A stretch of 54,171 nt of DNA from the NCBI GenBank assembly GCA_003138795.1, contig PLHC01000062.1:95410-149580 (forward strand), read 5' to 3'. Positions 1 to 54,171 of the stretch are shown in pieces. This DNA is from Granulicella sp. GTDB taxonomy: Bacteria > Acidobacteriota > Terriglobia > Terriglobales > Acidobacteriaceae. Both the position numbers and the translations under genes were made by a program. Each line of letters opens with the position of its first letter. Position 1 is the stretch's first letter. The notes beneath the pieces were generated by a model. The model made no database searches. It was not told where the DNA came from and saw only the letters and a program-made list of their open reading frames with translations.

Positions 1-2
1 CA

Positions 3-1100
3 GTTTTCAGCCTGTCCAGCGATTCGTTCCTGTTCAACTTCTCCCAACGCGATAATATCCGCGCAGCGGCATCGGGTCTGGAATCAGCCCAACTTGCTCT
101 GCGAGAGACGCGGGGCCAGGTCGAGGAGGATGTTGTTGTTACCTATCTCAACCTCGACAGCGACCAGCGACGCGAGGCGGCCATGACCCAGGAGTATGGC
201 TTTGCGATGCGGCTTGTGAGCATCGTTCAAGACCGGCTCAATGCTGGACAAGATACCCGCACGGAGCTGCTGCGTGCACAGCGGACCGCCAAGCAGATTC
301 AGTTGGACCAGCTAAATCTCGAGGATGAGATCGCAGCACTCTCTGATCGGCTCTCCCGGATTATAGGGCTTCCGGACAATCAACTGACGGCTGTTTCGAG
401 TTCTATCCCCGCGCTGCCAAGTATTCAAGTGGCTGCCGGCAACGGGAGCGAGCCCGATAGCGCTGGTATCCAGTCGGCTGTAGCTAGTGCGAGAAGCAAG
501 CAGGAGCTTGCCTTTGGCGAGAGCCGTTATCGCCTGCGGCCGCAGGTAAGTTTCGGCTTCAACTACAGCCGTATCGACACGGGCCAGAATGACTACACCA
601 CCTACTACCCCGACTTCAAGGGCAAGAGTCAGAACGCCGTCAGCGTCGGCATCCAGGTGCAGATTCCGATCTATGACCGGAAGCATCAGGATCAGGCGAG
701 TGAGGCGACGGCCGAGGCCAGCCGCGCACACTTTGCGACGGAAGATCAGCGCAATCAGTTTTTGGAGGGCCGCTTCAAGCTCAGACATAGTGCGGCAGAG
801 CTCGCGGCGCACAGCGACCTTGCCGAGATCGATCGTGACCTCGCGCAGGAGCAGCTCGACGCGGTGCTCCTGCAGTTATCCGCCGCTAGCGGAAGCTCGG
901 GCGGCCAGCAGATGACGCCCAAGGATGAGCAGAAGGCCCGTCTGGATGAGAGTGCACGCACCATCGACCTGCTCAATGCGCAGTTTCAGGTCAGCCAGGC
1001 GGAGGTGAACCTGCTACGGCAGACCGGACGGCTGGACGATTGGCTGAAGACCATATCTGCGATGCCGGAGAGCGTCACCGCATCTCCTGTAACACACTGA
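3..1100 (+). CDS. TolC-family outer membrane efflux protein, 5'-truncated by window edge
   Basis: The reading frame is open from base 3, so the gene begins before the window; the first in-window ATG at 183 is internal. The visible part (about 365 residues) has the alternating long amphipathic helices and short strand-rich stretches of TolC/OEP proteins: a helix rich in Gln, Arg and Leu, a strand segment near RPQVSFGFNYSR, a second strand segment near SVGIQVQIPIYD, then another long helical hairpin. These proteins form trimeric outer-membrane channels that serve tripartite efflux pumps or type I secretion. No inner-membrane or adaptor partner is visible, so the substrate is unknown. The C-terminus is complete and polar. 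Confidence 0.8.
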   Translation, partial: VFSLSSDSFLFNFSQRDNIRAAASGLESAQLALRETRGQVEEDVVVTYLNLDSDQRREAAMTQEYGFAMRLVSIVQDRLNAGQDTRTELLRAQRTAKQIQLDQLNLEDEIAALSDRLSRIIGLPDNQLTAVSSSIPALPSIQVAAGNGSEPDSAGIQSAVASARSKQELAFGESRYRLRPQVSFGFNYSRIDTGQNDYTTYYPDFKGKSQNAVSVGIQVQIPIYDRKHQDQASEATAEASRAHFATEDQRNQFLEGRFKLRHSAAELAAHSDLAEIDRDLAQEQLDAVLLQLSAASGSSGGQQMTPKDEQKARLDESARTIDLLNAQFQVSQAEVNLLRQTGRLDDWLKTISAMPESVTASPVTH

Positions 1101-1228
1101 TTGCGCTAGTGCTTGCGCGCCAGAATTCAGCATGCGGCACAGCGCTGCGCTGCCCGGCGTATCGTGCACCGGCGAGCACCGCGCAATCAACGCCATCGAT
1201 GACAAAGTGGTAAACTGAAGCTATTATT

Positions 1229-2707
1229 ATGCCCCTTAAAACTCTCCTACTAAACCCGCCTTCCTTTGAAAACTTCGACGGTGGTGCCAGCTCGCGCTGG
1301 CCCGCGACCCGTGAGATCGAGTCCTACTGGTATCCGGTGTGGCTCGCCTATCCGGCTGGGATGCTCGAAGGCTCCAAGCTGCTCGATGCACCGCCCCACC
1401 ATGTGAGCGCGGAGGAGACCATTGAGATCGCGAAGGGCTTTGAGTTTCTCGTGCTGTTTACCTCGACGGTGGGCTGGTCGGGCGATCATGCGCTGGCACG
1501 CGCGATCAAGAAAGCGAATCCCACAATCAAGATTGCCTTTGTCGGGCCGCCAGTGACGACGGACCCCGACCGCGCGCTGAATGAGTGCGAAGTGCTCGAC
1601 TTTGTTTGCCGCCGCGAGTTTGACTTTTCCGTCGTGGAATTTGCAAATGGCAAACCTCTGAACGAGATCCTTGGCATCAGCTATAAGGATGCGAACGGCG
1701 TAATTCAGCACAACCCGGACCGTCCGCAGGTGGAAGATCTGGACGCGATGCCGTGGGCAACAAAGATCTATGCGCGCGATATGGACGTAACGCGCTACAA
1801 CGTGCCGTTCCTGCTGCATCCTTACGTTTCTCTGTACTCGACGCGCGGCTGTCCTGCGCAGTGCACGTTCTGCCTGTGGCCACAGACGCTGAGCGGCCAC
1901 GCCTGGCGTAAACGGTCGACCGATGATGTTGCCGCCGAGATGGCGTGGGCGAAGCAGAACTTCCCGCATGTGAAAGAATTCTTCTTCGATGACGACACGT
2001 TCAACATCCAGAAGGTGAGAACCATCGAGCTATGCGAGAAGCTGAAGCCGCTGGGCATCACCTGGAGCTGCACTTCGCGCGTGACGACCGACCACGATAC
2101 GCTGAAGGCGATGAAGGAAGCTGGTTGCCGTCTGCTGATTGTGGGCTTCGAGTCAGGCGATCCGCAGATTCTGAAGAACATCAAGAAGGGCGCGACGGTT
2201 GAGCGGGCGCGCGAATTCGTCAAGGACTGCCACGACCTCGGGCTGATCATCCATGCCGACTTCATCCTCGGGCTGCCGGGTGAGACCAAGGAGTCGATCC
2301 GCAACACGATCAACTTTGCCAAAACGCTGGACTGCGAGACGATCCAGGTGTCGGTTGCGCATGCGTACCCAGGGACCGAGTTCTACGACTATGCCAAGCG
2401 AAATGACTTCATCACAAACGAGAGCATGGAGGATGGCGGCGGTCATCAGATGGCGCACATCGAATATCCAGGGCTACCGACCGAGTACGTGATGGAGATG
2501 GTGCACAAGTTCTACGACGAGTACTACTTCCGTCCCAAGGCGGCGTTTCGCGTCGTGTGGAAGGCCGTTGTTAACCGGGACGTGCCGCGGCTTTATGTCG
2601 AGGCCAAGGCCTTCATGAAGCTGCGCTCACAGCGCAATAAGGCCTCCCGCGCCAAGAAGGAAGAGAACGCGCTCAAGCAGCAGGAGAGCACGGGTGTGAA
2701 CGCGTAG
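1229..2707 (+). CDS. hpnJ: Hopanoid biosynthesis B12-binding radical SAM protein HpnJ
   Basis: This 492-residue protein has an N-terminal cobalamin-binding-like domain (about 1-170, with GWSGDH and FVGPPVTTDPD segments). A radical SAM barrel follows, whose cluster motif CPAQCTFC (about residues 209-216) binds the 4Fe-4S cluster. The continuation CLWPQ...GHAWRKRS is the pattern I associate with HpnJ. HpnJ is linked to conversion of the ribose-derived hopanoid side chain to the cyclitol ether of bacteriohopanetetrol. The gene lies about 1 kb from hpnE-hpnD-hpnC, which supports the assignment. The C-terminal tail (about 460-492) is Lys/Arg/Glu rich and probably disordered. A related B12-radical SAM hopanoid enzyme is the main alternative. 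Confidence 0.85.
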   Translation: MPLKTLLLNPPSFENFDGGASSRWPATREIESYWYPVWLAYPAGMLEGSKLLDAPPHHVSAEETIEIAKGFEFLVLFTSTVGWSGDHALARAIKKANPTIKIAFVGPPVTTDPDRALNECEVLDFVCRREFDFSVVEFANGKPLNEILGISYKDANGVIQHNPDRPQVEDLDAMPWATKIYARDMDVTRYNVPFLLHPYVSLYSTRGCPAQCTFCLWPQTLSGHAWRKRSTDDVAAEMAWAKQNFPHVKEFFFDDDTFNIQKVRTIELCEKLKPLGITWSCTSRVTTDHDTLKAMKEAGCRLLIVGFESGDPQILKNIKKGATVERAREFVKDCHDLGLIIHADFILGLPGETKESIRNTINFAKTLDCETIQVSVAHAYPGTEFYDYAKRNDFITNESMEDGGGHQMAHIEYPGLPTEYVMEMVHKFYDEYYFRPKAAFRVVWKAVVNRDVPRLYVEAKAFMKLRSQRNKASRAKKEENALKQQESTGVNA

Positions 2708-2742
2708 TTTTGAGTCCACAACATATGCCTCTAAAACCAAGG

Positions 2743-2775
2743 CGGTCGGCAGTTCCCTGCCGGCCGTTTGCTTTC
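2743..2775 (+). terminator. Rho-independent terminator after hpnJ
   Basis: A 10-bp stem CGGTCGGCAG / CTGCCGGCCG (one G-T pair) with a TTCC loop spans 2743-2766. It is followed by TTTGCTTTC and preceded by AAAACC. It sits 35 bases after the hpnJ stop and just before the ribosome binding site of the next gene, so it could also act as an attenuator between hpnJ and the transporter pair. Confidence 0.65.
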
Positions 2776-2786
2776 GTGAAGGGAAA

Positions 2787-3230
2787 TTGGGCCTGGTGAA
2801 ACATACACTCACGCCATCGCGCTATCTCGTTCTGCTGGCTGTGATGTTGACAGCTTCCATCGGCGACACGATGTTATCGCATGGGATGACTCAGGTGGGG
2901 CAGGTCGATCTGCATCATCTTGGACTACTGTTTAGCGCGCTGCGAAATGTTTGGGTAATCGGCGGGATCTTGCTGCTGATTGGATTCTTTGCCAGCTATC
3001 TCTCGGCGCTGAGCTGGGCTGACCTGACCTTTGTAATGCCGGCGACGGCGTTTGGATATGTGGTGGTTGCGTTTCTCAGCCGCTTCTGGCTGCACGAGCA
3101 TCTGTCCCTCTATCGCTGGGCGGGAATTACGATGATCGTATGCGCTGTGGGGTTTGTGGCGAATGGACCTTCCCGGACTGAGCATGAGGCCACAGAATTG
3201 GAACTCATGGACGCGGGGGTGGGGCGTTGA
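2787..3230 (+). CDS. Half-size EamA/DMT-type membrane transporter, first of a pair
   Basis: This is a small integral membrane protein of about 147 residues with four hydrophobic helices (about 9-30, 42-64, 66-88 and 94-118). It resembles one repeat of a ten-helix EamA drug/metabolite transporter, or an SMR protein. The start is a TTG at 2787 after GAAGGGAAA; a GTG at 2796 is also possible. The stop overlaps the start of a second protein of the same kind, so the two probably assemble as a heterodimer. Substrate is unknown. The position between hpnJ and hpnE suggests, as inference only, movement of a lipid or lipid precursor. The C-terminal tail is short and acidic. Confidence 0.7.
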   Translation: MGLVKHTLTPSRYLVLLAVMLTASIGDTMLSHGMTQVGQVDLHHLGLLFSALRNVWVIGGILLLIGFFASYLSALSWADLTFVMPATAFGYVVVAFLSRFWLHEHLSLYRWAGITMIVCAVGFVANGPSRTEHEATELELMDAGVGR

Positions 3231-3613
3231 TCGCGACCACTCTGCGTACCTGGAGTTGCATTCTCATGGTCGCGGCGCTAGCGGTGACGGGAGAAGTCCT
3301 GACCGCGGGCGCCATGCGCCGTATCGGCGACCTCGATGTGATTCGCGAGCGCAGCGGGCTTGGCGGGGCGATCAAGGCCGTGTTGCGCAGCCCGATGTTC
3401 ATCGTGGGCGCGCTGGCGATGGCGGTCAACTTCTTTGCGCTGCTGTTCACGCTGAGCGTTGTGGACGTATCGCTGGCTGCACCGGCGACCGCGTCCTTGA
3501 CCTACATCGGGAATGCAGTTGCGGCAAAGATCTTTCTGCGCGAGAACGTGGATAAGCGGCGGTGGCTGGCGGCGACGTTCGTTGTGGTGGGTGTGATTCT
3601 GCTCGCGCACTAG
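3227..3613 (+). CDS. Half-size EamA/DMT-type membrane transporter, second of a pair
   Basis: This 128-residue protein has four hydrophobic helices. It starts with TTG inside the stop region of its upstream partner (shared TTGA), implying translational coupling. Residues from about 60 to the end (a helix with FFALLFTLSVVDVSLAAPA, then TASLTYIGNAVAA and a last helix after DKRRW) match the C-terminal half-repeat pattern of EamA/SMR proteins. The start codon is not certain; no better in-frame start is close. Its TAG stop lies inside the terminal inverted repeat of the palindromic element at 3611-3725, so the original C-terminus may have been altered by insertion of that element. Confidence 0.7.
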   Translation: MIATTLRTWSCILMVAALAVTGEVLTAGAMRRIGDLDVIRERSGLGGAIKAVLRSPMFIVGALAMAVNFFALLFTLSVVDVSLAAPATASLTYIGNAVAAKIFLRENVDKRRWLAATFVVVGVILLAH

Positions 3614-3725
3614 AGCATTTCCCCTGAGGGTGTGCATCGAAGCCACAGGTCTCAACGCCGTTTTTCTTCAGGAAAAACGGCACTCTTATGCTCATCCAGA
3701 TCACAGTAACAGGGAAAATGCTCTA
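3611..3725. repeat. 115-bp palindromic MITE/REP-like element
   Basis: Terminal inverted repeats TAGAGCATTTCCCCTG (3611-3626) and CAGGGAAAATGCTCTA (3710-3725) match at 15 of 16 positions. Inside lies a 10-bp hairpin GCCGTTTTTC / GAAAAACGGC with loop TTCAG (3657-3681), able to act as a two-way terminator between the convergent genes. The outermost TAG of each arm is the in-frame stop codon of the flanking gene on each side. The structure fits a non-autonomous miniature element or a REP-type intergenic repeat; no second copy was noticed in this window. Confidence 0.65.
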
Positions 3726-5171
3726 ACGGCTGAGCAGTCTCATCAGGCCAGCGGCGGGGAGATCAGGCGAGAGGAAGCTGGCTGAATTCCCTGTTCCGCG
3801 GGCGATGGCCTCCGCTGCTAGGCGACCGCTGCGGACTGCGCCTTCCATCGTGGAGGGCCATCCCGTAAGAGTCCAATCGCCAGCGAGATAGAGGTTGCCG
3901 CCAGGGGCGTCGGAGGCGGGGCGAAAGCGGTCAAGCCCGGGCAGGACCGAGAAGGTCGCACGGGCTTCTTTGAGGACTCCAGATTTGAGGACAGTGCCCT
4001 CGCGGACCACTGGAAAGAAGCGCGCGAGCTCATCGATAGCTGCGGTGAGGATCTGCTCGCGGGTTTTATGAACTTCGGCAAAGGAAGCGCTGATGACGAG
4101 CTCCAGATATTGGCCGGGCTGAGCGACGGAGCTGGCTTCAAAGCGCCGGATACGGGATTTGTTGAACATCCACTGGATGCGCGTGTCGAGTAAGGCCGCA
4201 TGGTCGAGATCGGTGATGGCCTGATCGAACCAGAGGTGGATGGTCGTAATCGGTGCGTGGGAGAATTTGTCCATCGCGGGCAGAACGCGCTGGCGTTGCG
4301 GCGAGTCTTCAGGGAGCGTGGCGAGGAGGCGGGCGGTCTGCTCGAAGGGTAGCGCGAGTAGCAGGCTGGGCGCGCGGTGGATGGAGCCGTCGGAGGCTGT
4401 TGCTTGCCAGAGGCCCCGTGGTGCGTGCTCGATGCCTGCTATCGAGGCTATCGAGCCGATGCTGGTGCGGAGATGGAGTGCAGTTCCCTGCTGCTCTGCG
4501 GCCTGTGCGACGGCGGTGTAGAACTCCGAGAGTGGCTGGGCAGGAATGCCAAGGCGGCCGCCCTCTGCGGATTTCATGAAGGACTCGTGGAAGACCTGGC
4601 CGGCGTAACGGGTCGAGCAGCGGTCGAAGGATTCGTTGAGCGTGCCGACGATGACCGGCTCCCAGAAGTGGCGGATGGCGCGATCAGTCTGCTTCGTCCG
4701 CTTGAGCCACGCGGAGAACGGCTCGTCGTCGGACGTGGGGTAGCCGCGGAGGAAGTCGAGGAGGCCCAGTGTGATGCGCGACTTGTCGGCAATGGAGAGC
4801 ATGGACGCGCGCAGGAAGCTGAGCGAGGAGTGGCCGGGGGATGGGAGAGGGCTTGGGCCAATGTCGCTGCGGCGCGTGGGCCTGTTTGCGGTGCCTGGCT
4901 CGAGGAAGGTAATGCTGTCGTACCAGCGGATATGGCGGTCCGCGCCGGAGAGTCTGCACAGGTCGATAAGGTTGGTGCAGCAGCCGAGCAGAACGTGCTG
5001 GGAGTCGATGACTTCGTCGAGCGCAGGATGTGGGTAGGAGTAGGCGCGACCGCCGACGTAGGGTTTGCGCTCGAGTAGCGAGACGTTTGCGCCTGCGCCA
5101 GAGAGGGCGACGGCGGCGGCAAGGCCGGCGAGTCCGGCTCCGATGATCAGGACGTCCGGGGTTTCACTCAA
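3723..5171 (-). CDS. hpnE: Hydroxysqualene/squalene-associated FAD-dependent oxidoreductase HpnE
   Basis: This 482-residue amine-oxidase/phytoene-desaturase-type flavoprotein begins with a Rossmann dinucleotide motif GAGLAGLAAAVALSGAG (residues 11-27) and the acidic LLERK end of beta-2. A second FAD motif near the C-terminus reads LYLAGDWTLTGWPSTMEGAVRSG. In the HpnCDE route this enzyme reduces hydroxysqualene to squalene, the substrate for squalene-hopene cyclase. The start ATG overlaps the hpnD stop by four bases (5168-5171), so it is translationally coupled as last gene of the operon. Its TAG stop is furnished by the palindromic element. No squalene-hopene cyclase gene is in the window. 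Confidence 0.9.
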   Translation of the reverse strand: MSETPDVLIIGAGLAGLAAAVALSGAGANVSLLERKPYVGGRAYSYPHPALDEVIDSQHVLLGCCTNLIDLCRLSGADRHIRWYDSITFLEPGTANRPTRRSDIGPSPLPSPGHSSLSFLRASMLSIADKSRITLGLLDFLRGYPTSDDEPFSAWLKRTKQTDRAIRHFWEPVIVGTLNESFDRCSTRYAGQVFHESFMKSAEGGRLGIPAQPLSEFYTAVAQAAEQQGTALHLRTSIGSIASIAGIEHAPRGLWQATASDGSIHRAPSLLLALPFEQTARLLATLPEDSPQRQRVLPAMDKFSHAPITTIHLWFDQAITDLDHAALLDTRIQWMFNKSRIRRFEASSVAQPGQYLELVISASFAEVHKTREQILTAAIDELARFFPVVREGTVLKSGVLKEARATFSVLPGLDRFRPASDAPGGNLYLAGDWTLTGWPSTMEGAVRSGRLAAEAIARGTGNSASFLSPDLPAAGLMRLLSR

Positions 5172-6124
5172 GCGCGACCTCTCTCATAGATAGACTTGAT
5201 GACGCCCTTCGCAAAGACTGCGAGCTTCCGGTAGGTTGGGACCGAAACTCGCGAGGTGAACACCTTGGAGGGATCAGAAGCAATTCGCTCTAGAAGCTCG
5301 TGATAGATGGTGACGAGGACCTGCATTGCCGAACGGGAGTCGGCGTCGACCAACGGGATCAGCTCATCAGCAGCCTTGTAGTACTCCTGTGCGCGCTGCA
5401 GTTCAAGCTGCATCAGGTCAAGGACCTCACGAGATACGCCGGAGGCTTTGGCCGCGAGCGAGAGCGATTCCAAATCGGCTCCGGTGCGCTTTATGTCATC
5501 GAGCGGGAGATAGACTCGGCCTCTGGCGGCGTCTTCGCCAATGTCGCGAAGGATGTTCGTCAGCTGGAAGGCGATGCCGGTGTGCTCTGCAAGCAGCTCG
5601 GCGCGCTTGTCGGTGTAACCGAAGATGCGTATGCAGACAAGCCCAACGACGGACGCAACCAAATAGCAGTAGTCATAGAGCGCATCGAAGCTCTCATAGA
5701 CCTGGTACGTCTCCGCGCTCAAGCCTTCAGGCCGTATCGTCATCTCTCTAACGCCCGGTTGAGTCTCCTGAAGGTCCATGGTGGTGCCTGCGACGAGCTG
5801 TTCGAGCAGTTCATCGGAGATAGCGAAGCGCTCCTGCGTATCGTTCAACGCGATGAAGATGGGATCGTCCGTGGGCGACGTGCGCGAGGCGCGCCACGCA
5901 GCTGTCCACCTGTCCATGGCGTCGCGGCGGGCGTCGATGGAGAGGCCCTCATCATCGGCGAGGTCGTCGGCCTTGCGCATGAAGGCGTAGACCACGCACA
6001 TCGCATCGGATTTGTGCTGCGGGAGCACGCGGAAGGAGTAGTAGAAGTTCTTGGCCTCGCGCTTGGCGATTGCACGACAAGCTTCGTAGGCTGCAGATAG
6101 CTCCGGAGATCGTGCGCCGGTCAT
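5168..6124 (-). CDS. hpnD: Presqualene diphosphate synthase HpnD
   Basis: This 318-residue all-alpha trans-isoprenyl diphosphate synthase has both Asp-rich regions: RKADDLADDEG (about 50-60) and NILRDIGEDAARGRVYLP (about 189-206). The YYSFRVLP segment near the N-terminus is typical of squalene/phytoene synthase-like proteins. HpnD condenses two farnesyl diphosphates to presqualene diphosphate. It overlaps hpnC upstream and hpnE downstream by four bases each. Phytoene synthase is the alternative, but hpnC and hpnE as neighbours make HpnD much more likely. Confidence 0.9.
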   Translation of the reverse strand: MTGARSPELSAAYEACRAIAKREAKNFYYSFRVLPQHKSDAMCVVYAFMRKADDLADDEGLSIDARRDAMDRWTAAWRASRTSPTDDPIFIALNDTQERFAISDELLEQLVAGTTMDLQETQPGVREMTIRPEGLSAETYQVYESFDALYDYCYLVASVVGLVCIRIFGYTDKRAELLAEHTGIAFQLTNILRDIGEDAARGRVYLPLDDIKRTGADLESLSLAAKASGVSREVLDLMQLELQRAQEYYKAADELIPLVDADSRSAMQVLVTIYHELLERIASDPSKVFTSRVSVPTYRKLAVFAKGVIKSIYERGRA

Positions 6125-7107
6125 GCGGGGCGGTCCTTGCGTGGAGCCCGCGATGGCAAGAGTATTGAGCCGAGCTTCCCGAGGAATGCGCCGCCGAGCA
6201 GGCGCAGCTTCGCAACCTTGGTGACGACGGGGCGGGAACGCAGGGTGTCATAGTCCTGCGCGGCGATGGCATCCAGGATGGCGTAGCCGCCGTTGACGAA
6301 GAGCTGGAGCGTCGAGGCGAGGTCTGGGGAGACGAGATCGGTGATGCGCTGGCCTCGCGTGAGGCGGGCGCGGGCGTCGGTAACGAGAAACTCCATCATG
6401 GCGCGGACGTTGGCATCAAAGCGACGCGCGATGAGTTGTTCATCGGTGACGCCGAACCGCTGCATGGCATCGGCAGGGATATAACGGCGACCGCGGGCGC
6501 GATCTTCGACGACGTCCTGATAAAAATTGGCCAGCTGCAGGCCGGTGCAGATGTCGTCGGAGAGTTGCATCAACTCTTCAGAGCGGTAGCCGCTGACGAG
6601 AAGGACGAGCCGACCGACGGGGTTGGCAGAGTAGCCCGAGTAATGCTCGAGGGTAGCGAGCGATTCATGGTGGGTGTAGACCTGGTCCTGCTCAAATGCC
6701 GAGATCAGGTCGTCGAAGGGCTGGATAGGTAGATCGCACTCAACGATCGTCGGTTGCAGGGCAACGAAGACCGGGTGGCGCGAGAGTTCAGGGTGAGCAA
6801 AACACTGCTGCAGCATGGCGCGCCATTCGGCGAGCAGGCGTGTGGCTGTCGCCGTGTCTGCGACCTCATCACCGAGGTCGTCGGAGGTGCGGCAGAAGGC
6901 GTAGACACTGTAGAAATGCGGGCGCAGCGCTGCGGGAAGGAAGAACGTAGCAACGTGGAAGTTCTCGTAGTGCGTGGTCGCAAGGGTCTTGCACCATGCC
7001 CGGGCCTCGGCGAGCGACGGACGAGCGGAGGGGGTGAGGTAGAGTTTGGGTGCACCGAGAAGGTGGTCATCTGCCGCTGCGGGCATCGCGTTCGCGAGGG
7101 CGCTCAT
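6121..7107 (-). CDS. hpnC: Hydroxysqualene synthase HpnC
   Basis: This squalene/phytoene synthase-family protein has about 328 residues counting from the ATG at 7107 (MSALANAMP). The frame is open 120 codons further upstream, but that part lies within the dehydrogenase gene in another frame and has no family resemblance. The first Asp-rich site is altered to CRTSDDLGDEVAD, and the second reads NFYQDVVEDRARGRRYIP; both are typical of HpnC. It converts presqualene diphosphate to hydroxysqualene. Start and stop each overlap a neighbour by four bases (7104-7107 and 6121-6124). Confidence 0.88.
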   Translation of the reverse strand: MSALANAMPAAADDHLLGAPKLYLTPSARPSLAEARAWCKTLATTHYENFHVATFFLPAALRPHFYSVYAFCRTSDDLGDEVADTATATRLLAEWRAMLQQCFAHPELSRHPVFVALQPTIVECDLPIQPFDDLISAFEQDQVYTHHESLATLEHYSGYSANPVGRLVLLVSGYRSEELMQLSDDICTGLQLANFYQDVVEDRARGRRYIPADAMQRFGVTDEQLIARRFDANVRAMMEFLVTDARARLTRGQRITDLVSPDLASTLQLFVNGGYAILDAIAAQDYDTLRSRPVVTKVAKLRLLGGAFLGKLGSILLPSRAPRKDRPA

Positions 7108-8243
7108 GCGTGCTCCTCGATCGCCTCGACCAACTTTAGTTGGGCTTGCGAGGCTGGAGCGTGTGGGAAGATGGCGGTTTTGATCTCGGGAGCAATGCCA
7201 TCGGCGGGGCGTGTGAGCATGCGCCTGAAGACCTCCGGGAGCTCTTCGATGGTGGCCGTACCGGTAAGGAAGTCCTGGCAGCGGAAGCGTCCTGAGGCGA
7301 GAAGTTCGAAGGCCCGACGCGCTGTTGCGGGCGTGTGGTGGAAGCTGGCCTTCAGCGTCAGGTCCGAGTAGTGAATGAGGTTGGTGTCGAGGGAGACGCT
7401 CGTACCGCTGGGGGGGCCACCGAACAGGTTGACGAGACCGCCCTTGCGCGCCATCTGCACGGCCCACTGCCAGGCTTCGGGGGTAGCAACCGCTTCGAAG
7501 ACAATGTCCGCGCCACGGCCCTCAGGGGTAAGGGCGCGAGCTGCGGCGATCGGATCGGCGACGTCGGCGATGCGGACGACTTGTTCGGCCCCGAAGTGTC
7601 GCGCGGTCGCGACCTGGTCTTTGCGCTTGACGACGGCAATGACGTGGAGACCTTGCAGTGAAGCCGCGTGGATGAAGAGCAGGCCGATAGGGCCAGCGCC
7701 GAGGACGATGGCCGTCTGCCCGGCGCGGGCGTTGGACTCTTCCAGACCGCGAATTACGCAGGCCAGGGGCTCGGTGAGCGCGGCGTGCTCAAAAGCCATC
7801 GCTGCGGGAATCCGCAGGGTATTCTTTTGGACAATGCGAGCCGGGATACGGATAAACTCGGCGTATGCGCCGTTATTGAAGAGCAGATCGTCGCAAAGGT
7901 TCTGCTGGTTGTTCCGGCAGAAGAAACACTCGTCGCAGGGCGCGGAGTTGAGTGGGACGACCCGGTCGCCGATCGCGAAGGCAGTAACGCCGTCGCCAAC
8001 CTGCTCCACGGTTCCAGCGAGCTCATGGCCGAAGAGTCCGTCGGGGGTGAGCATCTTCGCGTGGTAGCCGCGGCGGTAGACTTTCAGATCGGTGCCGCAG
8101 GTAAGGGCGGCGCCAACGCGCAGAACCAGCTCGCCGGGGCCAGACACCGGCAGCGGCACGTCCTCAATACGGAGGTCTTCCTTCCCGCGAAGAACGGCGG
8201 CTCTCATCCTCCGGCCAACGGTCTGATTTGCTGCTTGGGCCAT
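7104..8243 (-). CDS. Zinc-dependent medium-chain alcohol dehydrogenase, first gene of the hpn operon
   Basis: This 379-residue MDR-superfamily dehydrogenase shows the catalytic zinc signature GHELAGTVEQVGDG (about 74-87), a structural-zinc Cys cluster CDECFFCRNNQQNLC (about 108-122) and the NAD(P)-binding GAGPIGLL loop (about 182-189). It is closest in style to sorbitol/threonine dehydrogenase-like enzymes. It overlaps hpnC by ATGA, so it is co-translated with the squalene pathway. A role in oxidising or reducing an isoprenoid or hopanoid side chain is inferred from position only. The start ATG follows a short leader from the divergent mlaE-like gene. Confidence 0.8.
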   Translation of the reverse strand: MAQAANQTVGRRMRAAVLRGKEDLRIEDVPLPVSGPGELVLRVGAALTCGTDLKVYRRGYHAKMLTPDGLFGHELAGTVEQVGDGVTAFAIGDRVVPLNSAPCDECFFCRNNQQNLCDDLLFNNGAYAEFIRIPARIVQKNTLRIPAAMAFEHAALTEPLACVIRGLEESNARAGQTAIVLGAGPIGLLFIHAASLQGLHVIAVVKRKDQVATARHFGAEQVVRIADVADPIAAARALTPEGRGADIVFEAVATPEAWQWAVQMARKGGLVNLFGGPPSGTSVSLDTNLIHYSDLTLKASFHHTPATARRAFELLASGRFRCQDFLTGTATIEELPEVFRRMLTRPADGIAPEIKTAIFPHAPASQAQLKLVEAIEEHA

Positions 8244-8345
8244 CTCTCTATTTTCTCATCCCGGGGACTCTATGAACGAGACTATCGAGAATGCGACCCG
8301 GAGTGGGGCCACCCGCATCTGATACCCTGAGCGAAGCGCGAACGC

Positions 8346-9125
8346 ATGAAATTTGTCTCTCCAGAAGCCTACGCCAAGACCATCGTTGCTTCCATGCAGG
8401 AGTACTCCCTGCTCTGCGCGCGCGCGGTCAGTAATATCTTCTCGCGGCCGCGGTACATTGCCGACGTCTTCACGCAGATGGACTCCATCGGCGTTGGATC
8501 GCTGCCGATCGTAGTGCTTACAGGCTTCTTCACCGGGTGCGTGCTGGCGCTGCAGTCCGCCACAGCACTTAAAGAGTTTGGCGCGGTCAACATGACCGGC
8601 CGGCTGGTGACTCTTTCGATGGTGAAGGAGCTGGGTCCGGTGCTGACTGGGTTGATGGTCTCCGGGCGCAATGCTTCGGGCATGGCCAGCGAGCTGGGCT
8701 CGATGAAGGTCTCCGAACAGATCGACGCGATGCGCGCGCTGGGAACCGATCCGGTTCGCAAGCTGGTGACGCCGAGGCTAGTGGCGACCGTGGTGATGCT
8801 CTTCTTTCTGACCATCATCTCCGACGCCTGCGGCATCGGCGGCGGCGCGCTGGTGTCTGTCACCTTGCTAAAGCTGAACGCAGGAGCGTTCTTCCACACG
8901 GGCTACATGTCCTTGTGGCACGGCGATATTGTGGAGGGCCTGACCAAGCCGCTGTTTTCTGGGTTCATCATCGCGACCATCGGTTGCTATTACGGGTTGA
9001 AGACGACGGGCGGAACGCGCGGTGTCGGGCGATCAACCACGCAGGCCGTGGTTGCATCCTCTGTGATCATCATTTTCGTAGATTTTCTCGTCACGCAGCT
9101 GATGATCGGGATTTTCGGAAGTTAG
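8346..9125 (+). CDS. MlaE/YrbE-family lipid ABC transporter permease
   Basis: This 259-residue membrane protein has the MlaE fold: an amphipathic N-terminal region, about five membrane helices, and the conserved coupling stretch KELGPVLTGLMVSGRNASGMASELG followed by EQIDAMRALGTDPV (cytosolic loop that contacts the ATPase). MlaE proteins move phospholipids or related lipids between inner membrane and periplasmic carriers. The ATPase gene begins three bases after its stop. No MCE-domain (MlaD) gene follows, so the periplasmic partner must be encoded elsewhere. Closeness to hopanoid genes makes a hopanoid or phospholipid cargo plausible but unproven. Confidence 0.85.
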   Translation: MKFVSPEAYAKTIVASMQEYSLLCARAVSNIFSRPRYIADVFTQMDSIGVGSLPIVVLTGFFTGCVLALQSATALKEFGAVNMTGRLVTLSMVKELGPVLTGLMVSGRNASGMASELGSMKVSEQIDAMRALGTDPVRKLVTPRLVATVVMLFFLTIISDACGIGGGALVSVTLLKLNAGAFFHTGYMSLWHGDIVEGLTKPLFSGFIIATIGCYYGLKTTGGTRGVGRSTTQAVVASSVIIIFVDFLVTQLMIGIFGS

Positions 9126-9128
9126 GCG

Positions 9129-9965
9129 ATGGCTGAGACGCTCGTAGGTCCGCAAATATCGGAGTTTCTTGCGACTGGCCAACCCGTGGTTGCGTTCAAG
9201 AACGTATCGATCGGCTTCGACGGTCGCACGGTGCTTGATGAGGTTAGCTTCTCTGTGGCGCATGGCGAGACGCGCATCCTACTCGGCCCGGCAGGGGGCG
9301 GCAAGAGCGTTTTGATGAAGCTGGCGAATGGGCTGATCGAGCCAGACAGTGGAGAGATACGCATCTTTGGCCGCGCTCTGGGAGAGATCAGCCAGCGCGA
9401 GTTGTTTGAGATGCGCGCGCACATCGGGATGGTCTTTCAGGAGAGCGCCCTGTTTGACTCACTCAACGTCGAAGACAATGTTGCGTACCGTCTCGAGGAG
9501 GAGCATGTTGATCCCAAGGAGATACATGAACGCGTAGTTGAGGCGTTACGCTTTGTGGAGCTTGAGAAGGCGATCGACAAATTTCCATCGGAGCTGAGTG
9601 GAGGCATGCAACGGCGCGTCTCGATTGCGCGCGCGATTATCAGCCGGCCAGATCTGATTCTGTACGATTCACCGACCGGCGGTCTCGATCCGATTACCTC
9701 GGCTACTATCATCGAGCTGATCGTAAAGCAGCGCGACGTGTCGCATACCACCTGCCTGATGATAACGAACCGCCTGCAGAACGCCTTTACGCTGGCGACC
9801 CACCGGTACAATCTTCAGAAAAACTGCATGGAGCGCATCCCCAACGGCGGCATCGACCCAAGCACCAAGTTCCTGGTGCTCCATGAGGGCCGGATCATCT
9901 TTGACGGAACGACGCTGGAACTGACCCATACCCAGGATCCCTGGCTCAGGGAATATCTCGAGTAG
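9129..9965 (+). CDS. MlaF-like ABC transporter ATP-binding protein with altered Walker B
   Basis: This 278-residue ABC ATPase has Walker A GPAGGGKS (residues 53-60), Q-loop FQES, signature LSGGMQRRVSIARA and a Walker B/D-loop region LILYDSPTGGLDP. The position after the Walker B Asp, normally catalytic Glu, is Ser here (codon TCA). The H-loop position reads MITNR rather than a His. Two key hydrolysis residues are therefore missing, although the fold looks intact. It pairs with the MlaE-like permease immediately upstream. About 15-20 residues precede the usual N-terminus of the domain. Confidence 0.85.
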   Translation: MAETLVGPQISEFLATGQPVVAFKNVSIGFDGRTVLDEVSFSVAHGETRILLGPAGGGKSVLMKLANGLIEPDSGEIRIFGRALGEISQRELFEMRAHIGMVFQESALFDSLNVEDNVAYRLEEEHVDPKEIHERVVEALRFVELEKAIDKFPSELSGGMQRRVSIARAIISRPDLILYDSPTGGLDPITSATIIELIVKQRDVSHTTCLMITNRLQNAFTLATHRYNLQKNCMERIPNGGIDPSTKFLVLHEGRIIFDGTTLELTHTQDPWLREYLE

Positions 9966-9975
9966 CAACGCTCGT

Positions 9976-10725
9976 TTACGCTCCTACCGCAATGGTGCGG
10001 TGGAAGAGATCAAGCGCCAGGCCGAACATCGAGCGCGCGAGATCGGGGTCGTAGCGTACACCTTCGTCGCGCAGGAAGGCGTGAGCGCCGTTCACCTCGT
10101 GCCAGTTGAGTCTGGTTCCAACCTCATTGAGTCGTTCGAGGACCTTCATCCGGCCTGCGGTGGGAATGTGCGGGTCCTGACGGCCCCATACCATCAGCAG
10201 CTCGCCCTTGATCTCGGCTGCTCGCGCCATGGAGTTATCGTGCATGCCCTCGCCGAGGCCGCCCTTATGAATGTCCGTCGCATAGAAGCACACTGCGCCG
10301 AGGACCCCTGGGTTCATGGCAGCACGAAAAGCCAGGTGGCCGCCCATGCAGATGCCCATCACACCGAGACGGCCTGTGCAGTCTGCGCGCGCAGCCAGGT
10401 GCGCGAGGACGGCCCGGGCGTCGTCATCATAGGCCTGCACGGGCTTTGTGGTCTTGAGCGTATTGCCGCGGTCTGAACCGGCTTGATCGTACTGGAGCAC
10501 GGAGCCGGCGGGCTCATACTCGTGGTAAACCTCGGGGACAGCAACGACGTAGCCGTGGCCGGCGAGTTGGACCGCGGTGCGATGGATCGGTGCTGTGACC
10601 TGAAAGATCTCGGAGAAGAGTTGAATCCCGGGGTAGCGGCCGGGCGCGGCTGGACGCACAATGTGGGTCCGCATGGCGCCGGTGGGGGTTGCGATGTCGA
10701 CATACTCCGTATCAATGACGATCAT
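9976..10725 (-). CDS. Dienelactone hydrolase-family alpha/beta hydrolase
   Basis: This 249-residue protein has the dienelactone hydrolase fold, with the nucleophile elbow GICMGG (Cys126), the N-terminal FSEIFQV segment holding the Glu that contacts the Cys, an acid in WGRQDPHIP and a His in NGAHAFL. These enzymes cleave lactones or small esters. The ATG at 10725 is preceded by GGAGAG at good spacing. It converges with the mlaF-like gene (10 bases apart) and is divergent from the small gene at 10849. No aromatic-degradation genes are nearby, so the substrate is open. Confidence 0.8.
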   Translation of the reverse strand: MIVIDTEYVDIATPTGAMRTHIVRPAAPGRYPGIQLFSEIFQVTAPIHRTAVQLAGHGYVVAVPEVYHEYEPAGSVLQYDQAGSDRGNTLKTTKPVQAYDDDARAVLAHLAARADCTGRLGVMGICMGGHLAFRAAMNPGVLGAVCFYATDIHKGGLGEGMHDNSMARAAEIKGELLMVWGRQDPHIPTAGRMKVLERLNEVGTRLNWHEVNGAHAFLRDEGVRYDPDLARSMFGLALDLFHRTIAVGA

Positions 10726-10848
10726 AGTTCTCTCCGTGAATGCTTAATTCAACCGGCCAAGTCTACTCTTTCGGAATTATGTAACGATGCTCGACCAACC
10801 AGTACACTCCAAAGAGTCTCATATAGCTGACATTTCAGGAGGGACGGG

Positions 10849-11091
10849 ATGGCCGACGATCGAACCTACACCACAGACCAGATCGCAACCGCAGCTCGCG
10901 AGCTTCGCGAGGCCGCGGGCGCCAATGAGGAACTATTTACTGTCGCCCAGGTAATCGCTATGCTCGATCACGAGATTCAAATCCTGCGCGAACGCGGTTT
11001 CACGGATGAGCGCATCGCTGGCCTCTTCACTGGTTTCGATATCGACGTGACGGCTGAGCAGATTGCGCGGCATGCCCCGCCTAAGCTCTGA
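10849..11091 (+). CDS. Small conserved-looking protein of unknown function (80 aa)
   Basis: This 80-residue, mostly helical, acidic protein has no signal peptide or membrane segment. It begins with ATG after a near-perfect Shine-Dalgarno sequence AGGAGG six bases upstream, so it is very likely translated. The sequence shows predicted helices around TDQIATAARELREAAG, TVAQVIAMLDHEIQILRERG and TDERIAGLFTGF, ending in a short helix with a Pro-rich tail. This could be a small DNA- or protein-binding helical domain. I do not recognise a family. It ends eight bases before the convergent PP2C gene. Confidence 0.7.
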   Translation: MADDRTYTTDQIATAARELREAAGANEELFTVAQVIAMLDHEIQILRERGFTDERIAGLFTGFDIDVTAEQIARHAPPKL

Positions 11092-11099
11092 TGGCTGGT

Positions 11100-11894
11100 T
11101 TAACCCGATTCAGATACACCCATGCGCACAACAACGCAGGTGATGTTGTCGAATCCACCACGCTGATTGGCTAGCTCGATGAGGAGTGCGCAGGCTTCCT
11201 CGGCGTTGTGCGTTGAAGACAGGACTCCTCCGAGGTCCAAAGTCGACAGATGGCGCGTCAGGCCATCGGAGGTAAGCAGCAGTGTATCTCCCGGCTGCAC
11301 GGTCGCCTCATAGAGGTCTGGATGGACGTCCGCTTCGACACCAATGGCACGCGTAATTACCGACTGCATCGGTGAGGTCGCGGCCTCAGCGGCATCCATC
11401 AAGCCCAGGCGAACCCGTTCCGCCACGAAGGAGTGGTCTTCGGTCAACTGGACAGCGTGGCCGTCGCGGACCAGGTAGGCGCGACTGTCGCCAACGTTGA
11501 TGAGGGTCAGTCTATCGCCTGTCAGCCGCGCTCCGACAAGCGTCGACCCCATCCCGCGATAGCCAATATCCCATTCAGCCCGTGAGATCACCGCACGATT
11601 AGCGGCAGCGACGGCGCGACGTAGAGCGAGACGGGTAATTTCAGGACTGTTACGATTCGCTCGATTTTGCGCAGCTTCGATCTCCTGACGCGCGATTGCC
11701 AGGAAGGTCTCCACCGCGATGTTACTGGCGATCTGCCCGCCGGCGGCTCCGCCCATGCCATCGCAGACAACATACAGGCCGAGCTCAGCGTTGGTGCCGA
11801 AGCTGTCCTGGTTATCGCTCCGCACAAGACCTGCATCGGTTCTCGCAGCAGCCTCTACTTTCAGCGCCAACCCATTGCTCCTCTGCCCCTGCAC
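11100..11894 (-). CDS. PP2C-family serine/threonine protein phosphatase (Stp1-like)
   Basis: This 264-residue PP2C-type phosphatase has the metal-binding motifs in order: RSDNQDSFG (about 25-33), VVCDGMGGAAGG (about 43-54), INVGDSRAY, LTSDGLTR and the final FDNITCVVV. The protein is short with no membrane segment, like stand-alone bacterial Stp/PrpC proteins that reverse Ser/Thr kinase signalling. The predicted start is a GTG at 11894; a TTG eight codons later, placed after AGAGGAG, is equally good. No kinase gene is adjacent, though a PASTA protein lies at 49.6 kb. Confidence 0.87.
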   Translation of the reverse strand: MQGQRSNGLALKVEAAARTDAGLVRSDNQDSFGTNAELGLYVVCDGMGGAAGGQIASNIAVETFLAIARQEIEAAQNRANRNSPEITRLALRRAVAAANRAVISRAEWDIGYRGMGSTLVGARLTGDRLTLINVGDSRAYLVRDGHAVQLTEDHSFVAERVRLGLMDAAEAATSPMQSVITRAIGVEADVHPDLYEATVQPGDTLLLTSDGLTRHLSTLDLGGVLSSTHNAEEACALLIELANQRGGFDNITCVVVRMGVSESG

Positions 11895-12108
11895 GCGAGT
11901 TTAAATGCCGCGACAAGCACGAGACAGTATAGCTGCGACTTTCAGTTCCCGGTGCAATACGCTCCCGCGCCTAATTGGAATTCGTCGCAAGCACCGGCCA
12001 CCGGCTGCTCGCCCATCTCGCACGCCGTCCAGAACGGCTGGGCTACATCGAGCCGCAGGCGGCGTCACCACCGCCGTAGCCTCCCCGCTGTCCTCGCATC
12101 GCCGCTGG

Positions 12109-12297
12109 CTATCGGCAATCCAGCCGACGGTCCCGCGGCAGCCAGGATGCCTTCGTGGGGGCGTTGAACAGCAGCGAGAAAACCACCAGCCCGATGGCAA
12201 TAGCTCAACGGCGAGCACCACGCGGAAGAGCACTTCACGGGAAGTTGGTGTTCAGCCAGTCCCGGTCCACTTTCTGGTCCAAGAAGCGGTGCTGCAT
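12109..12297 (-). pseudogene. Possible decayed small membrane protein gene downstream of the cupredoxin
   Basis: In one minus-strand frame an ATG at 12297, after AAGGA, starts 20 codons ending LNTNFP and a TGA (12237-12235). The same frame resumes at about 12204 as AIGLVVFSLLFNAPTKASW, a membrane-like helix, and ends at TAG 12109. Between them another frame reads EVLFRVVLAV, also hydrophobic. Two compensating indels would restore one 63-codon ORF with a transmembrane helix. It would be the third gene of the leftward cupredoxin/cytochrome group. The rest of 11895-12361 shows no convincing gene. The family is unknown, and this may be chance. Confidence 0.35.
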
Positions 12298-12361
12298 GAT
12301 AGGCCGTCCTTGCAATCTGCGAGATGTCCGGCGGCAACCTTAATCGTCGCCGCCGTGCGGC

Positions 12362-12943
12362 TTACTTCGAGAGCGTGAAATCCGCTGTTGTATCTCCGGC
12401 TACCTTTACCGGGTTGGACTTGCTCTTGGCGCCTTCATTCCACGCAGTGACGGTATAGGTGCCATCCGGGACGTTCTCAATCTTGAATTCGCCTGATTTG
12501 TCCGTCATGGCAAAGTACGGTGTCGGAGAAACGATGAGGTACCCCGACATATCCGGATGAACATTGCACAGCAGGGGGATGATGCCGGGGTTGTCGAATT
12601 TGAAGGATTGCCGCTGACCCTGCGGCCAGGTGCCCAGGTTGTGCCCAAGCTTCTTGTTGCCACTGACGGAGGGCCAGAAGACGTTATGTTGTACGCTGTC
12701 GCTGTTGAGGAATTCGACCGTCGTCCCCTGCTGGATGGCCATGATGTGCGGCACGAACATCAAGCCCTTCTGGTCCATCGTGACGTGCTGGGCAGGCGCA
12801 GGAAATGTCTTGCCAGCGATGGCTTCCACATACACGACAGATTCTCCCTTGACGCCGGAAACCTTGCCGTGAATCGTGCCAGCGAAGGCCGCCGTGCTGC
12901 ATGCTGTGAGGATGGTGAGTGCTACCAGAGCGATGTGTTTCAT
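12362..12943 (-). CDS. Exported cupredoxin (plastocyanin-like) with C-terminal carboxypeptidase-regulatory-like domain
   Basis: This 193-residue secreted protein has a signal peptide at 1-21 (MKHIALV...AAFA). Type 1 copper ligands are visible: His in SVQHNVFW (about residue 85), then Cys, His and Met in LLCNVHPDM (about 126-134). Residues 147-193 form a small beta-sandwich (GEFKIENVPDGTYTVTAWNEG), like a carboxypeptidase-D regulatory or DUF4198-type domain. A strong AGGAG lies six bases before the ATG. It follows the haem-barrel gene by 64 bases, so both are probably in one transcript. The likely role is periplasmic or outer-surface electron transfer. Confidence 0.82.
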   Translation of the reverse strand: MKHIALVALTILTACSTAAFAGTIHGKVSGVKGESVVYVEAIAGKTFPAPAQHVTMDQKGLMFVPHIMAIQQGTTVEFLNSDSVQHNVFWPSVSGNKKLGHNLGTWPQGQRQSFKFDNPGIIPLLCNVHPDMSGYLIVSPTPYFAMTDKSGEFKIENVPDGTYTVTAWNEGAKSKSNPVKVAGDTTADFTLSK

Positions 12944-13008
12944 GTTGTCTCCTGTTGGTGAAAGATGAAGGATTCTGCAAGCTGCGCGAGTCGTCGTTCA
13001 AGCCAGCA

Positions 13009-14352
13009 TCAAAAGACGAACCGCGCCAGTAAATAAGCGGTGTTGTTATCGCTCGCGTTGCGCCCTGCGCCGTCGTAGTTGGTGGCTCCGCCGTTGAAGC
13101 GCGTGTAGCCGGTGTACTGAAAGGCCAGGTCGAGATTTTGCAGCGGCCAGTAGGACAGGGTTGCGATGTATCCAGCGCTTCTCGGATCACCATTGGCGCT
13201 CCCCGAGATCGCGGCTTGAGGGTACAAGAGGGGATCGACTGTTCCCGAGGTCGCGAACCATCCGAAGGCCCCTGAGTAACGATCCCCAATGTGATACTCC
13301 ACATTGGCATTTCCCGTGTTCAGATGATGCGCACTCTGGTCTGCTGTGCCGGTTGCCACACTTGCCAGGAGTGAGGAAGTCTCCCGGATGTAGGTGCCGC
13401 GCACGGAGAGGACATCTTTCCTGCTGATGGTCAGGTCGTACTGAATATCCGGACCCCAGTCCGTATAGCTATCCTCCGGCCCGGTGACGGCTCCAGGCGT
13501 TGATGCCATATGCATGCCGTAGGCGCCGATTTCGAGATTGTCCTTTGCCCCATTCTGCTGCCATGCAACCCGCCAATACGGCGCCACGCCGCGTATATTG
13601 AAGGCGGCATTCTGTCCGGTTGTGGGCTGAGAACTTCCGAGATGGTCAGAGCGATAGATCGTTCCGACTACATACAGATGCTGGTTCCACATGCTATAAG
13701 CGCCTATTCCCGCCACGTCCTGCCCCAGCCGTCCGTCAATAATCGGTACGGCCGTGGGAACCGGAGCTGAATCAGGAGCGATGAAAGGATAGCCCCACGC
13801 CGGGGTGCTGTTCCAGAGGTCTTCCACGGTCGGGTTATTGTTCAGCGTAAGACCATACACCCACTCTTTGCCCGCTACTTGTTTCTTATTGGCATAGCGG
13901 ATATCGGTGTTATCCATGCTGAAATGGTCGTTTTGCGCATCATAGGTCAGCTGGAGAAAGCTGCCGAGATGTTCGCCCCAGGCGCCTGCGAGGTAGATCG
14001 ACACGTCCTGCGGAAATTCAAAGTTCCCGTCCTGCGTGCCAGGCTGGGGAGTTTTGGTACTTGTCAGCGAGGTCTCGAAAAAGGCACTCAGAGGCAGGGA
14101 AGCAAGAAGGTTGAGACCTGCGTAGCGTTTGCTGGATGCGGCGGCAATGATATCGCGGTTCTCTGCCCTATCTACATACCCCAGAAGCTTGAACTGCCGC
14201 CCCGCGGCATTCAACTCCGGGGGCGTGGTATGGCAGCCGCTGCACGGTAATCCGGTCTGGCGCGCATAACTGGGAAGCGCCATTGCACTGGGAGCTAATC
14301 CCCAGGAGGCAGCAAATAATGTAAACACACAAAGTGAGATATTACGTCTCAT
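13009..14352 (-). CDS. Mono-haem c-type cytochrome fused to an outer-membrane beta-barrel-like domain
   Basis: Starting at ATG 14352 (SD AGAAGGA) gives 447 residues with a signal peptide (1-25) and a single haem-binding CSGCH (Cys37, Cys40, His41) directly after the cleavage region. The context LPSYARQTGLPCSGCHTTPPELNAAGRQFKL is typical of this cytochrome-porin group. The remainder is a series of amphipathic strands with aromatic girdles and ends in ARFVF, the terminal aromatic signal of outer-membrane barrels. Such proteins may pass electrons across the outer membrane or bind a redox partner. The frame is open 40 codons further upstream, but this start has the signal peptide and ribosome site. 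Confidence 0.8.
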   Translation of the reverse strand: MRRNISLCVFTLFAASWGLAPSAMALPSYARQTGLPCSGCHTTPPELNAAGRQFKLLGYVDRAENRDIIAAASSKRYAGLNLLASLPLSAFFETSLTSTKTPQPGTQDGNFEFPQDVSIYLAGAWGEHLGSFLQLTYDAQNDHFSMDNTDIRYANKKQVAGKEWVYGLTLNNNPTVEDLWNSTPAWGYPFIAPDSAPVPTAVPIIDGRLGQDVAGIGAYSMWNQHLYVVGTIYRSDHLGSSQPTTGQNAAFNIRGVAPYWRVAWQQNGAKDNLEIGAYGMHMASTPGAVTGPEDSYTDWGPDIQYDLTISRKDVLSVRGTYIRETSSLLASVATGTADQSAHHLNTGNANVEYHIGDRYSGAFGWFATSGTVDPLLYPQAAISGSANGDPRSAGYIATLSYWPLQNLDLAFQYTGYTRFNGGATNYDGAGRNASDNNTAYLLARFVF

Positions 14353-14652
14353 GATCCTTCTTTCCGACAAATGAAGAGTGCTGCCGCTACGAGAAGTGTG
14401 GTTCTCCGGCTGATATCCATGAAAGCGCTTCAGGTCTCTCCGAATCACAGATGGGAAATGGCATTGGAGCATTTTGCTGCCAGGCTAGCAAGAACGTATG
14501 CGACGGCCGTCACAGCTAATATCTTGGGCCATGTTCATAGTGCAAGCGGATTCAATGGACCGCGCACACGGTCATGGCAAAGACAGCAGGAAATGGGAGC
14601 CATATCGATGATCCACGGCTCACTCCAGATAGAGGGAAAGGCGTTCTGGGAG

Positions 14653-16125
14653 TCACCCTGCGAGCATGTCAAGCGGTTGCACTTGTTCGTCATGACGTTC
14701 GAACGCACAGGGCAAGGTGACCACCAGCCGCGCTCCCCCTTCCGGGCGGTTCGACGCGGTAACAACGCCACCGTGTGCGCGAACGACCGCTTCAACAAAG
14801 GCCAGGCCGAGCCCGTGACCGCTTGAGTCTCTTCCCTTCACTCGCTGCTCAAACATCTCGCGACCAGTTTCCTCAGTAAATCCAGGTCCATCATCTTCCA
14901 GTATCAGAGTTGCGACCTCCTCCTCGACGTGCAGTTGTATGAGGATGGTGCATGACGCCGGCAGGTGTTTTAGCTCATTATCGAGCAGGTTCGAAACGGC
15001 TCGATGAAGGAGCGCAGCATCGGCAAATACCTTAGCCGCACCTGCGCTACGCAGCTCTATGCGCAGACAACGCTCCGACATGCAGGGTTCATAAAGGTCG
15101 ATCATGACACGGATCAGCTCGTCTAAGTCGATCTCAGAACGCGAGAGCCTGAGTGCGTCGGCCTTCGCCTCCGCCACGTCGAGTGAAGTGTTCAAAAACT
15201 CTGTGAGCCGGTCCAATTCATCGATCGCGGATACGATCATCGGCTCGGCCTGTTCGCTACGGATACCGGTTGAAAGAGATATCTCGAGCTTCCCACGGAT
15301 TGCCGTCAGCGGACTTCGCAGATCGTGGGCCAGCGAATCCGTGATTGTATGTAGCTGGTGCACCGAACTCTCGATGCGATCCAACATGCGATTCAGAGTC
15401 CGTGCCAGATTGCCAACTTCGTCGTTGTATTGCGTCGTTGGAACTCGACTACTCAGGTCGGATTGACCGATTCTCGAAGCGGCCTCGGTAATCTCACGCA
15501 CATGTCCCAGCATGCGTCTCGTTGCGTAGAAGACAATGGCAAAGCCGAACAGGACGATGAGTACACCCAAAGACAAAAAGCGAAGACGAAGATTTCTCAG
15601 CACTCGTAGCTCGTCTCTTTCTGAGAGCCCGAGGTAAATGAAGCTGCCATCGTCAATCCGAACAGATACCACGCGGAAGGGTATATCGAAACCCTTCACG
15701 CGCAGATGGAAAGGAACGTCCGGTACAACTTTGCTCGCGCGGATCGCATCCAGATTTGCTTGTCCGTTGCCTGCCCCAACCCATAGTCTTGGCGGACCAC
15801 TTTTTTCAGCCTGAAGAAAGAAGACAGAATCATTTTCATTGCCCTCGGATCGCGATTTATTGGGAACTTCTTTGCTTGCCAGCTCCGCTACTTCACTGAC
15901 AACGCGATCATAGAGACGATCTTTGGGTGTTCGCTCAGCGACATCTCCGAGCACCTCGATCTCGCCTGAGAGCCAGGCATCGCTGCGCCGTTGGATATCG
16001 TTTGCTACGAAGCGATGCAGCCCCGCGAAGACGAGCGACGTCCCAAAAGCAAACGCCAGCGTAGCCCAAAGCGAGATACGCCATGCACCACTCCGCAACC
16101 GCGTGTTATCGCTCTTTGAGGACAT
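14653..16125 (-). CDS. Sensor histidine kinase (HAMP/HisKA/HATPase)
   Basis: This 490-residue kinase has TM1 at about 18-38, a periplasmic sensor of about 145 residues, TM2 at about 180-201, HAMP at about 203-256, HisKA with phospho-acceptor His267 in SLAHDLRSPLTAIRG, and an HATPase domain with N-box NLLDNELKH, G1 DDGPGF and G2 GHGLGLAFVE. Its start overlaps the response regulator stop by 20 bases. The sensor domain has no recognisable ligand signature. The pair is divergent from the seven-gene redox operon and upstream of the haem-barrel/cupredoxin group, so control of either is plausible. About 300 bases without a gene separate it from the haem-barrel start. Confidence 0.92.
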   Translation of the reverse strand: MSSKSDNTRLRSGAWRISLWATLAFAFGTSLVFAGLHRFVANDIQRRSDAWLSGEIEVLGDVAERTPKDRLYDRVVSEVAELASKEVPNKSRSEGNENDSVFFLQAEKSGPPRLWVGAGNGQANLDAIRASKVVPDVPFHLRVKGFDIPFRVVSVRIDDGSFIYLGLSERDELRVLRNLRLRFLSLGVLIVLFGFAIVFYATRRMLGHVREITEAASRIGQSDLSSRVPTTQYNDEVGNLARTLNRMLDRIESSVHQLHTITDSLAHDLRSPLTAIRGKLEISLSTGIRSEQAEPMIVSAIDELDRLTEFLNTSLDVAEAKADALRLSRSEIDLDELIRVMIDLYEPCMSERCLRIELRSAGAAKVFADAALLHRAVSNLLDNELKHLPASCTILIQLHVEEEVATLILEDDGPGFTEETGREMFEQRVKGRDSSGHGLGLAFVEAVVRAHGGVVTASNRPEGGARLVVTLPCAFERHDEQVQPLDMLAG

Positions 16126-16783
16126 AACCTACACCTCGCAGCGTCTTGATAAGTGGCTCACGGCCTTCTGTATCAACCTTACCGCGCAGACGATAGATAT
16201 GGACATCGACCACATTTGTATCCGGCTGAATGCGCATGCCCCACACCTCAGCCAGAAGCATCGAGCGCGTGACAACGCGACCGGCGTGCCGGCATAAATA
16301 TTCCAATAAAACAAACTCTTGCGGACTAAGATTCAATAACTCGCCGCCACGCGATGCCCTGCGTTTCAGTAGGTCCAGTTCCAGATCGACGACGCGCAGA
16401 AAGGTTGGACTCGCGGTCGCCGCCACGTTTCTCCTGAGCAGGTTCCGCAGCCTGGCCAGCAGTTCTGCAAGTGCAAATGGCTTGGTTAGATAGTCATCGC
16501 CGCCCTGCTCAAGACCACGCACTCGGTCGTCGATCGAGCGCCGCGCCGAGAGGATCAAAACCGGGCTGCTGACGCCAAGATGGCGAAGCCGAAGGATAAG
16601 GTCGATACCATCCTGATCCGGCAGACCAAGATCGACGATCAACGCATCGTAGACCTTGGCCGATGCAAGGCTCTCAGCGGTCTTGCCGTCTCCCGCAACA
16701 TCGACCTCATATCCGGCATCAGCGAGCGACGCCTTCAGAAAGTCCTGAATTTCGAGTTCATCTTCGACAAGCAGAAGCTCCAT
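16106..16783 (-). CDS. OmpR/PhoB-family response regulator
   Basis: The receiver domain starts MELLLVEDELE, giving an acidic pocket of Glu7/Asp8, phospho-acceptor Asp51 (IVDLGLPDQDG) and the conserved Lys in LTKPF. A winged-helix DNA-binding domain follows (about 130-225), with the trans-reg pattern LSPQEFVLLEYL...VVTRSMLLAEVWG...VDVHIYRLRGKV...LRGVGYVL. I start it at ATG 16783, where the receiver begins; 13 further in-frame codons upstream add no domain. It is co-translated with the kinase at 14653-16125. Confidence 0.93.
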   Translation of the reverse strand: MELLLVEDELEIQDFLKASLADAGYEVDVAGDGKTAESLASAKVYDALIVDLGLPDQDGIDLILRLRHLGVSSPVLILSARRSIDDRVRGLEQGGDDYLTKPFALAELLARLRNLLRRNVAATASPTFLRVVDLELDLLKRRASRGGELLNLSPQEFVLLEYLCRHAGRVVTRSMLLAEVWGMRIQPDTNVVDVHIYRLRGKVDTEGREPLIKTLRGVGYVLKER

Positions 16784-16823
16784 GACCCGATGGTAAGCCA
16801 TCTGCCTCGTCGATGGCATCAAG

Positions 16824-16885
16824 CGTCATCTTCGATGAACAAATCGTCATCGTGATCTTTGGCCTTTAGGTGCTATCAATGACGA
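16824..16885. promoter_or_regulatory. Candidate response-regulator binding repeats in divergent promoter region
   Basis: CGTCATC occurs at 16824-16830 and again at 16845-16851, exactly 21 bp apart (two helical turns), the layout expected for tandem OmpR/PhoB-type sites. TCGTCAT (16844-16850) also has its inverse ATGACGA at 16879-16885. The region separates the response regulator gene from the rightward seven-gene operon, so it must hold both promoters; no clear -10/-35 pair was identified by eye. Confidence 0.4.
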
Positions 16886-17006
16886 GACATGCGCGTCTCA
16901 CCTAAACAGTCAGCGCATATTCCATGGCTTGGGTTGAGACTCACAATCCATTGTCTCGGAGGCTGCCAGGCTATTGCCGTTTCGAGGAGTCAGCGCGGAG
17001 CAACAC

Positions 17007-17930
17007 ATGAATGATGTGAATCAAAAGAACCTCAGAGACACTTTCACCGCCTATCTGCCGCTGCCGGCAGACACGGAGTCGCACCTCAAGGCGGCGCTGG
17101 AACGCGTGCTGCATAATCCCGGCAGCCTGGTTCGGCCCCAAATCGTCAGGAAGATGTTCGCAGCGTATGGCTTGCCCGCACAGCAGGCCACCGAGTTGGG
17201 AATCGCGCTGGAATACTTCCATACAGCCTCGCTACTGCTCGATGACCTCCCCTGCATGGATGACGCGATCGAACGTCGCAGCGCGCTTTGTATTCATATC
17301 GAGTTTGGCGAAGCCGAAGCAATTTTGGCCGCACTTGCCCTCGTCAACCGGGCGTACGGTCTCACGTGGAGGGCTGTCTCAGGCTGCGGGCAGGGTCGTG
17401 AGGCACACGCACTCGCTTATATCGAGCAGTATCTCGGCGTAGGGGGACTGCTGAATGGTCAGAGCATGGACTTGAATTACCCGTCACTCAGCCGCGATCA
17501 CAAGACGACCGAACAGACTGCCATGGGGAAGACGGTCTCGCTGATCCGGCTCACACTCACCCTGCCGGGCATCCTGGGCGATGCTTCGGCCGCCGAGTTA
17601 CAACTCCTCGAGCGCGTCGCAATCTGCTGGGGCCTCAGCTATCAGATCGTCGATGATCTGAAAGACGTGCTGCAGAGTCCTGCTGAGAGCGGCAAGACGG
17701 TCTCTCGCGATATTTCTCTGGGACGTCCGAATATTGCACTAGCTATTGGCATAGCCGATGCTGTTGAGCGACTTACACGTCTCATCAGCATTGGCGACTG
17801 GATGCTGCGGCGTCTCGTTGGCCTGCGACCAGGAGTCGCATTCCTACAGGATCTACGTGGCCAATTGAACCAGGAGGCCGCTGAAATGATCGCCAATGCC
17901 TGCGAGAGCTCCGTTCAAGGAGCAGCATGA
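17007..17930 (+). CDS. CrtE-like geranylgeranyl (polyprenyl) diphosphate synthase
   Basis: This protein has about 307 residues from ATG 17007 (GGAG six bases upstream); a start 33 bases earlier lacks a good ribosome site. The first Asp-rich motif is HTASLLLDDLPCMDD (Asp79, Asp80, Asp85), very like CrtE GGPP synthases; the second is VDDLKD (about 217-222). A small Ala lies five residues before the first motif, where farnesyl synthases carry an aromatic that stops chain growth, so C20 or longer products are expected. The usual R-R-G after the first motif reads RRSA. It opens the operon and overlaps the ABC permease by four bases. Confidence 0.82.
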   Translation: MNDVNQKNLRDTFTAYLPLPADTESHLKAALERVLHNPGSLVRPQIVRKMFAAYGLPAQQATELGIALEYFHTASLLLDDLPCMDDAIERRSALCIHIEFGEAEAILAALALVNRAYGLTWRAVSGCGQGREAHALAYIEQYLGVGGLLNGQSMDLNYPSLSRDHKTTEQTAMGKTVSLIRLTLTLPGILGDASAAELQLLERVAICWGLSYQIVDDLKDVLQSPAESGKTVSRDISLGRPNIALAIGIADAVERLTRLISIGDWMLRRLVGLRPGVAFLQDLRGQLNQEAAEMIANACESSVQGAA

Positions 17931-19039
17931 TTTTCCTCAAGCTGATCTTCACCAATCTACTGCGGCACCGCATCCGTTCACTGATCAGCATCGCCGGCAT
18001 CGCCTTCAGTGTCGCTGCAATGCTCACCATCGTAACTATCTTGCAGGGTGCCGTCGGCATGTTCTCCGGCATTCTTTCCAGCGACAGCGAGATCATCGTC
18101 TTCGAGCGCAATGTCTCTGACCTTTTCTTCAGCAATGTCCCCGCAGACGCAGTAGCGGAGATAGCATCCTGGCCCATCGTCCAGCACGCAGACCCCGTTC
18201 TCTTTGGCATCGTCTCCAGTTCCGACCACCCGATCATCACCTGCTTTGGCATTACGCCCTCGGACGCACGCCTGCGCAAGGCCACGTGGCTCACGGGTGA
18301 CAGCGCAAACTTCGCCAAACACAGCGATGACGTGGTATTGGGCGAACGCGCGGCAGAGTTTCTGCATGCGACTCTGGGCAACTTTGTTGCCATCGGTCAC
18401 GGCACCTTCCATGTCATCGGCATCGTGAAGACGGCCAATGGCTTTGAAGACGGCGGTGTCTTCATGCCCCTCAGCTCCGCGCAGAGTTTCTTTCACAAGG
18501 AGGGTTCATCCTCAGTGATCACCATCAAGTTGCATGACAAGAAAGATGCAGCAGAGTTCAAGAGCATGGTGAAGGCGAAATTTCCGACCCTGATAGGTCT
18601 CGAAGACGAAGAGTTCACTCGCTCCTATTCGCAATTCAAAATTCTCAAGGCGACAGCCTGGGCTGTCGGAGGCTGCGGGCTCCTGCTTGGCGGCCTCGGC
18701 GTTGCCAACACGATGATTATGTCGGTCTTCACGCGCATCCGCGAGATTGCAATCCTGCGCGTCAGCGGTTTTTCAAACCTGCAGATTGCCGGCATGATCT
18801 TTGGCGAGTCTGCTCTCGTCTCAGTCCTCGGCGCCGTATCAGGCTTGTTGATAGGCTCCGCCTTTCTCTTCACCCTCAAGCTCGTTCCCGCGCTCCACGG
18901 GTACGTCGATGTCACAATCCAGGCAGTCGTTGTGCTTATCGTGATTGTTCTGGCGCTGCTGACCGGCGTTGCGGGAGCGCTTTACCCGGCCATCTACGCT
19001 ATGCGTATTCGCGCGGTGGAGGCGCTACGCTTCGAATGA
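17927..19039 (+). CDS. FtsX/MacB-type ABC transporter permease
   Basis: This 370-residue permease has one N-terminal membrane helix (about 17-40), a large periplasmic domain (about 41-240) and three C-terminal helices (about 245-270, 290-320, 330-355), the MacB/LolE topology. The typical sequence MSVFTRIREIAILRVSGFS (about 265-283) is the coupling region. These transporters extrude lipoproteins, lipids or peptides, or act as mechanotransmitters. Both ends overlap neighbours by ATGA-type junctions (17927-17930 and 19036-19039). No adaptor (MacA-like) gene is in the operon. Confidence 0.83.
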   Translation: MIFLKLIFTNLLRHRIRSLISIAGIAFSVAAMLTIVTILQGAVGMFSGILSSDSEIIVFERNVSDLFFSNVPADAVAEIASWPIVQHADPVLFGIVSSSDHPIITCFGITPSDARLRKATWLTGDSANFAKHSDDVVLGERAAEFLHATLGNFVAIGHGTFHVIGIVKTANGFEDGGVFMPLSSAQSFFHKEGSSSVITIKLHDKKDAAEFKSMVKAKFPTLIGLEDEEFTRSYSQFKILKATAWAVGGCGLLLGGLGVANTMIMSVFTRIREIAILRVSGFSNLQIAGMIFGESALVSVLGAVSGLLIGSAFLFTLKLVPALHGYVDVTIQAVVVLIVIVLALLTGVAGALYPAIYAMRIRAVEALRFE

Positions 19040-19743
19040 CAACCTCGATTCAAGAAGAATCCAGCCAGACACGCCTTGTCCTGCGCGCTACCGATGTTTG
19101 GAAGAGCTACGATGATGGCGCCATCAGCGTATTGAAGGGCGTCAACTTTGAAGCAATCCAAGGCCAGACCGTCGCGCTATGCGGCCCATCAGGCTGTGGC
19201 AAAAGTACGCTGTTGCACCTTCTTGGAGGGCTTGATGAACCCGACCGCGGCCACATATCGGTCAATGGCGTCGAGCTCCATCGCCATCGCAGTCGATTGC
19301 ATCTGCTGCGCCATGAGATTGGCTTCGTCTTCCAGATGCACAACCTCATTCCCGATCTCACGCTCGAAGAAAACTGTCTGATTCCCACGGTGGCCGCGGG
19401 CGTCGACCGCCAAACAGCTCGTGCCCGTCTAAAGCTGCTCACCGATAGTACCGGTCTAAGTCACCGTCTCCACAACCGGATTCAGAAGCTCTCCGGCGGA
19501 GAGCGCCAGCGCACAGCACTATGCCGCGCTCTGATGAACAGCCCGCGCATCCTGCTCGCCGACGAGCCCACCGGCTCCCTCGACGAGGGCACCAGCACGA
19601 CCGTCTTTCAACTACTTCTCGATATCGCCGCAACCGAAGGTGTAACCCTGGTGATGGCAACGCACGACCGTGCGCTCGCCGAACAATGCGACCGACTCGT
19701 CGAGATGCATGATGGGAGGATTCGTGAGCCTGAGTCTATCTAG
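19036..19743 (+). CDS. LolD/MacB-type ABC transporter ATPase
   Basis: This 235-residue ATPase has Walker A GPSGCGKST (about 52-60), signature LSGGERQRTALCRAL, an intact Walker B LLADEPTGSLD with the catalytic Glu, and H-loop MATHD. It is cut for pairing with the FtsX-like permease just upstream, whose stop it overlaps. A Shine-Dalgarno GGGAGGA inside its 3' end drives the next gene, so the complex is co-expressed with the oxidase-like protein. Confidence 0.9.
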   Translation: MTTSIQEESSQTRLVLRATDVWKSYDDGAISVLKGVNFEAIQGQTVALCGPSGCGKSTLLHLLGGLDEPDRGHISVNGVELHRHRSRLHLLRHEIGFVFQMHNLIPDLTLEENCLIPTVAAGVDRQTARARLKLLTDSTGLSHRLHNRIQKLSGGERQRTALCRALMNSPRILLADEPTGSLDEGTSTTVFQLLLDIAATEGVTLVMATHDRALAEQCDRLVEMHDGRIREPESI

Positions 19744-21130
19744 CGCCGTCACATTCGCACCGCCTCAGGACCCTGCGGTCGAGCGGCCGCTCAATGCTCC
19801 AGAACTCAATGCTCCACGAATTACCACATCCAGCGCACCCCAGGTCTTCGCCTTCGCCGCGTGGCATAGCCTCGCATGGCTTGTCTTCGCCAATGCAATC
19901 GGCGTGCTTCTCGCAGCAATGCTCCTTATCCCCAGCCTCAATGGCTTATTCGACGCCTGGACCTACGGTCGCTGGATGCCGGTTCACCTGAACCTGCAGC
20001 TTTACGGCTGGAGTAGTTTGCCGTTGCTCGCCTTTCTCTTCAAGGTGTACGCAGTCGATCGCGAGCCAGTTGCGGCCTGGAGTCGCCCGGTTCTCTGGGT
20101 TTGGTCTTCGGCACTGGCCATCGGCTCAGTCACGTGGATCACCGGCCACTCCAGCGGCAAACTGTTTCTCGATTGGACTGGATACTCCCGAGTGCTCTTC
20201 CCGCTCGCGATCCTGGCCACCTGGATGCTACTGGCCTACGCGCTCATCCGTTCCTGGAATGGTCCTGAGTACGCATCACCCCTGGCCCGCGCCGGAAAGA
20301 TCATCGGGCTTGCCCTTCTGTTTGCTGTCCCGCTCCTTCTATACATCTCTGCCAGCCCCACCCTCTATCCGCCGATCAATCCCGACACGGGCGGTCCCAC
20401 CGGAGCCAGCCAGCTTGAATCCACGCTCGTCACCATCGCGATCCTGCTAGTGCTTCCCTTCGGTCTCACGCGGCGTAAAGCCACTCGCTCATGGCCGCTC
20501 ACCGTCTCCTGGACCGTCTTCTTCGCAGAGTCTATTCTTTGCCTCGGGCTCGGCCGAGCAGACGTGAGCCACCATCGCCCCACGCAATACATCAGCCTTG
20601 GCAGCCTGCTCGTGTGGATCCCGCTCATCCCCACCTACTTCGCCGCCTTCGAGTGGCACCCCAACACGCGGCGCTGGCGCATCGCCTTTCTGTGCTGGTG
20701 GTCGTTGCTCATTCCTACCGGCTGGGCTCTATTCCTGCCCGGCATACTAGACCACTTCAAGTTCACCGATGGACTCGTCGGCCATTCCCTGCTCTCCATG
20801 GCCGGCTTCGTCACCGCCCTCCTCATCTTCGTGATGGTCCAGCTGCTTGGCGAAGGCGGATGGATCTTCAATGGAACGTGGTCATTCTATGTTTGGAACC
20901 TGAGCGTCCTTGCCTACGTGCTGCTGATGTCTGTAGCCGGATGGCAAGAGGGTTCGCATCCTGCCTTCGCGATCGTCCCCGGCACCGCTCGCAACATCAT
21001 CTATGCCTTGCGCTTACTGGTTGGCGTTTTAATGTTTATCGCCTCAGCAGATTGGCTGATCGATGCATCGAAGCTGCTTCGCGAGCCAGCCTACGCGCAA
21101 ATCCCCAACGCCAGGAGCCAGATCCGATGA
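19724..21130 (+). CDS. Divergent haem-copper oxidase subunit I-like (CcoN-like) membrane protein
   Basis: The chosen start is GTG 19724, placed four bases after GGGAGG; an ATG 54 bases upstream lacks such a site. The 468 residues include about 12 hydrophobic helices. MPVHLNLQLYGW (His88) matches the helix II low-spin haem ligand region of CcoN, GRADVSHHRPTQ (His283-His284) matches the CuB His pair, and KFTDGLVGHSLLSMAG (His354) matches helix X. However, the second helix X His is Leu/Ser, and the helix VI CuB His-Tyr region (TGGPTGASQLESTLVTI) has no His. It is thus CcoN-related but may not bind a full binuclear centre. It overlaps its neighbours in the operon. Confidence 0.65.
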   Translation: MSLSLSSAVTFAPPQDPAVERPLNAPELNAPRITTSSAPQVFAFAAWHSLAWLVFANAIGVLLAAMLLIPSLNGLFDAWTYGRWMPVHLNLQLYGWSSLPLLAFLFKVYAVDREPVAAWSRPVLWVWSSALAIGSVTWITGHSSGKLFLDWTGYSRVLFPLAILATWMLLAYALIRSWNGPEYASPLARAGKIIGLALLFAVPLLLYISASPTLYPPINPDTGGPTGASQLESTLVTIAILLVLPFGLTRRKATRSWPLTVSWTVFFAESILCLGLGRADVSHHRPTQYISLGSLLVWIPLIPTYFAAFEWHPNTRRWRIAFLCWWSLLIPTGWALFLPGILDHFKFTDGLVGHSLLSMAGFVTALLIFVMVQLLGEGGWIFNGTWSFYVWNLSVLAYVLLMSVAGWQEGSHPAFAIVPGTARNIIYALRLLVGVLMFIASADWLIDASKLLREPAYAQIPNARSQIR

Positions 21131-21537
21131 AGCGTCGCCTGCTCTTCGCCTACCAGATCCTCACCGGATTGTCCGACACCTCGACCGGACTTCTGCTGAT
21201 CGCTGCACCTGCGCTGACGCTGCGTCTCATGCATCTGCACGCGGTCGCAGACACGCTTCCCTTCCTCTCCTACATCGGCGCCTTCGTGCTCTCCGTCGGC
21301 CTCGCGTGTCTCTACGGAGCTCTGCTCACCACGCGTCCAGTCTTCACGGCGAAGCTCGAAGCAGTCTGGCTGCTCACCGCAATCACGCGCGGCATCGTCG
21401 CCATCTTTGTCGTCTCAAAGGTCGCGACTGGCGCACTCGAAACAGGATGGGTCACCGTCGCTATCTCCGACGGCGCGTTGGCGCTCCTGCAGATCATCGG
21501 CCTCGCCCGAGGATGGTTGAGCGATGCCGCAGAGTAA
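21127..21537 (+). CDS. Four-helix membrane protein of unknown function
   Basis: This 136-residue protein has four predicted membrane helices (about 7-30, 43-65, 73-95 and 105-128) and starts with MKRRLLFAYQ. The ATGA overlap with the oxidase-like gene fixes the start at 21127. It has no Cys, and its only His residues sit in LMHLHAV (about residues 36-40) between helices 1 and 2. I do not recognise a family. The position suggests an accessory subunit or assembly factor of the redox complex. It overlaps the next gene by 14 bases. Confidence 0.72.
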   Translation: MKRRLLFAYQILTGLSDTSTGLLLIAAPALTLRLMHLHAVADTLPFLSYIGAFVLSVGLACLYGALLTTRPVFTAKLEAVWLLTAITRGIVAIFVVSKVATGALETGWVTVAISDGALALLQIIGLARGWLSDAAE

Positions 21538-23467
21538 CCAACGCGTAGCTGGGTGGCGCGGTGTCTCGCTCGTCGCCATCACCTATGTCTACTTCCTGAT
21601 CTTCGCGCAGTTCGCATTCCTCAAGCGCCTCACCGAACTCAGCATCGCTGACGCACATCTAAAGGCGGTCATGGCGGCGATGGCCTTCGGCGGCATTCTC
21701 TTCAGCCTGCTCACTCCGCGCACAAACCTTCTCCGCTCGCCACGACTCCGCCTACAGGCAGGTCTCGCGCTCTGTGCCGCGGCAGCTCTGCTTACGCTGC
21801 TTCCACTCGTCCTCCCCGCCAGCATCGCGGTTGCCTTCCTCATCGGCAGCGGGCTGGGCATCCTCACCGTCACCCTCGTCACGCACCTGCGTTCATGGCT
21901 GGGAACTGGGAGCCCTCTCCTCAAGGTCGGCATCGGCACCGGCCTCGGCTATCTCATCTGCAACTTCCCACCGCTCTTCACGGCCACACCAGCCGCGCAA
22001 GCGCTCACCGCTGCAGCGCTGTGTCTTGCGGCCATCGCGATCGCCTCAAAGACCACCCCGGACACTCCCCCCGAGGGCACGCCGGCCCTGCAATCGACGA
22101 TCTCTTTTCCTCAAGTGCTGATCTGCTTCACCGCGCTCATCTGGCTCGACTCCGCCGCCTTCTTCATCATCCAGGGCACGCCCGCGCTCAAGGCCGGCAC
22201 CTGGGAGGGCACAGCACATCTCTGGATCAACGGGCTCCTCCATCTCGTTGCCGCGGTGGCCAGCGCGTGGCTGCTGCGCCGCCGCGGACTCTCATCGACA
22301 CTCTCGCTGGCTTTCCTTGCTCTGGCCTGCGCGTGCCTGCTCCTACTCGACCCACACTGTGTTCCAATCGCCTCGCTTTTTTATCCCATCGGCGTGTCGC
22401 TCTACTCGGTTGCACTGGTCGCCTACCCCTCCCTGCTCGCCCCAGCTTCCTCCACCGGCGAGCGCGGCCGCAAAGCCGGATGGATCTACGCTATTGGCGG
22501 GTGGTTCGGTTCCGCGATGGGTATCGGCATGGGGCAAAACCTCGGCCACATCCCACCGTTCTTCCTACTCTTGGCCGGCGCTCTCGTATTGACGCCACAA
22601 ATCGCTGCCCTGCTCCGCAGCCGTCGGCGTGAGTTGATCGCAACCGCTGTTGTCCTCCTCGCAGCACTCGGCATCTGGCGCACAGTCGCTGCTCTCAGCC
22701 CCAAACCGCCTGTGCTCACACAGGTCGAGCGCGGTCGGCAGGTCTACATCTCCGAAGGCTGCATCAACTGCCACTCGCAGTACGTTCGTCCGAACACCGC
22801 CGACGTCCTGATGTGGGGGCCGGCGCAGACCATCGACGACCTCCGGAGCGAGCGCCCACCGCTCATCGGCAATCGCCGCCAGGGGCCGGACCTATCCGAG
22901 GTTGGCAGCCGCCGCTCACCATTGTGGTTCAAGGCCCATTTCTACGCGCCCTCACAGATCAACCACGCCTCGTTCATGCCCTCCTACGCCTACCTGTTTC
23001 GCAGCCAGCCGGGCACCCAAAACCAGGGCGCCGACCTCATCGCCTATCTCCAGAGCCTCCAGGATCAGGGCGTAGAGCACCTGCTCGTCGAACGTGCCTG
23101 GCATCCCTCCGCCGCGGATTTCGCTGGCGCGAGCGCAAAGCACGGGTCTCGACTCTTCACCACCTACTGTGCCACCTGCCACGCATCTGGCGGTCAAACG
23201 CGTGCAGCGTGGCGAAGCAGCTTTCGAAGACTCCCGCCAGACCTGTCCGTAGGTCCTCTGCAAGACCTATCCGCCGCTGACTCGCCCGATCAACGCAGAG
23301 ATCGTCTCGCCCAGATCGTTAAGTTCGGAATACCCGGAACCGACATGGCGGGCCACGAATACCTCTCGGACAGAGACGTAGCTTCACTCAGTCTTTGGCT
23401 GCAGCAGACCATCGCACAGCCGCTTGCACCCTCAACCAACCCACTCTCTCCCGGAGAAACTCGATGA
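21524..23467 (+). CDS. MFS-like membrane domain fused to two CcoO/CcoP-type cytochrome c domains
   Basis: This 647-residue fusion has residues 1-390 as about 12 membrane helices resembling a major facilitator. Residues 397-515 form a CcoO-like cytochrome c: EGCINCHSQYVRP (Cys413, Cys416, His417), then GPDLSEVGSRRS and axial-Met candidate FMPSY (Met485). Residues 536-630 form a second, CcoP-like cytochrome c: YCATCHASGG (Cys549, Cys552, His553) with GTDMAG (Met608). The last membrane helix (about 371-390) would place both haems in the periplasm. The fusion joins a transporter-like domain to the electron-entry domains normally held by CcoO and CcoP. It is translationally coupled on both sides. 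Confidence 0.75.
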   Translation: MPQSNQRVAGWRGVSLVAITYVYFLIFAQFAFLKRLTELSIADAHLKAVMAAMAFGGILFSLLTPRTNLLRSPRLRLQAGLALCAAAALLTLLPLVLPASIAVAFLIGSGLGILTVTLVTHLRSWLGTGSPLLKVGIGTGLGYLICNFPPLFTATPAAQALTAAALCLAAIAIASKTTPDTPPEGTPALQSTISFPQVLICFTALIWLDSAAFFIIQGTPALKAGTWEGTAHLWINGLLHLVAAVASAWLLRRRGLSSTLSLAFLALACACLLLLDPHCVPIASLFYPIGVSLYSVALVAYPSLLAPASSTGERGRKAGWIYAIGGWFGSAMGIGMGQNLGHIPPFFLLLAGALVLTPQIAALLRSRRRELIATAVVLLAALGIWRTVAALSPKPPVLTQVERGRQVYISEGCINCHSQYVRPNTADVLMWGPAQTIDDLRSERPPLIGNRRQGPDLSEVGSRRSPLWFKAHFYAPSQINHASFMPSYAYLFRSQPGTQNQGADLIAYLQSLQDQGVEHLLVERAWHPSAADFAGASAKHGSRLFTTYCATCHASGGQTRAAWRSSFRRLPPDLSVGPLQDLSAADSPDQRRDRLAQIVKFGIPGTDMAGHEYLSDRDVASLSLWLQQTIAQPLAPSTNPLSPGETR

Positions 23468-24042
23468 AGACGATCGCACGCTCGCTCCTTGTTACGCTTC
23501 CCCTGCTCTGCGCTACCGTTGCGTTAGCCCAGCACCAGGCCCTCACGCTCAACCCGGACTCCAGTGACGTGAAGTTCACGTTAGCCAGCAATCATGACAC
23601 CACGAATGGCACATTCCATGTCGAAAAGGGCACCATCGACTTTGATCGCAACTCACTGAAGATGTCCGGATTGGTTGTTGTGGCGGCAGGCAGTGGCAAC
23701 ACCGGAAGTAGCGGCCGCGACAAGAAGATGACCACAGAAGTACTTGAGGCGGCGAAGTTTGCTGAGGTAACGTTTGTCCCCCAGAGCTATCAGGGCTCGA
23801 TCGCACCCGCCGGCGACTCCACCATTCAGGTCACCGGAATCTTCACCCTCCACGGCACGGCCCATGACCTCACGGTTCCGATGCAAATTCACATCGAGGG
23901 AGCCAGGTGCACCGCGAAGACCCACTTCGAAGTTCCCTTTGTTGAATGGGGTCTAAAGGATCCGAGCTGGTTCGTTCTCAAAGTGGCCAAACAGGCCGAC
24001 GTCGACCTCTCACTGGTTGGATCCCTTTCGCCGGCCAGCTAA
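23464..24042 (+). CDS. YceI-family periplasmic isoprenoid-binding protein
   Basis: This protein has about 192 residues from ATG 23464, overlapping the previous stop by four bases. A signal peptide covers 1-22 (MKTIARSLLV...ALAQ). The mature part is a YceI-like lipocalin fold, with SSDVKFTLAS, GTFHVEKGTIDFD, MTTEVLEAAKFAEVTFVP and a long C-terminal strand set (VTGIFTLHGTAHDLTVPM). YceI proteins are known to bind polyisoprenoids such as octaprenyl chains or quinones. With a GGPP synthase-like gene at the head of the same operon, it may carry the isoprenoid product or quinone to the membrane redox proteins. That is inference. Confidence 0.88.
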   Translation: MKTIARSLLVTLPLLCATVALAQHQALTLNPDSSDVKFTLASNHDTTNGTFHVEKGTIDFDRNSLKMSGLVVVAAGSGNTGSSGRDKKMTTEVLEAAKFAEVTFVPQSYQGSIAPAGDSTIQVTGIFTLHGTAHDLTVPMQIHIEGARCTAKTHFEVPFVEWGLKDPSWFVLKVAKQADVDLSLVGSLSPAS

Positions 24043-24189
24043 GACTGCTGGCACGATTCAGCAACGAAACAGGAAACGAGCCCGTAGCCGTCGCATCCAC
24101 CTGCCGCGCCTGCCGCGGATGGGCATAACCCCGACCGGGGACAACTTCCACGGTTGAAGCGCTGAATCGAGCAACGTCTGACGATAGCT

Positions 24190-24485
24190 GATCAGGAGTG
24201 GGCGATGGACTTCAGCGTCGATGGCTTGGCGACGGGAAGGATGGTGCGCATCCTGAGCGTGGTGGATGCGTACACACGCGAGTGCCTGGCGCTGGAGGCA
24301 ACACCAGCCTCAGCAGTGGCCGCGTAACGCGGGTGCTGGAGCGGCTGATCGGCGAGCGTAGTAGGCCAGAGGCGGTGCGCTCGGACAACGGTCCTGAGTT
24401 CACCTCCCTCCCTATGCTGGCTTGGTCGGAGGACTGGGAGGTCGGTCTGGTCTACATCCAGCCGGGCTGACCGATGCCAAACTCT
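24190..24485 (+). pseudogene. IS3-family transposase OrfB fragment (frameshifted remnant)
   Basis: The frame at 24193-24300 reads QEWAMDFSVDGL..RMVRILSVVDAYTRECLALEA, the first catalytic-Asp region of IS3-type (rve) transposases. A frameshift near 24300-24315 moves to a second frame with RVTRVLERLIGER and RSDNGPEFTS (second Asp). It ends at HIQPG-like text, where the expected Lys codon is TGA, shortly before the normal third acidic region. No intact orfA, end repeats or catalytic Glu was found. The bases 24043-24190 before it show nothing else. Confidence 0.72.
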
Positions 24486-24600
24486 GCTGCTTCATCGCCC
24501 CTCACCCCTGACCATAAGTCTTAATCAATCAGGGTGTGGACGGTGGACTTATGCAGAGATTCCTTAGATCCCAGTCATAACAGCAGATCCCTATTTTGGT

Positions 24601-24618
24601 AGGTGGCACGTGTCACCT
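24601..24618. promoter_or_regulatory. Near-perfect 18-bp palindrome upstream of the TonB receptor gene
   Basis: AGGTGGCACGTGTCACCT matches its own reverse complement at 16 of 18 positions. It lies about 90 bases before the receptor start and just upstream of a possible promoter at 24638-24666. Its size and symmetry suit a dimeric repressor or activator site; it could instead be a leftover end of the IS remnant. Confidence 0.4.
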
Positions 24619-24637
24619 GTCAGTAACACTTATGTGT

Positions 24638-24666
24638 TTGCATAGTGCTTCGTCTTTTTTTTATGA
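24638..24666 (+). promoter_or_regulatory. Weak sigma-70-like promoter for the TonB receptor gene
   Basis: TTGCAT (24638-24643) is followed after 17 bases by TTATGA (24661-24666), in an A/T-rich stretch with an eight-T run. It lies about 40 bases before the receptor ATG. The -10 box is poor, so this is only a candidate. Confidence 0.3.
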
Positions 24667-24706
24667 AACACAAGTATTCAAATCTAACGTTTCGAGGCAT
24701 TCTCCC

Positions 24707-27700
24707 ATGCAACGATTTATGGTCTATGGATTTTGGTGCAGTTTCGTATTGTTGTGCCTTCTGGGGTCCAACCAAGCAGGATTCGCGCAGTCTACCGGCA
24801 GCATTCAGGGACTCGTGCGTGATGTTTCTGGAGCGGTCGTTCCTCATGCCAGGGTCCAGGTAAATAAAATAGAAACAGGATTGGTGCGCGAGTCGGAGAC
24901 CGACGGCGCGGGCGTGTATGTTGTCCCCTCACTGCCTCCTGGGCGTTACGTTGTGACAGTTAGCGCAACAGGAATGGCGCAGGTCCGCGAAGAGAACGTC
25001 GATGTGACGGTCGGTCGCAATTTTCCTCTAAACTTCGATTTGAAAGTTAGCAGCGCGCAGCAAACGGTGAACGTAAACGCTGCATTACAGGTCGCGCTCG
25101 AAACAACATCGCAGACCCAGAGCCAGACGCTGGATCAGAGGACAGTGCAGGATCTCCCACTGAACGGTCGGCACTTCATCGATCTGTTTCCGACGGTTGC
25201 CGGATCGCCAACCCCACCTCAGAACGGCAGCTTGACGGCGCCGACCCGGGGAACGGGCGCTAGTGGATTCAACTCTGCCGGATACCGCGAAGATATGAGC
25301 AACCTGATGATCAACGGTATTACACATACGGACCTGCAACAAAACCAGATTGCCTTCCAGCCGACAATCAACATTGTGAGCGAGATGCAGGTGATGAATT
25401 CCACACCGAGCGCCGAGTTTGGAAGAAGCAGTGGAACGATTGTGAATGTTGCTACACGTGCAGGAACGAACGCCTTTCATGGCGAGGCGTATGAGTTTGT
25501 GCGGAACACGGTATTTGATGCTCGCAACTTCTTCAATCCGGTTTCGGTGGCGGCGTCGCCCTTCAAGCGAAATCAGTTCGGTGGCGATTTCGGCGGCCCT
25601 ATCTGGCGCAATCACACCTTCTTTTTTGTGACCTATGAGGGTCTGCGGCAAAGGCAGGGCGTGACGATCAACAGTGGTGTGTTGACGGCCGCGCAGCGCA
25701 CATCAACCGATCCAGCAGTGATGATGCTGATTCCGCTGATTCCGCAGGCGAACAATGCGACGGGAACGGCCTTCATTGGGTCGGCCTCGGCCCCGGTTAA
25801 CATCAATCAATGGTCGACAAACATCAGCCATAGTTTCAACGCAGCAGACTCGATTAGCGGATTCTATGTGTTCCAGACGGATAAGCGGAACGAGCCTGTT
25901 TTGCAGGGGGATACTGTGCCCGGTTTTGGCGATCAGCGATACTTCCGGCGGCAGTTCATCTCGCTGAACGAGACCCATATTTTCAATACGCAGATAGTGA
26001 ATGAAGTGCGATCTGGTATCAGCCGGTTGCGTCCGGATTATCTTCCGTACTTCCAGGCAAACCCTGCTTCTTACGGGATCAATAACGGCATTAACCTGCC
26101 CGTAGGATTACCCCAGATCACGATTAGCTCGATTGCGCTGACAATTGGCGGGCCATCCGCTTATCCGCAGTACCGCGGCGATACAACGGCTGTATTGTCG
26201 GATACGCTGAGCATCCTGAAGGGCAGGAACTATATTCGTGTCGGGGGAGAGTACCGGAAGTTTATCTCGTCCAACAACACCGGGAATACGGGGAGCTTCA
26301 CGTTTGCGTCGCCGACGACGTTCCTCGAGGACGAGGCGAATGCCTTCAAGGTGACACCGCAGGAATCTATATCAAGCCGCATCTTCGTGAACGCAATCAA
26401 TACGTATGTGCAGGACAACTTTAAGGCCTCACCGAAACTCACACTTGAGGGCGGTGTGCGATTTGAGTGGAACGGAACTCCAACGGAGGGTGCCAACCGG
26501 TTTGTGACATTCAACACGACGACCGGATCGCTACAGCGGGTTGGGAGTGCGGGATATTCCCAACTGTATCCGCAGAACTACTTTGCTGAGCCTCGCGTTG
26601 GTTTTGTGTGGGATCCATTTGGCAAGGGAAAGATAATCCTTCGCGGTGGATATGCGTTCCAGGCGGAGCAGCCAATTACAAATCCGCTGATTACTCTATC
26701 GGCAAATCCTCCGTTTGCGACACCGTTGAATTTCACCTCCAGCACCTCGACACCTTACGTCACATTTGAGAATGCGTTTACAGTGGCGGCAGCGTCTAAA
26801 CTGGCGCCGTCGACCACGCCTCAGACCTTCAAGGACGCCTACATGCAGAATTACAACTTCAATGTGCAGTATGCATTGAGCGATACCATCGGCGCGCAGA
26901 TAGGGTACTACGGAAACACCGGTACCCATCTGCGGCTGACGCGCAACATCAATCAGCCAATCAGTGGTGTGGAGCCATTCACTGCGGTTTCTGCGAGCAG
27001 TCCAATCGCGGCAGGGCGCTCGCTGGGCAACATCACAGACTATGACAGCGATGGTATTTCAAACTACAACGCTCTTTGGCTAATTGTCACCAAGCAGATG
27101 GGGCACGGTCTGCAGCTGAACGGTTCGTATACGTTTTCGAAGTCACTGGACTATAACTCGCTCAGCACACAGGGCGTGATTCTGCAGGACAGCTACAATC
27201 CTGCGAACAACTATGGGCCGTCGGATTTCGATGTGCGGAATAGATTCGTCTTCAGCGGTATATATGCGCTGCCGATACATGGCAACTTCCTGATCAGCGG
27301 CTGGCAGTTGACTGGAATCCTGCAGTTGCAGGGTGGAAACCCACTCTCGGTATTTACGAATCTGGCCACGAACGGAACAGCCGGCACGATTCGTGCAGAC
27401 GAGAGCGGGCCGGTTTCCAAGGAGCGCGTGTTTCTTGCAAATGGATCGGTGCAATATCTACCTCAGTCTATCTGCTATACAGCAACGGCTGGTTGCACAT
27501 TCTCGAATCCTGTCGCGGCGGACGGCACGCAAGGGCGGAATTCGATCTATGGCCCAGGCTTTGAAGATACTGACCTGTCCCTCGGCAAATTCTTCGCGCT
27601 GTATCGCGAAGCCAGGCTTGAGTTCCGTGCGGATGCGTTCAATCTGCTCAATCATCCTAACCTCGGGCAGCCTGTGTCGCAGTTTACGGTAACCGCGCCG

Positions 27701-27823
27701 TCGGGCAGCACGCCGGGTTCTGTGACGCCGGGTACGTTTGGCCAGATCACGAATACACGCTTCCCACTCGGCGACTCAGGATCATCTCGGCAGCTGCAAC
27801 TTTCCTTGAAACTGCTGTTTTAA
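24707..27823 (+). CDS. Oar-like TonB-dependent receptor with N-terminal carboxypeptidase-regulatory domain
   Basis: Taking ATG 24707 (GAGG upstream) gives about 1038 residues. A signal peptide (1-28) ends FAQ. Residues 29-115 form a carboxypeptidase-D-like Ig domain (GSIQGLVRDVSGAVVPHARVQV...PPGRYVVTV), a plug domain follows with DLPLNGRHFIDL (about 152-163), and the rest is a 22-strand-type barrel ending FKLLF-like (LSLKLLF). This architecture is massively expanded in Acidobacteria, usually for large or complex substrates. The 24 bases between it and the metallophosphoesterase imply one operon. Codon use looks less GC-rich than flanking genes. Confidence 0.9.
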   Translation: MQRFMVYGFWCSFVLLCLLGSNQAGFAQSTGSIQGLVRDVSGAVVPHARVQVNKIETGLVRESETDGAGVYVVPSLPPGRYVVTVSATGMAQVREENVDVTVGRNFPLNFDLKVSSAQQTVNVNAALQVALETTSQTQSQTLDQRTVQDLPLNGRHFIDLFPTVAGSPTPPQNGSLTAPTRGTGASGFNSAGYREDMSNLMINGITHTDLQQNQIAFQPTINIVSEMQVMNSTPSAEFGRSSGTIVNVATRAGTNAFHGEAYEFVRNTVFDARNFFNPVSVAASPFKRNQFGGDFGGPIWRNHTFFFVTYEGLRQRQGVTINSGVLTAAQRTSTDPAVMMLIPLIPQANNATGTAFIGSASAPVNINQWSTNISHSFNAADSISGFYVFQTDKRNEPVLQGDTVPGFGDQRYFRRQFISLNETHIFNTQIVNEVRSGISRLRPDYLPYFQANPASYGINNGINLPVGLPQITISSIALTIGGPSAYPQYRGDTTAVLSDTLSILKGRNYIRVGGEYRKFISSNNTGNTGSFTFASPTTFLEDEANAFKVTPQESISSRIFVNAINTYVQDNFKASPKLTLEGGVRFEWNGTPTEGANRFVTFNTTTGSLQRVGSAGYSQLYPQNYFAEPRVGFVWDPFGKGKIILRGGYAFQAEQPITNPLITLSANPPFATPLNFTSSTSTPYVTFENAFTVAAASKLAPSTTPQTFKDAYMQNYNFNVQYALSDTIGAQIGYYGNTGTHLRLTRNINQPISGVEPFTAVSASSPIAAGRSLGNITDYDSDGISNYNALWLIVTKQMGHGLQLNGSYTFSKSLDYNSLSTQGVILQDSYNPANNYGPSDFDVRNRFVFSGIYALPIHGNFLISGWQLTGILQLQGGNPLSVFTNLATNGTAGTIRADESGPVSKERVFLANGSVQYLPQSICYTATAGCTFSNPVAADGTQGRNSIYGPGFEDTDLSLGKFFALYREARLEFRADAFNLLNHPNLGQPVSQFTVTAPSGSTPGSVTPGTFGQITNTRFPLGDSGSSRQLQLSLKLLF

Positions 27824-27847
27824 CCGGGCTCGGCTGAGGAGAGTAAC

Positions 27848-28792
27848 ATGCAGCGCAGAGATTTATTGAAGACCTTGGCGCTCGCCGGGGTCGCGAGCGC
27901 CTTTGGGGTCCGGGTCAACGCGGAGTCCATGTCGCCGGACACGAAGGTTGAAGGGTTCTCATTCATCTTCTTTACCGATACGCACATCCAACCGGAATTA
28001 CGAGCAGCGGATGGCTGCCGAATGTGCTTCTCGCAATTTACGGGCATCCCCGCGGACTTCGTAATGTGCGGGGGCGATCTGGTGTACGACGCCTTAGGTG
28101 TGGACGGCACGCGGGCACACCTACTCTGGGATATGTACAAGGAGATAGCTGCATCGATCCACTTGCCGATTCACTATACGATCGGCAATCACGATGTCTT
28201 CGGGGTGCTCACGAAGAGCGGGATCTCTCCTTCTGATCCAGAGTACGGAAAGAAGGCGTTTGAAGACCGCTATGGGCCGACGCATTACTCGTTCGACCAT
28301 AAAGGCTGGCACTTCGTGGTGCTCGATTCCATTGGCGTGCAGACAGATCGCACCTGGACAGGCGAAGTAGGCGACGCACAGATCGCATGGCTCAAGACCG
28401 ATCTGGAAAAGACGGGAAAGCACACCCCGGTGCTCGTTGTGACTCATATTCCACTGGTAACTGGTGCGGTGAATTATGTAGCGCGGCAGGAGTGGCTCAA
28501 ACGGACGCCAAATATAGGCAATCTGGTTAATACGTTGATGGTGACGGACGCAACAGAAGTGATCGACGTGCTGCTGGGTTACAACGTACGCGGCGTGCTG
28601 CAGGGGCATACGCACATCAATGAAGAGATTGTCTTCCGGAATCTGCGATTCAGCACCAGCGGTGCCGTCTGTGGGGACTGGTGGAAAGGCCCTCGCGCGG
28701 GTACTGCAGAAGGTTATTCGATCGTGACGCTGGGCGTGGATGGAAGTATGCGGCGCGAGTATCGGAACTACGGCTTCTGTGCATCGGTGTAG
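27848..28792 (+). CDS. Tat-exported calcineurin-like metallophosphoesterase
   Basis: This 314-residue protein has an N-terminal twin-arginine signal MQRRDLLKTLALAGVASAFG. Metallophosphoesterase motifs appear in order: DTH (Asp44, His46), GGDLVYD (Asp77), GNHDVF (Asn114, His115), THIPL, and GHTH. The enzyme is expected to be a periplasmic, two-metal phosphoesterase; the tatBC genes at 42.7 kb would export it. It follows the TonB receptor by 24 bases, so it may dephosphorylate an imported or surface-bound ligand. Substrate is not evident. Confidence 0.88.
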   Translation: MQRRDLLKTLALAGVASAFGVRVNAESMSPDTKVEGFSFIFFTDTHIQPELRAADGCRMCFSQFTGIPADFVMCGGDLVYDALGVDGTRAHLLWDMYKEIAASIHLPIHYTIGNHDVFGVLTKSGISPSDPEYGKKAFEDRYGPTHYSFDHKGWHFVVLDSIGVQTDRTWTGEVGDAQIAWLKTDLEKTGKHTPVLVVTHIPLVTGAVNYVARQEWLKRTPNIGNLVNTLMVTDATEVIDVLLGYNVRGVLQGHTHINEEIVFRNLRFSTSGAVCGDWWKGPRAGTAEGYSIVTLGVDGSMRREYRNYGFCASV

Positions 28793-28874
28793 GTGTCGTT
28801 ATTCCTAAACCAGGTTCCTCCTCACATTTGGTGCAAACTGTCCTTGTTCCATCCCGGGATGGCGCCTTGACCCC

Positions 28875-29208
28875 ATGTTGGACGGGACGATCCCCACGGA
28901 AACGTACAGCGAAGCCAATGAGGAGTTTTGTGCAGAGATCGCGGTGACGGAACAAGAACTGCGTGCGATCGTGTCACAAGGGGCAACACCGGATGCGTTC
29001 CTTCACTTCTCCGAGATCCACTTGCTTCTCCGCGATCCACTTAATGGACGTGGCGGGTGCGTGGCAACTCGCCACGCCGGAGCAACGGCATCGGGTTCAA
29101 ACTCTGCTGTTTGACGGCGGGTTGGCCTACGCAGCAGATCACGGAATTTTTAACCACTCTAAGTCTTCCCTATTCAGCACATTGGAAGCACTGAGAGAAG
29201 CAAAGTGA
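28875..29208 (+). pseudogene. C-terminal fragment of a large serine recombinase, frameshifted
   Basis: Frame one from 28875 reads LDGTIPTETYSEANEEFCAE, as in the coiled tail of large serine recombinases. The homology then continues in another frame as IHLMDVAGAWQLATPEQR..QTLLFDGG, ending SSLFSTLEALREAK at the stop. Between them GATCCACTT occurs at 29015-29023 and again at 29034-29042, so a 19-base duplication-like insertion caused the frameshift. The catalytic N-terminal domain and zinc ribbon are absent. It is a remnant of an integrated element. Confidence 0.7.
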
Positions 29209-29211
29209 AAA

Positions 29212-29289
29212 TGGCGTCCCCGACGGGATTCGAACCGCGTGTTTACACCATGAGTGTGGCGTCGTCCTGGGCCACTAGACGACGGGGAC
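29212..29289 (-). tRNA. tRNA-Glu-like gene, probably decayed (pseudo-tRNA)
   Basis: On the minus strand a 78-nt sequence starts GTCCCCG, has a Glu-type D-arm GTCTAGTGGCCCAGGAC, a TTCGAAT T-loop and ends CGGGGAC-GCCA, with a seven-pair acceptor stem. The anticodon loop holds CTC (Glu), but the position-33 U is A. The loop is one base too long or short depending on pairing, and the T-stem has an extra C (ACGCGG where ACGGG would pair). With two extra bases relative to a normal 76-nt tRNA-Glu, I think it is no longer functional. A minor isoacceptor cannot be excluded. Confidence 0.55.
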
Positions 29290-29312
29290 TTTGGAAGCTT
29301 AGATATTAAGGT

Positions 29313-29360
29313 TGGCGTCCCCGACGGGATTTAAACCCGTGCTACCACCGCGAAAGCGGG
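29313..29360 (-). pseudogene. 3' half of a second tRNA-Glu-like sequence
   Basis: The minus strand has CCGCTTTCGCGG (an anticodon arm with TTC), a variable region, ACGGG-TTTAAAT-CCCGT (intact T-stem, but T-loop with C56 changed) and CGGGGAC-GCCA. No matching 5' acceptor or D-arm is present; the preceding sequence is unrelated. It directly repeats the 3' end of the neighbouring tRNA-like gene (TGGCGTCCCCGACGGGATT at both 29212 and 29313), as att-site duplication at a tRNA 3' end would leave. Confidence 0.55.
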
Positions 29361-29401
29361 GAAACACCGTACTTTCATAGTTTGGATGAGTTGAGCATAA
29401 T

Positions 29402-29790
29402 TTGCAATCCCTGGTATCCACAGGGCCAAATGCACGATTTCCCTTTGCTCCGTTTGCCCCGCTTTTCACCGTGTTATCGGCCGCTTCCTCAGCACAGCAC
29501 GACCGGATCTTCAGCCTGAATGGGTATGCTCACGCGCGATTCAGCGCACAGCGAGTGACCGGCTCGCCCCGGCCCAGATCTGTCAACCCCCTGACACACC
29601 TAACTAACTGAATCGACACCAAATAGACTTGGCATAGTTACCCCCCACCAATCGTTACAATAGAAATAAGGGAAAACACCAAACAAGAACATGGAACTGC
29701 GAGGCCCGAAGGGTCACGCCCAATTCCCCAATGCCTCAGCTTTTGATCTGCAAACCCAGCGAGTTCGAAGCCACGGCAATAACTGATTTA
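29402..29790. other. Gene-free A/T-mixed intergenic segment
   Basis: No open frame here has a ribosome site, codon bias or family resemblance. A possible short stem-loop (GAGGC...GCCTC, near 29700-29738) is the only structure seen. The segment lies between the tRNA scars and the ATP synthase operon end. Confidence 0.4.
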
Positions 29791-29928
29791 TTTTGAATAC
29801 TTTATCGACAACATCCCTGTTTTGAATACTTTACCGAAACAAATTCGATAACCCAATGATTCAACAAGGGTTACTAAACCAAATAGAATGAATACCTTAC
29901 CCATAAGCCTCCTCTTTTGAATACTTTA
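29791..29928. repeat. Three direct copies of TTTTGAATACTTTA
   Basis: Identical 14-mers begin at 29791, 29820 and 29915; a diverged copy, AATGAATACCTTA, lies near 29888. Copies are 29 and 95 bases apart, so this is not a CRISPR array. The motif is A/T rich in a gene-free gap. It could be a protein-binding site cluster, or debris of a larger repeat. Confidence 0.6.
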
Positions 29929-29964
29929 GAAAAAGAGGGGGAGGGGGGCACCCCCCGTAGACAC

Positions 29965-29990
29965 CAAAGCCCCGCTTGCGCGGGGCTTTG
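29965..29990. terminator. Strong hairpin closing the ATP synthase operon
   Basis: CAAAGCCCCGC / GCGGGGCTTTG forms a perfect 11-bp stem with a four-base loop. A second G6/C6 hairpin lies beside it at 29943-29956. The position, 26 bases past the atpC stop on the minus strand, fits a terminator. Neither side has a long T-run, so it may also be a transcript-stabilising stem. Confidence 0.65.
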
Positions 29991-30015
29991 ATACATCTAC
30001 ATTTGAATCCGGCGA

Positions 30016-30447
30016 TCAGTGCTTCCCGTGCGCGCTGGCAATCTTCTCTTCCGCAACCCGCGTCACAGCATTAGCCTCGTCATACTTCACCTGATCGTCG
30101 CCAGCCTGATGCCACAGATCTTCGCCATGCTTCAGCTCAGCCTGTGCCTCATCCGGATCGATCTCGTCCGGATGCAGCGCCGTCTCCGCGAGGATCGTCA
30201 CACGATCCGGAAGCACCTCAACGAAGCCCCAGGCGACGAAGAATACCTGCTCGCCGGCCGAACCCCCGTGCAGACGAACCTCGCCTGCACTCAGTTCGGT
30301 CAGCAGCGGCGCCGCGCCATAAAGCGTCTCAAGATAGCCCGACATCGACGGCAGTTCGACCGCCTCCGCCGTCGCGTCCAGCAGCACGCGGTCAGGCGTC
30401 ACCAGCCTTACCTTCAGCAGTTCCGATTTGTTTCCAGACTCAGCCAT
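30016..30447 (-). CDS. atpC: F1F0 ATP synthase epsilon subunit
   Basis: This 143-residue protein has the N-terminal beta-sandwich (VRLVTPDRVLLDATAEAVELPSMSGYLETLYGAAPLLTEL) followed by a C-terminal helical hairpin (EIDPDEAQAELKHGEDL...). Epsilon links the rotor and inhibits hydrolysis. It is the last gene of the operon, starting four bases after the beta-subunit stop. It lacks unusual features apart from a slightly long C-terminal Ala/His tail. Confidence 0.93.
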   Translation of the reverse strand: MAESGNKSELLKVRLVTPDRVLLDATAEAVELPSMSGYLETLYGAAPLLTELSAGEVRLHGGSAGEQVFFVAWGFVEVLPDRVTILAETALHPDEIDPDEAQAELKHGEDLWHQAGDDQVKYDEANAVTRVAEEKIASAHGKH

Positions 30448-30451
30448 ACTC

Positions 30452-31924
<1,473 letters not shown>

Positions 31925-31933
31925 TTAGCTTGC

Positions 31934-33025
31934 CTACAGCGCAGCTGCTCCGCTGACAATCTCGATAATCTCTTTGGTAATCGCGGCCTGGCGCACGCGG
32001 TTCATGGTGAGTGAGAGCTTATCGATCAACTCCCCTGCATTCTTGGTAGCCGCATCCGTCGCCGTCATGCGCGCTGCATGCTCCGCAGCGATCGACTCCA
32101 GCAGCGCATGAAAGATCTCTGTTGTGATGTACCGCGGCATCAGGTGCCGGAACAACCGCTCCGGTGCCTGGTCGAAGATATAATCTACATCGTTCGTACC
32201 GAACTTTTTCGCCTCTTGCTCCGCAACCGACTCCTCGGGCACATTGATCGAAACGCCGGACTCCTGCGCAGCCTTGCCCGCAGCTTCCTTCTGCTCCTCG
32301 GTCATCTCCGTTACGACCGTAATCTCGTGCGCTCCCAACTTTCGAATCGGCAGCAACTTCTCCACCACCACGCGCTGCGAGATCACTGACTTGAACTCGT
32401 TGTATACGATATACACCGAGTCAATCTCTGCGGCCTCATAGCGCGCTACGATAGAATTCGCCACCGCCGTTACATCCTCAAAGTTCGCCTTCACCAGCAG
32501 CCTCGGATGCTCCGCTGCAACCTCTATCGGTGCTGCACGATGCCGAATGTCTTCGATATGCTTGGCAAGACCATTGTCATAAAGTTCTTCCGTATGGTCA
32601 TACACGGCCGCCGGAAAGCGCTTCTTGTATAGCCCAATTGCCTTCTTGCCGATCGGCTCAAGGTCTATGTTCTGCCCCTTTGCGCGCCGCTCATCGATAA
32701 ACCGTTGCGCCGCCTTGCCGATGTTCGAGTTGAAGCCGCCAGCAAATCCTTTGTCGCCGGCGATCACTAGCACGAGTACATTCTTCTCCTCGCGCTCCAC
32801 CAGCAGCGGATGCATGATCTCGCCAGTCTCGTCATTGAAGAGGTCCGTGCGCCGCACCAGCGATTCCAGCACGTTCGTCAGCATATGCGCATAGGGTCGC
32901 GCCAGCAGCGCGTGCTCCTGTGCGCGGCGCAACTTCGCCGCCGAGACCATCTTCATGGCCTTCGTGATCTGCCGCGTGTTCTTCACACTGCGGATGCGTC
33001 GCCGTAGATCGAGTACGTTTGCCAT
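31934..33025 (-). CDS. atpG: F1F0 ATP synthase gamma subunit (long form)
   Basis: The N-terminal coil starts MANVLDLRRRIRSVKNTRQITKAMKMVSAAKLRRAQ and the C-terminal coil ends MTATDAATKNAGELIDKLSLTMNRVRQAAITKEIIEIVSGA, the two conserved shaft ends. At 363 residues it is about 75 longer than the E. coli protein. Extra sequence is mainly in the globular part, at about residues 233-280 (EITVVTEMTEEQKEAAGKAA...EQEAKKFGTN), a charged, probably helical insertion. Whether it acts in regulation is unknown. Confidence 0.95.
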   Translation of the reverse strand: MANVLDLRRRIRSVKNTRQITKAMKMVSAAKLRRAQEHALLARPYAHMLTNVLESLVRRTDLFNDETGEIMHPLLVEREEKNVLVLVIAGDKGFAGGFNSNIGKAAQRFIDERRAKGQNIDLEPIGKKAIGLYKKRFPAAVYDHTEELYDNGLAKHIEDIRHRAAPIEVAAEHPRLLVKANFEDVTAVANSIVARYEAAEIDSVYIVYNEFKSVISQRVVVEKLLPIRKLGAHEITVVTEMTEEQKEAAGKAAQESGVSINVPEESVAEQEAKKFGTNDVDYIFDQAPERLFRHLMPRYITTEIFHALLESIAAEHAARMTATDAATKNAGELIDKLSLTMNRVRQAAITKEIIEIVSGAAAL

Positions 33026-33047
33026 TCGTCTTTATGCCGTCGCGCTC

Positions 33048-34616
<1,569 letters not shown>

Positions 34617-34640
34617 TCAAATCTTGTTGCGTATCTGGGG

Positions 34641-35189
34641 CTACGCTCCGGCTGCGACCAGCCGGGCCTTTAGTTGTTGCAGTTGCGCGCGAATCGATCC
34701 GTCGTAAACAGTTGACCCGATCGTGACCACTGCACCGCCCAGCAGCGTGACATCCTCACTGTAGGTCGCGTGTACCTGCTGCAAACCGGTCAACCTAGAA
34801 ATCTTCTCTTCCAGAAGCTTGCGGTTACTCTCATCCAGCGGCTGCGCGCTCACAATCTCCGCCTCCGCTACGCTCAATGCCTCATCAGCAAGCGTCGCAT
34901 AGGCCTCGACCATCTTGCGTAGCTCATGCAAGCGCTGATGATGCGCGATCACGGCAATAAAGTTCCGCACCGTCTTACTCATGCCCAACTTTGCGGCAAT
35001 CGCATCCAGTACCCTCAGTTTTTGAGGCTCGGGAATCGACGGATTTTCGAGTGCCTCGCGCAGCTCCGCGCTGGCCTCCAGCGTCTCTACAAACTCGTTC
35101 AAGTGCCCCTGCGACGCAACGACATCCAGCTTCTGACCGGAGATCACAGCAGCCAGCGCACGCGCATAGCGAAGATCAACGGCGGCCAT
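34641..35189 (-). CDS. atpH: F1F0 ATP synthase delta subunit
   Basis: This 182-residue protein has the typical six-helix N-terminal domain (RYARALAAVISGQKLD...ALENPSIPEPQKLRVLDAI) and a C-terminal beta domain ending GSTVYDGSIRAQLQQLKARL. Delta joins the b-subunit stalk to the top of F1. Its ATG overlaps the TAA stop of the upstream atpF (TAATG), so they are translationally coupled. Confidence 0.93.
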   Translation of the reverse strand: MAAVDLRYARALAAVISGQKLDVVASQGHLNEFVETLEASAELREALENPSIPEPQKLRVLDAIAAKLGMSKTVRNFIAVIAHHQRLHELRKMVEAYATLADEALSVAEAEIVSAQPLDESNRKLLEEKISRLTGLQQVHATYSEDVTLLGGAVVTIGSTVYDGSIRAQLQQLKARLVAAGA

Positions 35190-35893
35190 TAGTTCTTGCT
35201 CCCTTCGCCGAGCCTGTGCGCAAAGCTCTCGACCAGCAGGCGGTCAGTCTCTGCCGTTACCACCAACTTGCGCGCAGCCTGTTCAATCGCAAGTTCTGCC
35301 GCATACTTCTGGATCTCGCGCCGCGCGAATATCGTTGCGCTCTGAATTTCCGCCTCGGCGGCCGCGACAATCTTGACCTTCTCGTCTTCCACGCTGGCCT
35401 TGATGCGCTGCTCATCTCGCGCACCGTCTGCCTCGGCCTGGATGCGCATGGCGGCGATCTGCTCATCCAGCTTGGATAGCCGCTCTTCCACCGAACTCAG
35501 CCTCGCCGTCGCCTCTTCCGTCGCGGTTCGCGCGTCGACCAGATGCTTCTGAATTGCCGTGTTGCGTTTGCGGAAGGCCTTCGGAAGTGTCTTCAGCAAC
35601 CCATACCCGATCGCGCCCACCAGAATGAGAATATTGAAAATTGTAAAAACGTTCGCAGCAGTCTCGGGCTTCATGCCGAGCAAAGCACCAAGCTTTACCA
35701 CAGTCGGCGATAACCGATACACGTCGGTTTCATTGAGAACCGTCTGCTTCTTATTGGCCGCATTGATCGCAGTCTGCTCATTCGTCGTCGCACTCTGCGC
35801 ACGCATCGAACCGCTTGCAGATATCAACAACAACAATCCAAGCGCGACCATAATCAGCCGGCGAAGCCTCGCCGGGAAACAAGAAAAAGTCAT
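35189..35893 (-). CDS. atpF: F1F0 ATP synthase subunit b (long form with signal-like N-terminus)
   Basis: This 234-residue protein has an N-terminal hydrophobic segment (about 11-33) ending MRAQS that looks like a cleavable signal. About 35 polar residues follow, then a membrane helix (VFTIFNILILVGAIGYGLL, about 81-101) and a long charged coiled coil. The helix plus coil is the b-subunit layout, and position next to atpH supports it. The N-terminal extension is unusual. It is coupled by TAATG overlaps on both sides. Confidence 0.87.
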   Translation of the reverse strand: MTFSCFPARLRRLIMVALGLLLLISASGSMRAQSATTNEQTAINAANKKQTVLNETDVYRLSPTVVKLGALLGMKPETAANVFTIFNILILVGAIGYGLLKTLPKAFRKRNTAIQKHLVDARTATEEATARLSSVEERLSKLDEQIAAMRIQAEADGARDEQRIKASVEDEKVKIVAAAEAEIQSATIFARREIQKYAAELAIEQAARKLVVTAETDRLLVESFAHRLGEGSKN

Positions 35894-36357
35894 TACTGGC
35901 GCGCCTCCGAAAACTTGGTTCCGGACGGAAGCACCGCCCGCAAAATCTGCTCGCTCAATTGCGCCGTCGCACCTTCAATCTGCTTGCGCGCATCGACGGA
36001 CATTACTTCGATCTCTTTCCGCGCTGCTTTCACCTGATCCTGAGCCGCAACCCGCGCAGACTCAAGCGCCTGATCGCGCTCCGCCTGCCACTGCTGCGAC
36101 CGGCGCTCGCGTGCAGCCATAATCTCGTTGCGCGCGGTGCGCAGTTTGCCTTCGTAGACAGTGGTCTCAGCCTCGGCTGCCGCGATCGCACAGCACGCAC
36201 GCGCAACTGCGCCACTCGTGCGTGCACGACGTTCAGCTAACGTCTTCTCGAGAGGTCTCCGCACCAGCAGGCCATATGCCGCCACGAGCAGAATAAACAA
36301 CACCATCGTCGGCACAGAGCCGAGCACTAGACCGCCAAGTTGATGCAAAATTTCCAT
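35893..36357 (-). CDS. F1F0 ATP synthase second b-type (b') subunit
   Basis: From ATG 36357, 154 residues comprise one N-terminal membrane helix (VPTMVLFILLVAAYGLLV, about 14-32) followed by a charged coil rich in Arg/Glu/Ala to the end. Upstream in-frame codons (to 36429) add no recognisable sequence. With the longer atpF next to it, this should form a b/b' heterodimer stalk. Subunits a and c are not in this operon. It is the first gene in this leftward cluster. Confidence 0.85.
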   Translation of the reverse strand: MEILHQLGGLVLGSVPTMVLFILLVAAYGLLVRRPLEKTLAERRARTSGAVARACCAIAAAEAETTVYEGKLRTARNEIMAARERRSQQWQAERDQALESARVAAQDQVKAARKEIEVMSVDARKQIEGATAQLSEQILRAVLPSGTKFSEARQ

Positions 36358-36590
36358 GAGATTCTTGGGTTCTTCAGGATGGCAAGCAGACGCTCTTGCT
36401 TCCAAGAGCGAATGAAGGCCTGTTCTCAACAGCTTGAGTTTAGCTCAGGCAACGCAAACATTTAGACTTTTCGTTCCCATTATTTGTAGCAAAGCAGGTG
36501 GTTGAAAGTCAAAGAAACGCAGCGATAAAAGGACCAAATGAGCGATTATCGTAATTTCGTCTTTGGATAAAATCCGCGATCAGATTTCAC

Positions 36591-36713
36591 TATAATTTTC
36601 TTCGTGCTGACATCTAATGGGGCGTACACTAAGCGCACCAACCTGAGACCCGTTCCGGGTCATGCAGGCCGCGTGATACGGGACATCACCTCCGCTCCCG
36701 ATCAGGCGGCCTG
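36591..36713 (+). ncRNA. Candidate structured RNA between atp operon and hflX
   Basis: A perfect TATAAT box lies at 36591-36596 without a clear -35. Downstream are a GACCCG-TTC-CGGGTC hairpin (36647-36661) and an 8-bp long-range stem CAGGCCGC (36665-36672) / GCGGCCTG (36706-36713). This encloses a GTGAT/ATCAC hairpin and an alternative CGGGA/TCCCG pairing. No open frame explains the conservation-like structure. It may be a small RNA on the plus strand, or on the minus strand a leader or terminator region after hflX. The rest of 36430-36727 is A/T rich and holds the presumed atp promoter. Confidence 0.4.
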
Positions 36714-36727
36714 TACTGTTTCTACCG

Positions 36728-38212
36728 CTATTCTTCGACTGCCTCAGGTGGCGCCGCGTGCCGGTGCTGATACCGCCTATATCGCTCCAACAGCGAACTC
36801 GGGCCAATTACGGTGAGATATACGAGATTGCCCTCAAACCTCTGCCCCGTAGTTGTTGCTCCTCGCTCCAGCGCCGCGATTACTCTACCCTCCGCCTGCG
36901 GAATCCGAAACTCTGCACTCTCCAGCGGATCTGCCGTCAACGCCGCATCGATCGCATGTAGCAGATCGTCGATCCCGTCGCCGGTCAGCGCCGAGACCGC
37001 GATCGTCCCCGGCGCCTGAAGCCCCGGCTCCAAAGTCGCTTCCGCGCGCAGCAGATCGATCTTATTCAGAACCTGCAGTGTGGGCTTCTCTCTTACACCA
37101 AGTTCGGCGAGGACGGCCTCCACCTGTGCTCGCTGCTCGTCAAGCGTCGGGCTAGCGGCGTCACGCACGTGCAGCAACAGTTCCGCTCGCTCCACCTCCT
37201 CCAGCGTGGCGCGGAAGCTTGTAACCAGCGCATGTGGAAGATTACGTATGAACCCAACCGTGTCCGAAAGCAGCACTTTGCGTCGCGAAGGCAGGCTTAA
37301 CTGCCGCAATTTTGGGTCAAGTGTGGCAAACATTCGCTCCGATGCCAGTACTTCACCGCCCGTCAGCGAGTTGAACAGTGTGGATTTGCCTGCATTTGTG
37401 TACCCAACGAGCGCCACCGTCGGCACTGGCACGGCCTCGCGCCGCCCGCGCTGCTGTCGCCTAATCCGCCTTACCGCCTCCAACTGCTGCTTGATGCGGT
37501 CCAATCTTACGTTGATCTTGCGCCGGTCGGTCTCGAGTTGCGTCTCGCCCGGTCCACGCGTTCCAATGCCGCCGCCGGTCTGCGACATAGTCTTTCCTCG
37601 ACCCGCCAGCCTCGGCAACTGATACTCCAGTTGCGCCAGTTCCACTTGTAACTGGCCCTCTCGTGTCCGTGCGTGCCTTGCGAAGATGTCGAGGATCAAC
37701 TGCGTGCGATCGATGACCGTGCATGGTAGCCGCGCCTCCACATTGCGCGCCTGTGATGGCGTCAGATCGTGGTCGAAAAGCACAAGGCTCGCACCGGTTG
37801 AGGCAACCGTAGCGACGATCTCATCGAGCTTTCCGCCGCCCACCAACGTCGCTGGATCAGGCCTGCCACGCCGCTGGATCAGCACCGCTGCAATCGTTGC
37901 CCCGGCAGACCGCGCCAGCTCCTGAAACTCCGCTAATGACGCATCAAAGTCCAGATCGACTGGCGACTCAGCTAGGGTCTGCGGAATCTCAGCCGTTTGA
38001 TCGAGGTGATCATTGACTACTGGGCCTTGTCCCATAATTGCTGCAGCGGCGCGCGCCTGTTGCGCTACGCTCGACGGGCGAAAGCGGTCGGAGGTAAACT
38101 CAACGGCCACCAGTACCGCGCTTTCACGCGACGTTCGTTGCCGCGCCCGCAGCAGATCCTGCTCGACCGCTTCGCGACTCGTTCTTGTCTTTCCTACTGG
38201 TTTAATGGACAC
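36728..38212 (-). CDS. hflX: Ribosome-associated GTPase HflX
   Basis: This 494-residue protein has the HflX N-terminal domain with [12 protein letters not shown] and [34 protein letters not shown], a helical linker with [24 protein letters not shown], and a G domain with G1 [10 protein letters not shown]3 DTVGFI and G4 NKIDLL. HflX splits stalled or heat-damaged ribosomes. The first about 60 residues are Arg/Ala rich and extra. It follows hfq by about 40 bases in a typical hfq-hflX arrangement. Confidence 0.95.
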
Positions 38213-38253
38213 CTTGCCTCGTAGCTCTCGCGAACGACCGTCGCTATGAGCGA

Positions 38254-38556
38254 CTAGCTGTTGGTCGTCCCTGTCGCCGGCAGCGAACTCTCTACATGAG
38301 CAGTCGTGGGAGGACGGCTCTCACTACGCGTGTCGCCAAACCCCGTCGGACGACCACTCACCACCGTGGAAATTGCGTGCTTGAAGATCAACTGCTCCTG
38401 GGCGTTGTTCTCGAGCAGAACAGAATACTTATCGAAGGAACGTATCTTGCCCGTCAGCTTTACGCCGCTGACCAGGTAGATGGTAATGGGGCTTTTGTCC
38501 TTGCGGACCGTATTCAGGAACGTATCCTGAATGTTCTGTGCCGGCTTGGAATCCAT
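38254..38556 (-). CDS. hfq: RNA chaperone Hfq
   Basis: From ATG 38556 (GAGGAG upstream), 100 residues. The Sm fold is clear: [41 protein letters not shown] (Sm1) and [11 protein letters not shown] (Sm2, with KHAIS rim motif). The C-terminal tail (about 70-100) is polar, Ser/Thr/Arg rich and disordered-looking. Hfq pairs small RNAs with mRNAs. It is followed directly by hflX. Confidence 0.95.
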
Positions 38557-38729
38557 GGGCCGATCTCCTCTTGTCATAACGCTCAACCATCTCTTGAAAT
38601 TCCGCGCTAGGTGATCGCGGTCGAACCTTGCAGCAAAGCAGACCTACACCATTCACCCTATCGTCTTCGATGACTCGAGACAAGGGCATAGGACAGTGAC
38701 CGATCCCCCGAGCCTCCCAAACAGTTACG

Positions 38730-39908
38730 ATGATAGGGATGATCCAGATAGACAACAGCCCGAAACTCCTCCCCGTTCCGATGCTCGACTTCAGCCGAGA
38801 GTTCGCTCAGATCCGCGAAGAAGTGCTCGCCGCTATCGCCTGCGTGTGCGAATCCCAACGCTTTATCCTGGGCCCGGAGGTCGGTCGCTTTGAAGAAGCC
38901 GCTGCGGTGGCCTGCGGCGTTCCCTTCGCCATCGGCTGCGCGAGCGGCACCGACGCTCTCTGGCTCTCATTAGCCGCCCTGAATATTGGTGCTGGCGACT
39001 CGGTCATCACGACACCGTTTAGCTTCTTCGCCACTGTCAGCTCCATCCTCCGCTGCGGCGCCAAGCCGTTGCTTGCCGATATAGATGAACGCACCTTCAA
39101 CCTCTCGCCTCACTCCGTCCAGGACGTGTTAGCCGACACCCCGAGCTGCGAACGCATTACCGCAATCATGCCCGTGCATCTGTATGGTCAGTGCGCAGAT
39201 ATGACCGCGCTTACCGCGTTATCAGGCGAACGCGGTCTCAAGCTCATCGAAGACGCAGCTCAGGCCTTTGGTGCGTCCTGGAACGGTGTGCGCGCCGGAG
39301 CCCTCGGCGACGCTGCCGCCTTCAGCTTCTACCCCACCAAGAACCTTAGCGCCTTCGGCGACGCCGGCATGGTGACCACCCGAGACCCAATCACCGCCGA
39401 GCGCGCACGTATGCTCCGCGTTCATGGCATGCGCCGTCGCTACTTTCACGATGAGATCGGCTGGAACTCCCGCCTTGACACTCTGCAGGCTGCGGTCCTC
39501 GAGGTTAAACTGCGCCGCGTAGACGCCGGGAATGCCCGAAGGCGCGAGTTGGCTGCCCTCTATGATGCTCGCTTCACGGCCGCGGGTCTTGTGGGTAACA
39601 CCACCGCCGACGGCATCGTGCTTCCCTACACCGACCCGCGCGCTGAACACGTCTTCCATCAGTACGTCATCCGCGCCCCACGACGCGACGCCCTGCGCGC
39701 GCATCTCACCGCGCACTCGATTAGCACTGAGATTTACTACCCCCACCCTCTCCACCTGCAGCAGAGCTTGCAATACCTCGGCTATAAGCTGGGCGACTTT
39801 CCCGTCAGCGAACGCGCGGCCACAGAAGTTCTTGCGCTGCCCATATACCCCGAACTTCGCGAAGAAGAGCTTGAAAGCGTTGTCGAAGCGATACGGCTTT
39901 TCTACTAA
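38730..39908 (+). CDS. DegT/DnrJ/EryC1-family PLP-dependent aminotransferase
   Basis: This 392-residue fold-type I aminotransferase has GCASGTDALWLSL (phosphate-binding loop), IEDAAQAFGA (Asp175 for the PLP nitrogen) and SFYPTKNLSAFGDAG (Schiff-base Lys204). Such enzymes aminate keto-sugars for cell-surface polysaccharides or antibiotics. No sugar nucleotide genes are adjacent. The start could be ATG 38730 or ATG 38739. It converges with the SH3 lipoprotein gene six bases downstream. Confidence 0.88.
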   Translation: MIGMIQIDNSPKLLPVPMLDFSREFAQIREEVLAAIACVCESQRFILGPEVGRFEEAAAVACGVPFAIGCASGTDALWLSLAALNIGAGDSVITTPFSFFATVSSILRCGAKPLLADIDERTFNLSPHSVQDVLADTPSCERITAIMPVHLYGQCADMTALTALSGERGLKLIEDAAQAFGASWNGVRAGALGDAAAFSFYPTKNLSAFGDAGMVTTRDPITAERARMLRVHGMRRRYFHDEIGWNSRLDTLQAAVLEVKLRRVDAGNARRRELAALYDARFTAAGLVGNTTADGIVLPYTDPRAEHVFHQYVIRAPRRDALRAHLTAHSISTEIYYPHPLHLQQSLQYLGYKLGDFPVSERAATEVLALPIYPELREEELESVVEAIRLFY

Positions 39909-39914
39909 TTTTCA

Positions 39915-41081
39915 CTACTTCCGCTTCTTCTTCTCGTCTCTGCCTTTCTTCTCCACCTCAGGATCCGGATGCGCCTCCGCTGGCGGCTCTGCCCCTGGCG
40001 CGATCAATCGCGGGCAGATGTTGCCTTCCAGCCGATAGGTCTTCTCAATCGTCTTTCCAGGCCTAATCAACCCGGTGGTCCGATCCGGCACCGGTATCGT
40101 CTGGTCCCCCGCCAGCACGCGATAGGTAAAGCTAGGCAACTTTTCTGCAGAGTTTACGGCTTTTCCATACGGGTCAGCTCGCTCATCAATCTTCACGGGC
40201 AGATAGCCGGCGATATTGTGCTCACGGAAGGCAGTCTCGTAGCGGTGCTTTTTGGTGTTCCACACAAAAACCCGCACTTGGTTGAAGTCATAGGGCAATC
40301 CCGCTTTGTATGGCGAAAGTACTGTCACATACTCAGGAATACTGGTGACGGTATTGCCATTGTTTAGTACACCGGAATCTGGATCATCCACATGAGCGAG
40401 CACGTAAGCCCCCACGATGCGCTGCCCCTCGGAATATCGCACCAGGACATCCGGTGCCGAAACATCCATCATTCGCCCGAAGATCCAGCCTGTATGACCC
40501 TTCGCATCGCGAACCAGCCACCAGTCCTCCATCGTTGGAGTTGCAGGCGCACCTGCCTCATCGCCGGGCTTTGCTACCGGCGCGGCTCCTGGCGTGACCG
40601 GCTTCTGCACGGTCGCTCGTTCAAGCAGGCTTAGCGAATCGTTCTCCGCAAGCAGGTAAAACCGCTCCATCTCGCGTCCCGGCGCAACATGCAGATAGAC
40701 CTCATCACTTGCGGTCGCGGTTGCCACCACAGGGTCCTTCTCATGTTCCTTGCCGAGCGCCTCGAACTCGTCCGCGACATCCTGTCCCGCGGTCAGCCTC
40801 TCTTCGATCCAGCCCACCTCACCTTGAGGAGTCTGTACCTTCAAGAACCGCCGCGCCCGATCGAGCACCACCAGCTTCTCGCCATTCGAGGCTGTTCCCG
40901 TGCGATTCGACACTGCAGCCACACGATCTCGCAGAAAAGTCTGCTTTGCCGTCACGTAGACATATTTCCCCGACGGCTTAATTCGAAAGTGCGAGCAACC
41001 TGTCATCCCATAGGACAGCGCCATCACAACCGTGACCAGCGCTAGCCTCCGATTCACCAGCTTCGAGAATATTTCCTGCAT
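39915..41081 (-). CDS. SH3-domain lipoprotein of unknown role
   Basis: From ATG 41081, 388 residues. The N-terminus is a lipoprotein signal with lipobox MTGCS (about Cys29). Two bacterial SH3-like segments are visible: FLRDRVAAVSNRTGTASNGEKLVVLDRARRF...GEVGWIEERL and a second one with DEVYLHVAPGREMERFYLLAENDSLSLLERA...GWIFGRMMD. The tail is Lys/Glu/Arg rich. Such proteins often bind cell wall; this one may anchor to the outer membrane. The earlier in-frame start region upstream has no signal-like features. Confidence 0.75.
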   Translation of the reverse strand: MQEIFSKLVNRRLALVTVVMALSYGMTGCSHFRIKPSGKYVYVTAKQTFLRDRVAAVSNRTGTASNGEKLVVLDRARRFLKVQTPQGEVGWIEERLTAGQDVADEFEALGKEHEKDPVVATATASDEVYLHVAPGREMERFYLLAENDSLSLLERATVQKPVTPGAAPVAKPGDEAGAPATPTMEDWWLVRDAKGHTGWIFGRMMDVSAPDVLVRYSEGQRIVGAYVLAHVDDPDSGVLNNGNTVTSIPEYVTVLSPYKAGLPYDFNQVRVFVWNTKKHRYETAFREHNIAGYLPVKIDERADPYGKAVNSAEKLPSFTYRVLAGDQTIPVPDRTTGLIRPGKTIEKTYRLEGNICPRLIAPGAEPPAEAHPDPEVEKKGRDEKKKRK

Positions 41082-41216
41082 GTTCAGGCAATGCCTTTGC
41101 GTACGTCTTTGCGATTTCACAATGTGTGTGATGCCAACTATCCCGAAGGATGCAAACCCAGAGTACCGCGGGCGGCTGCGGATGGCGGGTGATGGTGTTC
41201 CCGCGGCCACCACAAC

Positions 41217-42383
41217 CTAATGCGTTGCGCCCAGGACTACGACTGGAGCCGTGGTTCCGGAGCCGGCGCTGGCGTCGAGCGTAAGGGCTCCTGTTGAGCT
41301 GATGGTGAAGAGCTGGATTCCCGTTGAGGCCTTATAGCCCGCGGCGATGAGGTAGACGCCTGTGCTGTTGGTGGCGAGCGCGCTGACGGTCGGAGGGCCG
41401 GTGAAGGGCGAACCTGTGATGGCAGTAAGGGCGGCGTTGGTACCGATGGAGTAGCCGGTGATGGTGCCGTCGGTCTGGTTGCCTACGTAGACATCGGTTG
41501 AGGTGCTGTTGACCAGGATAGATTTGGCGCCAGCGCCGGTCGTGTAGGTACTGTCCAGGGTGGGAGCGCCGGCTGACGTAACGGAAAAAACCTGCAGACC
41601 GGCGGTGCCTGCGGTGTAGAGGTAATTGTTGGCGTCCCAGGCGGCGGCGTAGATACCGGTGGCGGCGTTGTCGGGAATGATTTGGTTGGCGACTCCTGGA
41701 ACGCCGGTTGTGGTGTCGAACGAGAAGACATTCGCTCCTCCGGTTCCGAGAGAGCAGGTGGCAAATTCACCGCTTGGGGCAATTTTCACAGAGAGCGGCG
41801 TGAACACCCCGTTCGTGGCGCCGGCGAGTGCGACGTAGGAGGAAAACGTGAGGATGCCCGTGGTGCTGTTGATGCTGTAGATCTCGACCTCCTGGGCGGG
41901 AGCGGCGTCGAGGACGAAGAGCCATTGGCCGTCGGGGGAGACGTCCATGGAGGCGACGTTGTCATTGACGAGGGGGGTTCCGCTATTGAGGATGGACAGC
42001 TGGCCGCCGGTGCCGATGGTGTAGCCGTAGATGGAGCCGGTGGATGAATCGCTGGAGATGAACATGAAAGAGTTACTGGGAGTGATGGCGATGGCGGATG
42101 GGATGAAGTCGAGCGAATAGGGCGAGCTGGTCGTTGCGGCGAGGGTCGCGCTGGCGGGGGAGTAGCCATTGAGATAGGTGTCGGCTGTGGTGCTGTTGGA
42201 GACATAGACGTAATCGCCGCTGGTGCTGCCGGTCGTTCCAGTTACAGGGCAGCTTGCCTTCCCCTCGCAGCTAAAGAAGTTGCCGCAGCCGCTCAGCAGC
42301 ATCGTCACCGTGGACAGCAGCACGAGCGCGCACGCTGGCACACCATACAGACGAAAAACGATGCCGCGATTCATAGACGCCAT
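41217..42383 (-). CDS. Lipoprotein beta-propeller (lactonase-like fold)
   Basis: From ATG 42383 (GGAG upstream), 388 residues. A lipoprotein signal with lipobox LLSGCG is followed by a seven-bladed-propeller pattern, with repeated GDYVYVSN, SPDGQWLFVLD, IAPSGEFATCS, TDVYVGNQTDGTITGYS blades of about 45 residues. This matches the 6-phosphogluconolactonase-like/YVTN family. Catalysis is not evident; many such acidobacterial proteins are surface-bound binders. A low-complexity Thr/Ser/Gly composition is typical. Confidence 0.78.
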   Translation of the reverse strand: MASMNRGIVFRLYGVPACALVLLSTVTMLLSGCGNFFSCEGKASCPVTGTTGSTSGDYVYVSNSTTADTYLNGYSPASATLAATTSSPYSLDFIPSAIAITPSNSFMFISSDSSTGSIYGYTIGTGGQLSILNSGTPLVNDNVASMDVSPDGQWLFVLDAAPAQEVEIYSINSTTGILTFSSYVALAGATNGVFTPLSVKIAPSGEFATCSLGTGGANVFSFDTTTGVPGVANQIIPDNAATGIYAAAWDANNYLYTAGTAGLQVFSVTSAGAPTLDSTYTTGAGAKSILVNSTSTDVYVGNQTDGTITGYSIGTNAALTAITGSPFTGPPTVSALATNSTGVYLIAAGYKASTGIQLFTISSTGALTLDASAGSGTTAPVVVLGATH

Positions 42384-42673
42384 GCTTAGACTCTCCATGC
42401 CCCCTCAAGCAGTCACGACTGCCATCCGGGGCCAGCCCTATTGTTACAGGTGCATGCTGCTTTTCTGGTCCTGATGCGTAGGACGCACGGCGACTGCAAC
42501 AGTTTCGTTCTGCAACCAATTTTCCGCGAATCCCGACACCCAACCCTGCATCCGGTCAGGACGGCACGTCCTGCAACGGGCAATCCAAAGGGAACACCCA
42601 GCCTCTCTTCAACAGGATCGCAGCCCTCATCATCTTCCAACTGCACGGCCAAGGCCGTATCATCTGATTCTGT

Positions 42674-43240
42674 ATGCCGAGTTTTCCCGACAGCATCTTT
42701 CTCTTTGTCCTGGCGCTGCTGCTCTTCGGCCCCAAGCGGCTGCCGATCCTCGCCCGCGAGCTCGGCAAGTGGGTCGGCGAGTTCCGCCGTGCTTCCAATG
42801 ATTTCAAGATGCAGATGGAAGAAGAGCTCCGCCTCTCCGAGCAGGCTGATCGCCAGAAGCAGATCGCTGCCATGGAAGCAGCCGCGCCCGTCACGCCGCT
42901 CATCCCCGAGCCAGAGCAACCACATCTGCCCGCACCCTCGGACACGTTCACGCATGCGGTCTCCGAAACGACCGTCACGGAGAATCCGGCCATCGAACTG
43001 ATCCCAGATACGGTGTATCAACCAACCGATGAAGTGGTTGATGGTGTTCGGACACCACTCCCAATCGCCACATCCGGTGAGCTCCGCATTATGCCGCCCT
43101 CGACAGGCCTTCCCACACGGCAGCAATCCTCGGGCCCGCGCGACAGCGCCCTCACGGGTCTGCTCGATGAGATCCCTTCCGCTCCCGAAAACACCACCGA
43201 AGCCGAAACTGCATCGGAGACGACAGCGCATGGCAACTGA
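42674..43240 (+). CDS. tatB: Twin-arginine translocase TatB/TatA-type subunit
   Basis: This 188-residue protein has the short N-terminal membrane helix (IFLFVLALLLFGPKRLP, with the conserved FGPKRLP hinge) and an amphipathic helix (ARELGKWVGEFRRASNDFKMQMEEEL). The remaining about 120 residues are acidic and low complexity. With tatC next, this is the TatB role, though a TatA role is possible. It overlaps tatC by 11 bases. Confidence 0.88.
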   Translation: MPSFPDSIFLFVLALLLFGPKRLPILARELGKWVGEFRRASNDFKMQMEEELRLSEQADRQKQIAAMEAAAPVTPLIPEPEQPHLPAPSDTFTHAVSETTVTENPAIELIPDTVYQPTDEVVDGVRTPLPIATSGELRIMPPSTGLPTRQQSSGPRDSALTGLLDEIPSAPENTTEAETASETTAHGN

Positions 43241-44024
43241 GCTTATCGACCGCGCCCGCTCCGCAGTCCATGACCGCGCCGAACTTCCCGGCATGAGCCT
43301 CATGGAGCATCTCGAGGAGCTTCGTAACCGCCTTTTCTGGATCTGTGGATACCTCTTCGCCGGCTGCGTCATCGCCTACATCTTCCACGTCCGGCTGTAC
43401 AACTATGTACAGCGCCCGGTCACCGACCTCGGACTGCAACTCAACTTCACGCACCCCACCGACGGTCTTAACCTTTACCTCAAGACTTCGCTGGTGGGTG
43501 GCGCTATCCTCGCCTCGCCCTTCATCCTCTATCAGATATGGCTCTTCATCTCGCCCGGCATGTATGCGCACGAGAAGCGCTACGTCTGGCCCTTCATGAT
43601 GGCGACCATCGGCCTCTTTCTCTCTGGAGCCTGGTTTGGCTACCGCTACGTCCTTCCCGGCGCCCTCAAGATCCTCGTTCTGGGCTTCGGCAAAGCCTTC
43701 CATCCCATCCTCACCATCGATGACTACACCGGGTTCTTCCTCGCCGTCATCCTCGGCCTCGGCATCTGCTTTGAGTTGCCGATCCTCATCTTCTTCCTCG
43801 CGCTCTTCGGCATCGTCGACGCCAAATTCCTCCTGAAGCACTTCCGCTATGCCATCATGGCAATCTTCCTCGTCGCCGCTATCATCTGCCCGTCGCCCGA
43901 TCCTACCGCGATGTGTCTATTCGCACTACCCATGCTGGTCCTCTATTTCCTCGGTGTCGGGGTCGCCTTCTTTGTGCACCCGGATCGCCGCAAGAAGAAG
44001 GAAGCTCTGAAAGGAGCTGTGTAA
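43230..44024 (+). CDS. tatC: Twin-arginine translocase subunit TatC
   Basis: From ATG 43230, 264 residues. TatC signatures include SLMEHLEELRNRLF near the N-terminus and six membrane helices, with SPFILYQIWLFISPGMYAHEKR, and ICPSPDPTAMCLFALPMLVLYFLG. TatC recognises twin-arginine signals, such as that of the metallophosphoesterase at 27.8 kb. Its TAA is followed by the ATG of the next gene. Confidence 0.95.
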   Translation: MATELIDRARSAVHDRAELPGMSLMEHLEELRNRLFWICGYLFAGCVIAYIFHVRLYNYVQRPVTDLGLQLNFTHPTDGLNLYLKTSLVGGAILASPFILYQIWLFISPGMYAHEKRYVWPFMMATIGLFLSGAWFGYRYVLPGALKILVLGFGKAFHPILTIDDYTGFFLAVILGLGICFELPILIFFLALFGIVDAKFLLKHFRYAIMAIFLVAAIICPSPDPTAMCLFALPMLVLYFLGVGVAFFVHPDRRKKKEALKGAV

Positions 44025-44942
44025 ATGAGTCTCCGCTACTCTGCGCTGGTGCTAGGCGCCGCGCTTGCGCTCACGCCCGCTTCGCACGCCCAGGCTCACG
44101 CCGTCAGCGGTCAGGCCATCCTCAAGCTCACTCAGCAATACGTGGATACTGCACCCAAGCGCTACATTGGCTCGCCAGGCCACGCCGCGGCTGAGGGCTT
44201 CATCAAGGCTCACTTTGCGCCCGAGGTGGCCAAAGGGAATTTCATTGACGACCGGTTCACTGCGCGCACGCCGATCGGACCGCTCATGATGCACAACCTC
44301 ATCGTGAAGTTCCCCGGCAAGAGGGATGGCATCATCGTCCTGGCGTCCCACTACGAGACCAACTACTGGCTCAAGGACATCCACTTCATCGGCGCGAATG
44401 ACGGCGCCTGCACAACCGCATTGCTCATCGCATTAGGCCAGTATTACCGGGAACACCCGCCGCAGGGCTATTCCGTCTGGCTGCTCTTCACCGATGGGGA
44501 AGAGTCCATCAACAAGGAGTGGACCGACTCCGACTCACTCTACGGGTCGCGCCATATCGCGGCGAAGTGGTCTGGTGATGGAACGATCGGTCATATCAAG
44601 GCTTTCGTGCTCGCGGACATGATCGGCTGGAGGGACATGAACATCGACAAAGAGAGCAACTCGACGCCCTGGCTGCTCGATCTTCTGTCTAAGGCCGGTC
44701 GCGATACAGGCCACTCAAAATACTTGTTTCGCGAGTCGCAACCTATTGATGATGATCATCTTCCGTTCCTTCAGCGCGGGGTTCCTGTGCTCGACGTCAT
44801 CGACTTCGAGTACGGCACACCCTCCAACCCCGAGGCCTTCCACCATACGGATCAGGACACGATGGACAAGTTGAGCGCGACCAGTTTGCAGGTTTCGGCC
44901 GACCTGTTTCTTGACCTCGTCAAGCTCATCAACCAGCGATAA
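44025..44942 (+). CDS. Exported M28-type glutaminyl-peptide cyclotransferase-like enzyme
   Basis: This 305-residue protein has a signal peptide (1-24) and an M28 peptidase fold closest to glutaminyl cyclases: SHYET, FIGANDGA (Asp126 metal ligand), FTDGEE (Glu159/Glu160), DSLYGSRHIAAKW, LADMIGW, DDDHLPFLQRGVPVLDVI (Asp243-245 area) and FHHTDQD (His274). Glutaminyl cyclases turn N-terminal Gln of exported proteins to pyroglutamate. The single-metal layout fits a cyclase rather than a two-metal aminopeptidase. It is coupled to tatBC, so it may mature exported proteins. Confidence 0.78.
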   Translation: MSLRYSALVLGAALALTPASHAQAHAVSGQAILKLTQQYVDTAPKRYIGSPGHAAAEGFIKAHFAPEVAKGNFIDDRFTARTPIGPLMMHNLIVKFPGKRDGIIVLASHYETNYWLKDIHFIGANDGACTTALLIALGQYYREHPPQGYSVWLLFTDGEESINKEWTDSDSLYGSRHIAAKWSGDGTIGHIKAFVLADMIGWRDMNIDKESNSTPWLLDLLSKAGRDTGHSKYLFRESQPIDDDHLPFLQRGVPVLDVIDFEYGTPSNPEAFHHTDQDTMDKLSATSLQVSADLFLDLVKLINQR

Positions 44943-45012
44943 TGCGGGGAAACTGGCGAAAGTTGGACATATACAGCCCTGTTTCGGGTTGCAAACCGGG
45001 GGTTATAGCCTA

Positions 45013-45054
45013 GTTTCGTGCTGCGCTGCCGTGGTTTCGTGCTGCTCCGCCGTG
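45013..45054. repeat. Two tandem 21-bp repeats upstream of the terC-like gene
   Basis: GTTTCGTGCTGCGCTGCCGTG (45013-45033) is directly followed by a copy with two changes (45034-45054). It lies 22 bases before the start codon, so it would overlap the 5' leader. Confidence 0.6.
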
Positions 45055-45075
45055 TAGTCTGCACCTAGAAGCTCG

Positions 45076-46014
45076 ATGACCCCGATCTCCCACTGGATCT
45101 TCTTCCACGTCGCGCTCGTCGCCCTGCTCGGGGTCGAGTATCTGGTGCATCTCGCCGTCCCGGATATACATCGTAAGGCGATCTATGCGACCGTCCTATG
45201 GGTCAGTGCGGCGCTGGCCCTCGCCGCCATCCTTAGCCGTCCGTATCACGTCGCAGGAGCTACCCAGTATCTCGCGGGCTACGCGTTGGAGCAGGCGCTC
45301 TCGCTGGACAACCTGTTTGTGTTTCTTCTGCTCTTCCGGTTGTTTCGGATTCCGGCGGTGCGCCAGCCAAAGGTGCTGTTCTGGGGAGTCGCTGGGGCGA
45401 TTGTGATGCGGGGGGCGTTCATCGCCGGTGGACTGGTACTGCTCAACCACTTTCACTGGATCAGCTATGCGTTTGCGGCGATCCTACTGATCGCCGCCGT
45501 CCGCCTGCTGCGGCCCGAGAATCCGGACGCAGATTCGACGCAGGCTCCGGGGTGGATTGCCTGGCTCACGCGGCTTCGGCCAATCAGTGAGAACCAGGAC
45601 CATTTCTTCGTGCGGGAGCCATCAGCGAGCAGTGGTCAGCGAGGGCGGCGAATGGCGACGGTCCTGCTGCTGGCGCTGGTTGCCGTGGAGCTGACCGACG
45701 TGGTGTTTGCGCTCGACTCTATTCCTGCCGTGCTCAGCATTACGCGACAGCCGTTCCTCGCGTACACGTCCAACATTATGGCGGTGATGGGGCTGCGCTC
45801 GCTGTATGTGCTGCTGGCTGCGGTGCTGTCGAAGCTGCGATTTCTGCACTTCGGGCTGGCGGCGGTGCTGGCGTTTGCTGCGGCGAAGATGCTGCTGGCC
45901 GATTGGGTTGAGATTGGTCCGCTGGCGTCGCTGGCAGTGATTGCGGGTTTGATCGGGGTGACGATTGGCGCGTCGCTGCTCGCGGGAGAGGCAACCCCCG
46001 CTGCCACGCGATGA
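45076..46014 (+). CDS. TerC-family integral membrane protein
   Basis: This 312-residue protein has nine or so hydrophobic helices. TerC signatures are the first acidic motif EQALSLDNLFVFLLLF (helix near 75-90) and the second, VELTDVVFALDSIPAVLSITRQPFLAYTSNIMAVMGLRSLYVL. These proteins are linked to tellurite resistance and manganese export at the time of secretion. The leader has no recognisable Mn riboswitch. Confidence 0.9.
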   Translation: MTPISHWIFFHVALVALLGVEYLVHLAVPDIHRKAIYATVLWVSAALALAAILSRPYHVAGATQYLAGYALEQALSLDNLFVFLLLFRLFRIPAVRQPKVLFWGVAGAIVMRGAFIAGGLVLLNHFHWISYAFAAILLIAAVRLLRPENPDADSTQAPGWIAWLTRLRPISENQDHFFVREPSASSGQRGRRMATVLLLALVAVELTDVVFALDSIPAVLSITRQPFLAYTSNIMAVMGLRSLYVLLAAVLSKLRFLHFGLAAVLAFAAAKMLLADWVEIGPLASLAVIAGLIGVTIGASLLAGEATPAATR

Positions 46015-46083
46015 AGCTGCGCGTCGAGGATGGCACCCAGCTCTGAAGCGCGGTGAGTCTCCAGCACGGTATTCTTAGAGGCG

Positions 46084-47241
46084 ATGAACACGACTACTAC
46101 GAACACGAACACGACTGCTACGAACACTACGATTGCCGTACGAACGCCCTCCGCCAACTATGACGTCGAGATCGGTGCGGGTTTGCTTGCGTCTGTTGGT
46201 GAGCGCGTGGATGGGTTGCTCTCGGGCGGCATACGCGCGGGAAAGCAGCGAGCGTTCGTGGTGACGTCTCCGGAGATTGACCGACTGTGGGGCAAGCAGC
46301 TCGCTGCGGGCTTCCCTGCACCGTTGACGCAGTTGAGCGTTCCAGCGGGTGAGCAGCATAAGCGTCTGGCGACGGTGGAGCGGCTGGCGGAGGAGCTGGC
46401 GCAGCATGGAGCGGATCGTGATTCCATTCTGCTGGCGTTTGGCGGCGGCGTGATCGGCGATATGACCGGATTTCTGGCGGCGATGTATATGCGCGGCATT
46501 CGCTATGTGCAGCTGCCGACGACGCTGCTGGCGCAGGTGGACAGCTCGGTTGGCGGCAAGACCGGGGTGAACCTGGCTGCGGGCAAGAATCTTGTGGGCG
46601 CGTTCCATCATCCGCTGGCGGTGTATGCGGATACGGCGACGCTGAGCACGCTGCCTGCGGCGGAGTTGCGTGCGGGCCTGCAGGAGTCGGTGAAGGCGGG
46701 AATTATTCGCGACTGCACGCTGTTCGATCTGCTCGAGCAAGAGAGTGCAGCGGTTCTGAGCGGTGATCGCGAGGCGTTGACGCGCGTGGTGGCAGCGAGC
46801 GTTCGGGTGAAGGCTGATGTCGTGAATGCCGATGAGCGCGAGTTGGGTGTGCGCATGATTCTGAATCTAGGTCATACGCTGGGCCACGCGATTGAGGTGG
46901 CAACAGGATACAAACAACTGCTGCACGGCGAAGCGGTTGGGTGGGGCATGATTACGGCGATTGGGATCGCCACGCGCCGCGGCATGGTGAGCGCGGCGGA
47001 TGCGGAGCGTATGGAGCGCGTGATTCGGGCGTATGGCCCGCTGCACAGCTTTACTGCTGACGCGAGCGATCTGGTTGCGCTGACGGCGAAGGACAAGAAG
47101 AATCGCAGCGGTGCGCGATCGTTCGTGCTGCCGGTGGGGATCGGTGAGGCGGTGGTGGTGCGGGATGTGAGCGAGGCGGAACTGCTGGAAGCGGCAACGC
47201 TGATTGTCGCCGAGGCGAACACGGCAGGGGTGATCGCGTGA
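46084..47241 (+). CDS. aroB: 3-dehydroquinate synthase
   Basis: This 385-residue protein has the AroB signatures: NAD-loop [20 protein letters not shown], then [34 protein letters not shown] (active-site Lys/Asn region) and [11 protein letters not shown] (zinc His), GEAVGWGM. It performs the second shikimate step. The first 20 residues are Thr/Asn repeats from an imperfect ACGAAC-type DNA repeat, an odd N-terminal extension. It overlaps menG by GTGA. Confidence 0.95.
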
Positions 47242-47999
47242 ATCCCGTCATCGAAGACAGCGTCAACCCCGGTGCGCGCCCCGCGGGCGAGGCGAGTGAG
47301 GCGGCTGCGGCTGCGCATGTGCGCGAGATCTTCAACTCGATTGCGCCGCGCTATGACCTGCTGAATCATCTGCTGTCGATGGGGCTGGACCGCCGCTGGT
47401 GGTCGCGTGCTGCGCGAAGTTTTCGGGATGTGCTGACGCAGCCTCAGGCTCGGGTGCTCGACCTGTGCTGCGGCACGGGAGATATGACGGCGGCGTTGCT
47501 GGCTCAGCGTCCGGCGAGTGCGGAGCCGGTGACAGGGCTCGACTTTTCTGCCCAGATGCTGGATCGCGCGCGGGTGAAGTACAGCACTGCGAACGCGCTG
47601 TGGGTCGAGGGGGACGCGATGCATCTGCCGTATGCGGATGGGAGTTTCGACCTGGTGACGGCAGCGTTTGGATTTCGCAACCTGACCAACTATGCGGAGG
47701 GCCTCAGGGAGATCTATCGCGTGCTTGCGCCGGGCGGAAGGATCGGAATTCTCGAGTGCAACCAGCCGGATGGACTCAGTGGATTCGCCTATAGTATTTA
47801 CTTTCATCAGGTGCTTCCACTGCTGGGAGGATGGATATCGGGTGATCGTACGGCATATACGTATTTGCCGACGTCGGTTGCACGGTTTCCACGACCGCCG
47901 CAGATGCTGCAGATGATGGCGGAGGCGGGCTTTGTGGATCGTGCCTGGGATGGCTACCTGCTGCGTGCCGCCGGATTGTATCGCGGCGTGAAGGCATAA
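47238..47999 (+). CDS. menG: Demethylmenaquinone (ubiquinone) C-methyltransferase
   Basis: This 253-residue methyltransferase has [28 protein letters not shown] (UbiE N-terminal motif), SAM-binding [16 protein letters not shown] (about 73-88), and the MenG/UbiE pattern [30 protein letters not shown]. It makes menaquinone from demethylmenaquinone. Starts with GTG in the aroB stop. Acidobacteria usually use menaquinone, so menG is the better name; ubiE is the same family. Confidence 0.92.
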
Positions 48000-48093
48000 A
48001 CGTGCGGATCATCATCCGATGCTGCGCGTGTATGCTCATGGCCATGGAGCACCGTTTGATGAAGTCAGAGACCGCAAGACAGAGTCAGGAGCC

Positions 48094-49530
48094 ATGAGCC
48101 AGAGCCTCTCTACCGCAGCCAAACGCTCGGCAGCGCAGGCGTCCATGTTTGCCGCGCTGGGCATCACGCTGCTGAAGTTGCTGACCGGCGTTCTGACGGG
48201 ATCGCTGGGGATGTTGAGCGAGGCTGCGCACTCATTCATCGACCTTATTGCGTCGGGTATTACGCTGCTGACGGTGCGGGTTGCCGATCGCCCGGCGGAT
48301 GAAGAGCATAACTACGGGCACGGCAAGCTGGAGAATCTTTCGGCAGCGTTTGAGACGGTGCTGATGGTGGCGTCGTGCCTGTGGATTGCGCGGGCGTCGA
48401 TCCATCGCATTGTGCACCACACGCATCTTGATCTGCGCTGGTCGGTGTGGCCGTTCGCGGTGCTGCTGCTTTCAATTGCAGTGGATTACACGCGGTCGCG
48501 GACGCTGCACCGGGTGGCCCAGCAGCAGCGCAGCGATGCGCTGGAGGCGGATGCGATCCACTTCGGCACGGACATTTGGTCGTCGGCGGCGGTGTTCTTC
48601 GGTCTGCTGACGGCGTTTGCCGGAGCGCGGTTGCATGTTTCCGCGCTGGAGTATGCGGATCCGATCGCAGCGCTGGTGGTGGCAGCGGTCATTCTGTGGG
48701 TGACATATCGACTGGCGCGGCAGACCATCGACTCGCTGCTGGATGCAACACCGCCGGAGGTGCGGGAGCAGATTCGCCGTGACCTGATTCGCGACCTGGA
48801 GGCGGAGCCCGGGGTGCTGGCGGTGAATCGCGTGCGACTGCGCCGCTCGGGATCGAATTACTTCGTCGATCTGACGCTGAGCCTGCCGAGGAATCTTACG
48901 TTTCAGCGCTCGGAGCAGATTACATCCGCGGCGACGCAGGCCGTGCAACAACTTCTGCCGGGAGCGGATGTGGTGATCCATACGGTGCCGACGGCGGCAC
49001 TGGGCGAGAGCGTCTTCGATCGCATACGTGCGGTTGCTGCGCGATCGAATTTGGCGATCCACGATGTGAGTGTGCGGCAGTACGACGGCGCGCTGCATGT
49101 GGAGCAACATCTGGAGGTGCCGGAAACGATGCCGCTGCGGCAGGCGCATGATATCGCGACGGCGCTGGAGACAGAGATGCGGCGTGAAATTCCGGGCATC
49201 TCGACACTGCTGACGCATATCGAGAGCGAGCCTGCAACGATTGCGAATGCCGCGCAGATTGGCCCGAGCCAGAACCTGGAGAACCAATTGCGCGCAACCG
49301 CGAGACACTTTCCGGAGATCCTGGATATCCATGAGATTACGCTGACGCGCGGGCATGGTGGAGCGGCTAACAGCGTCCAGGTTAACCTTCACTGCACGCT
49401 GCCGGATGACCTGCCGATGGAGGCGGTGCATGAGATTATCACCAACTTCGAGAGCGAGTTCCGGCTCGATCATCCGCAGGTGGCGCGGGTGTTTATTCAT
49501 CCTGAACCGGCGACGGACAACCGGCGCTGA
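48094..49530 (+). CDS. Cation diffusion facilitator with long C-terminal region
   Basis: From ATG 48094 (AGGAG close upstream), 478 residues. An N-terminal six-helix CDF domain (about 20-215) carries metal-site residues in AAHSFIDLIASG, EEHNYGHGKLEN and DAIHFGTDIWSS (D/H pairs). After it come three consecutive beta-alpha-beta modules, each with the ZT-dimer look (about 225-302, 303-382 and 390-468), where typical CDF proteins have one. The extra modules may bind or sense metal. A start 75 bases upstream is possible but has a weaker site. Confidence 0.85.
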   Translation: MSQSLSTAAKRSAAQASMFAALGITLLKLLTGVLTGSLGMLSEAAHSFIDLIASGITLLTVRVADRPADEEHNYGHGKLENLSAAFETVLMVASCLWIARASIHRIVHHTHLDLRWSVWPFAVLLLSIAVDYTRSRTLHRVAQQQRSDALEADAIHFGTDIWSSAAVFFGLLTAFAGARLHVSALEYADPIAALVVAAVILWVTYRLARQTIDSLLDATPPEVREQIRRDLIRDLEAEPGVLAVNRVRLRRSGSNYFVDLTLSLPRNLTFQRSEQITSAATQAVQQLLPGADVVIHTVPTAALGESVFDRIRAVAARSNLAIHDVSVRQYDGALHVEQHLEVPETMPLRQAHDIATALETEMRREIPGISTLLTHIESEPATIANAAQIGPSQNLENQLRATARHFPEILDIHEITLTRGHGGAANSVQVNLHCTLPDDLPMEAVHEIITNFESEFRLDHPQVARVFIHPEPATDNRR

Positions 49531-49576
49531 GGACTGTGGGTTGGCGTAGACGCTGCGCCTGTATTCTGAGACTGAT

Positions 49577-50527
49577 ATGAAACGCTACTTCCGAATTGCG
49601 GTGACGGCGCTTGCGATGCTCGCGGTAATGCTGGTGGCGGCTGCGATCACGCTGCGGATTGCGCTGCATGGGCATGAGGTGACGATTCCCGACTTTGCGG
49701 GGATGACGGTCGCGGAGGCCAGCGAGGCGGCGCTGAAGACCGGCGTGGATTTGAATATCGAGAACAAGTTCTACTCGACGACGGTGCCGGCGGGGCGGAT
49801 ACTTTCGCAGGCTCCGGCGGCTGGGTCGAGCGTGCGGCATGGATGGCAGGTGCGGGTTACGGTGAGTCTGGGGCCGCAGCAGGTGACGATTCCGGATGTG
49901 GTGGGCGAGCCGGTGCAGCAGGCGTCGATGAATATTCGGAAGATGCAGCTGGACCTGGGGACGCTGGCGCATATCGACGCACCGGGTGATCCGGAGATGA
50001 CGCTGGCGCAGACGCCTCCGCCGAATGCCGGGGTGGATCAGCCGCGGGTGAATCTGCTGCTCAGCTCGTCGGCGAGCGCGTCGACATCGTTTGTGCTGCC
50101 GTCGTTTGTGGGGATGAGCTTTGGCGCGGCAAATCATGCGGCAATCGCGCTGGGATTGCGGGTCGCGGCGATAGGCGACGTGCCGCCGCCAGCTCCGCCG
50201 ATAGTTGCTGCGCCGGAGCCGGGACAGGCCGCGGTAGCGCCGGTGACGCCGGCTGCACCCAGCGGGGTGGTGACGGCGCAGTCGCCGGATTCGGGGTTTC
50301 GGGCGAGTAAGGGTGACGTGCTGCGGCTGACGTTACATGCTGTGGCGAGTCCTGCGGCTGCTACCAAGCCTACAGCTGAGGCGAGTCCTGCGGCTGCTAC
50401 CAAGCCTACAGCTGCGGCGAGTCCTACAGCTCCGAAGAGTCCTGCGGCTGCTACCAAGCCTACAGCTGCGGCGAAGCCTACAGCTCCGGCGAGTCCTGCT
50501 GCGGCGGGAGCTGCCGCACCGCACTAG
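49577..50527 (+). CDS. PASTA-domain membrane-anchored protein with Ala/Lys/Pro repeat tail
   Basis: This 316-residue protein has an N-terminal signal-anchor helix (about 8-29). Three PASTA repeats follow at about 34-95, 96-160 and about 170-245 (VTIPDFAGMTVAEA..., VTIPDVVGEPVQQA..., VLPSFVGMSFGAA...). The tail from about 258 is a 12-residue repeat, ASPAAATKPTAx, four times with changes. PASTA domains bind peptidoglycan or stimulate PG enzymes. No kinase domain is attached. The basic tail could reach through or bind the wall. Confidence 0.82.
   Translation: MKRYFRIAVTALAMLAVMLVAAAITLRIALHGHEVTIPDFAGMTVAEASEAALKTGVDLNIENKFYSTTVPAGRILSQAPAAGSSVRHGWQVRVTVSLGPQQVTIPDVVGEPVQQASMNIRKMQLDLGTLAHIDAPGDPEMTLAQTPPPNAGVDQPRVNLLLSSSASASTSFVLPSFVGMSFGAANHAAIALGLRVAAIGDVPPPAPPIVAAPEPGQAAVAPVTPAAPSGVVTAQSPDSGFRASKGDVLRLTLHAVASPAAATKPTAEASPAAATKPTAAASPTAPKSPAAATKPTAAAKPTAPASPAAAGAAAPH
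50345..50510 (+). repeat. 36-bp tandem repeats coding the Ala/Lys/Pro tail
   Basis: Two nearly perfect 36-base units start at 50345 and 50381 (beginning GCGAGTCCTGCGGCTG), followed by a partial unit, a third full unit and degraded ones. They encode the 12-residue motif of the PASTA protein tail, so length variation between strains is likely. Confidence 0.75.
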
Positions 50528-51873
50528 GTGCGCTGGAAGAGGGCGGCGAAGAAGCCGTCGCCCTGGAAGGCTACACCGGGGAGGGTGCGGAGACAGCCGT
50601 TGCGCAGGAGGGTTGTGGGCGCGTATGGCGCGAGGATTCCGGTTTCCGAGAGCTTGAGGAGGGCGGGTTCGAGCGAGGCTGTGGCGATGCCGCTGGCAGG
50701 GGGCAGCGATGCGAGGACATCGGCGACGACGTTCTCGTTTTCTTCCGGCTCGAGCGAACAGGTTGAGTAGATGAGGCTGCCGCCGGGGGCGAGGCGGGAG
50801 AGTGCGGCAGAGAGGATCTCGCGCTGGCGAGTGGCCTGGCGTGCGAGGTCCGAGGGCTGGAGGCGCTGCTTGATCTCGGGATTGCGGCCGAGCGTGCCGG
50901 TGCCGCTGCAGGGGACATCGCATAGGATGAGGTCGAAGAGGCCTTCGGCTTCGGGGAGTTGGGTGGCGTCGGCTTCGAGGGTGCGGACGTTGGGGGCGTC
51001 GGTGTGAAGGCGGGCGGCGAGGGCTTGCAGACGGCGAGGGTTGGCGTCGGAGGCAAGAAGTTCCGATGCGGCATGGCGGCGCGCGAGGATCAGGGTCTTG
51101 CCGCCGGGAGCGGCGCAGCAGTCCCAGATGCGGTGCGGTGTGGGGTGGCTGGCGGCGGCGAGCTCGGCGACGAGGCGTGAGCCGTCGTCGAGGTGTGGGA
51201 GCGCAGGCGTGGCGTCTTCGGTGGATTCTTGTGCCGCAAAGAGAGTTCCATGCAGCGGCTCGTGCTGGTCGTAGGCGCAGATGCCGAGGGTGTCGGTGCG
51301 GCCGTAGTTGCGGACCCAGCGTTCGACGAGCCATGTGGGGTGGGCGAGGCGCTCGGCGAAGGCTGCGGTGGTCTCGTAGAGCTTCTGACTGGGGGGGTCC
51401 TGGCGGGTGAGCTTGCGCAGGATTGCATTGACCATGCCAGCGGCGTGGCCGTGGCCAGCAGCGCGGACGAGCTCAACGGATTCGGAGAGTGCGGCGTGGG
51501 CGGGAATGCGGTCGAGGTGCAGCAGCTGGAAGGCTCCCATGCGCAGTGCCGTGGCGACGGGGGTGGGGAGGGCGAGATCAGGACGCTGCAGCAGCGGTTG
51601 CATGCGGGCGTCGAGGGCGATCTGCCAGCGGAGAACGCCGAGGACGAGGGTCGTCGCGAGGTTGCGGTCGGCCTGCGAGAGCGCGGACATGCCGGGGCCG
51701 TGGAGCAGATCGTCGGAGTGCGCGGAGGTGGTGGCGACGCGGTCGAGGATGGCGAAGGCGGCAGAGCGTGCGGGGCTGATGGGAGCGTGGCTGGGCGCGG
51801 AGTTTTGCACAGCGGCTGCTGGGTGGGGCTGCGATGGGCGCTGCGAAGAGCGGGGGCCTGTGGATTTAGTCAA
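50524..51873 (-). CDS. rsmB: 16S rRNA cytosine-C5 methyltransferase RsmB-like
   Basis: From TTG 51873, which overlaps the fmt stop by 8 bases with GGTGAG upstream, 449 residues. The N-terminal NusB-like helical domain (SARSAAFAILDRV...RNLATTLVLGVLRWQ) precedes a methyltransferase with WDCCAAPGGKTL (SAM motif I), DVPCSGTGTLGRNPEIK and IYSTCSLEPEENE (two catalytic Cys). A longer in-frame start lies inside fmt and lacks the NusB pattern. Fmt-RsmB is a classic gene pair. Confidence 0.9.
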   Translation of the reverse strand: MTKSTGPRSSQRPSQPHPAAAVQNSAPSHAPISPARSAAFAILDRVATTSAHSDDLLHGPGMSALSQADRNLATTLVLGVLRWQIALDARMQPLLQRPDLALPTPVATALRMGAFQLLHLDRIPAHAALSESVELVRAAGHGHAAGMVNAILRKLTRQDPPSQKLYETTAAFAERLAHPTWLVERWVRNYGRTDTLGICAYDQHEPLHGTLFAAQESTEDATPALPHLDDGSRLVAELAAASHPTPHRIWDCCAAPGGKTLILARRHAASELLASDANPRRLQALAARLHTDAPNVRTLEADATQLPEAEGLFDLILCDVPCSGTGTLGRNPEIKQRLQPSDLARQATRQREILSAALSRLAPGGSLIYSTCSLEPEENENVVADVLASLPPASGIATASLEPALLKLSETGILAPYAPTTLLRNGCLRTLPGVAFQGDGFFAALFQRT

Positions 51874-52801
51874 GATGCTCACCGGTGTGGAGCTGAAAGT
51901 CGCGGGCGAACTGGGCGCCGGGCAGGCGGGGTTTGCCTTCGAGCTGGACCTCGTCGAGCGCGAGCAGCGTGTTCCCTGCCGCACCGACGAGCAGTTCGCC
52001 GGTAGAGGCGTCGAGATGGTTGGGCTGGAGGGTTGTACTGGAGAAAACGGGGTGCATCTTGTGGACCAGGAAGCGCTTGCCGCGGAAGATGGCGTGCGCT
52101 CCGGGCCAGGGGGTGAAGCCGCGCCAGCGGTTGTAGATCTGCTGCGCTGTTTGTTCGGCGGGCAGAAAGCGACCGTCTTCGCGGGTCAGGATGGGGGCAA
52201 GTGTGGCCTCGGCGGGGTTCTGCGGGGTGGGGTGGATCGTTCCGCGCTCGAGGCCTTCGAGAGTTTCGAGGAGCAGCTTCGCGCCGATCTGCGAAAGCTG
52301 AGGATAAAGCTGTGCGGATGTTGTGTCCGGAGCGACGGAAATGCTGTGCATGAGGAGGATGTCGCCGGTGTCGAGGCCGGCGTCGAGTTGCATGGTCGTG
52401 ACGCCTGTCTCGGTTTCGCCGTTGGCGACCGCCCACTGGATGGGAGCGGCTCCGCGGTACTTCGGGAGCAGCGAGCCGTGGACGTTGATGTTGCCAAAGC
52501 GCGGGAGTTGCAACATCCAGTCAGGAATGATGCGGCCGTAGGCGACGACGACGACGGCGTCGGGAGCTATGGCTTCGAGGCGCGCACGGAGGTCGGCATT
52601 GGTTTTGATGCGCTCGGGCTGCAGGACGGGGAGGCCGAGCCGGGTGGCGAGTTGCTTGACGGCTGGAACCTGCAACTCCATCTTGCGACCGGCGGGGCGG
52701 TCGGGCTGGGTGAGCACGAGCGCGACCTCGTGGCCGGCGTCGACGAGGGCTTGCAGGCTGGGGACGGCGAATTCAGGGGTTCCGCAGAAGACGAGTTTCA
52801 T
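51866..52801 (-). CDS. fmt: Methionyl-tRNA formyltransferase
   Basis: This 311-residue protein has the catalytic NVHGSLLPKYRGAAPIQW (Asn106, His108) and DAGLDTGDIL (Asp144) motifs and a C-terminal OB-like domain. It puts the formyl group on initiator Met-tRNA. It starts 22 bases after the def stop and overlaps rsmB, in the usual def-fmt-rsmB order. Confidence 0.96.
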   Translation of the reverse strand: MKLVFCGTPEFAVPSLQALVDAGHEVALVLTQPDRPAGRKMELQVPAVKQLATRLGLPVLQPERIKTNADLRARLEAIAPDAVVVVAYGRIIPDWMLQLPRFGNINVHGSLLPKYRGAAPIQWAVANGETETGVTTMQLDAGLDTGDILLMHSISVAPDTTSAQLYPQLSQIGAKLLLETLEGLERGTIHPTPQNPAEATLAPILTREDGRFLPAEQTAQQIYNRWRGFTPWPGAHAIFRGKRFLVHKMHPVFSSTTLQPNHLDASTGELLVGAAGNTLLALDEVQLEGKPRLPGAQFARDFQLHTGEHLD

Positions 52802-52823
52802 GCGCTACCTCGCGCTCTCAGAG

Positions 52824-53420
52824 CTACCACTCGCCGTTCTTCTGCAGCTTCCTGATGCGGTGGATGACGAGCTCGCGCTTGAGACGGCTGAGGCGGTCGA
52901 TGAAGAGGATGCCGTGGAGGTGATCGATCTCGTGCAGCAGGGCGCGGGCCAGGAGCTCTTCACCCTCTACTTCAAAGAATTCTCCTCTGACATTCTGGGC
53001 GCGAACTTTAACCCATGAGTCGCGCTGCACTTTTTCGAAGATTTCGGGAATGCTGAGACAGCCTTCCTCCTCGAACTGCTTGCCCTTGCGGGCGATGACC
53101 TCGGGGTTGATGAGAACGATCTTTTCCTCGGGACGCTCATTGAAGCTGATGTCGATGACGGTGATCTGTTTCGAGACGCTGATCTGCGGCGCGGCGAGAC
53201 CGATGCCCTGCGCGGCGTACATGCTGTCGAACATCTCATCGACGAACTGCGCGAGTTCAGGGGTGAACTCGGTGACAAGCTCGCCCTTCTTCGCGAGGAC
53301 GGGGTCGGGATATTTTATGACCGTGTGGAGCTTCGGGGCGGTCTTGCGGACAGCATCGCTGGTGGCCTGGCGGGCTAATCGCTTTTCGGCGGCGGTGTCG
53401 AGTTTGGCGTGGGTCGGCAT
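52824..53420 (-). CDS. def: Peptide deformylase
   Basis: This 198-residue protein has all three deformylase motifs: GIGLAAPQ (about 72-79), EEGCLS (Cys121 metal ligand) and LLHEIDHLHG (His163, Glu164, His167). The first about 30 residues are an extra basic segment before the usual start region (LHTVIKYPDPVL). It starts three bases after the aroC stop. Confidence 0.95.
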   Translation of the reverse strand: MPTHAKLDTAAEKRLARQATSDAVRKTAPKLHTVIKYPDPVLAKKGELVTEFTPELAQFVDEMFDSMYAAQGIGLAAPQISVSKQITVIDISFNERPEEKIVLINPEVIARKGKQFEEEGCLSIPEIFEKVQRDSWVKVRAQNVRGEFFEVEGEELLARALLHEIDHLHGILFIDRLSRLKRELVIHRIRKLQKNGEW

Positions 53421-53423
53421 GAT

Positions 53424-54170
53424 TCAGAATGATTTTATTTGGTTGCAATAGCCGCGGAAGTTGCGCTCGAGTTCGCGGAGGCTGTCGCCGCCGAACTTTT
53501 CGACGACGAGACGAGCAACGGTGAGGGCGACCATGGACTCGCCAGCAACTCCTGCGGCGGGAACGACGCAGACATCCGAGCGTTCATAGGATGCTTTCGT
53601 GGGCTCGCGGGTTTCGAAGGCCACGGAAGCGAGTGGACGGCGGAGAGTCGAGATGGGCTTGAGATAACCGCGAACGATGAGGTCTTCGCCGTTGGAGATG
53701 CCGCCTTCGATGCCGCCAGCGTTGTTGTGCTCGCGGGTGAATTTGGTGAAGGCGTTGCTGCCGGCGGCGGGTTCGCCTTCATAGGCAATCGCGTCGTGAA
53801 CCTGGGAGCCGGGCGATTGCGCTGCGGTGACGCCGCGGCCGAGCTCGACGGCTTTGACCGCCTGCAGGCTCATGACGGCCTGGGCGAGGAGGCCGTCGAG
53901 GCGCTCGTCCCAGTTGACGTGCGTGCCGACGCCGGGGGGGAGGCCGTGGACGACGACCTCGAAGATGCCGCCGATGGTGTCGCCGTTGCGCAGGACGGTG
54001 TCGACCTCGGCCTTCATGCGGGCCTCGGATTCGGGATCGACGCAGGCGAGGAGGACTTCTTCCCTGCTGGATAGCGCTGCGATCTCGGCGAAGGTGGCCT
54101 CGCGGGAGAGTTCCGCACTGCCGACGCGGATGACGTGGCTGGCGACCTCGATGCCGAGCGCGCGGAGCAG
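53424..54170 (-). CDS. aroC: Chorismate synthase, C-terminal part, cut by window edge
   Basis: The frame is open to the right edge, so only about 248 C-terminal residues are present. NGDTIGGIFEVVVHGLPPGVGTHVNWDERLDGLLAQAVMSLQAVKAVELGRG and FTREHNNAGGIEGGISNGEDLIVRGYLKPISTL are characteristic of AroC. It converts EPSP to chorismate with reduced FMN. In-window Met at 54017 is internal. It leads the aroC-def-fmt-rsmB operon. Confidence 0.94.
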   Translation of the reverse strand: MLRALGIEVASHVIRVGSAELSREATFAEIAALSSREEVLLACVDPESEARMKAEVDTVLRNGDTIGGIFEVVVHGLPPGVGTHVNWDERLDGLLAQAVMSLQAVKAVELGRGVTAAQSPGSQVHDAIAYEGEPAAGSNAFTKFTREHNNAGGIEGGISNGEDLIVRGYLKPISTLRRPLASVAFETREPTKASYERSDVCVVPAAGVAGESMVALTVARLVVEKFGGDSLRELERNFRGYCNQIKSF

Positions 54171-54171
54171 C

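Follow-up and report, generated by a model that had tools for sequence, protein, structure and literature searches.

Quinol oxidases use a lipid too, but for O2 reduction, and we know of no earlier haem-copper-oxidase (HCO) relative that gave up O2 or NO reduction for lipid work. Terriglobus roseus is reported to have two caa3 oxidases and a cbb3 operon made up of ccoN, ccoO and one additional cco gene (PMC8407424). Trojan et al. found that the T. roseus 'cbb3' is not used for trace-oxygen respiration and left a possible loss of function open; ccoN was weakly transcribed at the O2 levels they tested, and the apparent Km was higher than would be expected of an organism using cbb3 (PMC8407424). 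Acidobacterium capsulatum 161 is likewise reported to carry cbb3 N and O with one additional cco gene. In the YceI family, most structures contain a bound isoprenoid, ubiquinone-8 for example, and a link between bcnA and cytochrome b561 has been described (PMC9113575). The copper motifs of CcoA are MxxxM in TM7 and HxxxM in TM8 (PMC5829832). Here we analysed a 54,171-nucleotide stretch of Granulicella sp. DNA (the window), in which an operon encodes a CcoN-like protein together with a prenyl synthase, an exporter and a YceI-family protein.

Gene organization of the operon

The operon spans positions 17007–24042 of the window and consists of seven consecutive open reading frames, all on the forward strand and with overlapping junctions, as the preliminary description had it. 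The first gene encodes a polyprenyl diphosphate synthase (PPS) resembling FPP/GGPP synthases (17007–17930; PF00348, 121 bits) and overlaps by 4 bp (17927–17930) with an ABC permease of the FtsX/MacB/LolCE type (17927–19039; PF12704 and PF02687, MacB_PCD and FtsX), which in turn overlaps by 4 bp (19036–19039) with a LolD/MacB-type ATPase (19036–19743; PF00005, ABC_tran, 125 bits). The next gene encodes the CcoN-like subunit (19712–21130), which was assigned by its AF2 model, PDB fold matches and hhalign and has the HCO fold without a CuB site. Its start was taken as the ATG at 19712, giving an overlap of 32 bp with the ATPase gene; the overlap of 20 bp given earlier depends on a possible alternative start, the GTG at 19724. 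A small four-transmembrane (4-TM) protein of no family follows (21127–21537) with an overlap of 4 bp (21127–21130), and it shares 14 bp (21524–21537) with the gene for a fusion protein in which an MFS-fold domain is joined to two mono-haem c domains, one CcoO-like and one CcoP-like (21524–23467; FixO and Cytochrom_C). The last gene, overlapping by 4 bp (23464–23467), encodes a YceI-family protein with a signal-peptide-like N-terminus (23464–24042; PF04264). The matches to Polyprenyl synthetase, MacB_PCD and FtsX, ABC_tran, FixO and Cytochrom_C, and YceI all exceeded the Pfam cut-offs, and the CcoN-like and 4-TM proteins matched no Pfam family at E ≤ 0.01. Divergent from the operon, on the reverse strand at 14653–16783, lies a two-component pair consisting of a CopS-like sensor histidine kinase (14653–16125; Pfam HATPase, HisKA and HAMP) and a CopR-like, OmpR-type response regulator (16106–16783; Pfam Response_reg and Trans_reg_C), with both resemblances below the NCBIfam cut-offs.

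Conservation of the module

In total, 80 distinct loci were collected, and the 50 with at least 1.5 kb past both cluster ends form the flanked set. PPS and the MFS/CcoO-P gene are present in 50/50 flanked loci (the latter incomplete in two), FtsX, ABC and the 4-TM protein in 49/50 each, and YceI in 47/50. The response regulator/histidine kinase pair, found in 43/50, belongs to the module. No YceI gene was found in three flanked loci, one of which (L068) has an 18-bit match. The flanked loci show 13 gene arrangements, and the module spans at least two phyla, in soil Acidobacteria and Verrucomicrobia, with rearranged gene orders. A search with the MFS domain alone returned the same 5 genomes out of 247, plus one 19-bit match, so the association is not a product of starting at CcoN. 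Rare clustering in relatives, or a synthase and YceI brought together by chance, had been named beforehand as what would refute the proposed link; neither was observed, and the conserved co-occurrence in the flanked loci together with the reverse search places the clustering far beyond chance.

Variants of the module were also observed. L074 has the CcoO-P part only and no 4-TM gene, so the MFS domain is not universal across loci. Two more loci, L061 and L080, encode the MFS part and the cytochrome part in different reading frames. L079 carries neither an ABC nor an RND gene, with 7.6 kb of downstream DNA present. Residue counts for the CcoN-like protein refer to 76 copies, obtained after removal of 7 duplicate rows from a first count of 83, with the partial copies L058, L063, L084 and L088 (≤380 bits) left out. 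Counts for PPS refer to 72 copies above 290 bits and those for MFS-CcoO-CcoP to 64 copies above 600 bits, thresholds that exclude truncated or split copies such as L059, L061, L074, L076 and L080. Two search matches, G152 and G362, were short matches in long frames; that of G152 is a canonical CcoN, and G362 was excluded by analogy with it.

A CxxCH-containing, barrel-like protein (13009–14352) was rejected as a member, being found at E ≤ 1e-10 in one other locus only (L070). In the clustering of neighbouring genes, clusters 2 and 3 are an MBL hydrolase and the Verrucomicrobial YceI; the widest cluster (15 loci) resembles reverse-strand ORFs, judged by eye. No description of the module was recognised among the open-licence PMC papers listed by literature searches, judged by titles and abstracts.

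The CcoN-like subunit has lost the copper site

The AF2 model of the CcoN-like protein (pLDDT 87.5) has its best PDB fold matches in cbb3 oxidases (Foldseek, 3mk7, TM 0.64, E 9.4e-10), and the protein matched CcoN in hmmsearch (E 9.8e-6) and in hhalign (E 1.2e-6, against 9.1e-6 and 4.3e-5 for other HCO groups). Profile and fold together identify an HCO fold related to CcoN and confirm the label given in the preliminary description. The window protein has no Pfam COX1 match, and weak COX1 matches occur in 10/48 homologues (best E 6.3e-7). At the aligned position of the TM6 CuB His, Leu is found in 74/76 copies, Val in two and His in none; two copies (L059 and L078) contain a His within TM6, at a position that differs from the CuB ligand. 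The HH pair is not invariant (H287 in 66/76, H288 in 57/76), and the CcoN-like copies do not have the three-His CuB site of class C oxidases. A conserved stretch, YPPxNPxSGG[PA]TG, lies before TM6.

Comparison of the haem ligands revealed that the first His of the low-spin haem b is present in 76/76 copies. The second is found in 25/76: the window's clade has it in 0/49 rows, and of the 27 rows from elsewhere, 25 have it and the remaining two show D and X; bis-His ligation is absent from the window copy and present in most other lineages. The proximal His of haem b3, H358, is retained in 75/76 copies (the remaining row has X), and its register, (F/Y)TDxxxxH, agrees with CcoN in hhalign. In CcoN, the residues aligned with H92 and H358 bind two different haems, which weighs against a simple haem assignment for the window copy. 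Because the TM6 CuB ligand is gone in 76/76 copies and the window copy is without the second low-spin haem ligand, the complex is unlikely to be an O2-reducing oxidase. On the same two points, the earlier suggestion that CcoO and CcoP feed a working CcoN catalytic subunit is not supported.

The MFS-CcoO-CcoP fusion and the 4-TM protein

The MFS domain was assigned by fold, from the AF2 model and Foldseek. In the CcoO part (PF02433, 92.8 bits), C413, C416, H417 and M485 are found in 64/64 full-length copies, as in a mono-haem CcoO with a Met ligand. The CcoP-like part, which follows it, contains a single CxxCH (549–553) and is not the di-haem type; over the whole protein, the c-haem ligands (two CxxCH and two Met) are invariant in 64/64 full-length copies. 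The CcoA motifs MxxxM (TM7) and HxxxM (TM8) each occur in 0/64 MFS copies, and the identity of a CcoA-like copper importer was rejected. Among 35 homologues of the 4-TM protein, weak matches to DUF4345 (three) and TMEM141 (four) were observed, and the conserved residues are D17, G21, T84, R88, D115 and Q122.

Prenyl synthase, YceI, exporters and regulators

Analysis of PPS indicated that D79, D80, D85, D216, D217, D220, K175, H72 and R43 are invariant (72/72), which includes the six Asp of the two Asp-rich motifs of short-chain trans-prenyl synthases. Position 40, which we take to be the Lys of the IPP-binding motif GGKxxR, is Ser in 54 copies, Lys in 14, Arg in two, and Asn and Thr in one each. 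The window copy has S40, and the missing IPP-binding Lys may lower or change its predicted activity. Its best NCBIfam family is farnesyl diphosphate synthase (128.5 against 275 bits), and the score for the GGPP synthase CrtE (NF045685) is 97 against 460 bits, below the curated value. The window's genome contains three PPS genes, including this one, and two COX1 genes elsewhere, so housekeeping need not fall to the module. The YceI protein scored 71 bits against a cut-off of 23.7 for PF04264, placing it in the family, and its nearest PDB sequences are BcnB (5ixg) and BcnA (5ixh).

For the exporter, the best NCBIfam match of the ATPase is LolD (213 against 307.8 bits) and the permease scored 77 against 362 bits for LolCE, both below the curated cut-offs. 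Four deep Acidobacteriota loci are without the ABC pair, and each carries an HpnN-like RND gene, which occurs at no ABC-bearing locus within the DNA examined. The RND protein of one of them (L129) has Pfam MMPL and sterol-sensing domains, and its scores against HpnN (310 bits) and the sterol transporter BstA (237 bits) do not reach the respective cut-offs; those of the other three are 49–51% identical to it. In L130, L131 and L085, three of these four loci, a methyltransferase with a UbiE/COQ5 Pfam domain above cut-off was found, whose best NCBIfam match is corrinoid-associated in two of the three, with all NCBIfam scores below cut-off. An MBL-fold hydrolase, likewise below the NCBIfam cut-offs, lies at or near the module in 14/79 loci; methyltransferase and MBL genes are thus present in a minority of loci. 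The isoprenoid theme is strengthened by the replacement of the ABC pair by an HpnN/BstA-like RND protein in the four deep loci and by the UbiE-domain methyltransferase in three. Both regulators score highest against metal-response families, below cut-off (histidine kinase, 200 against 292.6 bits for TIGR01386; response regulator, 228 against 279 bits for TIGR01387), a resemblance that could point to copper.

The published cbb3 oxidase of Terriglobus roseus

In the T. roseus genome, the sole FixO match and the sole CcoN-like match fall inside the module. Two COX1 matches lie outside it, in line with the two reported caa3 oxidases. With no other FixO match in this genome, the published 'high-affinity cbb3 oxidase' of T. 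roseus is most likely the module complex. If so, the puzzle of a cbb3 unused for trace oxygen becomes testable, and surveys inferring microaerobic life from such 'ccoN/ccoO' matches would need re-examination.

Discussion

We give about an even chance to the reading that these genes form a conserved membrane module centred on a dedicated isoprenoid lipid of quinone- or terpene-like type, which the module would either make or recruit, trade electrons with and transport outward across the envelope. In such a module, PPS would make a C15–C20 prenyl diphosphate, the product of which would become a membrane redox lipid. The haem or haems of the CcoN-like subunit would pass electrons between this lipid on one side and, on the other, a soluble cytochrome c and the haems of the CcoO and CcoP parts. 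The FtsX/LolD-type ABC transporter, or the RND protein, would extract the lipid, YceI would serve as its periplasmic carrier, and the two-component pair would control the module. The function would be akin to lipid protection by YceI and cytochrome b561 (BcnA-LcoA), built from an oxidase minus its oxygen site. The isoprenoid-redox machine of the preliminary description thus keeps its link between isoprenoid and redox genes (conserved PPS and YceI, RND, the UbiE-domain gene), but loses the working oxidase, the CuB ligand being lost. A bolder reading, to which we give somewhat less than an even chance, is that the HCO fold has been repurposed for lipid redox chemistry, in which a copper-less cbb3 relative would oxidise or modify the dedicated isoprenoid, electrons would run through the mostly MFS-anchored CcoO/CcoP haems, and YceI and an exchangeable exporter would move the product; some published acidobacterial 'high-affinity cbb3 oxidases' would then be this complex and would not respire oxygen. 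It would be, to our knowledge, the first HCO relative that works on a lipid and no longer reduces O2 or NO, and the module would be a new pathway for envelope lipids in bacteria abundant in soil.

Among the alternatives, it is unlikely, though worth weighing, that the open, copper-free haem pocket catalyses an oxygenase, peroxidase or dehydrogenase reaction with the isoprenoid as substrate, which would make the complex a biosynthetic lipid-modifying enzyme and not an electron carrier or antioxidant. Retention of H358 with loss of the copper ligands, the conserved stretch ahead of TM6, and the dedicated synthase and exporter in the same operon fit this, but we know of no HCO-fold enzyme with such an activity on isoprenoids, and sequence alone cannot separate it from the isoprenoid-redox reading. 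A supply of prenyl chains for a modified (heme O/A-like) haem of the CcoN-like subunit would explain why haem proteins share a conserved operon with a prenyl synthase; we give it very little weight, since it leaves YceI and the exporters unexplained and most loci have no additional gene in common, for example one for haem prenylation (the clusters were judged by eye and not all annotated).

A copper or envelope-stress system, with CopRS-like regulators, an MFS metal transporter, an ABC exporter, haem proteins and a synthase supplying a stress lipid, is improbable. It draws on the regulators' highest, below-cut-off scores to heavy-metal families and on the service of the MFS copper importer CcoA in cbb3 assembly (PMC5829832), but both CcoA motifs are absent, no copper site is left to fill, and the deep-locus RND protein resembles lipid transporters most closely, rather than exporters of metals. 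A genuine class C (cbb3-type) terminal oxidase with accessory genes, as the T. roseus literature assumes, appears highly improbable. The cbb3 fold, the CcoO homology, the partly retained HH pair and the published designation as a cbb3 operon speak for it. Against it stand the missing TM6 His, on which we reject this candidate, as well as the missing second haem-b ligand in the window's clade, the one haem instead of two in the CcoP-like part, the absent COX1 match of the window protein (although 10/48 homologues match weakly), and the low ccoN transcripts and high apparent Km in T. roseus (PMC8407424).

The isoprenoid-redox module shares features with several known systems. Its permease and ATPase best match LolCE/MacB and LolD, but unlike LolCDE/MacB it has a single permease gene and scores below the NCBIfam cut-offs, and no LolA or LolB was found among the ten window proteins scanned. 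The RND protein of L129 is a relative of the hopanoid and sterol transporters HpnN and BstA, but falls below both curated cut-offs and sits where the ABC pair is missing. As with CcoA, an MFS-fold protein is tied to a cbb3-like complex, but here it is fused to haem domains and has neither copper motif (64/64). The HCO fold closest to cbb3 structures, the FixO/CcoO domain and the CcoP-like haem c domain recall CcoNOP, from which the module differs in the loss of the TM6 CuB ligand and, in the window's clade, of the second low-spin haem ligand, in the usual fusion of CcoO to MFS, in the one haem rather than two of the CcoP-like part, and in the lipid-type genes of its operon. The lipid-peroxyl detoxification system BcnA-LcoA-PsrA likewise links YceI, of a family that binds isoprenoid lipids, genetically to a membrane b-type cytochrome; no cytochrome b561 partner was matched among the ten window proteins scanned, and the membrane haem protein of the module is instead HCO-derived, with c-haem partners and with a prenyl synthase and exporter of its own.

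Organization of the window operon

The preliminary description of seven genes with overlapping junctions was borne out on the + strand: with the start of the CcoN-like gene taken as GTG 19724, every junction in the run of seven open reading frames at 17007-24042 overlaps by 4 to 20 bases. The DNA derives from contig C43 of a draft genome. Pfam confirmed the polyprenyl diphosphate synthase (PPS), the MacB/FtsX permease, the ABC ATPase, the FixO and cytochrome c domains and YceI, while the CcoN-like and four-TM proteins matched no Pfam family. Response regulator (RR) and histidine kinase (HK) genes lie divergently upstream. The HK gene adjoins 13009-14352 (- strand), whose product is barrel-like and secreted, bears a CSGCH haem c motif near its N-terminus and has no Pfam match; among the loci searched at E<=1e-10, a homologue was found only in L070. 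Directly downstream of YceI, a fragment at 24198-24470 (+ strand) resembles the end of a DDE/integrase-type transposase, of which we take its SDNGPEF motif to be a mark, and is a possible relic of mobility. The large protein at 24596-27823 (+ strand) is TonB-receptor-like by eye; by neighbour clustering, 9 further loci have similar flanking ORFs, possibly just because such genes are common in these genomes.

Conservation and distribution of the module

Seven closely related CcoN-like copies, used as queries, found at least 76 loci, a lower bound because the scan requires an exact peptide pattern. By record title, 49 belong to Acidobacteriota, 24 to Verrucomicrobiota and one to Bdellovibrionales, with one Rhodanobacteraceae-labelled and one unlabelled. 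The clustering across Acidobacteriota that the preliminary description had proposed as a check was observed. Gene content was counted in the 50 of 80 distinct loci with at least 1.5 kb beyond each cluster end: CcoN, PPS and the MFS/CcoO-P gene occur in all 50, FtsX, ABC and the four-TM protein in 49 each, YceI in 47, and HK with RR in 43. These 50 loci show 13 gene arrangements, the most frequent (26 loci) with HK/RR divergent and YceI last, and the second (eight loci, all Verrucomicrobiota) with YceI first and RR and HK last. Because the genes are kept together despite rearranged order, they are probably functionally tied. The distribution is patchy, with the module in 7 of 101 relatives and, two short cross-hits set aside, in 5 of 297 phylum genomes; the MFS domain alone as query against 247 phylum genomes returned the same five plus one 19-bit match. 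In the CcoN-like tree, the window copy sits closest to three MAGs, two of Granulicella and one of Acidobacteria. The Rhodanobacteraceae-labelled locus L034 carries a Terriglobus-like copy and is probably misbinned acidobacterial DNA, since it groups beside Terriglobus in the tree.

The CcoN-like subunit

The AlphaFold2 model of the CcoN-like protein (48 sequences, pLDDT 87.5) retrieved chains of cbb3 oxidase structures as its top seven PDB fold matches. Its profile matches PDB CcoN over approximately the first 140 residues (E 9.8e-6), and an hhalign alignment with canonical acidobacterial CcoN (six sequences) spans residues 43-454 (E 1.2e-6). In this alignment, H92 falls on the ligand of low-spin haem b, and H358 on the first His of HxH, which ligates haem b3. 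H92 is invariant among the 76 copies, and H358 is present in 75, the remaining one having X. The second HxH His occurs in 25 copies, none of them in the window's clade: of the 27 rows that fall outside this clade, two lack it and have D and X, and the clade's own 49 rows have Leu (28), Phe (20) or Ile (1). With stem support of 100/99, this is consistent with a single loss on the stem of the clade. At the TM6 CuB position, none of the 76 copies has His, with Leu or Val throughout; two have a His elsewhere in TM6. The stretch YPPxNPxSGG[PA]TG just before TM6 is conserved. Judged from sequence, the copper site was likely lost first, and one haem ligand then in the Acidobacteriaceae-type clade.

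Passages of PMC8407424 describe a pair of caa3 oxidases in Terriglobus roseus KBS 63, together with a single cbb3 operon that comprises ccoN, ccoO and a cco gene of unknown identity; the genome of this strain is given as NC_018014 in a passage of PMC5900883. In this genome the CcoN-like gene lies at 5038758-5039972. The published cbb3 is most likely this module, since the sole FixO match (5041597-5041971) lies within its MFS-O-P gene and the only two COX1 matches lie outside it. The same passages (PMC8407424) report low ccoN transcripts, nothing detected under 10 umol O2 per litre and a high apparent Km, and their authors could not exclude loss of function; a copper-less complex would explain these observations. 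In Acidipila rosea, a separate 891-aa frame outside the module (G391:C2:1087761-1089581) has COX1 and FixO matches and is, by these matches, a CcoN-CcoO-type fusion. The window's genome holds two COX1 genes and two other PPS genes elsewhere; at E<=0.001, nothing in it matches TIGR00780 (ccoN).

The MFS-O-P protein and the prenyl synthase

The model of MFS-O-P, an MFS-fold domain fused to CcoO-like and CcoP-like domains, has pLDDT 87.2 and fold matches to MFS transporters; the match between the CcoO part and solved CcoO has E 3e-32. All 64 full-length copies keep both CxxCH motifs and the Met ligands, and none has the CcoA copper motifs. Two of the 50 flanked loci have incomplete genes, L074 (CcoO-P part only) and L061. 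The fusion is usual, not universal, because L061 and L080 carry the MFS and cytochrome parts in separate frames. In the PPS, both Asp-rich motifs are kept in 72 of 72 copies, and the IPP-site lysine is replaced by Ser in 54. Among NCBIfam families, the window PPS scores highest with farnesyl diphosphate synthase but does not reach the cut-off; our guess for its products is C15 to C20.

Transporter exchange and cargo

FtsX/ABC was not found in six loci: L079, L082, L085, L129, L130 and L131. The L082 contig ends within the module, L079 has no RND gene across 7.6 kb, and L130 DNA begins inside PPS, so that for L130 the result covers the locus from PPS onward. In the deep acidobacterial loci L085, L129, L130 and L131, an MMPL/RND gene lies on the downstream side of MFS-O-P; within the available DNA, neither the window nor the rest of the 79 module loci that were searched has one. 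The L129 copy (11652-15383) scores 310 bits with HpnN and 237 bits with BstA, a sterol transporter, reaching neither cut-off, and matches the Pfam MMPL and sterol-sensing domains. Since unrelated transporters with lipid-moving relatives, ABC and RND, replace each other, we infer that the cargo is a lipid, and gene content suggests an isoprenoid.

In L130, L131 and L085 the RND gene is followed by a methyltransferase gene whose UbiE/COQ5 domain passes the Pfam cut-off, although general methyltransferase domains outscore it. No NCBIfam match of this protein reaches cut-off; the top one is corrinoid-associated in two of the loci and of the demethylmenaquinone type in the third. Of 79 loci, 14 have an MBL-fold hydrolase close to the module. 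The deep form thus described has tight gene order, with an HpnN-like RND, an MBL hydrolase in most loci and the UbiE-domain methyltransferase in three. In the window, 47238-47999 (+ strand), approximately 23 kb from the module, weakly matches this methyltransferase (33% over 92 aa, E 2.8e-8).

Comparison with known systems

The proposed novelty lies in the system as a whole: the recognised parts come from known superfamilies, unlike the four-TM protein, which has none. A passage of PMC5829832 gives the cbb3 electron path as CcoP to CcoO to haem b to b3-CuB. The CcoN-like subunit shares the cbb3 fold but lacks the TM6 CuB His and, in the window's clade, the second HxH His. According to passages of PMC9113575, YceI structures mostly contain an isoprenoid, with octaprenyl phosphate and ubiquinone-8 as examples, and a system limiting lipid peroxidation links BcnA, a YceI protein, to a cytochrome b561. 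By analogy, the module would do a comparable job with different components.
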